Source: Rhizophagus irregularis
Taxonomy: Eukaryota > Glomeromycota > Glomeromycetes > Glomerales > Glomeraceae
Assembly (NCBI RefSeq): GCF_026210795.1
Contig: NC_089454.1
Span: forward strand, 2,232,001-2,296,000
Length of the DNA stretch: 64,000 bases
Direction: 5' to 3'
Part shown: positions 1 through 64,000 of the stretch, piece by piece
Position numbering within the stretch: position 1 is the stretch's first letter
Layout of the letters: each line of letters begins with the position of its first letter
The notes under the pieces: model-generated
Told to the model about the DNA's origin: nothing
Database searches by the model: none
The model's input: only the letters and a program-made list of their open reading frames with translations
Program-made: the position numbers and the translations under genes

Positions 1-850
1 CGCGTGAGTGAACAGCCCTCTCCTGTAGTTACTGGGTATCAAAACTTTTTGATGACAGTGATGAAGGTCAAAGATAGGGAGTAACGTTTAGCTGCATAAT
101 CAATAGAAGGATTAATTCGTCAACTTCAGACAAAAAAAGCAATATTTAATACAGAGTATTTTAATAATTTTTTCTTATTTAAAAATTTTATGCACAGTTT
201 ACATAATATTAATCTATTTTATTTAAATTTAATTCATCAATTGCAAAAAATAAAAATATCGATCGTGTAGCCATAGTTACTTTTTTTTAAAAAAAAAATC
301 TCATTGGATAGTTAAAAACTTAAAATTAGAGAATACAATTGTCTAATAAAACAGGAAACATGAATAATTCCAGAACTATAGCATATTTTCGGCAAAAGAA
401 TGAATTAATAAAAAGACAAACACATTCGTTACTTTGAATATCCAGTAGTTAAAATTAGAAGAGGATATTTCAATGTTTTATGCTTTAAGACCGACATGTC
501 AGTATATTGATTAAAAAAGATCTAAAGAAAAAAGATAGTCAATTTTCCGCTAAATAAAGGCTATTTGTGAATTTAGCTGAGTCCGTAGATTCATTCGAAC
601 CTTTCATTTAGAAATTTTCATTTGTTCATACTCTTTAAATTTATATGTATTATATTTTATTGTAACTTAGTATATAATCTTTATTTAAGAATCGTAATTC
701 ATACTTTGCAAGTTTAATTATCATGTGTTATATCCAATCCGTATTTTGTAATAAGTAATAAAATGTTTATACCATAATATAATATTTTTGAATTATAGAG
801 TGATACTAAATCTTAATATTTTTATACACGATTCTTGACAAACCATTTTA
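1..850. other. Intergenic, no gene recognised
   Basis: AT-rich sequence at the left edge of the window. I see no reading frame, repeat or RNA gene that I can support. Confidence 0.5.
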
Positions 851-2790
851 TTAGTTATCATTTATAATCTGAAATACTTCATATTCTTCTACAGAAAAAT
901 CATCTTCCATCTTTCTGATCTGTTTTTCATAAGAATTTTCCTGACAGTAACTTTTTTTATTTCTAAAAGAAGCTACACCTTCATGACCTCCATATATTGT
1001 AAGGTCTTTATCACCAATAAATGATGACCCGTAATGGTAACAATAACATATGGCATAATATTCATCCTTTACTCGACTAATAATATGATCTTTAATACTT
1101 TCTTTATTCATAAAAGAGAAAATAAAGCTATCTTTGGTAGTACCATAATCGCGGAAAATTCCATAATCATTTTTCCATTCAATCGGGTTATATTCTCCAA
1201 GAATTTCATTGGTATCTTTTACTTTAAATATTGTTACAGTATGAGATTGATTATCACATATTTCATGAAATCGTTTAGCTGTAAATCCATCACGAGATCC
1301 AAGAAGAATTAATTTGAATTCATATGAATTTTTTAATTCATCTGTAATTTCTAATCTATTAATCCATTTTGAAATTAATTCAGCATGTTGAGTTGTAATA
1401 ATTATTGAATCTAAGTTTTTAGAATTTTTGTCCAAAAAGTATTTAATCGTATCTTCATATAACTCTTCAGGAATAATCTTTATGCCTTATTCAAGAATTC
1501 TTTAGAAGTAAATTTAGTAAATTTAATAAAAGTAATAAATTGTTGCAAAGTATTTTTCAAGGATTTAAAATCATCATTTGAATAACATGAAGGGTCCAGG
1601 ATTTTGAGCAATACCCCATTTAAGTATATGTTCCCAAACTTGAACTTCTCCCATTTCATGATTATCATGTTGAATAAGAGAGATTAAAGCTTTTTCTGGA
1701 ATCGAAGTAAAATCACATGAACTGAAACGTTTTTCTGGATGTTTAAATATTAACTCTGTGCAAAACTTTGAAGATCCAAAAAGGAATCATTTTCAATGGT
1801 CATCTGGTATATTAGATTAAAATTTTGTTCTGTCCAGTTTTCATTGTTTTCAATCAAAAATAATTGTAAATGGGAAATTAATTCTTGAAGACTTAATTCA
1901 TTAGCGGCAACCAAGATCTTAACCAAGATCTTAATAATATCTAAAATATCATATTCTATTAAAGAAATTCTTCCTCCATAAATATACCTAAGATATAATA
2001 ATTTGTTTATTAAAAACAAAAATTTTTATTTTATAACAATTTAGACAATTTAGTTTGATATCTTCTTACCTTATAATTATTTGAAAAATATCAGGTAAAA
2101 TATTTGGTAATTTAATATGTGCTAAAGTTCCATCATTTTTCTTTTTATTAGTTGATAAAATTCTTCGCAAATGAGGAGAACGATAATTTAAAATGACCAT
2201 ATGAGCGCGAAATATTTTTACGTTCGGGTCATTACCAACTTCAATTGTAATGTCATAATATTCATCATCATCTAAAATTTCGGCACGTCTGAAATGTGTG
2301 TCAGGTTGACGGCGCAGTGTGGCGCAGTAATTTCAAAAAAAAATAAGTTAAAGATTTTCTTTTTAATGTAATATTTTCAAATTTACACACTAAATGTATT
2401 TTCATCTGTTTTACAAAATTCACTTATAAATGGAAGGAGGTTTTGGAAGTAGATTTTGACTTTAGTATATAACAACTGATTTTATCGTCTTTGCCGATCA
2501 TTTCCAAAATTGGATTTGTCGAAAAAACAGTTTTTGTTAAATAACTCGAAAATGGCCTTCTAAACCACCCGTATATTCTCTAAGTAAATTTGCAGAGCGG
2601 ACAAAAATACATCTAGTGTAGTAACTTAAAGGTTCTATTTTAAATAAAAAAAATTGCAATTTAATTTTTTTGGAAAAAATCGCTGCGCCACACTGCGCCG
2701 TCAACCTGACACACATTTCAGACGTGCAAAATTTCGAGTAAATTTTGAGATAATTTTGGTAAAAATTTATTCTCAGCCACTATTATCAAT
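851..2790 (-). pseudogene. Broken BTB-BACK-TLDc gene, interrupted by a MITE
   Basis: This is a decayed copy of the intact gene at 5090-7386. On the minus strand a BTB piece (about 2790-2040) is followed by a BACK piece (2019-1750), a middle piece (about 1770-1480) and a TLDc domain (1435-851), collinear with the neighbour. The TLDc part keeps family features such as SRDGF, FHEICD and NPIEWK. Breaks visible by comparison: a 445-bp MITE inside the BTB exon, frame changes near 1770, 1590 and 1483, a 12-bp tandem duplication in the BACK segment (about 1912-1935, giving a repeated ILVKILV stretch), and loss of about ten codons before the TLDc domain. The first four exons coding for the beta-trefoil domain are not found upstream. 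The TLDc exon alone is open for 194 codons, so a short product cannot be fully excluded, but a pseudogene is much more likely. Confidence 0.8.
2283..2727. mobile_element. Mutator-type MITE, 445 bp, 9-bp target duplication
   Basis: The ends are perfect 45-bp inverted repeats (2283-2327 and 2683-2727), starting GCACGTCTGAAATGTG. The element is flanked by a direct 9-bp duplication AAAATTTCG (2274-2282 and 2728-2736). The intact paralog near 6535-6545 has this site once and no insert, so the insertion point is confirmed by comparison. Long terminal repeats plus a 9-bp duplication fit Mutator-like elements. There is no room for a transposase, so it is a non-autonomous copy. Identical repeats at both ends suggest a fairly recent insertion. 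A relative lies at 13938-14506. Confidence 0.9.
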
Positions 2791-4740
2791 TTCAAAATAA
2801 AGAGTATAAGATTTTGCCAATCTTTAATGGTTTCAGATTCGAATTTACTTATAGCATAAGATTATGAGTCATGAACTCATGATACTAAAATTGCCGAAAT
2901 TGAGAATAGCAACCAGTGCGCATGTAACACCCTAATTTTTGTTATTATGATTGATATAATAAAAATTGTGGCACAGCTTACTTATTGAATATATAGTATA
3001 TATATATATATTAAAATCGGTTAAATTAATTTTAATTGGTTAAAATTGATGATTTTTAAATTGTAATTCCGGCCAAAATTTTCTTAATTCTGGCCAAATA
3101 CATAATTCCGGCCTAAATTTAATTAAATTTAGAAAAATACATGTCAAATGTAACATTATATTTATATAATATAACACTTTAATTTAAAAAGCAAAATAAA
3201 CTTATTGATCATTTCTACAGATTTATTAAAAAAAAATTCATTACTCAAACTGAGTTTTCAAGTTGGATCTTCATTTGAAATTAATGTTTTTTTATATTAC
3301 AAATAAAAGAAAATAAAGTTTCGAAAATCTATACCATTACGTAAAACATCAATAGCTTCACGAATATCAAACGAAAATTAACAAAATTCAATACACAATT
3401 AGTTTCGACCCCACTGAACAATTCACACTTAATACACAAAGGCGATTCTCTTATAACCAAAGTACCTAAATTACGCTCTGAATGTATTAAATGAATAGAT
3501 AATAAATAAACGTTAATATTTCCATAAGTACTGATTAAAAACTTATGAAAATTGAAATACATATGGAATCGACCTCATTGAACAATTATCACTTAATACA
3601 CGAAGGTGATTATCTTATGACCAAAGTGTCTAAATTACGTTCTGAAGTAACTGATTGTGTGCAAAAAATTGAAATTAATTGTGTTATGAATAACATCAGT
3701 AGCTTCATAAATATTGGCTAACATTTCGTATAAATTGAAATTCAAGTAGTTTCGACCTCGCTGAACAATTTTCACTTAATAAACAAAGGCGATTTGCTTA
3801 TGAATAAAGTGCCTAAATACGCTCTAAAATTACTAAACGGAAAAAATAACAAATTTAAAGTTAGCATTGTTATAAAAATACAAATAACTTAACAAACTAT
3901 TAAATGAAATTTAATGAAAATTGAGTTGCAAGTAGTTTTGATATCGCTGAACAATTTTTACTTAATATATAAAGGTGATATGTTTATGTCAAAATTGCTA
4001 AAACTACTACTTTAAAAAAATTTGCGTACTTAAGAAATAATATAAAATTTTGATTTTTTAAAGTTTATGCAAAATCTGTTTGAATAACCAATATTGGAAG
4101 CTTAGAAAAACTTTCTTTTCTCGCAAAATTACATATATTTATGTTGTTAAAACTACATTTTTCTTCTTACCTTTAAAAGGATCTCAAAAAAAGTGTGTTT
4201 TTTAAAATAAACTACATGTATATGTAAGAAAAAAAAAATTATTAGTAAAACGAAAAACTAATTTAAGAAACTGATAGAGCACATGATAATCTATTAAATT
4301 ACTTTATTTGGTATGGTGTTGTATATTATAATTGATGATTAATTGTTAAATGATGTAATTCAATTATGGTTACACAAAATTGTATTATTATAAAATTGAT
4401 CTACATGTTACATACGCGGTGACTGATAGGTAAAAAACATGGCCGGAATTAAAATCGAATAATTATGGCCTAATCAGGAAATTTATTTTAATTTCAGCTT
4501 AGTTAGTTATTCAACCGTTAAAATTACAAACACAAAGAATCATTATGACTACATCATTCTTTTTACAACAATTGCATTAAGTAATAAAGCAAACTAGAAC
4601 TTATAATTATAATATTAATAATATTTTTTCAATAAAAATTTAAACACTTTATATTTATGTTATCATTTCTGAAGTAGCATGTTATTTAAATAAAAGTCTT
4701 ATACCATATATACCCAGAAGTAAAAAAAATTGTAAAAATT
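2791..4740. other. Intergenic with decayed repeats
   Basis: No gene recognised. The stretch has a TA run near 2993-3010, several copies of the word ATTCCGGCC or its complement (3067, 3112, 4442), and the decayed tandem repeat listed separately. The CCGGCC words at both edges may mark the ends of an old element, but I could not define its termini. Confidence 0.4.
3395..4010. repeat. Four decayed tandem copies of a roughly 165-185 bp unit
   Basis: A core of about 80 bp beginning near GACCTCGCTGAACAATT and running through ACTTAATA, AAAGGCGAT and CTAAATTACGCTCT recurs at about 3405, 3568, 3750 and 3935. Spacing is 164, 183 and 186 bp. Copies differ by many substitutions, so the array is old. Short reading frames here are artefacts of the repeat. 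Confidence 0.75.
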
Positions 4741-4744
4741 GTGA

Positions 4745-4910
4745 ATTAAAAAATTTCAGGTAAGCTATTTGATGTGTCAAAGTTCATCATTTTTCCTTTT
4801 ATAGTTGACAAAATCTTTCACAGATAGAACTACATGAGCATGAAATAAATTTGCAAGTGGGTCATTACCAACTTCAATAGATAAATAATAATGTTCATAA
4901 TAAGTAAACT
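4745..4910 (-). pseudogene. BTB-domain exon fragment
   Basis: On the minus strand this stretch matches the 3' part of the BTB exon of the neighbouring gene (compare 6340-6530): the words for the VGNDP segment (GTCATTACCAACTTCAAT on the plus strand), the FHAH segment and the exon end are all recognisable. It has no open frame of useful length and no partner exons, so it is a relic of a third BTB copy. Confidence 0.7.
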
Positions 4911-5089
4911 TTGGAATAATTTAAACTTTATCACTGATTTTGTAAGTACATTGCTACCCTTTTATAACAATTTAAGATTTGGTTGGATTAGTTCTAATTT
5001 TAATAAATATATAAATTATTGAAGAGTACACAGGTGAAAATTTATTTACTTAGCAGTTAAAGTTTGAAATTTTACAAATAAGAAATTCA

Positions 5090-7386
5090 TTAATAAATTT
5101 TCATCACTTGAAATATTTCACATTCTTCAATAGAAAATCTATCTTCAGTTTCTCTAATAGATCTTTCATAAGAATTTTTACGAACGTGACAATAATTACA
5201 AAATGTACTAATATCCAATCCCCATATAATAAGATCACCGTTACCAAATGACGGTCCATAATAAGATCTATTGTTTATAGCATATTGATTATCATTTATA
5301 CGACTTAAAACATAATTATCATTTCTATCTTTATTATTAAAAGAAAATATAAAACTATCTTTAGTATAACTGTATCTATCAGCGGATTTCCACTCAATTG
5401 GATTATATCCTCCAATAATTTCGTTATTGCCTTTCACCTTAGCGATTATTACGGTGTGAGATTGAAGATCACAAATTTCATGAAATTTATAAGGAGAAAA
5501 TCCATCACGAGATCCGCGGAACAATAATTTAAATTCATATGGAGAATCTAACTCTTCATTAATTTCTAATCTATCAATCCATTCTGATATTATTTTAGCA
5601 TGTTGATATGTAATAATATTAGAATCAATATCACTTGAAGCTACAATTCTAAATGTACGAGGGTTTGATTCACCTTTCTTGTTATCAGGATCCAAATAAC
5701 TCAATAATAATCCTTTACGTAATTCTTTTGGCAAAACTCTTTTATAAGGAAATACTTTATCCGCAAATTCTTTAGAAGTTAAATTATAGAATCTAATAAA
5801 TGGGATGCATTGATGTAAGGTATTCTTTAAAGTATTGAAATCTTCCTTTGAATAGTTCATAAGGTCAGATGGAAGTTCTGGATTTTGAGAAATTCCCCAT
5901 TTAAGTACATATTCCCAAATTCGAATTTCACTCATTTGAAGATTATCAGACTGAATAACTGAAGTCAAAAGCTTTTCCGGAATCGATATGAAATGTTGCG
6001 ATTTGAATATCTTATCAGGTTCATTAGATATTAAATTATTACAATATTTTTGAAGATCCAAGAAAGAATCATTTTCAAAGCTTGTTCGATATATCAAATT
6101 AAAATTTTGTTCTATCCAGTTTGTTTTGTTTTCAATTAAAAAGGATTGTATATAGGTGATTAATTCCTGAAGATTTAGTTCATTAGCAGCAACTAGTAAT
6201 TTAATTATATCTGAAGAATCACACTCTTTTAAAGAGAGCCTTCCGCTATAAATGTATCTAAAATAGAAACAACTTTTGAGATGAAGGTATATTAATAAAA
6301 AAATTTTTAATTTATTTCGACTAATTTTTACCTTAAAATTATTTCAAAAATATCAGGTAAAATATTAGGTAGTTTAATATGCATCAAAGTTCCATCATTT
6401 TTCTTTTTGTTAGCTGAAAAAATTCTTCGTAGGTAAGAAGAACGATAATTTAAAATTGCCATATGAGCGTGAAATATTTTCACATGGGGATCATTACCAA
6501 CTTCAATATTAATATCATAATACTCGTCATCATTCAAAATTTCAAGGAAATTTTGTGATAATTTTGGTAAAAATTTACAATTATCAATAATGCACTCTAC
6601 TATATTTTCAACAAGTGAAACATCATTCCACTTTTCTAAAATGAATTGTTGATTCCCACCACCATGCTTGTAACACAAGATGATAGGGGTATGGTTATCG
6701 CATTTTCCTCCCTATAAATAAAAATACAAGTATTAGGAAAATGAATTAAAAATTAGTATTGTCACAATTTCTAATATTTCAAATAAAATAATTTCAATAG
6801 AATATTTACTGTAACATCAAGGACGAATTTTCGATTAGATTTCAAACTGATAGTATTGTCCTTGTAGTCATAATCCCATTCTTGAGCGGTAGAAGGTACG
6901 TATTTTTCATGTTGAATAATTTGCGCACCTTTATATAAAAATTGAAAAAAATAAATTGTGGAATACGTGAATTAAACATATTAAATTTTACTAAACATAT
7001 TACTCACAATCTCCGATTTTCACTTGATTAGTAAAAAAAAAAAGAATTTAGAAATTATAATATTTGATTTTCAATAATTCATTCATATTGTTTCTTACTT
7101 TCGGCGATAGAAAGCACGAGACCAGACCTTTTGTTGGTAATATATCCGCCATTAAAATACCAGAGTTGTGTATCAACCTAATAGAATAGAGAGAAATAGA
7201 ATACATTAATAAAATAAAGTAGTACCACATTTATTTATTAGAATATTAAATGTAACACTTTACGGTAGGGTCAAGCTCGGATTTTTTAGTAAATTGGACG
7301 ATTTTGGCACCATTTGAAATATTCCCACCTTCAACTTCGAGAGCCAATTGAGAATGTCGTGCAATAATCCAATAATAATTAGTCAT
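5090..7386 (-). CDS. Beta-trefoil (ricin B-like) - BTB - BACK - TLDc protein
   Basis: Six-exon model of 627 aa: 7386-7264, 7177-7099, 7022-7008, 6928-6810, 6711-6332, 6257-5090. All introns have GT..AG ends and the frame is continuous to the stop. Residues 1 to about 140 form a beta-trefoil of ricin B type, with QLW, QEW and QQF motifs and a GAQIIQ-like turn. A BTB/POZ domain follows (about 165-250; DINIEVG, FHAH, IFEIILRYIYSG), then BACK (about 255-380) and a C-terminal TLDc domain (about 430-627; SRDGF, FHEICD, NPIEWK, DSFIFSF). BTB-BACK proteins of this kind often act as Cullin-3 substrate adaptors and TLDc domains are tied to oxidative-stress protection or V-ATPase binding; which applies here is inference. 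There is no signal peptide, so a cytosolic protein is expected. The third exon is only 15 nt. The start at 7386 is the first ATG of the trefoil frame. Broken and fragmentary copies lie just downstream. Confidence 0.85.
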
Positions 7387-8312
7387 TTTTTAAAACAATT
7401 CAATAAAAAAGTTGTTTCTGCAAAGGAATTGTTTGAAAATACCCGAATAGGTATTTTATTTCGGTGAACGGTAAATCATTTAGCCAATTACACAAATCAC
7501 AAGTTGTCACGTTGATTAATGTCAATCATGCCAATTAGCAGTTAGAGGGATCAGTAGGTGAGTAGGGATTATAACCACAAGTTAAAATTTCCGCTTTGTT
7601 TTATTGTGAGAGATCAATTACAAGCATGTGAATTTAGTATGAATGATTAATACTGTAGATTAGTTAAACAATGATATTATTCAGTTGAAATTAGAAATTT
7701 TTAGAAATAGAAAAAAAGCTTTGGATGTAAAATAAATTTTTAAAATAATTAATTTTTAATGTATGTAAAGGAATTATTTAATAAATTCTTATTATATAAA
7801 ATTACTTACCTTATTTGTTCTGAAATTTTTTTATTACCACAACTAGAAATGTATAGGGATAGCAGCAGTCATAGTTATTAACCGTCCATGAGACCATGAC
7901 CATTAACCGTCCATTTCCTGGCCGTTGACCATTTTGACTGACCACCTGACCGACCGTGATCGTTGCCATCCCTAGAAATGTGTTTATCGTCATTCTTCTC
8001 TGAATATCTGATATAATGACATAATAAATGATTTTTTCTTCTGACATTTGTTAAGCAGGAGATAAACTGAAGTACAATTTTTCTATATAAAATCATTTCA
8101 ACATAATAGTTACACAGCTATTTAAGGATAACTCCTGGTTGCACTAGAGATAAAGCACATTGAAATCTAAAAATTGAATTTAATATCCTCTTTAAGAGCC
8201 TGCCAAATAGCAGTTCTCAGGCAGCAGCTTTGCAAGAAGACTTTGGAGGTTAGTGTCTTTCTTACTATGTTTATTATATGTACACATTATATATCATGCT
8301 CTGCAGTCATTA

Positions 8313-8540
8313 ATACTAAGCAATTTGTTGCACAAATCAACATAAGTTGTTGCCTGAAAGAAAATATATTATGGTCTAGAATTATAGGTCCCATTGTAAT
8401 CTGCTTTGGTAGAACTATTGATATTATTATCTTATGAGTGTTATGACCCTATAGTCTTGTTCTAAGTAATTTTTTACACAAGTTAACTCATATTGTTGCC
8501 TGAAATAAGAAGTATATTATAGTCTGACTAAGTAGCTATT
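8313..8540. repeat. Degenerate direct duplication, about 75 bp, 145 bp apart
   Basis: The stretch from 8319 (AAGCAATTTGTTGCACAAAT, then GTTGTTGCCTGAAA, TATATTATGGTCTAGA) recurs from 8464 (AAGTAATTTTTTACACAAGT, then ATTGTTGCCTGAAA, TATATTATAGTCTGAC). It is an old local duplication with no recognised coding content. Confidence 0.6.
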
Positions 8541-9829
8541 AATCAAGCTATCTATGATTTCTTCTTTGGCAAAATATATCTCATATATTTTTCATAATAA
8601 GATCATATGAAAAGTCTTGGTCTAACTTTTCTTTTATATTTTCACCAAATACTCTGATAAAGATTTCACAAATACTTCATTAATGAAAGAGCATTTTACA
8701 AATTAAAATCACTTGCCATTTCAGATTGAGTATATAATAAAGTATGTAAATTATTATTTTTTGATCTTATTAATATGTTTAACATGATTATATGGTGTTT
8801 ATGATTTTTTTTTATTGTTAGCATGCTATTAAAATTATTACTTTACAAGAAATTGGGCAAGCTGAAGAGCAGATGTCAAAATAACTCAAAAAAATGTGAA
8901 AATAACATAAAAAAAGAAAGGAGATTCTTGCATTTTTTTTATTAGCTAGAAGTTGAGAATCAGTGGGACTAATTATTTTGTATTTAATACTTTATTGATG
9001 GACAGATCAAACAAACCCTCTCAAACAAAATAACAAAGTATAGATAATTACTTCACAGTTACTCCTTCTCAATATGAGCAGGGTCAATACCACCACACTA
9101 AATTTTTTCATGTGATATTTATCAGGTGCTTCTATACCATTTTGGATTAACAACAATGCAACAATGCAGTAATAAGATTTCAAAAGAGCAAGAGTTTTCA
9201 GATTTAGAGAGGAATTAAGAAAAAGTAGATGCAATTTTCTGCTATAATTGTTAAGTTTGGATACTAGTATTATCATTTTGCTAATTGATTTTTACTAGAG
9301 TAATAAACAAAATTATCAAGAGGAAAATAGAAAAGGTATATTCTGGATTGTTGCCTTTATATAAAAATCAGTCTCATAAAAATATTTCTAAAAATTGTTA
9401 TATAGAAGGTGGTATTTCCAAAGATGACTTTATGAAATTGCCATCAATGTAATATGAATATATAGAAGCTGTTCTTTCAAATACTGTATAACATATTCAT
9501 GATTGTGGCAATGTTATTTGCTGCCATTTTTTAAGTTGATTAACTATATATTAAAAGACTAAATAAAATTTAGTACAAATAATGGCACTTAAGGAAGTAT
9601 AAAGTTACATACTGGTGAAGAACTGAAAATACCATTGATTACAGATGGAATATTAGCAATATATGTGTTCAATCAAAAATGAAACAATGGTAACTTTCTC
9701 TTTATTAAAGTTGTTAATAAATCAAGTACATTCATTGAGAGGATCATTATTCTCAAAAACGAGAGATAATTTTCATAACTTATAGAAAGAGGAATTTGCC
9801 AACAATTAACACAAGTGCTAGTCCTTTAA

Positions 9830-9960
9830 AAATTATTGCGGATTGGAAAAAAAAGCAAGAAGTAGCAAATTGTTATGGGAAGTTCCTTTCATATGGATAT
9901 GGCTCATGGGAGATAAGACCTACCATTCATCCAAATATGTTGAAGAAATACATAAGCAAG
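9830..9960 (+). pseudogene. Possible protein-kinase C-lobe relic
   Basis: A frame near 9868 reads LLWEVPF, and after a frame change at about 9910 it reads EIRPTIHP. These resemble the (M/L)WE(I/V)..G.PF and G.RPTI words of the TKL kinases elsewhere in this window. The match is short and broken, so the call is tentative. Confidence 0.25.
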
Positions 9961-12187
9961 ATCTGTTGATATAGTCCTATTAATATGTTTATATTTTCTA
10001 AATGCTGAAAACTTTTAAGTTACTACAATATTATAGATACATTTTATTACTATTTATCAAGCCCAATTTTTTTGACATTATTTTATAATCATTATACCAT
10101 ACATATAATTAGATAATATAAATATATACCCCATATATGTTAACATAAATTTTATATTGAAAGCGCAACATTGATATAATATATCATAATTGTCAAGTAT
10201 TACATAATTACTTTTTTATTCTTTATATTAACATATTTATTAGTATAAACCAAATATATTGCAAAAGTATTATGCTAAACATATTAAATTCATTATATAT
10301 ATATATTTAACAATATAAATAAAAATAAGCATTACACTAAGCATGTTACCCTTCTTTATACTGCTAATATCAAAAAAATAAAATATCTTATTATTTGTGA
10401 TTCTGTGTAATTTATATATATGCCACCTTTGAATTGCTGTTGACATGTTAACTTGATTAGAAACATTCTTTTGAGTTGGATTCAGAATTATCAAACCATT
10501 AGTTAAATAACCCAATTCCTTTACTTGTTGTAAAATATGATGATTATTCCCATTTTAAGTTGTTCAAACAAGATACTTCATATTTTAAATGTACAAAAAT
10601 GCTTCTTTTAAAAACTTCTTTAAGAGGTTAATGATTATTGAGGTTTCAAAAATATCTTTGAAAAAATTATCAGTAATATATAGTAAGATATAATGATATT
10701 ACATTTTTACTTTCAATACTAAAAAAATACATTTCAAATTAATTACTAGTTATTTTTGATATTTACTTACAACAAAATACTTATTTATTAATTTTGATAT
10801 ACCTATCAGTATAAACTAAAAACTAAGATCATTATTAAAGTGGGAATGATGTTGTACCATATGTTCTAAATCATATAATTTTATAATTTTGATAGTTTCA
10901 CTATTTTTTCCTTGTTTAGATAATAGAATTTGGCAAATGCATCTAAACCAGGGCTTTGACTTTGCATAAACATCACTTTCATTTCCTTGCACATATCAGA
11001 AGCATGCTCACTTGTAATTTATTTATAATAGCTTCTTTATTATTGGATAAATAAATGTTCTCTTGTTAATCCTATTATTGGAATTTCAGATGAAAGCCAT
11101 GTTTATTTATCATCATTATAATAACATTTGCCAATTTTATTCAATTGTACTTGTTGATTGTTAATATTTTCTTGAATGTTTTTAGTGAGGATTTGTATGG
11201 TTCTTTCTCATCTCAGCAGATATTTGGATTGAGATTTTTTAACAGATACCTGAAGGATCCTAAAGAATCTTTAAACATGTATGTTTTCACATTATACAGT
11301 ATATATTTATATTTTTCAATACTATTATTTATTTATTCACATACTCAATATACTCATTATTTATTTATTATTATTATTTTAGTTATGAAGTATTTTATTG
11401 ATCTCTTAAATTGTAAAAAAAAATCTAAATTTAAAATTTTGAATTTTTATTTTTCAAGATATTTCAAGATCCGGTAATCATAAAAATCATAAAAAGATAA
11501 AATTTAGTTTGTTAGAATTCTCTTGTTAAAACACAACTAATGATATTTCTAGAATTTTCTAGAAATTTAAAAATACTTTTTCATGTAATAACTATAAAAC
11601 CCATTAGACATATTAAATGATATTAATTTTATATTTCTAGAGCCAATAGATGGATAAAAAAAAATACATTTTTTTTTACTGTAGTGGCATAAAAAATGTG
11701 TTTCATTATTTCAGCAAAGTGAAAATTGTCTTTTTAATTAATAATAAAAATACTTATTTATTAGAATGACCTTTCTTTGGTTTGAACGAAAATGATCAGC
11801 TGATTCGGTTCATATGCACTGAGTCTGCAAATCCACAATTTTAAAAAAGATAATAATTAAAAAAAAGCACATATATTAATGAATTCTTTGCATAAATCTA
11901 AATTGTTAAAATCAATTAATTATCTGGATAAATTATCCAGCCAAATGATTGGTTAAACTGATTGGTATTTATCCAGATTGAACCAATAAACTTAAAATTG
12001 GGATATCCTAATATAAACTTACATTTTTATAAAAGATTTTTATTTCAAAAAAAAATACAACATAATAATATAAAGTAAAAACATAAAACATAATGCATAA
12101 TAATAAATAATAAAATAAATAAAATAAAATAAAAAATAGTAAATAAAATAAAATAAACCCTAAAGCTATTTATAATAAACCATTAGT

Positions 12188-13765
12188 TTATAAAATATCA
12201 TATTCACCTTTATGAATACTATTAAATTCCACTATTTTAACTCCTTTAGCTTTAATTTGATTCAATAAATTTAATTCCTCATCATTTAATTCTTTTTCCA
12301 ATTTCTTCATACCAAGAATTTTCAAACTATTGTTGCTTCTTTCAATATAATTTAAAACAATTTTAAGATATTTTAATTTAATAATATGATTTAAATTAAT
12401 CATTTCAAAACTATTATGACAATTTTCTAAAAATTCCTTAAATTTTAAAAACTTATTTAAAGGACGAGTATGAATGGAAATTTTGCTAACATTAATAGGT
12501 ATATTATTTGCTAAATTTATAAAAAATTTATCAATGTCATGACAAGTAGTAATACTTAACATTTTTGTTTTTAAATTTTTAAAAGATGCTAATATTGATA
12601 AATTATTACGTGAATAAATTCTTAATTTTAAATAAATAAGATTTGGACAATACATCGATATATTTTCAATAAGATGAATTGTAGGGGGTTCAACAAATAA
12701 TCTTTGTAATGATTCACCAAAAAATTCGATCATTGAAGGTGTGGCATCAGCATTCCATTTATTACGTATAATTGATAATTCCTTGAGCTTAAATGAAGCA
12801 AACTTTAAAATCTCAAATTTATTTGATAATATACCTGTACAAAATTCAAATTTTAAATATTCTAAATTATATAAATTATTGAAATCCTTTAAATCAACAT
12901 TAATAAAGCTAGCATTTATAAATTCAATATGAACTAAAGAATGCTTTTGAAATTCTAAGGACAAAAGAACATTATTTGATAAAGTATAAAAACTGTTTAT
13001 CTTAAATATTTCGAGTTTGTTTTGCTCTTGAATAGTTTTGCAAAGCCTTTCCCAAGTAGTTGTATTGACTAAATTGTTGGGAGTGGAACGTTGATATGTT
13101 CTTGTTGAATTTCGAGGAAGATTAATTATCAATTGCTTCAAATTATTTGGTATATTTATTAAAAATTCTTGTTCAAATTTTTTGTTATTGATATCTAAAC
13201 AAAAACTTAGTGATTTTAATTTTGTTAAATTTGTAATAAAATTTTGAACATTAAAGTTTTCAAAACTTTCATTATTAAATAAATGTAAGAAAATATCTAA
13301 ATGTTTAATGTTTCTACTTTGACGTAAAAGCGATCGATGAAATATTGGAATAACAGCTTCATATATTTTACTATTTGAAATTAATGAATCTGAACAATAT
13401 CTTACAAAGCTATTAATACTGTAATTTATTTTAAAATAATTATAATCTTTTAAATATTTTGGATATTCAAATAGTGGTTTGTAATCTTCTTTAATATCAT
13501 CAATATAAATAATAACAAACTTGCTTAATCGTTCTTTAAATTGTAAAATTTCTGCTTTATCAAAGCAAGAAACTAAAGTTATGATTAATTTATAATTTTT
13601 ATGCGGTGATTTTGTTTTTGCAAAAGGATTTGCATAAAGCAAAGGAATTGTTGATTTACACCAAAACCGATTAACTAATAAACATTTACGTAAAGTTGAA
13701 AAATCATTTTGAAGGAATTGTAAAATGTAATGAATACAATCATCTGTTAAATAAGGTAAAGTCAT
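12188..13765 (-). CDS. F-box protein with leucine-rich repeat-like body
   Basis: Single-exon gene of 525 aa, open from ATG to TAA with no break. Residues 1 to about 48 form an F-box (PYLTDDCIHYILQFL, then LRKCLLVNRFWCKSTIPLLY), the module that binds Skp1 in SCF ubiquitin ligases. The rest is rich in Leu, Ile and Asn with recurring LK.L..L and NL..L patterns (for example 180-215, 270-310, 375-430), as in degenerate leucine-rich repeats used for substrate binding. The substrate cannot be told from sequence. F-box genes of this single-exon type are very numerous in arbuscular mycorrhizal fungi. A Mutator-type MITE lies 173 bp upstream of the start and could affect its promoter. The start is the first ATG in frame and begins right at the F-box. 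Confidence 0.85.
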   Translation of the reverse strand: MTLPYLTDDCIHYILQFLQNDFSTLRKCLLVNRFWCKSTIPLLYANPFAKTKSPHKNYKLIITLVSCFDKAEILQFKERLSKFVIIYIDDIKEDYKPLFEYPKYLKDYNYFKINYSINSFVRYCSDSLISNSKIYEAVIPIFHRSLLRQSRNIKHLDIFLHLFNNESFENFNVQNFITNLTKLKSLSFCLDINNKKFEQEFLINIPNNLKQLIINLPRNSTRTYQRSTPNNLVNTTTWERLCKTIQEQNKLEIFKINSFYTLSNNVLLSLEFQKHSLVHIEFINASFINVDLKDFNNLYNLEYLKFEFCTGILSNKFEILKFASFKLKELSIIRNKWNADATPSMIEFFGESLQRLFVEPPTIHLIENISMYCPNLIYLKLRIYSRNNLSILASFKNLKTKMLSITTCHDIDKFFINLANNIPINVSKISIHTRPLNKFLKFKEFLENCHNSFEMINLNHIIKLKYLKIVLNYIERSNNSLKILGMKKLEKELNDEELNLLNQIKAKGVKIVEFNSIHKGEYDIL

Positions 13766-13937
13766 TTTAGAAATAAAGAAAGGAAAGGAAGTTTTTATGG
13801 AGTATCGTAGTAAAGCTAGTTATTATAAGCCCAATTTTAAAGTCATATGGTTGTACATTATTTTTGTAATACTGCAATACGGGGTGATTGGCATTCCAGA
13901 GAACTGGATAAAATTAGTAATAATCGCTGACTTGTGT

Positions 13938-14506
13938 TCACATCCGAAACGTGTGACAGGTTACGTGATCCGCCAAATGACGTTAATAACAATATCTTTT
14001 GTGTTGATATTATTATTATTATTATATTCCTCTTTTTCTTGTTACCTATACGCGGAAACAATACAAACAACTATGTTGAACAAAGTTTCAGCATATTGAA
14101 AGTTATAATTTTTGCGAGGACGCAAGCATACTGAAGCATTTATGTATATAACATTTGATTTTGTTACTTTCATTTGATTTTACTTTTTCTTAATTGTTAA
14201 ATTCAATAAAAAAATTTGTAAATATTTGTAAATAGAGAATTTTTTTTTTATTTTAAAATAATTTTGTTTATTTATTTATAATAATACGAGCATACAAAGC
14301 AATTTAAATCGAATATGTTTCGTTAAAGTATAAAAAATAAAAAAATACAAAAAAAAGTACTATTTACTTTATTAAAAAAAACGAAAAAACATGTTAAAAA
14401 ATACAAAAATTTATTTGGAAATTTTATTTAAAAAATTCAAGTTTGCCACGTACTTATAAGCTAATATATTCGGCGTAACCTGTCACACATTACATTTCGG
14501 ACGTGC
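13938..14506. mobile_element. Mutator-type MITE, 569 bp, upstream of the F-box gene
   Basis: The left end (TCACATCCGAAACGTGTGAC) and the complement of the right end (GCACGTCCGAAATG, then TGTGTGACAGGTTACG) match each other over about 30 bp apart from a 5-bp gap, and both match the ends of the element at 2283-2727. The flanks GACTTGTGT (13929-13937) and GACTTGTTT (14507-14515) are a 9-bp target duplication with one change. Greater end divergence than in the first copy suggests an older insertion. The short reading frames inside are not genes. Confidence 0.8.
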
Positions 14507-14515
14507 GACTTGTTT

Positions 14516-15044
14516 GATGTATGACGTATTGTACTTAATCATTTTTTGATAATACAGATCACGGTTGAACACTAGGAAAACAGTAACCGTTAAAATCCAT
14601 CGTATTTATTTTATTTACTCAGGATTTTTTTTATTACAACATTAAACAAAAAAAATTTATTATGAAAAATAACAACGCAAAATTACGTAAAGATAATATC
14701 AAATAATTATCAAGGTTACAAAAAAAAAAAGGAATATGATTGAAAGGATTTTTTAAAACATATAGAAAATCATTGTTTAAATTTGAATTTTAAAAAATTT
14801 CTTCAACGTGCTAGTCCAAAGAATGTTATTATGGAAAAACTTTGCACAATAATTCAAAATTAAATAGTCTTAAAAAAAATTAGATGTATCAAATTATTTA
14901 TATAATTATGTTTATATTAATTAATTTAATAAATTAATAAATGAATAAATCGATTTAATGACTTATGTAATATGTAATTATTATTTTTGCTAGTCTTTTA
15001 AAAAAACTTGTAACCTGATCACCACGTTGAGGTGCAGCAACATT
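14516..15044. other. Intergenic, no gene recognised
   Basis: AT-rich spacer between the MITE and the purine tract. Nothing further seen. Confidence 0.4.
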
Positions 15045-15270
15045 GATCGGGGGAAGGGGAAAATGAAAGGAAAGAAAAAATGAAAGGGGAAACGAAAGGG
15101 AAGGGGAAAAGGAGAAACGAAAGTGAAAGGGGAAAGAAAGGGAAAGGGGAAAAGAAAGGGAAGGGGATAGCGAAAGAGAATAGGATAACGAAAGGGAAAG
15201 GGAAAACGAAAGGAAGGGGAAACTGAAGGAAAAGTAAAACGAAAGGGAAAGAGAAAAATGATCAGAGAGG
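15045..15270 (+). repeat. Purine-only minisatellite (GGGAAA-like)
   Basis: About 220 bp with almost no pyrimidines other than scattered C and T in ACGAAAGGG words. Units of the type GAAAGGGGAA and ACGAAAGGGA recur irregularly. Such mirror-like polypurine DNA can form triplexes. The long frames read on the minus strand here (strings of F, S, P and L) are low-complexity artefacts. Confidence 0.85.
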
Positions 15271-16559
15271 GGAGGGAAAGAGCAAGGAAATAAACAAACA
15301 TACACACCACCCACACATAAACCTACAACAATCCACATACCTATCTAAAGGAAGGCATAAAGAAAAGGGCCTAAGAATAAAGACAGAGAGAAAACAGACC
15401 TAAAAAAAGAAACATATTATTTAAACTATATACTCATGACAAAACTATACATATGTCATAAGGAGTAATTTTTCGTGTAATTGATATGTTTATATTTGAC
15501 CACCATATACATAGCAAGCTACAAGATTAGACGTGTGATTTTTGAACACACTGTGTATTAAGCAAGCTTTCTTTTCGTGAAATAATTTACATGTTATTAT
15601 GGAGCTAAAGGTTATAAGTACATGAAAGCTTGTAGAAATAAAAGGATGCCAACTGAATATAACAAATATCAGTTGAATTCAACTATTATTTTAACGATCT
15701 GATTAATACTACCAAAAAAACATATTCTCTTCTCTACAAAATGATAGTGATCGTATATCTATTATTACGGTGTGAATTTAGAAATTCACTTAAAATTTTA
15801 AAATTTACGTCACATACAATCAGTATTTACTACGTACGAAAATTTTAAAATATTTTTGTACAAACTATTTCGTACAACTTTGAATTTTTCGTACACCTAT
15901 GGCTGATTTACAGAACCGATTATTTCAAACCCAGGGTACAGTTAAAGCAACATTTAAGGAACTTTTCGAGTTAAATATGATAACGGAAATTAATTACTGC
16001 CCAAGAGAAATGAAAAGCAAAATTAATGGAAGAGAGATAGAGTAATAATAAAAAAAAAATAACTTTGAAGGATTTAAAAAGGGAATCATCTATTTGGTTG
16101 AAAAGAAACTAGTCAAAAAAATGCTGACCGATTTTTTTTTATTGCAAATTTGATTAATAAACTAAACATTTGTTATATTTCTAATATATAAATCGCGTCT
16201 CATGTATAAAAGCGCGTTATGCATGATCTCATGTGTCATTGAGCCATCGAGCCATCTAAAAATTTTTTTACTGAAAAATCTATATTGATTTGCGATTATT
16301 AGTATGGGAAATAAACATTTATTTTTAAAGGTCCGTCCGAGTACAGAAAAATTTGTACTATTTAATTTACTATATACTCCAATTTAATTAGTTCGGAGGT
16401 AGTAAATATGACTCATATACAGTAATAGTCATAGTTGATATAGTAACAATATTCATTCACAATAGATTATAAATATTGATGTCATTGTAGACTTATATCA
16501 TGTGATAAGAAAATAATATAAAAAGGGGCACTTTCCTAACAAAAAAAAGCCACTACCTA
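15271..16559. other. Intergenic with one small open frame
   Basis: Apart from the 48-codon frame at 15899-16045, I see no gene. The sequence is AT-rich without clear repeats. Confidence 0.4.
15899..16045 (+). CDS. Small open frame, 48 aa, unknown
   Basis: A short frame starting MADLQNRLFQTQG and ending NGREIE. It is more balanced in composition than other short frames nearby and could form an amphipathic helix (about residues 14-30). No family is recognised and no flanking exon was found. It may equally be a chance frame or a fragment of an old gene. Confidence 0.2.
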   Translation: MADLQNRLFQTQGTVKATFKELFELNMITEINYCPREMKSKINGREIE

Positions 16560-16930
16560 ATAAAAAACTCTCCTAACAAAAAAACTCTAACAGACGAACA
16601 ATATGAACAAAAGGCTAATAATAATATTGTTTCCGAGTTCTAAACTCCCCTTACAAAAAAAAAAATGACTTTATTTTTCGTTCTCTATTTTTTTCGGTCT
16701 TTCTTCTCAGACAGAACGGTCTGAACAATATGTAATAATATTGTTTCCGAGTTCTAAACTCACCTAACAAAAAAAAAAGATGACTCTATTTTTCGTTCTC
16801 TATTTTTCGGTCTTTCTTCTCAGACAGGACGGTCTGTACAATATGTAATAATGTTGTTTCCGAGTTCTAAACTCCCCTAACAAAAAAAAACAAAATGACC
16901 GGACGGTCCATACAAAAGGCTTTTATGGAT
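16560..16930 (+). repeat. 113-114 bp tandem repeat, about three copies
   Basis: The unit begins near TTGTTTCCGAGTTCTAAACT at 16627, 16741 and 16854. It then runs through an A-tract, ATGACT, TTTTTCGTTCTCTATTTTT, TTCTTCTCAGACAG and GACGGTCTG. The first two full units are nearly identical and the third is truncated and more diverged. No coding content. Confidence 0.85.
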
Positions 16931-17182
16931 AATAACGTTGTCTCCGACCTAACTGGGAGAAAATGAAATCTGAAAGATTTAAATTTTATGAGATGATCAC
17001 TTTCAGCGCTCTTGAAATTAAACGTTAAAGCCTACTACTACCTTTAGTGGTATACCTAGGCAGGGGCTTAATTGCGTAACTTTATTTTTAAGTAAAAATG
17101 GTTAGAAGACACAGTTTGATCTTAGAGAGTCTATTAGAAGGTCAGGGGAAAGGGACCAATGTCAAATACAAGGTACGTATGA

Positions 17183-17288
17183 CACATCTTTGGTGTATTT
17201 ACGTAGCGGCAACCAGCGGCGTTTGCATTGAAGGTCACCTCTTTGGCGTATTTACGAAGCGGCAACCAGCGGCGTTTGCGTTGGAGGT
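17183..17288 (+). repeat. 53-bp tandem duplication
   Basis: Two adjacent copies (17183-17235, 17236-17288) share CTTTGG.GTATTTACG, AGCGGCAACCAGCGGCGTTT and TTG.AGGT. They differ at only a few sites. Just downstream (17315-17400) the words CATGTAGGT and GACCTTGTA also repeat. The GC content is higher than in the surroundings. Confidence 0.8.
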
Positions 17289-18581
17289 AGTCTTATCATT
17301 TGTATCTTTACGTGTTTATCATGGTACCATGTAGGTCTACGACCTTGTACCTTCATTTCACCTTGTCTACCATGTAGGTTTGAGACCTTGTAGGCATTGC
17401 AGACGTTAAAAACACTTGTGATATTGATGATGTACTCAGTTTTACTGACCATACAGTAGCTAACATTTCTAGGGGACCCATGGTGTGTGTAGACCTTCGA
17501 TTATACTCATAGGACCTCTTCGTCTCACTTTTGTCATGGAATTTTAGCAGAAAGAAATGCAACAAAGAGGATTTTTTTTCTCAGGATAAATAAGTGTAAG
17601 ATTTTTTTCAATGATTTCATTGATTTTTTTCTCAAAATATATATATATATAAATGAATCAGAATCAAAATTAATAAATTAAGTTACTGTAGAAAATTATT
17701 TTTCTATTTTATTATTTCCTATACACGTAATACTCGAACCTATAATTTATTTACGAAGATTTAAATCTTTTTACTTCTCCATACCTTTACTAATAATAAA
17801 TAAATTTTATGGACTTAATAATAAAATACAAATAATTTTATATACGTAGTATATTATTTATAAAATAATTGTGAATCAACAAAAATGCATAAATTGCTAC
17901 CCTTCCTATTATCAATGAAATTGTATACATTTCGTTTTAAACATTGTTTATTTTTTACATTATTCATTGTTATTATTATTATTGTAATTATTTATGGCAT
18001 TCGTTAAATGTTAAAAAGATCATTCAAGCTCCTATTACCCGTTGCTTGTGACAGGTGATGGTATATCGAACAGTCAAACAAATCGACATAAAATTCGACC
18101 CTCACGCGTGATCGTGGAAAAATGTGTTGACGACTAATTATGTGACAAATAGAATTTTGATTAACTGAAAAAACTAAGTCACTCAGATACTTATGGATTA
18201 CAGAAATGCGGAGGGGTATGAAGGTGATGACAAAATAGATCTATTTTTAGAAGCGGGAGTGATAAAAATCCTGCATTAACCGTTGTCCTATCACCCTAAA
18301 AATCTGTGAAACTTCCTAAATTAATTATGATTTCCACCCAGCGTTATGAAAGGAAAATTTTGTGCTGTACACCTCCAGGAAAATGCAGTGGACGGAATTC
18401 AATATTAAAAAAAATCGATTATCTTATTATTATAAATAGCTGGGGAATTTGGAGATAATCAATTAAAAAAAAATTCATGCGGACAATAATGATTATACAA
18501 TAATAACCTAAATAAACTTTCATTATGTAGTCAGGTTACGTATGTTAATTTTTAAGCCTAATGAAATAAAATTTTTAATTT

Positions 18582-18650
18582 CATGGGGGCGGAATACCAT
18601 GGTTTTTTTTCCCTTCGGGAAAAAAACTCTGATATTCCTAAACCCCATGT
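18582..18650. other. Long imperfect hairpin with TTC(G) loop
   Basis: CATGGGG..GGAAT on the left pairs with ATTCC..CCCCATG on the right, and the centre TTTTTTTCCC-TTC-GGGAAAAAAA is a near-perfect stem. Function unknown. It could be a tiny foldback element or an intrinsic terminator-like structure, but I see no transcript unit next to it. Confidence 0.6.
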
Positions 18651-18970
18651 CGTACCATTAAATATTAAAAACTTCAATACCGATGACGAAAAATCTGTGC
18701 AATATACATATTTAGCTTATAAATTTTGTTGATACAAATCTGTATAACTAAAAAATTCGTGTGTAACTTCGCGTATGGGCTGATTTAAATTCGAGTTATC
18801 ATGTATTTTGGTAGTACAGATTAAGTTATATCACAATCATCGCTAACACAGTTCCGGTTAATGAAATTTTAATTGGATTTTTTTTTGCTAACAAATTAAC
18901 GTTTTTTTTTTTGTTTTGATAAATTGGAAGTTCGGAATTACTTTTAACATTAGAAACTAATATTAACGAT

Positions 18971-19170
18971 CCCTATAAAAAATTTTTATCCGAATATTTC
19001 CATTATTTCTCCGTGTCTTCCGTAAAAATTCCGTGAAAATGATACATTCACGGATATCCGTGTTAGCGAGATGAAAATTTCCATGATTTAAGGCTATAAA
19101 TTCCATTAAAATGATACATTCACGGAAAAAATATGGAAAGATAAAACACGGATCAGATTTTTTACAGGGG
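18971..19170. mobile_element. 200-bp MITE with CCCTATAAAAAAT ends
   Basis: The left end CCCTATAAAAAATTTTTATC and the complement of the right end (CCCCTGTAAAAAATCTGATC) are imperfect inverted repeats of about 22 bp. Inside, ATGATACATTCACGGA occurs twice, each time within a foldback (CCGTGAA..TTCACGG). Related CCCTATAAAAAA ends occur at 59071-59179. The target duplication is unclear. Confidence 0.65.
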
Positions 19171-21479
19171 ATGCATCAAACCTAATTGCATTTTTTAAAA
19201 GAAAAAAAATTAGTGTACAGTTTATGCTGAATGAATAACTATTAGTCATTCCAATCTTTCAAAGGACTTTTCCTTAATATATTAAATAATGACGACAACT
19301 ATAATGTTATTATTCAAATTAAAATATTAAGGGATTTTGAACACATTCAGTTATCAAAAGTTTTCCCAATTATTTTTGAAATGATTTAAAGTGAATAATT
19401 AAAATGATTTAATATAAGCATTATTTATTTAAATTATTTTAAATAAAAAAAAAATATGTCAGTTATTTTAAAGTATATTTATTCTGGTGAATTGATTACT
19501 ACTTCAATTAAATAATCTTGAACGTGACCAAATGATTATTTAAGAACAAAATAACAGGATTGATAAATTGTTCTTCTTGCTGTATTTAATCTTCCTGCCT
19601 GGTTGCAAGAAACAAGTACAAGATTATTGTATTGATTCTATCTATAAAGATCCGTTACATTTATATTTTCAAAAGATTTTCTTTCTATAAATAAGGTTGA
19701 CCTTATCGTGAAATTCATTGTATTGCATAGACATTACATCAAATTCTGACTGTAATTACGAAAATAAATCATGAGAAGCTTTAAGAAACAATTTTCCATC
19801 CATCAAAAATATGGATATAGTGATAATAATAAAAAATAATATAAACAAATATAAAACCATTAATACAAATTAAAATTAATACTTTTAACCTTTTATTTTA
19901 CAGCAGTTGAAATTGGTTAATTTTAATAAAGTTTTTCTTCTAAGAAGAGGGTATGCAGGACGTTTAGTTAATAATTTAAATCTGGGATCATTTTATTTCG
20001 TCATATAATAAATAACTATAAGTTCATTTTTGATTCTATTGCTACTTTTGCCTATTGATATTGAATCCGATGGTTAATTCTCAAATATTGACTAGTGAAA
20101 TTAATTGGCCAAAAAATATTAATTATCACATAATTGATCATGTTCTTAATCATAGGATTCAAGAAAATTTGTATTACTAATAGTAAACTTTGCCCGCACT
20201 ATGATTAATTTCGGCCAGCATTAGGTTGCAAATTTACTAACATTGATCAATCAATTGATTGATTAAAAAATTAATTTTTTTTGAAATACTATTATTTTAC
20301 TTAAAAAATATTGAATTAATTTCATCCACTTTCTGCTATAGTATAATTTGAAGTATGCATCAAATAACACAATTATTATACGACTACAAATGTTAATTAA
20401 AAAAACGATCAATTACTATTAAATATGAGTTTGATTGTATGAACAAAATCTTGAAGATAACTACATATAATGTCAAAAATTCCTATCGTTATCATCATAT
20501 ACGGTACACACTGAGTCTATGACACTAAATTTTCATATCCACCGAATTTAGCAAACCTATCTTGTTATATATACATACATATATATATAATACTTTTTCC
20601 TCTGATAAAGAATTATTCACTAATAATGATGAGTATAGTATTAATACTATAAATAATATTATTTATTGTTATTAAATATCTATTTTCTAAAGACGGAGCT
20701 ATCTTTATTTTATTCATTCTCCTAAAAAAAATTTTTTTTTGAACAAAGTTAAATATCTACCTTATTATGTTTTAATGCAAAAGCAAAATGTGGTGGAATG
20801 ATTTGAACGGAGTAGTTGATATTTAATAATCATTGATAAAATAAACGTAAATTATTTAATTTATTGTGAAAGATTAGGATTTATATTACGAAATAAAAAT
20901 CAATTAGGTTAATTGCGGAAATCAAAAGTGAAGAAAAATATAACATGTTTGCTTATTAACGCTTATATAATTTGATAGAATATCATGTGATTAATCACAA
21001 TTTTCATCTCAAAAAAAATGAATTTTAGTTAACTTGGTATAACTACCTAAAGTATTAACCATTATTACGCATAAAATGATATAATCAAATAAAATTTCAC
21101 TAAAGATTTGTAACAATTATTATTGAGAATAAAGATACATTGAACGGAATCTTTGCAGTTGCAAATATACTTACTGTATTACAGTTTTATGTTTATAGCC
21201 GTTTGCAAAATTGTGTAGTTAGGAGTCGACCATAATATCACGGCGGGAAATTCACAAGATTTCCCAGATTTCCCTCTTTTTTCAAACTTATCATTGAATA
21301 AACTTCGTAATAGTAAAGATTTCACCAGATTCCCTGATAAATATCATTGTTATATCGCTATCAAAAACCATAAATAAAGTTGAAAATAAATTTTGACAGC
21401 TTAACTGTTAATTTCGATCATTTTAATGAAATTTAACAGCTTTTATAAATAAATTATTTAGTATGCTTCCAGTTTATAG

Positions 21480-22109
21480 TGAGGATTTAAAACAACGTAT
21501 AATATAACTTTGGCATCTATTCTAAAGAACTGTTCATTTTGTGCTAGTGCAATTACGTTGGCATGAATTTCTACAAGAAATTCATCTATTCCAGATATTA
21601 CAACTTTGTACCATTTAGCTGGTTGAAGTTTTCCATTTAGCTTTATAAAAATTCCATATGAAACACATATTCCAAGTTATCGCCCATAGATGTATCTTCA
21701 CTATTTTCACCAGGTTCTAGGGTCTTTCTAGTGAATTTTGCAATGTGGTTTCTTTTTCTGTAATAGTAAGATCATATACTTCTGGTTCCGATTGCATATT
21801 ATGGGATATTTGCATGGTTTCAAATGTAGGTTTGAAGTTTATTGATTTTTTTGCTTTGGTTGTAGTCAATCTTTGTAAGGAACTATTGCAGCATGAACAA
21901 AGTAAAAAATTGAAAGTCTTTTTCAAATTTACTGAATAGTTATATGTTGAAACTTTCTCTTGGATAAAGGAAATTCGATCTTTTGCCCAGTTGGGACTTG
22001 GGATTATAAATGCTGTATACGCATTCTTGACAACAGTAGTCCGATTACCTCTATTTGGTGGCTTAGTTATTGTACATTTATATTTTTTTGTTGCACAGTA
22101 TAAACACAT
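21480..22109 (-). pseudogene. Decayed gene of unknown family
   Basis: The minus strand has a 130-codon frame (22109-21717) with Cys clusters (CLYCATKKYKC, LLCSCCNSSLQRL). A second coding-like stretch follows in other frames (about 21700-21480: LEPGENSEDTS, then GIFIKLNGKLQPAKWYKVVI and EIHANVIALAQNEQ). The parts look like one protein split by at least two frame changes, since no splice signals fit the junctions. The style recalls lineage-specific repeated proteins of arbuscular mycorrhizal fungi, but I cannot name a domain. Confidence 0.5.
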
Positions 22110-22551
22110 TCAGCACCAAAGCAGGTTCCTTGTTTATACTTAAGTTTAAGTATATTGTGTACTAACCATTACTTTATAAGTTTTTTATGAAATAGAAGTA
22201 ATGACGAATTCTTATAATTTGGATATAATTTTAAGAAATTTGAGTTTGATTTTATTTTGGCTTATAAAGTTTATTTTAAGCTAAATTTAGTTAATGATCT
22301 GATTTTTTGATTTCCAAATTTCCTTTATACATACATGTGATAAAAACCACTGACTACACCTTTTTACAAATGGTTATAAAATCTTTATTTATATAGAATA
22401 TTCTTAACAATAAAATCTGATAAACAGATATGTACTATATATTATAAAAATTTATAAAGTATAAATGAAAAAAAAAACAGAAGTAAACTAACTTCAATAC
22501 ACGAATTAATATTTAAACTATTTAACTTTAACTTTCACATAAAAAGAAACT

Positions 22552-24438
22552 TCACTCAATATTATCTTCTTCATCTTGACAAATTTCATTTAGATCTATA
22601 AAAAAAAAAATAAATTAGATATAGAATATCAATAAAATTACCAATAATAATAACTTACCTAATTCACTTAATTGAACATCTAAGCATTCTGAAACTGTTT
22701 ATTACGTATTTATAGTATTTAAATGTTAGTAAATTTAAATAAAATAATTATAATAATAAAAGGAATACTTACTTAAATTTGCTGATGTTGATTGAGTAGT
22801 ATAACTAGTGTCTATTAAAAAATAAAAATAACATTAATAATGTAAAATGGATTATATGATAAAATAAAATTAAATTTAATTACCTGAACTGAATTGAAAA
22901 GATGATGAATTTACTGGTTTTGGAAGACTTTTGAAATTTAAAAGTCTACTAGTATAAATTGCTTGTGGATGCGTTTTGAAGCTTTTGGATTTATCTTCAT
23001 TTGATCTGTTTTTGAATTTTTCTTCTCTAATTTTATCACATTCATTTGTTTGATGATAAATTTCACTATTTTGACTATTTTGACTATTGATACTTCTAAT
23101 TTCATCATTCCATTCATTTAGTATTTGATACAACTCTTTAGTGGTTGTTCTATTTTTTATTTCAGCATCCCAACATTTTATTATCAAATCTGCAAGTAAC
23201 TTTGGTACTATGTCTTTAGAAATTGTTGGTCTAAGTCCCTTACATATTTTAATAGATAAAAATTCAACATAAAGAATATCATTAAAAGGAATTTCTTCAG
23301 AAAGAAATTCGTTCATTATTATTCCAAATGAGTAAATATCAGCTGCTTTTGTATATTGTTGTCCACGTAAAACTTCTGGTGCCATATATGGTAATACTCC
23401 ATAAATTCCTTCTACTTTAACTGTTTGCTTCATATTTGCTGGTTGACACATTCCTAAATCGCTTATATATGGAGAACCATAAAATAATATATTACCTGAA
23501 TGAAAATCTTTGTGAACTTTTTCAGCATTATGAATATCTAAAAGTCCTCTTGCAATTTGTCGTAAGTCATTAATTTTTGATTCATAATTTATATAATTTT
23601 CAGATTTATTTAAATAATTTCTCAAATTTCCATCACAATATTTTATAACCATCATATACTCTTTATTATTTGGATCTTGAGTAATTCCAAAACATTGAAT
23701 AATATCATTAAGATAAAGCTGAAGATGAGATTTAATCTAATTATCATCAAAAAGGAAAAATTTTTGTTAATAAATAAATGCAAATAACAATCTTTATATA
23801 TATAAGACAAAGTAAGTTTAAATTACCTCATTTAAAAAATCTGAAGATATATCAGAAGAATTATTCAAACTTTTCAATGCATATTTATTATTTTTCAATC
23901 TATTCCATTTTTGATTTTCAATATCCCAATAATAAATATATCCTTCAGGCCATTCAGCTGAGTAAATCTTAACCAAAACCACCTTCCGCAATATAAGTGA
24001 TATTTTGAAATTTTTCAAAAGGTATCCATTCAAGATATTTTTTATAATATACAGCATTAAGTTGTGATTGCTGTATAAATTCATCAATAACTTTATTTCC
24101 ACTAGTCCAATTTTTAAAGTTATCCTTAGATCTTTTAGCATTACAAGATTGACACCAATTTTCTCCTGTGCCAGGTTCTTTACATTCTCCACATATTCCA
24201 TATGCTTGTTTTCTTTTTTCTAAATCTCCTATATAAACTACTCTTTCATCTACATTTTCTGATTCAATAGTTGTATCAATAGTAGGAATTGTAACATGGT
24301 ACTTTTAATAGACAAAAAATTATTAATATTTTTAACTACAAAAATTCAATAAAATAATTATAATTATTAAAAATATTAAATTGCTATTACCTGATAATTA
24401 TCATCATACTTCCATAATTTTTTTGGCTTTTCATCCAT
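22552..24438 (-). pseudogene. TKL-like protein kinase gene with one frameshift in the Gly-rich loop
   Basis: Six-exon model: 24438-24391, 24301-23827, 23736-22884, 22811-22773, 22694-22659, 22595-22552, all GT..AG, about 497 aa if read through. The N-terminus has a Cys-pair module (CGEC..CQSC, about 48-70) followed by NWTSGN. The kinase domain shows the Gly-rich loop (AEGGFG), KYALK (Lys that binds ATP), HKDFHSGN in place of HRDLKxxN, DLG in place of DFG, APE, and WDAEIKNRTT near its end. Three tiny 3' exons code for an acidic tail (LNEICQDEEDNIE). One extra T at about 23971, between GGFG and KIYSAEW, shifts the frame. Everything else is intact, so this is a very young pseudogene or a sequencing error. 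Serine/threonine kinase activity is inferred from the family. Confidence 0.8.
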
Positions 24439-25329
24439 ATTACCATATTAATTGAGTTTTGGATTATAATCTTAATTTTAGTTATATAAATAAATAACTA
24501 TGCTACCCAAAATAAATTTCAGAATTATTTTATGGGCAAAAAGAAAAAAATTATGAATTGAACGAAGTGCTCACATTTGTATTACTTATTTGTATTACTA
24601 TTTGTACTACTATTTTTTGTAATAAAGAAAATTCGTAAGAAGCTGATCATAAAAATAAATCTAACCGAAAAGGTTAAAATGCGAAGTAAAATTATTTCGG
24701 TAATGTAGATCATATAATTTTTTTTCTGTATTTTCAAAAAAAAATAAATAGCAATAAAAAATCATTGCCAAATTATATATCAAAAATAAATTGGTTTGGA
24801 ATAAAAATTTTAATAAATATACAGTATATTTTAATTAACGAAAATCAAGGTGGATACAGATTATAGTTCACACATAAGCTTTTTTTGTCTTTACGCTATG
24901 AAAGTAAATAATAATATTGGTATTGAACCTTGTCTAGTAAATATGGTAAATGAAAGAAATGTAAGGTATTTCATGCTATTATCCGTATGGAGATGAAGAT
25001 TCAAACATAAAAGGATCGAAAATTTTTATTGTATATACGTAAATCAATAATAATCTTGAAAAAGTTTATTATGATTGAGTAAATTTTAAAACAAAAAATA
25101 AATTTATTTATCTTTTATCATATTTATTTAATTATGTATTAAGAGATATATTTTTTGAATTGAGACCATTTCCATATTACCTTTGCACTAATCTTACTAA
25201 TCTTTGATGAGGCGTAAAAATAGCTCCTATATTAACAAATCCATTTCTACGATAAAAATATTAATAAATGTTTTTAAAAAGGACAATCTAACGGATTACA
25301 GGGAATTTTTCAAAATTAATGCAAAAAAT
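24439..25329. other. Intergenic, no gene recognised
   Basis: Upstream region of the minus-strand kinase, AT-rich. No conserved site was recognised. Confidence 0.4.
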
Positions 25330-25660
25330 GTCAAATATTTCACGCAAACGAATATAATTCTCAAAAGTTGGAGAATGTTGAGAATGCTAATAGAAATTTA
25401 GTTGGTTTGATAGGTGCATGTTTTATATTTATTTACAAAATCATATTTCTATTAACTCATATCAAGCATAAAACTATAGCTTATGACATAATTGAGTCAC
25501 TTTATAGAATTCATGATAGTAATGCAAAATTCATCGAGTTTTTACACAGGAAATATTTTATATTCACAATATCATAATTCCTAGTATATAAGTGGTTTTG
25601 GATTTCGTGACCCGCTAAAATTATATGGCGATTTTTCTTATGAAACACTTTTGTCCGAGA
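25330..25660 (+). pseudogene. Protein-kinase fossil
   Basis: Pieces match the kinase at 34914-37188 in order but in different frames. KLENVENANRN (about 25368) corresponds to ELKNVENASQSW, and YDIIESLYRIHDSNAK (about 25470-25520) corresponds to the helix before the catalytic loop. An LHR..NILYSQ-like remnant and GFGFRDP (about 25600) correspond to the DLGF..P segment. The stretch between the N-lobe and the catalytic loop is missing. Several frame changes and stops make it non-functional. Confidence 0.7.
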
Positions 25661-26615
25661 TTTTGATTAATATTGGTGCGTCAGGTAGCTAAATACATGT
25701 TTAGTATCAATTTTAATAGTTCTTAGAAGAATAGGTAACATTATTCGATAAAAGATCATTACTTTTTCAAAATATAAATTTGAATGATGAGTTACAAAAA
25801 ATAAATTGAAAATTATTATATACAACATAATGACGAAGATATATTTTCTTTTTCTGAAACATATGCGTAATATGAATTTTATTTGATTTTTAAGATAAAC
25901 GCATAATAATGTATGTTGACAGATAAAGTATGTGTAATCTTCAATTGATTCGTGATGCAAAGTTTCGTTAGATAATGTTTTTCGTCTTTATCGACGTTGT
26001 TTAAGTTCAAATTAAGTTTTTCTTTACATTTAAAATTGAAAAAGGCACTTTAATCATTTTTTCATACTAAATCTGATATGTAATAAAAAAAACACCATAC
26101 AATATTTAATGGATTAATTATTATTCATATATGCTTAAAAAGGAAAGTTCCATTCGTTTCTACTTTTTAAAAAAAGAAATAAAAATTCATCAAATTACTA
26201 ATTTCTGACTTGTTTATTAAAAATATCTAATAATCTAAATATTTTTGTTAGGATAAATTATGACTTTTCAAATTACTTTTGATAGATTACGTACAAAAAC
26301 TGATTTTACTATATAATTGACGAAGTAAATTTAATTTTCGACAAAAATTTCTCATGTACTCATAATTTTAAAAAAAAGGATGATATCTTTCTAAACTATA
26401 TTTTCTTCTAAAAAAAAAAATAAAGTAAATGAAATAAAATAAACAAAACAAAATATAATATAAAAACTTAGTAATGAAGAAAAAAAAATATTTTCTAGTC
26501 ATGCTTTCCTTTTGTTAGAAAGGTAACTAAAGGAAAGTATCAAGATTCAAGAGAAATAATAATTAACATTCTTAAATAATATATTTCTTGTAAGATTCGA
26601 AAAATTGGAATTAAA
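25661..26615. other. Intergenic, no gene recognised
   Basis: AT-rich spacer downstream of the jacalin-like gene. No repeat or frame supported. Confidence 0.4.
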
Positions 26616-27272
26616 TTAATAATTTGATGAAGATGGAGTAGGGATTGGCTTTGGACCTTTTAGACTACGAAACTTCTTCCATAGAAAAATTCCAATAGCT
26701 ACTAAGAAACAAAATCCTAGAATACCAGTAGTACAAGAAAGAGCTATAACGGTCGATTGTGAAGGAAACGAAGGAAATGAAGGAAATGAAATTTCGTATG
26801 ATCCAATACTATTAAGATAATCGTCACTACTACCATAAAAAACACCTACGGGCAAAGTGAATGGTGTGTCAAGTGAACTGTATTTGCCGCAACTAATAGT
26901 ATTATTTTTTGATGTATAGAATTCTAAGTTTAATATTACATTACTACTAGTATTGGCATAAGGGCCATATCTACCGCTTATTCCTGTTACTTGTTCATCA
27001 TATGTAAAATATTTAATTAGAGTATCCCCTCCACCTTTACCATACTTATTACCTGAGAATTCATATGCTGATGATCCTTTTATAGTTTCAATATAATAAG
27101 TGAATTGGATAAAGGCTACAATATTCTCACAATGAGCTTCGATTTTTCTAACAAGAATTTTTGTTATGGCAATACCACTAAAACTTTGGTCGTTAATAAT
27201 TAAACTAAAATCATCAAGATTAATCCCTCCGTTTCCGCCAAACTTTTGTGATGGCTTTATAGTTATTGACAT
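26616..27272 (-). CDS. Jacalin-like lectin domain protein with C-terminal membrane helix
   Basis: Open frame of 218 aa. Residues about 5-162 resemble a jacalin-like (mannose-binding, beta-prism) lectin: an N-terminal GGNGG, a central SGRYG turn and LPVGVFYGSSDDYLNSIG near the end, at the place of the family's F.G..G..(L/V)..IG loop. A short repeat linker (FPSFPSFPS, 163-171) leads to one strongly hydrophobic helix (about 174-198) followed by the basic KKFRSLK and a Pro/Ser tail. This predicts a single-pass protein with the lectin outside or in the lumen. No N-terminal signal peptide is seen; an acceptor-like T-tract plus CAG ends 2 bp before the ATG, so an upstream exon could exist, though I did not find one. 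Sugar recognition at a membrane is inference. Confidence 0.7.
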   Translation of the reverse strand: MSITIKPSQKFGGNGGINLDDFSLIINDQSFSGIAITKILVRKIEAHCENIVAFIQFTYYIETIKGSSAYEFSGNKYGKGGGDTLIKYFTYDEQVTGISGRYGPYANTSSNVILNLEFYTSKNNTISCGKYSSLDTPFTLPVGVFYGSSDDYLNSIGSYEISFPSFPSFPSQSTVIALSCTTGILGFCFLVAIGIFLWKKFRSLKGPKPIPTPSSSNY

Positions 27273-28998
27273 AACTGAAAAAAAAGATGTAAGATATAAA
27301 AAAAAAGGTAAGCAATGTAAGGAATACTACACCCCTTTTTAATCGTTTCCAAATTTAAATAAATGGAAACATTCCCTTTTTATTGAGACTAAAATAAGGT
27401 TCTATTTGATTGTATTAGTTTGTGCTACTAAGGTAGACAAATTATTTGAAGTATATGGTAGGACCTGCAGACCTCTTGCTATTTTTTGGCACTCCCGTTT
27501 TGGATGCAGCGGGTAACCTGCTGTAATTATTACACAAACAGATCAGCAAAAAAATTTCCTTTTGTAAATCTTACCGAACATTTAAAACACGTAACAAATT
27601 ATCCAGAGATTGTGTCGAAATTGATGTTCCAACGATTATAAATTTTTGACAATCATGACTTAAAATAAAAATTATTGAGATTTCATTCATAATTCCCAAT
27701 TTGGACGAAAAAAACTCGGGCAATTTTTAGTATAGATGAAACTAATCTTTAAATTTTTTGTGGAAAAGGAAATACTTACCATTTTTAATTTATCCAATTT
27801 ATCCTTTGTAATAAAAAAAAGTTGAATCACTTTCCATTTTTTGATTTGTCTTTTTCTCTTTTTGTAAAAAAAAAAAAAATTTCTCTTCAGAAAATTAATA
27901 TCTCTTATTCTCAGAAAATTTTCAATATTTTATTTTAATTAATTAACGGTCACATTAAATTTTAATTTTGAAAAAAGGTATAATTATCCAAAATTTCATA
28001 TTTCACACAAAAGCTAGTGTTTTCTATGATAATTTGTGGTGTAGTATTTTCGTGGTACTTTTATACTGCTTATAATAATTATTTTAAGAAAAACAACTTG
28101 TATTAAAATATTTTCATAAATTAAAAACATTAACATTGGCTATTTTGAATCGTATTAAAAAAAAAAAGTATAAACGAATGTTATACTCGGACTTGTACTT
28201 GTACTAAACTGGTAGAGTGCAGATGCTATGGCACCATTATTGTTTATTTAAAAAAAATTACGATTTTTTTTTAAAAAATTGTGAAATTTTCTTTTTTAAC
28301 AATAATCGTTAATAATTAAATTAAGAGAATTTTTTATAAATTATTAACAATAGAAAAGTTAAAATAAAAATAGAATATTTTTTTTTACCAACAGAAAATA
28401 TCGTACACTTAAACAATGACTTAAGCCAAAGTTGGTTTGCTTTCTTTTTTCTTATTTTAGAGAATTGAAACCCTATCCATAATTTTCTCTGGAGATTTAA
28501 TATATGCTTCTATCTTGCGTTTGAAAGGCTCCTCTGTGGATTCGTTTAAAAAACCTAAAATAGACCAGTCCGCAGATTTTTTGTCTACAGTATTTTTACA
28601 CAAATTAAGTTCGTTATGTTTTAGAAAGAAAAAAAATGTAGGAACTAAAATAAATATAAAAATTAGTATCAGCTCGTTCTACTTTAAACTTAAACTTGAA
28701 AAAAATGTCTCTTTTCGAAAAATAAAAACAAATAGAATTTAAATATCGATTATCAAAAATGTTGAGAGGATTCAGAATATCTAATCTATCAGTTAAACTT
28801 TGAAGATGAAAATTGTATAATTCGGAAATATCGTAAATTAAAAATATCTCAATTTTTTTAATTAGATAGTATCAATCTACGTTACACAGAACGAACACTA
28901 AATCATTTATATCCGGACTGAACCTTGTTAATCGGTACTGGTTAGTCCATATGTAGATTTTAGCCCTCGTGAAACTTATCGGCTAACAAGATCTTCAA
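27273..28998. other. Divergent intergenic region
   Basis: Lies between the minus-strand lectin gene and the plus-strand LamG-MIR gene. No further gene recognised. The part from about 28880 on is conserved with the upstream regions of the other LamG-MIR genes. Confidence 0.45.
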
Positions 28999-29018
28999 CA
29001 TTACACATTCGTGTAATG
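28999..29018. promoter_or_regulatory. Palindromic upstream site of LamG-MIR gene A
   Basis: CATTACACATTCGTGTAATG has 8-bp arms and a 4-bp centre. It lies 158 bp before the ATG at 29177. The same site precedes three paralogs at nearly the same distance, together with AAGATC just before it and TTAGTCC.TATGTAGATTTTAG about 60 bp further up (also in gene B). Confidence 0.6.
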
Positions 29019-29176
29019 AATTTGTCTAACCTAATTATAATATATAAGGTACCATTTTACGGAATAGAATTTTATAAGGATAATCGTAAAAAAACTTGTC
29101 AAAAGGAATTTTTCATTTACTCAACTTTAAATTTATTCTTAATTCAGTGACAAATTAATTTTTTCTTTTCGGAAAA

Positions 29177-30810
29177 ATGAAGAAATTTGTTGTCAAAGAG
29201 TGGGCCGAACTTATTTCAGATCCTATTTCCATGGGAGAACAGGATCAACGAGTCTTTGAACATGCTAGTTTGCCCGCAGTGAGTGATATGTTGTCAATAA
29301 CATTACGATTGAAAATCCGGAGCCATGCAAATGATTGGGCTACTATTCTTCACAAAGGTAAGACGTGCTTTATTTCCTTTACAAAAAGATTTTAATTATG
29401 CAAGATTTCTGGAATTTATTTTTAGAATATTTTCATACTAATGCTTTTTTGGCCATCACGTACAATTAAGGTACTGGACACCCAGTCCGTACTCCTGGGC
29501 TCTGGCTGTCAGCACACATATCTATCTTGAGTCCTCAATTCTCAGGCAGCTGGCAAGATTGTGTGGTAATAGGAACCGATGAAAGGCTTACGTTAAACAA
29601 ATGGTACCATTTGGCTATTACACTTTCTGATCCTGAAAAGCGATCGGATTTCTACATAGATGGTGAATGGGTTGGGTTCATTAGTGTTTGTAAGGTTAAA
29701 ACACAAAAAATTGTCTTTAATGATGGTCCACTGCATATCGGACGTGCTTTCTCTCATAACGGGTTTAATGGTGAAATTAGGTATGATTTAAAATTATGGT
29801 AAAATTAATATAAAATATTAAAATATTAATTGAAATCATTATACAAAAAAGCAATGTTCGTTATTTCAATTGGCGATTATCTGCCGAGGAAGTGAAGGAA
29901 GATTTTTTCGTAAGAAATTTTAGAATAAATTCATATCATAAGCTTTTACAAATAATTAATGTTTTATTTTTTATTAAAAAAGAATGAATATCAGACAAAG
30001 CCAATTGTATATGGATCAAGAATCGCTCTTGTACATGTATCTACCAGAAAATATTTATCTACTAAAAGAATCAAGTATGACTTGGGCCCAAATAACCAAC
30101 AATATATGGTATTTACCAATTTGCTTTTGTTATCCTTTATACTAGAAAAAAAAAATGGTTTAACATCATGAGGTTTCTTACAAAATTGTAAAAGGTTATT
30201 TGTAATAGACAGGAAATAGATTTAGAAAATGATGTTTGGATTGTTATTAGAGCTAGTGGTACAAGGGTAATTGCAGGAAGTCCTGTGCCTATTAGTGCTA
30301 TAATTGGATTTAGGCATCAAGCAACAGAATATAATTTACATTCTCATGAAATTTGCGATATTAAAGTCACACCAATATCAAGGCAACAGCAAGGTATTTC
30401 TGAATAAATATATGTGCATTTCTTGTGTCAAGATTTAACATATTTAAGAACTTAATTATTAGTGAGTTTGTATGATAATACTAGTAATAATATTAATATT
30501 GATGATGATTGGTTAATTCGACGTTATAATTCAAATATTACTACTTATGATGATACTGGTTATTTGAGGAATGGTGATATTATCAGTCTTTTTCATATCA
30601 GAACTAATAGACCAGCACTCTGCAGTCATACCATCTTATTAGGCGATGAATCCCAAGAAGTTTTTTGTCATCATGGAGATGAAAGTGAAAGAAATAACAA
30701 GGTACATATATTCAATCCAGAAATATAAATCATGCAGAAAAAATTTTTTTTTGCTTACTATTTATTATTTAAATATTTTTTTTTAGTGGCGTATTGAATT
30801 AATTGATTGA
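29177..30810 (+). CDS. LamG (concanavalin A-like) - MIR domain protein, gene A
   Basis: Seven-exon model, 378 aa: 29177-29357, 29471-29780, 29852-29909, 29983-30108, 30195-30393, 30463-30701, 30787-30810, all GT..AG and in frame. The N-terminal half is a laminin G/concanavalin A-like fold (KWYHLAITLSDPEKR, DFYIDGEWVGF, LHIGRAF, NVRYFNWRLSAEEVKEDF). The C-terminal half resembles a MIR beta-trefoil (PIVYGSRIALVHVSTRKYLS, GFRHQATEYNLHSHE, DIISLFHIRTNRPALCSH, NNKWRIELID). MIR repeats occur in protein O-mannosyltransferases and inositol-trisphosphate receptors, but no catalytic or channel part is present here. No signal peptide, so a cytosolic binding protein is likely. Two further copies look intact and one is broken, with the same exon lengths in exons 3, 4, 5 and 7. 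Confidence 0.8.
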
Positions 30811-32928
30811 TACAAAAATGATAATGGGATATATAAGAAATTTAAGCTCACGAATATTATTTATTGAGAATTATATTTAGTCATAAATATTTTTACAACA
30901 AAAATACTTGTATCGTAGAATTTCTGTACATAATAAAATATCCTTCATATCGTATTTGACATGTGTCGAGTCTTCAAGATTCATTATTTTAGTAAATTTC
31001 TCACAAGTTATGAAATGATAACGGATTTATTAAAACAAATAGTGTAAATTATTCTTTCATAATCATTTATGTTGAATAGATCAATACAGATGAAATTATT
31101 TTTACAGCAATAACATTCATTTTTTAATTTAATTTAATTAAATATATGAATATATACTTTATAATGGTTAAAAAAATCCTTTTAATATGTAAAGATAATT
31201 ATTTTTGAAGAACATTAGATGCAGTATTAAAAGCTTTTATTGATTGAAATTGGGATTTTTACAGTTGACATCAATGGTTAAAAAAATATAATAAATTATT
31301 AGTATTTATAAATATATAAATACATAGTATATAAATGCATAGGATTAAAACATATCGTTTTAAAAACATATTGTTATAGTTATAATATTCAAAACTTTAT
31401 ATTTTGATCCATACATGTATGACCTATATATTATATTATCTATTTTAATTTATTTTACAATTTTCATTTATTATATGTTGTATTGCCACTTGCCTTCATA
31501 CTCTTCCCCTTTATTTATTTAATTTATCCTTGTTTTTTAATCCATACTACATATACCTTTGTTTTTCTCTAGTTCAATTACCCCTTCACATCATGGAACC
31601 CATAATATACTTTTTAATATTCATTGTAGCACTCTTCCCATAACTCTTTTAAATACTACCCTTTCTTCTTTTTTTTGCTATCTTACTCAACATTCTATTG
31701 TACAATCCTCTAATTGACTCCCTAACCAAATTATCTTGATTAACCACTAATACCTTAGACGATTTTTGTAATATACTGAAAAAGGTATGTTTCCTTTTCA
31801 TTATCCTTCTCATAACGCAGCCCTAACTACAGTATCATTTGCAATATTACTTCCACAACATCAAGTTCATTCTTCTCACATTCCCATATGTGATCCCAAG
31901 TGTCTCACATCTCAAACATATATTCAGTTGTCATCTATTTTATTTACTTGCCTTTCAAACAATACATCATACGTTGGAATCTTATATGCACGTTCTTTGT
32001 ATCTTCGCAACACGATTGGAAATGAACTTTAAGGTCTTGTTTCAGTCAATTTCTTGATTAACATTATTATGAAACAGGTCCGCAAAATGTGAAAAATTGA
32101 TCATGTTCACTTTATACTTGTTTACAAACAGTTTTAACCCAATCTCAATCGTTTTTCACATATTAAATTATTGATTCATGAGCTTAATTAATACTTCTAT
32201 TACTAATTTCTCCCATATCTATCTTTATGACTGTTTCTAACTCTTTAATTATTGCATTCGCCTCTGTTTTAACTATTTCATCTCCATTATTAATTTCAAC
32301 AAACTCCAACTGTGTACTTTGTTCCTCAATCCAATTCTAATTTCAGTTGTTTAAATTTCCTTAAATGAAATTGTTAACTTATAATAACTTTCTTACTTAA
32401 TGTCAGATACACTTTATTCCTCTTATCCACTATCAATAACAAATTATAATAATTATGTAGAATTGCTCTATTCAGTTTGTCTCCACAATTGCAAGACATG
32501 TAGTTTTCCTTCATCATATATCATGTTTTTATACCATACATATTTTTCTTTGGTGACTAGTGTATTCATAAGCATTAATTCCGGCCGGCATTAAAATTCT
32601 GGCCGAGGTTAACATCTTAATTCTGACAAATTTTATGATGCAATTACCCAAGGTCAACGTAAAATGGATACAAAACGGGTGTTGCCCATTTTTGCCCGTT
32701 TGTTATTCCATAACCCGGATACTCATAGTTACCTGAGTATACCCGGATTATATCCGGGTAAACCGGTAACGGGTCGCAGCTCTATTTTATATACTTTTTA
32801 CAAGGAAATAATGTGGTTGTTATTCTCAGGAAAAATTAAACATCTGGAAGAAAATGTTGAGGCAGCAAAAGTTAATCTTTAGTTATGAAGAATTGTCTGA
32901 AATTAGACAAATTACTAATTCAATTAGT
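30811..32928. other. Gene-poor, partly pyrimidine-rich stretch
   Basis: No gene recognised. About 31480-32560 is rich in C and T on the plus strand and poor in G, with only short frames. At 32660-32790 there is a patch of CCCGGATA/TATCCGGG-type words (CCCGGAT, CCGGTAACGGGTC). One CCGGCCGG word lies at 32581. Confidence 0.4.
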
Positions 32929-32948
32929 GGTAGATATAGATATAGATA

Positions 32949-33710
32949 TTTTTTTTTTTTTTTGATACACATTTATTTATTTTATTAGTAATAGTAACGC
33001 GTTACAATACATAGTAAAAAAAACACAAAAATACATTGAAATCTAGTCTAAAAATTTAAACTAAATCTCTTCATATCAAAACTTTAATTTAAAGTATAAA
33101 CTAACGTAACCTGTGTGCTATTCACATACAATAAAACTATGTACTAACTAAATTACTAACGACTTGATTACCTATTCTAGCTCCATTTGATGTTCCCTTC
33201 CTAAATATGTCATCCTTTACTTTTTCTTCTAATTCTATTTTTAAAATGTTTTTAATCTTTTTATTCTGTTTTTTATTTTCTTTTTTATCAACATTTTTCA
33301 CTTCCTCTTCCGGTGATTCTGACAACCGTTTCTTCTTTCTTTTAAGATTTTGACCTATACCCATTTGTTTTTCGAACTCTATTGTCTCATTGCAACGTGC
33401 GTTCCAAATCAATTGTTGTATATTTAAAAGATATTCGTCAAGAATGCGTCTCAAAAGCTTTTTCTGCGAAACATTACTACAGCTGTGCGACCATTTTTTG
33501 TTTGACGATCCTCTTGTCAATTCTCTAAGTAAAACTTCTGTGTCACAATCCTTGATTTGGTATATGCGATATCCAAAATCTTCATTTTAAAATCATCATA
33601 CATCTGAGTATCTGCTATATCTTCTATGTTTCTTGTCAAAATCGAATCAATACTCATATTCAAAATATACGCTTCAGTTCTGTTATGTCGTAATTTTTAT
33701 CACATAACCA
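32949..33710 (-). mobile_element. 5'-truncated LINE, 762 bp, with poly(A) and target duplication
   Basis: On the minus strand the element ends in a poly(A) run (plus-strand T-tract from 32949). The flanks GGTAGATATAGAT (32929 onward and 33711 onward) are a direct repeat of at least 13 bp, as expected for target-primed reverse transcription. The 127-codon frame at 33520-33137 contains LLNIQQLIWNARCNETIEFEK followed by a Lys-rich tail, resembling the C-terminus of LINE ORF2 proteins in these fungi. More coding-like sequence in a shifted frame runs up to about 33690. The reverse transcriptase domain itself is absent, so the copy cannot move. Confidence 0.8.
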
Positions 33711-33723
33711 GGTAGATATAGAT

Positions 33724-34913
33724 TTAGTATCGCCCTTACCTTACTGTACTAATATGATTTAATAAAATTTCTTCGTTTAAAGGGAATGACAGATATTTTT
33801 GACCCACTTTCCGTTTAAAGGTAATAATAGGTTAACATAAATTTGTTACCAAATAATATAGTATGATAATAATTAATCATCAAAGGCCTTTTGTCTTAGT
33901 TAAGATATAGATATAATAAATTGAATTGAATCCAACTTTCATTAATAAATTAAATAAACAAATAGTATTAGGATATTGTAAGTTGTTAAAAATGCATCAA
34001 TGATTAAATAATTCGCTAATAATAATGTCTATTGTTTTATATTTGCTTGGTATTTTGGAAAATTTACAAAAAACTCATGAACCATCAGGATATTCAAGAA
34101 TTTTATGTAAATGGTGGATGATTTTTAGGATCATTTTATAGAGCGCTCATTGAATAGATATAGCCATCAATAATATCATCCAGCAGATATACCCATGTAT
34201 TATTGTCATATACTATTAAATATTTGTCTCCAACTATAATAATATTTTTTTTATATAATAAAAAATTATTAAAAAATAATCTCCGAATTTTTTTTTAAAA
34301 AAAGTTTTATTGAGTAAAGAAAATTAGTTGAATTTTAATTTTTACAAGCTCATTATGTCGTGAAAAAGGCAATAAAATTTTGCCTGAAAAATATGTTATT
34401 GTATTATAATTTCGAAATGTTATACAGATAAAACTTTATAATCAAAGAATTTTTAATTTTCGCTTTTTCATTCGAATCTTCAAATTTGGCTCATTTAAAA
34501 ATCAATTAACAAATCATCATCACAAGTACGGCAATTGAAATTTTATTTTACTATGAATTTAAAGGTGTTTCCATTTTTTGAGTTCTATGATGATTTGTTA
34601 AAATTGGTTTCTTTCCAAAAACATCTTCAAAATTAAATTTATAGAAAATAATTCTAATTACAATACCTTAACTTCAACGTCATTTGTACCTTTGTAGTTT
34701 TTACATAAAAAAGAATAATAATAACCGGTAATGACATTTTTTTTTGTCTATATAGTATGATCAGATGATCATCATTTTGTTTACAATGCAGTACATGACA
34801 GGTAGGTTAGTAGACAATATTAAAATTTTGTGGTTGCACAACTTTTTTGTTTAACCGTCTATGGAGACTTTTTTTTTTTTTGCATTATTAAAAATAATTT
34901 GTTTTTTACAAGA
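33724..34913. other. Intergenic, upstream of kinase
   Basis: No gene recognised. A plus-strand T-tract (34870-34880) lies just before the chosen kinase start. Confidence 0.4.
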
Positions 34914-37188
34914 ATGTCTAATATTCGGAGAGAATTAATGCGAGCAGTACTTAATAGATCATTTACATCAATTGATTATAATATTTACGTTAACTTTCAT
35001 GAACAATATGAATTTCGTAAACAATTCGTTCTTGCTGATAATTCTCTTACAAAAGAAGAAAAAACTGAAGCAATAAGAATACTTAACATAGATTATGACC
35101 GAGTAAAAATTATTTATAATTATGGAACAAGGAGAGTTTGTGAAAATTGTAACCAAAAATGTTTAGCTACATTATATTGTGAATATTGTGTTCGAAATTA
35201 TTTAAAATATAATTTTTCAAATTGGACTTCTGGAAATAATATTGTTGATAATTTAATAAAAAATTGTCAAATGGAAACAATTATGCCAAATGTTATTATT
35301 GAATGGATCCCATATAATAATTTAGAAAATATTAAATATCTGACAAAAGGTGGATTCTCAGAGATTTATAAAGCAAGTTGGATTAATGGATATTATAAAG
35401 AATGGGATTCTAAAGAGCAACAATTAATGAGATTTGGAAGGTTACAAGTAATACTTAAAGAATTAAAAAATGTTGAAAATGCAAGTCAAAGTTGGTTTGA
35501 AGAGGTTTGTAAGTTAAAAATATTTAAAGAACTTAAAATTTAAAATTTAATTATTAATAATAAAATTTATTATTTTAAAGGCTAAATCACATTTAACTTT
35601 ATGCAACAAATATTCAACTATTGTTCGATGTTTTGGTTTAACCCAAAATCCATCAAATGGAAATTATTTACTTGTAATGATGAAGTTTAATATAAATTTG
35701 AGAGAATATTTACAACAAAATCATAATCAACTTACATGGAATGAAAGAATTAAAATTACTTTTTTAATAATTGATGCACTTTATTTTATTCATATAGAGA
35801 ATTCAATTCATAGAGATTTGCATTCCGGAAATATATTATATTCACAGCTTAATGATTCTTGGCGGATTAGTGATCTTGGATTTTGGTCCTGCAGACAAGC
35901 CATCAACAAGTATATATGGAAATCTTCCCTATATAGCTCCTGAAGTTATTAACGGAAAAGGTTATACTTTTAGATCTGATATTTATAGTATTGCAATGCT
36001 CATGTGGGAAATTTCATTTGGACAACCTCCATTTATGAATTATGAACATGATTATATTCTTGCAATTGATATTATTGATGGTATAAGACCAAAAATTGTA
36101 TCAGAAATTCCTTCGAAATATAAAAGTTTAATGGAGCAATGTTGGGATGCTAATCCACTAAAAAGACCTGATACTAGGACACTCCATAAAAAAATTAGAG
36201 AAATTAAATCATATTATCAGAATAATCCAAATGAATTACCTCAATTAATAACAAAAATTGATGAAAAAACAAGCAATATTTTAAGTAGTAAACTATTTAC
36301 AAGTAAAATTCATAAATTTGAAAATCTACCTGAACCAAAAAATGCAGCAGAAGGTATGCTTTTTTAATGTTTATTAACTATTTAATTTATTTTCTTTAAC
36401 ATTATAATTAATGATACCTTTTTTTTAATTAAATAATAATAGAAGAACAAAAAGGTAATATAAAATTAATAATGTTATTGTATATATCCTTTAATTTAAT
36501 AATTTAATTGAGATAATTTTTTTTTTTAAAAAAAAATAGCATTTTATATCAGTAGATCATATGATTTTAGTCTTTCTGATAATAGTAAGTATTTATTAAA
36601 ATAACATTGAATTTTTATATAAATAAAATATCATATTGATTGGTTTTCATTATAGCTGCTAGTAATCCTAGTAAATCAAGTAAAATTAATTTTAAAGGTA
36701 ATTTATTTTTAAATTAAAGTTTTATAATGGATAAATACTAATTTATATCTTAATTACTATAGATAATGATAGTAAAGAATCATCCAGATTATTTAAAAAA
36801 TTGAAAATGGAGAATGGTAAAAGCCTTAAATATTTAATTCTAATTTTCGTTTGAAGATAAGAATGAATATTTTATTAAATTTTGATTTATTTTATAATAG
36901 TAGACGTACAAAATGACTATGATGAGAGAGAAATAATGCAACAACGATCAAATATTAGTATTAATGGTAAGTAAAATAAATTATTATTTATAATAATGAT
37001 CGAGTATTATTATTCTAATTTATCTTATTTATATTAATAGATGAAGTACAAAATAATCTAAATCTTCATTCAGAAGAAAAAGATAAAACTCCCGATGGTT
37101 TGTTTATAATTTAAATATTTTTTAATGAAATTAAAATAATAAAATATATTTATTTATTAATGTAATTATTTCTTTAGACGAATTTTAA
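34914..37188 (+). pseudogene. TKL-like protein kinase gene with one frameshift beside the DLG motif
   Basis: Nine-exon model: 34914-35504, 35581-36353, 36443-36454, 36540-36584, 36656-36697, 36763-36816, 36901-36966, 37041-37097, 37178-37188. About 549 aa if read through, all GT..AG, with phases that fit throughout. A Cys-pair module (CENC..CEYC, 76-92) and NWTSGN precede the kinase domain. The domain has KGGFSEIYKA (Gly-rich loop), ILKELK (Lys182), IHRDLHSGN (catalytic Asp276), SDLG (295-297), APE, GIRPKI and CWDANPLKRPD. Seven small exons code for a Ser/Asn/acidic tail. One extra T in the run at 35881-35884, right after DLGF, shifts the frame; the downstream frame is then clean for 170 codons. 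It is either a young pseudogene or a homopolymer error. Same family as 22552-24438. Confidence 0.8.
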
Positions 37189-38478
37189 ATTAATTTTCAA
37201 TTAATTTGAAAGAATATTCATTTTTAATATTTATTATCTTATTTTCTTATTTTAAAAATTATTTTAAACACTAAGATTAGAGTAGTAAAAAAAGATTCTT
37301 AGTTTGTAATTTAAATAATTCAATCCTCTATTTTTTTTTTATAGGACTTTTCAATTATTAAATAAAGATAATTATAAATTATTATAAAATATTATGTGTA
37401 AAAGTAATTCTGTAACAACGCGTTAATATTTTACAAAAAAAAGTAATTTATAAATCATTCATTTGATTATTATTTTACGTTACGAAATGTAAAATATTCA
37501 AGTGCTGATATTACAAGTAATAAAAAAAATATTTATTGTACTTCAATGCGAACAAATACTAATTAAGTATTTAAATCCCTAAAATATAATCATTTATATA
37601 TTTTCATTTTCTTTTAAATTTTTTTTTTTAAAAAAAAAGAATTTCTTTGTCTATGTATATCCAACATTTTTTATTCTTTTTGATGATTATACTTATGAAT
37701 TATATAATCTGTCCTTTAAAAAAATTTAGTTAGAAAAACAATTATAAATAAACCGTATTACCTTAATCAATCTGATCACCGAAAAAAAAAATGGTTTTAA
37801 GTTTTCAAAAACTGGAAATAAAGAAAGAAAATATTATAAAAAATAATATTTTTAAAAAAACCGGAAGAATAAAAAAATTGTTATAAAAAACCCGATTTTA
37901 TAAAAACCGGAAAGAGAGAAAAGACTCAATAAAAATTTCAAAAAAATCCGGTTCTAAAAAGACCTGAAGAATAAAAATTCAATACAAATTTAAAAAATTC
38001 AGTTTAAAAAGCCAGGAAAAAGAGAGAACCAAAACAAATATATATATATATTAATAAAAAAAATCCGATTTTGAATACCGGAAGAATGGAAAAGAAAAAA
38101 AAATTGAATTTCAGTTTACTCGTTAAAAAAATAATTTTGGTTAGTTTAACCATTAAAGGCAAAACTGAAAGGAAAAAAACAAAAAAAGTCCGTTCTACTG
38201 TGCCGACTGCCGATCGTGTCACTCTGAGATGAAGGCGCAGATGAATCACACGTCACGTAATTCGAAATTAATTATACAGTTTACTCTAAGTATAACGGTT
38301 ATACAATCCTTTTTTTTAATTATATACAGTAGATACTTTATTTTTTAGAATTAAGTAGTAATTGGCTAATTTTAAAGAAATATCAAGAGATTTCAATGGG
38401 AAAAAATTTCTAATGTTACACAGTTGTTAGTCCTTATGTAGATTTTAGTCCTAGTGAAACATTACTTAATAAGATCAA
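37189..38478. other. Intergenic with AT/CCGG repeat
   Basis: No gene recognised. From 37795 to 38100 words of the type CCGGAAGAATAAAAA and AAAATCCGGTTTTAAAAA recur every 46-67 bp, forming a loose minisatellite. A similar motif in T-rich orientation occurs at 52765-53275. Confidence 0.5.
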
Positions 38479-38498
38479 CATTACACATCTGTGTAATG
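38479..38498. promoter_or_regulatory. Palindromic upstream site of LamG-MIR gene B
   Basis: CATTACACATCTGTGTAATG, with arms extending one base further on each side. It lies 154 bp before the ATG at 38653. It is preceded by AAGATCAA and, further up, by TTAGTCCTTATGTAGATTTT, matching the gene A upstream region. Confidence 0.6.
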
Positions 38499-38652
38499 TT
38501 TTTGTTTTACGAAACTATAATTTATAAGGTTAAATAGAATTTTAAGGATACCTTTTCTGTTTTCTCTTCATACTAATTAGACGAAAGTTTTGTTCGATAC
38601 TATTTTTTTTTTTCATTGATAAATTCCCCATTTAATAATAAAATTTCAGAAA

Positions 38653-40252
38653 ATGACGAAGCATATTGTCAGAGAGTGGGTTGAACTTATTTCAGACCCC
38701 ATTTCCATGGGAAAGCAGGATCAACGAGTCTTTGAGCACGCTGACTTGCCTACAGTGATTGATAAGCTTTCAGTAACAATACGACTGAAAATTCATAATC
38801 ATGAGCCCAATTATGCCACAATTTTTCACAAAGGTAGAGTTAATTTTATTTTTTATGATGACTAATGTTAATGAAATTATGTTTGACTTTTAAATATTAA
38901 GACTTTCTCTGCTCATAAAACAAATATAAATATATTAGGTACCAATACTGATATCCGTACTCCTATTCTACAGTTGACGCCAAATAAATCCAAATTTCAT
39001 GTTCGATTCACAGGAAACTGGGGTTCTAATGTTGGAATTGAAGAGCTTGATGATGGACTTGTAGTTAACAAATGGTATCATATAGCTTATACACTTTCTG
39101 ATCCTGAAAAAAGATTAGATATCTATGTAGATGGTGAATGGGTTGGATTCTATTGCATTCAAAATGTTAAAACACAAAAAGTCATCTTTAATAATGGACC
39201 ATTTTATGTTGGAAGAAGTACTACCCATCATATTGGGTTTAGTGGTGAAATCTGGTATGATTTGAATTTGCAATAATTTATTTAATAAACTTAATTCATA
39301 TTATTAAATGAACCTTTTATATGAATAGCAATGTACGTTACTTCAATTGGCGTTTATCTGCTGAGGAAGTAAAGGAAGATTTTTTTGTAAGAAATTTTAG
39401 AATTTATTCACATCATAAGCTTTTACAAGTAATTCGTAATGTTTAACCTTTTTTTATTAAAAAAGGATGAATTTCAAAAAAAACCAATTGTATACGGATC
39501 GAGAATTGCTCTTGTACATGTATCTACTAGAAAATATTTATCTACTAAAAAAATCCAATATGACTTGGGCCCAGATAATCAACAATATATGGTATTTACC
39601 AACGTTTTTTGTTATTAATTACATCGGAAAAAAACTATTAACATTATTTTATTATAAAGGTTATTTGTAATAGACCAGAAAGAGATTTGGAAAATGATGT
39701 TTGGACCATTATTGGAGCCAATGGTACAAGCATAAGTGAAGGAACTCCTGTGTCTCTTAATACTATTATTGGATTTAAACATCAAGCAATAGGACATAAT
39801 TTACATTCTCATGATACGAGCTATGACAAAGTTACACCAATATCAAAGCAGCAACAAGGTATTTTTAGAATTATATATATGAATTTTTTGTATTAAGGTT
39901 TAACAAATTTAGTATTTTAATTATTAGTGACCATGTGTTCACATGTAAATATTGACGATGATTGGCTTATTCGACGTTATAATACAAATACAACTTCTTA
40001 TGATGACACTGGTCATTTAATGGATGGTGATAACATCAGTCTTTTTCACATTAGCACTAATAAACCAGCACTTTGCAGTCATACCATCCTATTAGGCGAT
40101 GGATCACAAGAAGTTTTTTGTTGCCATGGAGATGGAAGTGATAGAAATAATAAGGTACATATTTAACTCAAAATATGATAATGTGAAAATTTTTTGCTTA
40201 CTATTTATTATTTAATAATACTTTTTAGTGGCGTATCGAATTAATTGACTGA
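38653..40252 (+). CDS. LamG - MIR domain protein, gene B
   Basis: Seven-exon model, 376 aa: 38653-38833, 38939-39254, 39329-39386, 39466-39591, 39660-39858, 39928-40154, 40229-40252. Same domains and splice phases as gene A; exons 1, 3, 4, 5 and 7 have exactly the same length. LamG part: NKWYHIAYTLSDPEKRLDIYVDGEWVGF and VRYFNWRLSAEEVKEDF. MIR part: PIVYGSRIALVHVSTRKYLSTKK, GFKHQAIGHNLHSHD, DNISLFHISTNKPALCSH and WRIELID. The ligand-facing loop of exon 2 differs most from gene A (residues about 62-85). No signal peptide or membrane helix. It ends tail-to-tail with gene C, 660 bp away. Role unknown; a carbohydrate- or protein-binding function is inferred from both folds. Confidence 0.8.
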
Positions 40253-40912
40253 TACTAAAATGAGAAAATGAGATAATAATGAAAATGAGATATACTTATT
40301 AGAAATTTAAGTACTTCATGTTATTATGTTTATTATTTATTATGTTTATTATTTATTAAGAGTCAATAAACAAAAATAAAATTACATTTAAGAGTTATTG
40401 TTGAATTTAGGGTATTATGAAATCTAAATATCCATAAAAATTTCCATACTTAAATAAGATATGTTAAGTATTGTTAATTTAATAAAAACTTGTAATGTCC
40501 ATTAAATCTTTTACAATCATTTACTTTGTATTCTTGAATTTTTCGAATAGATCAATGATAAAAAAAAAACAATTATATGTATATCCGATTTTAACTAGAT
40601 TTTTTTTTTAATATGCAAAGATAATTATTTTGCACACAATTTTCAATATAAAATATGAGAATTCCGGTTTCATCATTATTATTAAGTGTTAACGTTCAGC
40701 ATTTATATAATTACGTTTTGTATATTGCATTAATATTGAATCTTTCACAACAAAGTCTATATAATATTATATACAAAAAATATAAAATAATCCTTTCTCA
40801 TTTAGAGAATATTTAAAATATGCAAGTAAATTTATAACAAAAGAATCTTAATACTGTAGTTTATTTATTTATTTATTGTCTCAATAAATAAACTCATTTA
40901 CGCAATTTAGAA
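40253..40912. other. Spacer between convergent LamG-MIR genes B and C
   Basis: AT-rich, 660 bp, with no gene. Shared 3' ends of two convergent paralogs. A short TTATTTAT array lies near 40861. Confidence 0.5.
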
Positions 40913-42508
40913 TCATCCAATTAATTCAATACGCCACTAAAAATAATTATCAAATAACAAATAGTAAATAAAAAGAAATATTTTCATTAGCACATAATTA
41001 TAACCTTAAGTTACCTTATTATTGGTTTCACTTCCATCTCCATGACAAGAAACTTCTTGTGACCCGTCACCTAATAAGATGGTATGGCTGTAAAGTGGTT
41101 TATTGGTATTAACATGAAAAAGACTGATGATATCACCATTCATTAAATGACCAGAATCATGATTAAACCGTTGAATACGCCATTTATCATCAGTATTTCC
41201 AATTCCACATAAAGTCACTGAATATTAAAATTTGAAATTATTGATCGTTAAAACTTAAAAACTTAAAAATAAAAAATATATATTAACTCAAATTACCTTG
41301 CTGGTGTTTTGATATTGGAGTAAATTTTTCATGACTAGTATCATGAGAATGTAAATTTAATCCTGTTGCTTGATGTTCAAGTACAACAATAGTGTCAAGA
41401 GATACAGGGTCTCCCAATATTACTCTTGTACCTTTAGCTCTAGTAATTGTCCAAACATCATTTTTCAAATCTATTTCTCGATCATTGCAAATAACCTTTA
41501 TAAAATTTAAAAATAAGTTTTAAGTGATTTTCTAGTATAAAGAATCAATAAAACAAAACATTGGCAAATACCATAAATTGCTGGTCATCTCGGCCCAAAT
41601 CATATTTGATTCCTTTAGTAGATAAATATTTTCCAGTAGATACATGCACAATAGCGATTTTTGATCCATATACAATTGGCTTTTTCTGAAATTCATTCTT
41701 TTTAATACAAATAAAACATTAATGATTTGTAAAAGTTTATGACGTGAATCTATTCGAAAATTTCTTACGAAAAAATCTTCCTTCACTTCTTCAGCAGATA
41801 ATCGCCAATTGAAATAACGAACATTGCTATTTGTATAACGATTTCAATTAATATTTGAATAATTATATTAATTTTATTACAATTTTAAACCATGCCTAAT
41901 TTCGCCATTAAACCCGATATGAGTGAAAGCACGTCCGATATGCAGCGGTGCATCATTAAAAACAACTTTCTGTGTTTTAACGTTTTTAATGCTATTGAAT
42001 CCAACCCATTCACCATCTAAGTAGAAATCCAATCTCTTCTCAGGGTCAGAAAGTGTATAAGCCAAGTGGTACCATCTGTTTAACAAAAGCCCCTCATTTA
42101 TATCCAGCGCTACACAATTTTGCCAGTTGCCTGTGAATTGAGGACACAACGTAGATTTATGGGCTGCCAACCAGAGTCCGGGAGTACGGACTGGATGTCC
42201 AGTACCTAGATTGTACGTATGTTGTATTTGATGACCAAAAGAGTATTAATTTGATAAATAAATTCTAGCATTGTAGAAATAATGACTATTAATTAAAACC
42301 TTTATTGTAAAATAAATAAGCTAGTACTACCTTTATGAAGAATAGTAGCCCAATCAGTAGAATGGCTCCGGATTTTCAATCGTAATGTCACCGACAACTT
42401 ATCAATTACTGCGGGCAAATCAGCATGCTCAAAGATTCGTTGATCCTGTTCTCCCATGGAAATAGGATCTGAGATAAGTTCTGCCCATTCCCTGACGACA
42501 AATTTCAT
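40913..42508 (-). CDS. LamG - MIR domain protein, gene C (one GC-AG intron)
   Basis: Seven-exon model, 365 aa: 42508-42331, 42205-41896, 41826-41769, 41697-41572, 41495-41297, 41217-41015, 40936-40913. Closest to gene A by eye in exon 2 (GTGHPVRTPGLWL, LHIGRAF). LamG part: RWYHLAYTLSDPEKRLDFYLDGEWVGF, VRYFNWRLSAEEVKEDF. MIR part: PIVYGSRIALVHVSTGKYLSTKG, LEHQATGLNLHSHD, DIISLFHVNTNKP, WRIELIG. The second intron starts GCATGG where gene A has GTATGA, so the model needs a GC-AG intron, a known minor type; if it is not spliced, the frame stops soon after exon 2. Exon 6 is about 12 codons shorter than in gene A. Convergent with gene B. Confidence 0.75.
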
Positions 42509-42661
42509 AATTTTCTAATAAAATTTCATTTAATTAATATAAAGAATGAATTTAATTCAAAAATTTAGTGTCCTTTTACCAGTATTATCCTTAAATATGA
42601 AATAATTTCAATCTCGTTAAAAATGTGTGAATTCGACCCTTATATATACTGTAAATCAATG

Positions 42662-42681
42662 CATTACACGAATGTGTAAGT
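42662..42681. promoter_or_regulatory. Palindromic upstream site of LamG-MIR gene C
   Basis: On the plus strand CATTACACGAATGTGTAAGT, that is 6-bp perfect arms (TTACAC/GTGTAA) around GAAT. It lies 153 bp upstream of the ATG at 42508 and is adjoined by TTTGAAGATCTT, as in gene A. Confidence 0.55.
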
Positions 42682-43268
42682 TTGAAGATCTTATTAACCT
42701 GTAACATAATCATAAATTTCACAAGGGATACAAATAACAAGATCAAGTCCGGAATACACAATATTCGGTTAGTACTGTGTAACATTTATTCAACTTAATA
42801 AATAAGTAGATCTAGCTTTCTTATCATAGCAGCGTTACACAAATATGATATATGTTAATAGCTGATTACTGAAACATGAATGATTCAATGTCAAAAGACT
42901 TTCTACAAAATATGAAATTTATTTGAGGATTAATTGATGCATTACAAATTAGATCAAAACACCAAAAACAACAACAAAGTAGTAAAACAGTAACTACTGA
43001 TATGGAGATAATAAATTTTATTATTATTTTTAAATATTTATAAATTAAATAATTTAAAAGCAAAATTTTAATTATAATTTAAATATAAATTAAAATAATT
43101 TGCAAAAAATAAATGAGATTAGTATTATTAAATTAAGTGAAAAATAAAATAAGTTTTTTCTATATTTTAAATTATAAAATAAAATTAAAATTATTATACT
43201 TAATATTTATAAACTCTAATTTATTCAATTTTTAGGGTCTAAACTTTTGAGTAGGTAGTGTATATAAA
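42682..43268. other. Divergent intergenic region
   Basis: Lies between gene C (minus) and the F-box fragment (plus). AT-rich, with no further feature recognised. Confidence 0.4.
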
Positions 43269-43612
43269 ATGCATACAGCTAATTTGCTTGACCGGCTTGC
43301 GCCTGAATTAATACCCTTTATTCTAAAGAATTTATCAATACAGGATCTTAAAAAATGTTGCAGTATAAATGATATATGGAAAGATGAAGTGATTAGAGAA
43401 ATTCACAGAAGATTATTAGTGGATTGTACATTTATTGATGATAGAGTAACATTTAAGGTCCATGTATAACAGTATCAGTAAAACGCTTGCCCAAAAAATT
43501 TGTTTATACACTACTAGAATGTATGGATCAAAAATATCCTGCAGTAAAAAAGCTAGGCATTGGCGCAACAAATGCTGGTAAGAAAGTGATTGTAAAAAAT
43601 ATCTACTATTAA
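43269..43612 (+). pseudogene. Short F-box protein gene, probably frameshifted
   Basis: The first 66 codons give a clear F-box (LDRLAPELIPFILKNLSIQDLKKCCSINDIWKDEVIREIHRRL) and stop at 43469. Coding-like sequence goes on at once in another frame (GPCITVSVKRLPKKF, then LLECMDQKYPAVKKLGIGATNAGKK) to a stop near 43612. A frameshift is the simplest reading; the 15-nt gap with GT..AG ends (43457-43471) is too short to be an intron. It converges on the ATPase pseudogene at 43640. Confidence 0.5.
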
Positions 43613-43639
43613 AAACTGTGAGATGATAAAATTATGAAT

Positions 43640-45400
43640 CATTCTAACTATAGTAATTATTTTTTGCTTGGTGAAACTTTAGACAGGAGACGTTTCATTG
43701 CACTCACTGATGGCTGTTTCATCGCAGTCAAAATTGTTTCATCTGATGAGTCAATATCATAAGCAAGTCGTGTGGTTGGTCGACGGTAAAAAAATTATAA
43801 TCTACAAGTGAATTATTAACTTGGTCAAAACCAATTTCTTCAATCAAGTTATCTTCTAAAATATATCCTTGATCCTCTGCCTTCACTATTGCTTCCATGG
43901 TTTTGATTAAATCAGAATCTTTCCAAAGTAGTGGATTTGGCTTATATTTTAATTCTTAGGATGGTTAGGATGGAGACCATATCTCAACTTATTATATTCT
44001 GATTCGTAAACTGGAAATTTGCTATCAAAACAATTAGTTTAAAATACTTGAGATTTTTTAAAATTAACAAAAATGTATATCCTTTAAAAAGAAAATAAAA
44101 TCTGATAAGCACATTCAAGCTCTCCTTCGCAATTTTTATATTCTTTAACATATTTATCAATAATCATCATACGTGTACCCGTTATTCTGCGGACGCGGTC
44201 AAATTTGCCTTCGAGTTCTTTGCATCCTTTTTTAAAATAACAAATACCATCATGTGAGCCCTGAGTACATATAAATAGATGGGTTCAGTAAAGCCATACC
44301 ATATCGAGGAAGAACATGCTTTTCAAAATATTCTTCAGCTTCTTTCTTGCTCAAATCTCCAACAATATATGGGTTGCATGTGGAATATGCAAATCTAGGC
44401 AATAAACGTGGATTAGAAAACCATAAACATTCACATTGCTATCAAATATGATTATAAGAAGGACTTACTATCTACGATCCAATTAAAAAAGAATGGATCA
44501 GAAGAGGTAAGCACTATATGAAAACGCCCCTTTTCTTTTGTATTTGCGACCATCCAGTTCAGAATTGATCTGAGAAGAACTTCTCACTCTTCTGAACCCT
44601 CAAGTTGGCTAAACATGTTTGCTTCATCAATGACCCAAATGGGTGGAGGTATATTGTACTCCAACGGGACTTCTTCTTGTGCAAGTAACTTTTTAAGTAA
44701 ACCGTATATTTTTTGAAAATTGGTTCGAATTGTGGCCTGTTCAATTCTGATCGTTCGGAATTTTGATCGGGTTTTGAGCTGATAATTATTGGCTGATGAA
44801 ATTGTGTGTCCTGATCATTAACCCGAACTTTCCGAACAACAAAAATATGGTATCAATTTGATCGCTTTTTTTTAACGTGTCTGGTGCTTAGTAAAGTTTT
44901 AATATGCCCTCAAAAAGCTTACTATACCTTTATGGTATTGCTTATTTGCCATTTTTAAAAAAAGAAAAATATTTTATTATACGAAAAATAAGGTGATCAG
45001 GGTTAACCGTTCAATAAGCCGATCAAAGTAATTTTGATCACATATTAGGATTGGTTGATGGATTTTCGATCAAAAAAACAGAACGATCATAATTGAACAA
45101 GCCTATTGAATCATATATCCTTCTTTGGTGTGTCAAATTGTCCTTCACGACAGTTGATACAAAGAGGGTTGAAATCGCCTTTACTCGTTATCTCATGGAT
45201 CAATGCGGTTTTCCCAGTGCTAGGAGGACCTAGAACGACATGAAGTTCCGGATCAGCACTAAATGCATTTTTAAACTTAGCAAGTTCTCGTTTCCGATTG
45301 AAAAAGATCTTTTCACGAGTAACTTGTGTTATATAACGAACAACACGACCAGTTCTAAGTGTATTTGAAGTACAGCTACAGGCGTTTGGTTAAACTGAAA
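43640..45400 (-). pseudogene. P-loop (AAA-type) ATPase gene, broken and interrupted by a MITE
   Basis: Collinear pieces on the minus strand. FFNRKRELAKFKNAF is followed by the Walker A GPPSTGKT (about 45205-45230) and FNPLCINCREGQF. After the MITE come RTNFQKIYGLLKKLL and a Walker B-like IWVIDEAN (about 44620-44640), then GRFHIVLTSSDPFFF and FAYSTCNPYIVGDLSKKEAEEYF (about 44340-44400). The end is FDRVRRITGTRMMIIDKYV and RRPTTRLAYDIDSS..ILTAMKQPSVSAMK (about 43690-43800). This order fits the lineage-expanded P-loop ATPases of arbuscular mycorrhizal fungi that resemble the archaeal-type ATPase domain. Breaks include the 370-bp insert, a 2-nt loss just before it (near 45110), a stop after the Walker B exon (near 44592) and further frame changes near 44250 and 43960. 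No function is expected. Confidence 0.75.
44734..45103. mobile_element. 370-bp MITE with GGC(C/T)TGTTCAATT ends
   Basis: Inverted repeats of about 35 bp: the left end GGCCTGTTCAATTCTGATCG and the complement of the right end GGCTTGTTCAATTATGATCG continue to match up to TTTTGATCG. It splits the ATPase pseudogene between its Walker A and Walker B parts. The flanks share only CAAT in the gene's orientation, so the target duplication is not clean. The inside is rich in TGATCA-like words. Confidence 0.75.
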
Positions 45401-46636
45401 CTATTGGAAATCAAATTTTACGGAAAAATTAGCAAGACAATCGACAGATTTCTCACATACTCTGAGTTGTAAAAATGGTACGCACCTTGGTAATGTATGT
45501 CTTAAACTACTCAAAAGCAAATTATTATCATGATGACTAATTATAATCATTATTAGACCATATAAACTTTGATAAGGTTTTCGCAAATTATTTATCAATT
45601 ATCACATAGAAAGTGGAATGAATTACGCGTTTTGTTTGTTTAATTCCCTTTTATGATGACAAAACTTTCAAGGTGCCTTAAGAAAAATTTAAAAGGTAAT
45701 ACTAGAAACACTTTGAAAGAATGGTAATAAACAAAAAAAAGTGTTGTTGTTTTGAAAAATAACAAAGAAAAAGAATACGAACTATTGGAAATGTGGCTTA
45801 TTTCTGTTGAGGAAGAGAAAAAGATCGGAAAGATTAATTATGTCTTAACTATGACATACTATGACTTATCCAATTACGTCACAGTTACGTCTAATAAGTC
45901 TGCATTGTTATAACTCATAAGAATTTATCTAATATCATTGTTTTAAAAAAGTGGTGGAGCTATGTTTTTATTATCATTCCTTAATCGATTTTTGGGACAA
46001 GTTACTAAAATGGAGAGATTAAACAGTAAAATTAAACGTTCTTTTTTATAAATTAGAGGTAGAGGTTGGAACCGATTCGATTAAGATGGTTAGTCGGTTA
46101 AGGTACCTGTTAATCGATTGATTTAAACAACTAATTTAACCGATTAAATTAACCCATTATCGGTTCCAACCTCTAATTAAAAGAAATAGAAGAAAGAATT
46201 CATTTATTAATGTAAATTATAGCGTTTTATTTTAGTAGTTAACATAAATAATATTTTTTATTGTCAAATTTTTAAAAATAAATACGTGTCGAAATTGTTG
46301 TACAAAATAAATACTACCAAGTGTAAGGACTTTATTAATAATAATTTTTTTTTTTGCTCAGATTTGACTCTTCTAAAACGCTCTTATAACTAGATTTATT
46401 AATTTGTATCATCTATTTACTTTTATAGTATCTCAAAATAATATTCATCATAAATCATGTTCGTGAACACGTAAAATATTCTAATGTTAGAAGTAGAACA
46501 TTTTCGATTCATCAAGGTCTTATAAATAAATTGACATCATGATGTGTAAACGATATCGTAAAAAAATTACATAATTAACCATTTCTTTATTAAATTTTCT
46601 AATATATTTAATATATTTCAATTTCATAATTTCGGA
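45401..46636. other. Intergenic with one small foldback element
   Basis: No gene recognised apart from the MITE at 46061-46174. Confidence 0.4.
46061..46174. mobile_element. 114-bp foldback MITE
   Basis: Ends AGAGGTTGGAACCGAT (46061-46076) and its complement (46159-46174) match perfectly over 16 bp. The interior is made of ATTAATCGGTTAA-like words, so the element is almost wholly palindromic. The left flank repeats AGAGGT directly before the element. Confidence 0.7.
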
Positions 46637-48151
46637 TTAGTCCATTACTAATTCAATACGCCACTAAAAATAATTATCATATAACAAATAGTAAGCAAGA
46701 ATAAATATTTTTATTAGCATATAATTATGATCTTAAGTTACCTTATTATTTGTATCACTTCCATCTCCATGACAAGAAACTTCTTAGGATCCATTCCCTA
46801 ATATTAAAATTGTATAACTGTAAAGTTGTTTGTTAGTTCTGATGTGTAAAAGCCCAATGATGATATTATCATTCATCAAATGTCCAGAGTCATCAAAAGA
46901 ATCAGAATCGTTTGGATATAACGTCGAATAATCCAATCATCATCAATATTTATATCACGACACAGAATCACTAAATATTAAAACTCAATATTATTAATAT
47001 ATATGGTATACTCTTATATTTTATTCAATTCAATATTACCTTGTTACTGCTTTGATATTGATGTATATTTCCATAATTCGTATCATGAGAATGTAAATTA
47101 TATACCGTAGAGATCCAGGACTCCCCGCATTTACACTTGTACTATTGGCTCCAATAACGGTCCAAACATCATTTTCAAATCTATTTCCTGACTATTACAA
47201 ATAACCTTTATAAATTTTATAAATAAACTACAATATTAATTTTTTTTTTTACTAATACAAAGAAAAAAATAAAGAATTATATTTAAATACCATATATTAC
47301 TAGTTTTGTGAGCCCAAATCATATTTGATTCCTTTAGTAGACAAATATGACACATGTACAAGAAGAGCAAATTTTGATCCATATAAAATCTGCTTTTTCT
47401 GTGATACATTCTTTTTTTTTTAAAAAAAAAATGAAAGAATTACAATTAATGTAAAAGTTTATCGTTATTTAGTAAAATTATTAAGTAACTTACGAAATAA
47501 ATCTTCTTTCATTTCTTCAGCAGTTAAGCGCCAGTTGAAATAACGAACATTGCTATTTATATAATGAATTTATTTAATATTTTAATATTTATATTAATTT
47601 ACTGCAACTTTAAATCATACCTAATTAAACCATTAATTGAAAGCACGTCCAATATACAGTAACACTTTGAATGCTATATAATCCAACCCATTCACCATCT
47701 ATATAGATATCTAATCTTTTTTTTAGGATCAGAAAGTGTATAGATACCATTTATTTAAAGAAAGTCAATCTCCGAGCTCTACAATTCCAGCATTAGAATC
47801 CCAAGTCGCCTGTAGATCGGGGATGTAATGCAGATTTGCTTCCTGTTAACCAGAGTCCGAGCGTACGGATTAAATTTCGATACATAATTGCATATGAATT
47901 ATCAATTAGCAAATTGCTTAAATTAAATTTCTGGCCCTCTCCAAAAAAAAAAAAAAAAAATGTAAATAGCTTTACCTTTATGAAAACAGTAACCCACGTA
48001 GAATCATGTTTATGAATTTTCAATCGTAATGTTATTGTTGTCGTTCGCTGCGGGTAAATCAGAATGCTCAAAGACTCTTTGATCTTTGTTCTCCCATGGA
48101 AATAAGATCTGAAATAAGTTCAACCCACTCTCTAACGACATGTTTCGATAT
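46637..48151 (-). pseudogene. LamG - MIR gene D, broken copy
   Basis: All seven exons of the LamG-MIR family can be traced in order, from the start region at 48151 (HVVREWVELISD, DQRVFEHSDLPA) to the last exon (TGGCGTATTGAATTAG, 46637-46664). The start codon position reads ATA where gene B has ATG. Exon 1 has an extra base before DQRVFEH and a deletion in the DKLS region. Exon 2 has lost much of the sequence around KWYH and LHIGRA, and the MIR exons carry several frame changes. An A-tract of 18 lies after exon 1 (T-tract complement at 47944-47961). The upstream palindrome is still recognisable. Confidence 0.8.
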
Positions 48152-48308
48152 TTTCTGAAAAAGAATCAATAATTGTTATTGAATAAAATGCAAAGTGGTC
48201 AAAATTCAAATTTTTGCATATGAACAACCTTACCTATGAAAAAAATATCATAAACATGAATACAATTCTGTGAATTTAACTTTATATATATATCATAATA
48301 ATCCGAAT

Positions 48309-48328
48309 CATTACACAAGTGTGTATGT
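48309..48328. promoter_or_regulatory. Palindromic upstream site of LamG-MIR gene D
   Basis: Plus strand CATTACACAAGTGTGTATGT: the palindrome has one mismatch in an arm and is followed by TGAAGATCTTAG. It lies about 157 bp upstream of the lost start codon. It has decayed along with the gene. Confidence 0.45.
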
Positions 48329-50312
48329 TGAAGATCTTAGTCTAAATCCGTAAATGATTTCTATTATAGGCAAAATTACGCAATCTATAATATATTACCG
48401 TTAACCTTTTATAGATGAATTCGCAGTAACGCCATTTCACTATTTAAAAAAAGTTATGTTTTTAATAATTGTAAATATTAATAATGAAAATGTTAAAAAA
48501 AAAAGATAACTAAAAAATCATTAATTATCTAGAAAATTAGAAAATTACTGCAAGTGAAATATCTAAACTATTGAATTTTTGATCGTCTCAAGGCAAGATA
48601 AAGTTGAGAAATTGTAGGGTAAATTAGTAAATTTTGATCGATTAACATAATGCTGGGCCAATATCATAATGCGGGCAAATTTACCATCTTGATCACATAC
48701 TGTATCGCACGCAGTACGCTAATCTAGCTATAATTGGATTATTGACAAACAAATTCCTTATTTTAAATAAAAAAAGATGTGCGCATTGGCTGTACAGTTG
48801 ATTGAATGTTACAATGGTTACAATGAGCATAAATAAGTTTAATAAAACGAAATTTCGTTTTTTTTTTTCGACGTACATTTTATTGCATCAATAAGAAATA
48901 TTTTAATTGTTCCTTAAAAATTTTACTATATTTGTAAAAATAACAAAGTAAAAAAATTTTATTATGATCATAGGAGAATAGATTCCATAAACCAATTGAA
49001 TCATGATGCTATTATGTTTACATATTTATTATAATTGTATCTTGTTATAGTAAAAGTTCATTTCATTAGAATATATGAAAATAGATGTAAGCCAATCTGC
49101 TATGCAAAAATCGCTAGCGAATTATAATGAAAATTTGAAACTTTAATCTTTTGCGCCAACCTGTAATTCCGATTATTAAATGTGATACATGACACTAATA
49201 CAAGTTTCACATAATGAAAAATGATTTCGGAATTTTTGATTGAGGGGAAGAACTAACTACAAGGAATATTAGAAAATAAAGGGGAACTGAAATATTTTAC
49301 GTATCTTGTGACATCTTGCATTATATATTCCAGGAAAAACTGTGGAAGGGCCACTTCACAATACAATAATTATGTCGATTATAATCGATGGGAATTATTT
49401 ATGCATAGAATCGTTTGATTATCATAAATATGTAATTTTATCCGAAAAACAATAAGATTGATAGTACATTCATAACTTAATTATCATATGAATGATTGAT
49501 CGTAATGCATAAGACAAAGAAATAAATATGTGATAAAATTAAAACGCAAACAATTAATATATTTTTATAATATATTTATATACCGCCCAAACAATGGGGT
49601 TGATAACATAAAACAATATAAAAAAGTGTAAATGTGTCACTCGTTCCACAATTTAATTAATTTGGAAAGTAATGGAATAGCGCGTCTCCTTCAAATTGAT
49701 ATTCAAAAAAACATGTATATTCGGTTATTATATTACTGAATATCACTTAACTTGATTTAGTTTATTTTTTATTTCGTGTAAATCACTTTAATACATTATT
49801 ATAATATAATAGGAGTAATTTGGTACCGAATTCTATATTCCCCGATAAAAAAAAAAATAGAAAACTAAAATAGTCTCTTTGATAACTTCATATATGTACG
49901 CCAAAAATAAAAATTCGTTTAAAATCCTGAAACAAGTTTCATTCAATAAAAGCCAACGTATCGACTAAATTCGCCAACTTTCTTGTTACGGAAAAGTTAG
50001 AATATGGTGAGAACCTTAATTCAATAAATATTTTAAATTTTAAATTAAAAAAAAAAAATGATTTAATTGTACATAAAAATACTAGATTGCATCATCAAAA
50101 ATTATCACATAAAAGTCTCTTTTAGTCACCGATCACGATCATCGCCGGTTTTATCAATTCACATTTTTTTACATTATAAATATAATCGGTTATTCCGAAA
50201 CTTATTTAAAAAATGTATAAATATCCCTTCCATTTATTTGAACATTCGTATTTCTTTTGAGGAAAAGTCATCATAAAAGCCATCCTATAAGTATAATATC
50301 CTATAATATCCT

Positions 50313-50318
<6 letters not shown>

Positions 50319-50359
<41 letters not shown>

Positions 50360-50366
50360 ATCTATC
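50319..50366 (+). repeat. (TC)n microsatellite
   Basis: About 17 TC units followed by TTTCTCTATCTATCTCTC, directly before the start codon of the HMG gene at 50377. The second HMG gene lacks it. Length variation here would alter the 5' leader. Confidence 0.85.
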
Positions 50367-50376
50367 TCTCTAAAAA

Positions 50377-50832
50377 ATGGACAACAACGAAATTCCACTC
50401 ATCAACGTACCTTATCCCCCAGAATTGTCGGTGGAAGAAATTTTAAGCCGTAGGTCTGATGAGAGACTTAGATCAAGAGCTCCGAATCAATATTTTATTT
50501 ATAGAATGGCTTATATAAAACAACTCAGGAAAATTATTGGTGACAATATCTCCATGATTAGGATATCGCCTTATATAAGTTCCTCTTGGTCAAAAGAGCC
50601 TCCCGAAGTAAAAGAAGCTTATAAAAGACTTTCTGGCCAGGCAGAAAATCGGTTGAAGGAAATAAGGAAAAGTAGTAGTCTAGTAATAATTCACGAAAGC
50701 CTTTCCTCCCCACCACCACCACCTAGTCCACCTACCAATAATAATATAATTTACGGACCGACATTCTTTTACCCCTATTTCGATTATTATTATTACTATG
50801 ATTATTACAATGATTGTTATTACCTTTATTAG
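50377..50832 (+). CDS. MATA-HMG-type HMG-box protein (copy 1)
   Basis: Intact single-exon frame of 151 aa. Residues about 34-98 form an HMG box of the MATA type: RAPNQYFIYRMAY (helix 1), ISPYISSSWSKEPPEVKEAY (helix 2 with its Trp) and LSGQAENRLKE (helix 3). The N-terminus is IPLINVPYPPEL. The tail holds a run of five Pro (112-116) and ends in a very Tyr-rich segment (127-151). MATA-HMG proteins are DNA-binding factors known as mating-type regulators in other fungi; arbuscular mycorrhizal fungi carry many copies whose role is unsettled. The start follows a TC microsatellite and is set by the strict conservation of the first residues in copy 2. The protein should act in the nucleus. Confidence 0.9.
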   Translation: MDNNEIPLINVPYPPELSVEEILSRRSDERLRSRAPNQYFIYRMAYIKQLRKIIGDNISMIRISPYISSSWSKEPPEVKEAYKRLSGQAENRLKEIRKSSSLVIIHESLSSPPPPPSPPTNNNIIYGPTFFYPYFDYYYYYDYYNDCYYLY

Positions 50833-51420
50833 TATTTTTTTTTATCCGTTTTAATGATCAATCCTTTTTACCTGAACTGGCGTTCTTATATCCTTATTTC
50901 GACTATGAACACTATTGTCGCTTATACCTTTTACTTTTATTTTACGTTTTTTTTGATTTGGTATAGTTTATGAGTTGGAACTTACATTCATTTCAACTTT
51001 TCCCATTACTATTAGTATTTTTATTACTATCTTCCTTTTATCCGTTTTAATAATTAAAACCTTTTCGTCCATTCAATTTAGTTGATGACCTGACATTCTT
51101 TTATTCTTATCGCGATCGTAACATTTTTTCCACTTGATATGATGATATGATAAGGCCTTCTTTTATTGTTTTATTATTTTTTGATCTCCTTATATATATA
51201 TATACTACGCAAATAATTTTTCTTTAAATTTTTTTTTTAAAAAAAAATATGTATTTATTGTATATTATACAACATACAATTATTTAAATTTACAGTGTCG
51301 GTATGGATTTAGGAAAGAAACGTTTCTTTTAAATAAGGGATTTTTAATGTACTTTAAATCAAAAATAAAGATATAATTTATGTCTATTAAGCACACTTAT
51401 TTATTGTTAAATATAAATAT

Positions 51421-52193
51421 TTGAGAAAGTTTTTCGCTGATGTACGAATATACACACATTGGAATAAAAATTATAACTTGTAATAATTAAATTAATTAAT
51501 ACCGTCATTTACATGTTAAAATGGTTTTCCGTAATAATCTACGCTTGAATCGATGTGACGATCCTGAAAATTTGAATTTAAGATCTACATTACACAAATT
51601 TCTAGAATAACATTATTGTATTACCAAACTTACTTTTTTAGAATATACGTGATGTTTAAAATTTCGATTAGAATTTCCTTTTATGGTAAGAGCTACGTCG
51701 TTCTTGCCTTTTTCATTTTATAAATCAATAAAATCCCGATCGAAATTCCAAAAATACAACATTCATATATTCAAAAATGTAATTTTTGGAAAAATGTAAA
51801 CACCGCATGGTACACCATAATTGGGAGTCAGGGAGTCCAATGTGATTAAAACATGACAATTGCGTTCTTACTTTTTGATTTTAATTTGTTAATTCTCAAC
51901 ATTTATAAACTATCTTTAAAATATGATTGTGATATGTTACGAGCGTAGAGGAGGAGTAGGATTGTTGTAACTTGAACAAACTTAATAAATAATTCATGAA
52001 GCCTCCTTGATAGCTGAATTTTCAAATACCCCAAATTGATTATTATCACAAAGTGATATCAACAATTAATTTTATTAATTTTTGGGAACTCGTTCCCCTA
52101 ACATAACTTTTTTTTTTATTTTTTTTTTTAAAAAAAGCATTAAATCATCTAAGCTAAGTTGAATTATTTTTAAATAATTTCTTAATTTATTCA
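51421..52193. other. Intergenic, no gene recognised
   Basis: AT-rich spacer between the HMG duplication and the transposon nest. Nothing else seen. Confidence 0.4.
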
Positions 52194-52273
52194 TAGTGTT
52201 CCGAAAGGGTCGGGTCAAACCCGGGTTATTGACCCGACTCGTATTTAGGGTCGGGTTGAGGCCGCAGGATTTA

Positions 52274-52482
52274 CAGCTGATTTCATAATATACGGGACAC
52301 CCATCATTTTTACTCCATGCCGGGAGAAACTCAGTATAACTCAGAATAAAATAAAGACTACACCATGCTCGGACCAGTAACAATATGGGTTTACCTTATT
52401 CTGAACTTTACCGAGTTTTACCGAATGTACCGAGCCATCTCTCGGTAACTATTAGGTGTCCCGTATATTATGAAATCAGCTG
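52274..52482. mobile_element. 209-bp MITE with perfect 28-bp ends, nested
   Basis: Begins CAGCTGATTTCATAATATAC and continues GGGACACC, and ends with the exact complement; TA flanks both sides. It sits inside the left part of the outer MITE, which at 58453-58758 lacks it. Perfect ends suggest a recent insertion. The inside contains ACCGAGTTTTACCG-type words and no coding potential. Confidence 0.9.
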
Positions 52483-52764
52483 TAATGACTCGTAACCCGC
52501 ATGAATTCGACCTGTCGAGTCAGGTTATAGTACCTTTACTTGACCTGGAGACCCGAACCTTTTTATTATATCTATATAACTAAAAAAATTTGTCTGACGT
52601 TTTGGATTAGTCTTCGTATAAATAATTTGAATTATGTAACTTGAAATCTCATGGCATATAATTAAAATCCGTGACATGCCTCCGCCTGATCTATTTATGG
52701 CCAAAAACTATTCGATCCGTGTGCATTCCGATCATACTAATCCAATTTCAGTTAATAAATTTTA

Positions 52765-53275
52765 ACTTAATCGGAATTTTTTTTTTGATTAATTTTTTTT
52801 TGTCCGATTTTTTTTTTGGTTCCTTTTTTTTAAAATTTTCAAACAGAAAAAATTTTTTTCTCCCTTTTCTTTCAGTTTAGCTTTTCTTTTCAAACCGAAA
52901 ATTTGTTTTTTCTCATTCTTTTCTCATTTTGATTTATAATTTTTTTTCTCAAACTGAAAAAAATATTTTTTTTTATTAAATAATCCCCATTGTTTCGGTC
53001 TTTTAAGACCAATTTTTTTCCAATTTTTTCATATTATTTTTTTTCGATCTTTTTTTTTAGACCGTATTGCTATTTTTTTTTTTCACTCTTTTTGGATTGG
53101 ATTATTTCCTTTTTTTTAGAATTTTTTTCGTACTTATTTTTTTTTTCGGATTCCTTTTTTTTCGGAGATTTCACTTTTTTTAAACTGATCTCTTTCTTTA
53201 TCCTTTTTCTTCCCCCAAATTTTTTTTAAATTTTTTTTTCTTTTTCTTTCAATTTTTTTATTATTATTAAATAAA
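52765..53275 (+). repeat. T-rich low-complexity tract
   Basis: Runs of 6-10 T separated by CCGATTTT, TTCGGATT, CTTTTTT and similar words. Long frames rich in F, S and L here are artefacts. The word set resembles the complement of 37795-38100. Confidence 0.75.
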
Positions 53276-53656
53276 AAATAAAATCTTATATTTAAATTTG
53301 TTGATGTCGATCCCTGTCACGTTTAGAGTACCATGTATAAATAATTTTCAATTGTGTAACATTTCAACTGTGTAACCTTAATGTTATACTATAATCACGC
53401 GTAGCTTTAAACATGTGAATATGTGATCTTTGATGCTGCGGTTAATCTGCAAAATATCTGTCTTTTCATAAAAGAATAAAATGAGAATAAAATTTGATTA
53501 AACAAGTTATCTAATCAGATACATAAGATATTAAAAATTTTTAGTTCTTTCAGTTAATTTAATTAATAAATAGTTTGTTTAAACTTTATACTCATACGAA
53601 TACAATACATATGTAATAAAGTTAATTGAAGTTTAAGTTAAATAAAGAAATGAAAA

Positions 53657-54860
53657 TTGAGTCAAATAAAAAAAATATATAATTTACAAGATTACACTTG
53701 CTCTATATCTTATAGCTCAGAACTAGCTTCGCTTACAAGTTTAATCATTTGGGAAGAAGCCCCAATGATGAATCGATGTGCAATTGAAGCTTTAGATCGA
53801 ACTTTGAGAGATATTATGAAGGCTTTGAATCCAAATTTAGAAGGAAAACCATTTGAAAGTAAGGTTGTATTATTTGGAGGCGACTTTCGGCAAATTCTTC
53901 CTGTTGCTGTAAAGGGAAGCCATTACCTTGAATGAATTTGACATTGATACGTGACGATATTGTTGAATTATGTTATGTCAATCTACTTTGTAGAAGCATG
54001 TAAATGTTATGAAACTAAAGATTAACATGCTTCTTTTTAATGCTACTAATAATTCTGATACTGCTGAGCAAGCTGAATTTGCTAAATGGCTACTTGAAGT
54101 TGGAGAAGGTCGTGTTCCTGCAATTTCTAAAACAGAAAGTGATATTATTATACTACCTGAAGATTTTGTTTTATCATCTCAACTCTCAAGACTTAAATGA
54201 CCTAATCAACTTTGTGTATCCTGATTTTTCAATGTATTCTGATCCCAAATATTTTGTTGAACGTGGAATACTTGCTCCTACAAATTAATATGTTAACTCC
54301 ATCAACACTATTATTATGAATCAATTTCCTGCTGGAGATAGAAGCATTTGAGTATCTCAGGTCAGATACAGTTGAGGAAGCAGATGATCAATATCCACAA
54401 GAGTTTCTCAACTCTTTAACTAGTGGTCTTCCACCTCATAAGTTAATTGAAATTGGGAACTCCAATTATTATACTATTACGTAATCTTCAACCTAATGAT
54501 GGTCTCTGTAATGGGACAAGATTAGTTTTCCGCGCTTTACAAAAGCATGACATTGAAGTTGAAATAATTACTGGAGATCATCCTGAAACCAGAGTTTTCA
54601 TTCCTCGCATTATGATGTCCCCTTCAGAAACAGATATACCTTTCATTTTCAAACGTCGTAGCATTTGCAATGACCATAAATAAGTCAGTCTTACGGGCAA
54701 ACATTAAACTGGGTTGGCTTATATCTTCCAGCTCCTGTGTTTTCTTGTGGACAATTCTATGTTGCGTGGTATCAAGGAAAAATTTGAAAATTCATATTAC
54801 TATACAACATGGCAAAAATGTTACACATAGTGTTGTGTATCCTGAAATCTTTCAATAGAA
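53657..54860 (+). pseudogene. Helitron PIF1-type helicase remains
   Basis: Ordered fragments of a PIF1-like helicase in several frames: LIIWEEAPMMNRCAIEALDR (Walker B region, normally DEAPM), LFGGDFRQILPV, then [29 protein letters not shown] and remnants of the LTINKSQGQT motif with LYLPAPVFSCGQFYVA. The Walker A part and the Rep endonuclease are missing. At least four frame changes or stops separate the parts. It belongs to the rolling-circle transposon whose old 3' end is at 55046. Confidence 0.8.
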
Positions 54861-55017
54861 ACTGTTTAGATTATTTTATCATGTTATTTATTTGTTATTT
54901 GTTCGGATAGCTCATGTAAAATAAAAGAAACTGGTTTAAAGGTAAATTTAATTAAGATACATTGCTACCTATTTTCAATTGCTTGTGTTATGCTACTAAA
55001 AATGTTAACCACACAAA

Positions 55018-55046
55018 CCCGGGGCAACGCCCAGGATATTGGCTAG
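55018..55046 (+). mobile_element. Older Helitron 3' terminus
   Basis: A hairpin CCCGGGGCAACGCCCAGG is followed by ATATTGGCTAG and then T, a second Helitron-type end about 185 bp after the helicase remains. It probably closes the helicase-bearing unit, which would make that unit nested in, or the ancestor of, the larger one. Confidence 0.6.
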
Positions 55047-55630
55047 TATTATATTAAATATATTTACAAAATTATTATTTTTTTTTAAAAAAAATCAATA
55101 TAACATATCAGATATAGGAAAATTGACCGACGTTGATAGAAAGATGAGTAAGATTTTTTCAATTAAATTGAATGTTGGACAAATAATTTTGATTTACTAA
55201 TTTCATAAAAATCAATCAATTAATTATAAAATATGTAAAAATATCAATTGTTGATTTAATAATAGATTATTATAACCAAATTCATATCCGAATTCCGAAA
55301 TTCTCTAAATAACCACCAAATTTTTGAATAAAGATTTTAATTCAAATGGTTTAGTTAAATTAATAATTTATCGAGTAAAAATGAGTACCAAAAGAATAAT
55401 AATAAATGAAATGAATAGATTCTAATACATTTAATTATTCAAATGTTTTTCCTAAGTTGGTTATAAGTTTAAGATTGACGTAATATAAAATAAGAAATAA
55501 TTATAAAATTTATGATTAATCAATTTTTATTGACAATTATTTTTTCACAATTCCTTAATTAATACGAATTTCATTCTACACTTAAACGTCAAATCTTTAA
55601 TATAAATAACTACATTATTGTAAATATAAT

Positions 55631-56829
55631 TGGGAATTGCTAAACGTTACCTGGGCGATTGTCGCCTGGATTTTTTTTTAAATATGTCACATGATGTACA
55701 ATATATTTTTGATCGGCTAAACTTAAAAATTTTATCGCAAACATCTATTTTTTTAAAAAAAATTTTTTTGCAAGCATATTTATCCAAAATAATCTTATCT
55801 AATAAAATTTTATTTGTAAATATTAAATTTTAAATCACACATTTACGATTTTAAAGAAAAAAATCACTGTATTTATTTTTAATGAAGTGATACAAATAAA
55901 AAAACAATAACAATAAATAAAAAAGATAAGTAAATTACAATGATCAAGGAGAAAGATGCTAATAAAAAATGAAATAACAATGGAGTAATGAGAAGTAATA
56001 GAAGATGAAAGGGAGTAAAAAAGAGTAATGAGAAGTGTTAGGAAGCAAAAAGGAGAAATAGGACATGATGGAAGATGATGAGGAGTAATAGGAAGATGAA
56101 GAGGAGTGATGGGAGACGAAAAGGATTGATGGGAAGATGAAGAGGAGTAATGAGAAGATGAAGAGGAGTGATGGGGGACGAAAAGGAGTGATGGGAGACG
56201 AAGAGGAGTAATAGGAAGATGAAGAGGATGATGGGAGACGAAGAGGAGTAATAGGAAGAAGAAGAGGAGTGATGGGAGACGAAAATAAGTGATGAGAAAC
56301 AAAAAGAAATGATGGGGAGTAAACAGGAGAGAAAAAGAAATAATGGAAAATGAAAAGATGTAATAGAAAATAATGGGAGACGAAAAGGATGGAGTAATAG
56401 GAGGTGAAAAATGATGAGAGATAAAAAATAAAAAAATGATCATGATAGGAGGTTGGGTAGCAAAAGATAATGATAGGAAACCAAGTAAAAAATAAATCAT
56501 AAAGTAAAAAAAATGAAGTTATTAAGAAACGAAATATTAGATAGAAATAAAATAAAAAAAATAAATAAAAAATAAAAAACATACCTTTATTAATTGTAGA
56601 ACTGGAAGGACTAAAAGACCTAAAAAGAATGAAATAGAGTTAGTAGGAAACAAAGTGTAAGGATGTAAGTTAGAAATAAAAATAAAAAGAAAAAAAGAAA
56701 AATACCTCGAGACTGAAATAACTGAGAAAATGAACCTTGAACCTATAATGAAAATGAGATTCTATAAACAAATAAATATGACAAATCTGCCATATGATCG
56801 AAGACCCAGGCGATGTTTACCAATTTCCA
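55631..56829. mobile_element. 1199-bp inverted-repeat element with 7-bp target duplication
   Basis: The ends TGGGAATTGCTAAACGTTAC and, complemented from the right, TGGAAATTGGTAAACATCGC are followed by CCTGGG on both sides. They are flanked by a perfect direct repeat ATATAAT (55624-55630 and 56830-56836), 8 bp if the last A is counted. An 8-bp duplication would fit hAT elements, but the family is not certain. The inside is mostly a purine-rich minisatellite and holds no transposase. Confidence 0.75.
55960..56470 (+). repeat. Purine-rich minisatellite (GAAGAGGAGTGATGGGAGAC)
   Basis: Irregular units of about 20-45 bp built from GATGAAGAGGAGT, GATGGGAGACGAAAAGG and AATAGGAA recur about 15 times. 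The long minus-strand frames (strings of HHSSSS and PSLLF) come from this repeat. Confidence 0.85.
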
Positions 56830-57212
56830 ATATAATTTATACCATTCTAATATTATAATTATAATTTTAGTACATATTATTTTGTTAACTAATTATTACC
56901 TATATTAAATTCTAATTATAAACAAAAAACTGCTGTAACCATCTTTGATTTACTTAGTATTACATTATAATACAAAAATTTTCTATTTAAACAAACTCAT
57001 TGGTCCCAGTGCGGAGCAACGGGTAACTGCTAGTTGTTAACTAAAAATTTAAATTTTTTATATTACTGTAAATACTACTTGACGAGTCAAACCCGGGTTA
57101 TCCGAGTCAGACTATAATCAGGTCAAGTCGAATCTGGGTCATTATTTTTACACTCGGGTCGAGTTCGAATACACCTCAAAACCCGACCCGACTCACCTCT
57201 TCGGAACACTAA

Positions 57213-58450
57213 TTTATTGTTATAATTTGGCGTTTACGAACTAGTCGAAATTTGGTGTGACTACTGTAACTTCTGTTTTATATGTTGAGAGAATGTGTAA
57301 ATTTGTCGTTGCTTATTCATTTATTCACAAAATGACAAAATGAGAAGAAAAATGCTTTTTAGTCGGTATCCTATTAATCAATTTATAGGTATTTATCTGT
57401 ATGCGATAAATTTTTTTATCATATAAAACAAAATAAACTATCTGCAACGCGTAAACGCGTAATGGCTCAAACTTACTTTACCACACATGATCGGCTGAGG
57501 CGAGAGTTTAAAGAGTTTAACACCAATTCTTTTTTTTTGTATTCCCTCCTCCTCTTTCTATCATTGAATACGAGGTGGCTTAAGAACACTATTAGGATGT
57601 TTCCACCTCATGTTACTATCAAATCAATATCATTAAAAAAATTCAATCAGGTACCACAGAAACTTTGAGAATAATCTTGTATCACATTTACATAAAGAAC
57701 TTGATCACTATAATAAATTGATTAATTATATAATAGATTTTTTCTTTTCTAAAATACTGCATTTCCAAACTTTTCTCTCAAATAAAATGCTATAATTATT
57801 TTTCTTTCATTTTATGAATTAAATATAGACTACATAGCAAATTTTTATTTTTATATCACTGGAAGCTAGATTAGACTAAATTGATTTTCTTTCTTAATTA
57901 AGATCTTTTTAATGATGTTAAAATTTTTTATCAAAATACAAAATAAAAAAACTTTTAATCTTTTTGCAGCAATATGTAAATGTGTTCAACCATCTCCACT
58001 GTAAAGTATATTTTTTTTCTTTTTGACTACGTGGTACATGATAAAACATGTAATATTATTTTGAATTTTGAGCTATATTGTTTATAAAGTTTGTTGTTTT
58101 TAGCTAGAAAGAAAATTTAAGAATGTAAGAATTAGTTATAAAAAAAGTGACTACTCCTTCTTCCCCAACTTAAACCGATATCACTTTGTCATATATTACA
58201 AAGAAGCAGGAAATTCTCTGATTCTTAAATGAATTACTAATTAAAGGAAATGATAAATTTAATTTTGCTAAGATGAAAAGATAATGTTTGACAACATTCT
58301 TCAAATAGTATATACACAAAGATTCCAAATTAAAATTACGTCCAGATATGAAAAAAAGTAAAAATATAATAGGTGTACAAAATTATCTCTAAATACCTAA
58401 AATTAGAATACAACTTGTATCAATATCTTGATATAAATATTAATATTGAT
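57213..58450. other. Spacer with one unassigned small frame
   Basis: A plus-strand frame at 57462-57668 (68 aa, MAQTYFTTHDRLRREF...) starts coding-like but turns into a hydrophobic, low-complexity stretch. I recognise no family. Otherwise AT-rich with no gene. Confidence 0.35.
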
Positions 58451-58452
58451 TA

Positions 58453-58758
58453 GTGTTCCGAAAGGGTCGGTTTTTCAAACTCGACTCGAATGTAAAAGTA
58501 ATGACCCGGATTCGACTTGACCTGATTATAGTCTGACTCGGATAACCCGGGTTCGACGTCAAGTTGTATTTAACATAAAAAAATTTAAATTTTTAGCTAA
58601 AATATAATAAAAAGATTCGAGTCGCCAGGTCAAAGTAAAGGTATAACCCATTAACCCGACTCAACAGGTCAGGTCGAGTTCATACATGCGGGCTACGGGT
58701 CATCAAATTCATGTGACCCAACCCGATCCCTAAATACGAGTCGACCCTTTCGGAACAC
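58453..58758. mobile_element. 306-bp TA-flanked MITE, uninterrupted copy
   Basis: Ends GTGTTCCGAAAGGGTCG in inverted orientation, TA on both sides. It is rich in GACCCG/CGGGTC words. In reverse it aligns over its whole length to the outer element at 52196-57209 and lacks both of that copy's inserts, so it serves as the empty-site reference. Confidence 0.85.
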
Positions 58759-58917
58759 TAATTTTTGATTATATTTAACTTTCTTTCAAAATTTCTACAT
58801 TAATTATATTGAAATAACTGTGTAAAGCTTCTAAAAAAATGTTAAAAATCTTGAATACGAGAAAGTCTAACAAGTCTAAATGTACCGTTATATTAATTTT
58901 ATAGGATGATTTATGCC

Positions 58918-59247
58918 GTCAACTCTCTATAAATGCAACCATCTGTAAAAAAAAGTCGATCCGTTTTTTATATTCCATCTTTTTTCGAATTATTTACATT
59001 TTTCGTAAATAGATCCGTAAAAAGCTCATTATTATGGAATATAACGGATAGAATTTTTATGGGATCCTCTCCCTATAAAAAATCTTTCAGAGAAATGATC
59101 ACGTGTCTGAATTTCTTCGAAATGAAAACTAGAAAAATGATCATTTATCAGAGTTTTTTCCAGAATTTTTTTTATAGGGTCTTGGGACCATATATATAGT
59201 TTTGTAATAGTTCATTTAGAGAGGGTGTGCATTTATGGAGAGTTGAC
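58918..59247. mobile_element. Composite MITE with GTCAACTCTC(T/C)ATAAATGCA ends
   Basis: 20-bp inverted ends with one mismatch (58918-58937, 59228-59247). The right side is followed by TGTA and the left preceded by TTATGC, so a TA target is likely but worn. Inside lie two further palindromic units: 58943-59063 (CTGTAAAAAAAAGTCGATCC, with TATATTCCAT mirrored) and 59071-59179 (CCCTATAAAAAA ends, as at 18971-19170). Confidence 0.75.
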
Positions 59248-59939
59248 TGTAATTTGAAAATTGAGGCTTAGTTATAAATGACTTTCATTAATTTTAGTAG
59301 AATTAATTTTTTGTGAATGTGATTACCTATTTAATTAAATCTTTCTCGCTCAATATGTGTAAACATATATTATTAGCTTGTTTCTTTCTCTTTAATTGTA
59401 ATGTATTGTTATTTATTTATGTGCTGAAAATTCATACACGTATGATTTCTTACAAGTCTGTATGTATTTTTACATGCTATAGATTAAAAACCATACAGTG
59501 CATACATAAAAAACCATACCATACAGGTTTAAGTAACACGCTAACACCTTATATAAAATAAGGGAGATATTTTCCTGAACTGCTAGGTCAATTTTGATAT
59601 TTTTTTTTTACGAAAAATTAAATATTTGTCTTGGACAGCGAATTTTTTATGTTGATCATCTGAACAAAAAAAAAAATTTTGTTAATTTCATTAACTGTTA
59701 AATGTACATACATTGTATTAACAGCTAAATTATTAAAAACGCTGAACGCTAATAAAAAATTATGTTTTGGTTGGTTACGGAGAACAGCGAACATACAGCA
59801 TGCACCACGTTAATCCATCTATTTTTGCGTGCCAGCCGTAGCTTTTAATGACTAATTAGTCTAATAAGACAAAATTTTTTCAATGAATTACTTTCACCGT
59901 AATTTTACATCAAATATGAAAAATTTTTAATTGCTTTCA
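59248..59939. other. Intergenic, no gene recognised
   Basis: AT-rich spacer between the MITE cluster and the right copy of the HMG duplication. Confidence 0.4.
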
Positions 59940-62150
59940 TGACCTTACTATATTCGAAAAAAAAAACAAAGTAAAAATTTTAAAATAATAAATTATGTAC
60001 GTTTTTATCATATGTTTTTGTTATTTTGATCACAATTGCATCTTTTTATATATTCATGACAAAAGCACATTCATTATTCTTTCATTAGACTAGATTAAAT
60101 AAATATATGAAACGTCCTTTCATTATAGAATCGCTGTAAACAAAGAAACCAAATATTCTGCGGCAGGTGACACAAAATGTCCGTGCATTTCGGACTTAAT
60201 AACGGGTTTCCGATTCCTAGTAAATTTAACGAAAAATTTTGAAAATTTGATCTTTTTGTACCAAATTATTTTTTTGGTTATTCAAAAATGAAAATTTACA
60301 AATCTAATTGTTCAAAGATTATGTCACATATGTCACATAAAAAAAAACTATACAATTTTATAAATTTGGAAATTTATTGATTGAAAGAAAGAACTTTTGT
60401 TGAAAAGTCATTATACGTTCCTTGTGTCAACTTTCATTATTTATCTATTTTAAGCTTTTCTATAAAGAACTGTGAAAGAACCTCTTCATGTCGATTATAA
60501 TCAACAACAATCGCTTATGTCATTGAATCATGTTAAACATTGTGATTTTATCCGAAAAATAATAATAATGGGAAATCTAATACTACATTCATGTATGAAT
60601 GAAAAAAGATTTGAACAAATAAAAAATATCGAAAAGTAAAAAAAAAAAAAAAAAAAGTCAAAAGATTGATGATACCAAGATATGTAATTGGTGATATTAA
60701 GACAAAAAAAAATGATAATTTTATAGTAATTTTATGAAAAAACAAATATATACAAAGCCCAAATAATAGGGGTTATAAGTTCACATAAATGTAAAAAAAT
60801 TGAAAGTATAATCTGTCACTCGTTCCACAATTATTTTAATAATGAATATATTGCGGCTTAAAGTAGACATATAATACAATGAATGGTTATCAATTTGATA
60901 TATATATTATCAATAACACTATGTTCCAGTCATTATAATGCAAGAAATCACATTATAATGTAAGAAATCATTTAAAACACCTTCCAAATTTTTTATTGCT
61001 CATATTTTACGTATATACAGGTTTAATAGAACCAGTTACGTAATTGTACATAAAAAATACTGAAACTCGGATTTCATCATCAAAGAATTAAGAAAAGTAG
61101 ATAATTACTCCGCAATCACCATCAATTTTTTTTTATTTCATAAGCATAATCGGAATTAAATTCCAAAACTTACGAAACTTAAAAGTGTATAAAGTGTATA
61201 TAAATATTCCTTCCATTTTACTTAAACAGCCTTCTTTTTTTAAAAAAAAATCATCGCAATATGAATACCAACGAAATTCCACTCATCAACGTACCTTATC
61301 CACCAGAATTGACTGTCGAAGATATCTTAAGTCGAAGATCCGAGGAGAAACTACGGTTAAGAGCTCCAAATCAGTTTTTCATTTATAGATTGGCGTACAT
61401 AAGAGAGCTCAAGAAAATAATCGGAGAAAGTATCTCTATGACCAGAATTTCACCCCAAATAAGTTCGTCTTGGTCCAGAGAGCCTCCTGAAGTAAAGCAA
61501 GCTTATAAAAATCTCTCTGGTCTGACAGAAAATCGGTTGAAGGAAATGAGAAAAAATGATACTCCAATATTTATTCACGAAAACTTTTCCTCTCCACCAC
61601 CACCACCTAGTCAACCTGATGAAAATATCATAATTTATGATGTACCATTTTATCCTTATTCGGACTATTTTTGCGATGATTATTTCTATGATTATTACAA
61701 TAATTGTTATTATTCCTGTTAGCATTTTTTTTCGACGTTTTTATATCCTTATTTCGACTATGATCACTTATTTACGTGTGCTTCAATTTGGTATAATTGA
61801 TGATCCAGGATCCGATTATTACGATAATTACCTTTTCTTTAAGATGTTATTTTAAATTAAATCTTCTTTTACCACTTATTAGCTACCTTTTTATTATTTT
61901 TATCATTTTTTTATTCAGAGTTAATAACCAAGTCTCTTTAAATTTCTATTATTATTTATATAACTATGCTTAAATTACTCTTTTTTTAAAATAATAATAA
62001 CAATATATATATATATATATTATATTAAGATATATTCACAGCGTTCCTTTTAAGAATAAGAGATTTATTGTATAAATCAAAAATAAAATATAATTTACGT
62101 CAACTATGCATATTTATTTATTAAGTGATTTTAAATTTTCTTATGTATAA
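59940..62150 (+). repeat. Right copy of the direct duplication (MATA-HMG unit)
   Basis: Matches 48900-51420 in the same orientation; see that entry for landmarks. The centre-to-centre distance is 10,884 bp, measured between the two HMG start codons. Confidence 0.75.
61261..61722 (+). CDS. MATA-HMG-type HMG-box protein (copy 2)
   Basis: Intact single-exon frame of 153 aa, collinear with copy 1 at 50377. The HMG box spans about 34-98 (RAPNQFFIYRLAY, ISPQISSSWSREPPEVKQAY, LSGLTENRLKE). The N-terminal NEIPLINVPYPPEL and the five-Pro run are the same. Changes in the box are mostly conservative (K/R, I/V, M/L), which suggests selection on the protein. The Tyr-rich tail is kept (YPYSDYF..YFYDYYNNCYY), though its exact order has changed. 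No TC microsatellite precedes the start; an A-tract does. Nuclear DNA-binding role inferred from the family. Confidence 0.9.
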   Translation: MNTNEIPLINVPYPPELTVEDILSRRSEEKLRLRAPNQFFIYRLAYIRELKKIIGESISMTRISPQISSSWSREPPEVKQAYKNLSGLTENRLKEMRKNDTPIFIHENFSSPPPPPSQPDENIIIYDVPFYPYSDYFCDDYFYDYYNNCYYSC

Positions 62151-64000
62151 TCAAATAACGCGTAACGCGATTTTCCAGTCAACTGCGGGCTATATTGTCA
62201 TGACGACTTTTTTTTCCTATGATCATGTGGATCTCATGTGTAAGTATGTAAAAGATTTGTTATTTTCACATACAAAGTAAGTTTATAAAGTATATTGTAC
62301 TTTAGGAAGAAAATTGTAAGAACTAGGCCTTCCTTCCTTCCTTCAACAGATCAAACTTATCGGTTTTGTCAAATATTATGAATGAAATAGAAATAATTTT
62401 GAAATAGAAATAATTTGAAGAAATGTCTTTTTTCGAAGAAGTGAAAACCAATAGAACTTGAATATCGAAAATGAGAGAATGCGAATATTTAATTCATCAG
62501 TTATTGAAAATTGTACAAAAGAAAACAAAGTCGCACTTAATGTGACTCATGATTACCTTTATACTAATTTCTATAATTCTACATACTTCATATTGGTGGT
62601 GGTTTTGAATTAGTGATCTTCGAAAGACTACATTTGCGAAACTCAAATTATTAAAAGCATAAAAAACCCATTTCGCTGACAAGAACCACATTTACTCACC
62701 ATATAATAATTATTATGTTTGCAATAATATGAATATTTTTGTATTGAAATTATTGTGAAGCACGCGGTTGATTTTTCACTTTAGGTAAAGTTATTAGCAG
62801 TTGTGAAATTACTTAGATATTGATTTGCTTTAATATTTATGGAGTAATTAGCATTTTTTACAATAGTGTATTTAACTCTAAATATTATTCAAGTTATTTA
62901 TTGTAAAAATAATAAAATTATTAATATATTAGGGAAAAAAGTCAAAACTGATATTTTTCTTTTAAGATAAACGGTATAATACATGTGTGAAACAATATTG
63001 CGACCATTGCGTCAATTAAAATTCAGACGCCCACAAAATCACGTGGGAGTGAAAATTTTTTTGTGGTGATACTGGAAATGTCATTAAGCCAATCAATGAT
63101 CATCTATAATGACAAAGTTTTAAAATTTTATTTTCGTAATGTTGTAATAATTGATTTAGAATTTAATATTCGACGGATAGATATCTAAAGTGTAATTTGT
63201 GTATAGCAAATCTATTGATATATATAAATTTTAAGACTAAAACATCAATTTCGCAAAAAATATTTATTCCAAAATTTTTTGTTTCAAACACTTATTTGTA
63301 ACTTTAAATTACAATTTTACTGAAAATTCAAACGGATAACGGATTCCCTACTGTAGATCCCATGACAAAATATTATATCAATATTACCAAAAAAAAAAAC
63401 ATCATATTTATTGAATTTTAGATTAAAAGAAATATAGTCAAATTATCAAGATGTAGTCTGCGCCTTTGTTTATATTTGTGTAACAAAAAATAAATTCGTT
63501 AATATGTACGGTTTCGACTACTGTACCAACTTGGTTTTTAACATTCTAATAATTATCATTTTATGCTTAATTTCCGGATTACACAATTCTAATCTTTGTG
63601 GAACATTCATCGTCAAAAAATTTAAAAAAATGGCGAAATCGCAAATTGTAAATTCTACAATGCAGTTATTAATATAATCAATCATACCCTTGTTTTCTTC
63701 TAATAAATAAACAATAAAAAAAAAATTTTTGGCACCATTTTCTAAAAAAAAATAATAACAGATCTCTTTATACTTACAAAACTTATGCAACAAAAAATTA
63801 AATATTATGTTTTGCAAAATCTTTGTATGGTACAATCATTCTTCTTAACTCTTTCTACATTGTTTATGGAATCTATTGCAATTAGACAAATGGTGGAATA
63901 TTTAATAAGGTAAAAATAAATACAATTTTAATTTTGATCACGTGAACTATTTTACGCATTTTACTTGGTCAAAAAACTGTTAAAAACAAGCGACACTTTA
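62151..64000. other. Intergenic to the right edge
   Basis: No gene recognised. The minus-strand frame at 63518-63835 (105 codons) is rich in Phe, Ile and Asn and matches nothing I know. A CTTC array lies at 62328-62345. Confidence 0.4.

Follow-up and report, generated by a model that had tools for sequence, protein, structure and literature searches.

A palindrome above the TATA box of four LamG-MIR genes in Rhizophagus irregularis, a predicted dimeric-factor site

Known sites resembling the palindrome

In yeast, an Mcm1 site stands between two alpha2 sites, and we take the string TTTACACG to be the half-site of the yeast MATalpha2 homeodomain protein. The same string is present in the designed DNA of one paper (PMC5946862). 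The palindromic T-box site of Brachyury is given as AATTTCACACCTAGGTGTGAAATT (PMC11828899). Several early-branching fungi are stated to have T-box genes (PMC10256749), and R. irregularis itself is reported to have HD1-like and HD2 homeodomain genes at a putative mating locus (PMC11414155).

Here we describe a palindrome, CATTACACATTCGTGTAATG, found upstream of four LamG-MIR genes (A–D) in a 64-kb stretch of R. irregularis DNA (NC_089454.1; hereafter the window, with positions counted from its first base). Like the Brachyury palindrome, it is an inverted repeat with GTGT half-sites and a 4-bp spacer (TTTCACAC-CTAG-GTGTGAAA beside CATTACAC-ATTC-GTGTAATG; PMC11828899). The LamG-MIR half-site nevertheless differs from the T-box half-site AGGTGTGAAA in the first two bases, in base 7 and at the outer end; compared by eye the two are not close, and what agrees is the GTGT and the 4-bp spacer. 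For MATalpha2, the likeness consists of seven letters, TTACACG, which equal the TATA-side arm of A and C on the other strand, whereas the B and D arms read TTACACA. TTACACG occurs in one arm each of A and C and is absent from the B and D palindromes. In a further difference, no middle site is seen between the LamG-MIR arms of the kind found in the yeast alpha2–Mcm1 arrangement. A T-box protein or a MATalpha2-like homeodomain protein might be considered as the factor, as leads by resemblance only; chance resemblance to some known site is easily found. A bacterial match to the motif strings, in the LdtR paper (PMC4658428), was rejected, the strings there being mutagenesis primers. Literature searches on the LamG-MIR family or the palindrome site found nothing, and no paper was found on MIR-domain expansion in Rhizophagus irregularis or on the MIR domain and mycorrhiza.

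The LamG-MIR genes and their shared palindrome

The window has a GC content of about 27% and genes with short introns, whose products include kinase domains, BTB, BACK and TLDc domains, a jacalin-like domain and the LamG-MIR proteins, features that would suit a glomeromycotan, Rhizophagus-like arbuscular mycorrhizal fungus. A tblastn search of the whole window placed the LamG-MIR family at A, B, C and D only, on both strands and spread across 20 kb. Gene A (29177..30810, plus strand) has seven exons and encodes 378 aa, with a Laminin_G_3 domain followed by a MIR domain; gene B (38653..40252, plus strand; seven exons, 376 aa) is 68% identical to A, and gene C (40913..42508, minus strand; seven exons, 365 aa) is 74% identical to A. 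The seven-exon models of all three are free of internal stops, and their coding DNA is 78–83% identical. In the model of gene C, intron 2 starts with GC instead of GT. Gene D (about 46614..48160, minus strand) is a LamG-MIR pseudogene that has lost its start codon and has several frame breaks.

A domain scan, made of gene A only, scored Laminin_G_3 at 2.2e-14 and MIR at 1.8e-7. A LamG-MIR profile search against solved structures gave 13 sequences, mainly MIR domains of protein mannosyltransferases; these and an SDF2-like protein are matched by the second half of the LamG-MIR product. In contrast to the protein mannosyltransferases, that product is without the transferase part and has a Laminin_G_3 domain joined to the MIR domain instead. 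The likeness bears on the LamG-MIR gene and not on the palindrome. Relatives of the LamG-MIR protein were found in neither of two public collections, viral_contigs and genome_contigs. The exact palindrome is present in six stretches of viral_contigs, and none of the six loci encodes a LamG-MIR protein by tblastn.

The first-pass annotation had placed the palindrome or a close variant before all four genes, on whichever strand the gene lies, and mismatch searches bear this out. Searching for CATTACACATTCGTGTAATG with up to three mismatches recovered the sites of A (exact), B and C, that of B being listed on both strands as it is palindromic; shuffled sequences gave 0.01 matches on average. The site of D, which has a missing base, did not appear in this search and was picked up with TTACACANNTGTGTAA at one mismatch. 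Palindrome A (28999..29018, plus strand) reads CATTACAC-ATTC-GTGTAATG, with 8-bp arms. Palindrome B (38479..38498, plus strand) has two mismatches to CATTACACATTCGTGTAATG, both in the spacer, and forms perfect 11-bp arms around a 2-nt centre (38477-38487 and 38490-38500). Both A and B have perfect 8-bp arms about a 4-bp spacer. Palindrome C (42662..42681, minus strand) also has two mismatches, with the two outer bases of its distal arm changed, and palindrome D (48309..48327, minus strand) is 19 nt long, with a distal arm one base short. The core common to all four is TACACA-YY-YGTGTAATG; the spacers are ATTC (A and C), ATCT (B) and ACTT (D), the inner arms are invariant, and the TATA-side arm GTGTAATG is identical throughout. 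Recomputed from the gene models, the distances from palindrome to start codon are 158, 154, 153 and 157 bp for A, B, C and D, the last measured to the former start, and agree with those first given.

The degenerate form TTACACN4GTGTAA with up to two mismatches matches eight places in the window, against 3.6 expected. These are A, B and C, all exact, D at one mismatch and four others at exactly two, so that no place in the window outside the LamG-MIR sites has fewer than two mismatches; base composition predicts 0.0066 exact matches in 64 kb. Among 19-mer blocks common to the four upstream regions of 400 bp, the best has a score of 50 of 57, compared with 42.0 ± 1.0 (maximum 45) in 300 dinucleotide shuffles. 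Perfect 8-4-8 inverted repeats are not rare in this AT-rich DNA, the window having 18, and we do not take the symmetry by itself as proof; among the 18, only those of A and B have three G/C per arm.

Conservation upstream of the four genes

In 40-bp bins, identity in the bin that holds the palindrome is 0.72 (A–B), 0.82 (A–C) and 0.70 (B–C). The two flanking bins give 0.33 and 0.47 for A–C, 0.39 and 0.40 for B–C, and 0.82 and 0.65 for A–B; among A, B and C identity rises again at the ATG, to 0.70–0.80. The leader from palindrome to ATG, aligned whole, is 48–60% identical, against 51–53% in shuffled copies. Local alignment of 1500-bp regions gave blocks of 42 columns (88%) for A–C, 32 (91%) for A–D, 36 (81%) for B–C and 142 (75%) for A–B. 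Blocks of 81 columns (75%) for C–D and 63 (75%) for B–D, extending from the palindrome across the TATA box as far as about −110, were reported by the search of 400-bp regions only and are absent from the 1500-bp search. The intergenic DNA had been described as otherwise strongly diverged: A–C, A–D and B–C fit that description, but C–D and B–D are alike from the palindrome through the TATA box. The further block ascribed to A and B is present, and is wider than described: 142 columns at 75% on the plus strand (A 28941..29082, B 38426-38550; −236 to −95), a stretch that takes in the palindrome, sequence above it and the TATA box.

Identity over the core is 29/32 for A–C and 28/31 for A–D and C–D. 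A value of 29/32 has a chance of 1.3e-6 if the true identity is 0.5 and 1.4e-4 if it is 0.6, before counting window positions. The palindrome is conserved beyond the surrounding DNA, more weakly so in A–B, C–D and B–D, pairs whose adjoining sequence, up to and including the TATA box, can be aligned too. As judged from the alignments, the conserved unit is the palindrome together with the TATA box, of which the palindrome is the best-kept part.

Such a pattern might simply be left over from common descent, a stretch that by chance has diverged least and has no present function. The four genes come from one ancestor, so the copies of the palindrome are not independent and part of their likeness is plain inheritance. 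The genes are also young, as the 78–83% coding identity among A, B and C indicates, A and B are alike over all 142 columns, and pseudogene D retains its site with no evident need for it, which counts against a functional reading. Paralogs elsewhere in the window behave in a similar way. A pair of HMG-like ORFs (50374-50842 and 61258-61732), both below the Pfam HMG_box cut-off (23.1 and 21.9 against 25.4 bits), is 77% identical in its coding part and is also alike upstream, in three blocks (94, 87 and 50 columns) with 73–78% identity, from which we conclude that common upstream sequence between paralogs is ordinary in this genome. The LamG-MIR genes are set apart by how short their block is, by its symmetry and by its constant position. 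Mere descent has to account for a likeness that is greatest over a short inverted repeat, identically placed in each of the four genes, beside a leader near the shuffled level, with the position of the TATA box held as well; under uniform divergence the binomial odds of the A–C core are 1e-4 to 1e-6 per position. We consider it unlikely.

A second candidate control, a pair of BTB/BACK-TLDc genes (870-2281 and 5109-6543, minus strand, 69% identical), was dropped, as the stretch in common in their supposed upstream region reads as coding DNA. Within the LamG-MIR genes (28777-30850, 38253-40292 and 40873-42908), introns 2–6 are 57–93% identical and intron 1 is 47–59% identical. The gene bodies may have been kept alike by gene conversion, in which case a single clock need not apply to both flanks and body.

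Promoter placement and the predicted factor site

Beyond what the first-pass annotation reported, each of the four palindromes is followed downstream by a TATA box. The box reads TATAAGG in gene A (29043..29049, plus strand; 25 bp from the palindrome end, 134 bp before the ATG), gene B (38523..38529, plus strand; 25 bp and 130 bp) and gene C (42638..42644, minus strand; 18 bp and 136 bp), and TATAAAG in pseudogene D (48280..48286, minus strand; 23 bp from the palindrome end and 135 bp before the former start). The inverted repeat keeps a fixed position with respect to the core promoter in four of four genes, with the box 18–25 bp downstream; in C the distance from palindrome to TATA box is shifted by 7 bp. 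TATA-to-start distances stay within 130–136 bp while the intervening sequence is near the shuffled level. The window has ten copies of TATAAGG on both strands, four of them in the LamG-MIR leaders, where gene A carries another copy 30 bp beyond its first, and 47 of TATAARG, which corresponds to a chance of about 0.9% per 25 start positions; as the four boxes are not independent, the product of four such chances is not to be taken at face value.

Transcription starts about 30 bp downstream of a TATA box. On that basis the palindrome would lie some 50–75 bp above the transcript, in the proximal promoter rather than in a transcribed leader, and the leader would be about 100 nt long. This placement bears on the first-pass alternative of a transcribed leader structure, considered here as a hairpin acting on the mRNA, with an 8-bp stem and a 4-nt loop. 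As RNA, A and B would give exactly such a stem and loop, 93.5% of cells pair, and the site is within 160 bp of the start codon. Transcription from the TATA box that follows it in all four would, however, exclude the palindrome from the message. C has two broken pairs and D has lost one, and no pair is changed on both sides: six of the eight arm pairs never vary in base, and the departures are two unpaired cells (C) and one gap (D), although a pair count from four sequences is weak evidence by itself. Nor does any Rfam family match anywhere in the window at its gathering score. The lack of compensatory change among the eight pairs, together with the position of the TATA box, favours recognition as DNA rather than as RNA, and we regard the hairpin as very improbable.

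The other half of the earlier interpretation, that a dimeric transcription factor binds here, is the reading best supported, by an inverted repeat at a fixed place above the TATA box in all four genes whose sequence, and not its pairing, is conserved. We consider it likely that the palindrome serves the LamG-MIR genes as a proximal promoter element and is a predicted site for a dimeric transcription factor. It is real, and probably a functional promoter element of this paralog cluster held by selection, of an ordinary kind among promoter elements.

Protein binding, the dimeric state, the effect and the identity of the factor are what we infer here, from sequences, positions, spacing and conservation that are observed directly. 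A dimeric, sequence-specific factor would bind an inverted repeat of the half-site [C/A]ATTACAC[A/G], 18–25 bp above the TATA box, and the bound dimer would help or hinder assembly at that box and so set the expression of the family. The TATA-side arm GTGTAATG, the same in all four, would probably be the main contact, and the distal arm would tolerate change at its outer end.

Lying directly above a TATA box, where general proximal elements lie, the palindrome could instead belong to the core promoters of many unrelated genes and not be specific to LamG-MIR. We searched the 75 bp above the six TATAAGG copies outside the LamG-MIR leaders, some of which are inside coding DNA, and found no palindrome. 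The rest of the 64 kb contains no copy that is exact or has one mismatch, and the HMG-like pair has upstream blocks with TATAAATA in one member and related sequence in the other but without the palindrome. A general element of this kind is distinctly unlikely, and a palindrome dedicated to the LamG-MIR family is a plausible candidate reading. The larger proposition, that it is the mark of a regulon in which one dimeric factor switches the whole family of intracellular, lectin-like LamG-MIR proteins of this arbuscular mycorrhizal fungus, is a long shot. If the association held genome-wide, a gene family would have a defined promoter site in a fungal group in which, to our knowledge, few regulatory sites have been mapped. 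The exact core is rare enough to be scanned for: assuming 150 Mb of the same base composition, about 15 copies would be expected by chance. Because the core is this rare, a single genome search would show whether the family is under one factor, for which the site could afterwards serve as bait.

That the palindrome is a mobile-element remnant, or a signal for recombination that travels with the genes, would suit their dispersal over 20 kb on both strands and the disagreement between upstream and gene-body relations, A being closest to B upstream and to C in protein. The orientation and the distance to each gene and TATA box are fixed, however, and none of the other repeats listed in a self-comparison of the window has the palindrome; we find this explanation hardly credible.

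Two neighbouring elements accompany the predicted factor site. The adjacent AAGATC(TTCAA) had been reported as shared. AAGATCTTCAA adjoins the palindrome, exact, in A (28988..28998, plus strand), C (42682..42692, minus strand) and D (48328..48338, minus strand), but B has only the shortened form AAGATCAA (38471..38478, plus strand), also adjoining. We do not use AAGATCTTCAA alone as evidence, since with up to one mismatch it is found at six places in the window against 4.1 expected, which is not significant; the exact copies at A, C and D are three of those six.

The second element is a lone half-site, GTTACACAG, 109 bp above the palindrome in A (28881..28889, plus strand), 55 bp above it in B (38415..38423, plus strand) and 93 bp above it in C (42775..42783, minus strand). 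These sense copies make up three of the five in the window, where 0.18 would be expected in all, and may bind a further molecule of the factor 55–109 bp further up. Above palindrome D, 600 bp contain no TTACACA on either strand. GTTACACAG is not exclusive to LamG-MIR: the two other copies are at 8109 and 53368, and inspection of three-frame translations recognised no gene in the DNA after either. On the minus strand at 53345-53376, two TTACACA half-sites stand in tandem, 16 bp apart (GTTACACAGTTGAAATGTTACACAATTGAAA), with no recognised gene behind them.

Relationships among the LamG-MIR promoters form a mosaic. By eye, A and C have TCCGGACT in common further upstream, and this motif and GTTACACAG belong to a farther A/C block (28881-28980 and 42690-42783), though the upstream DNA of A is otherwise closest to that of B.
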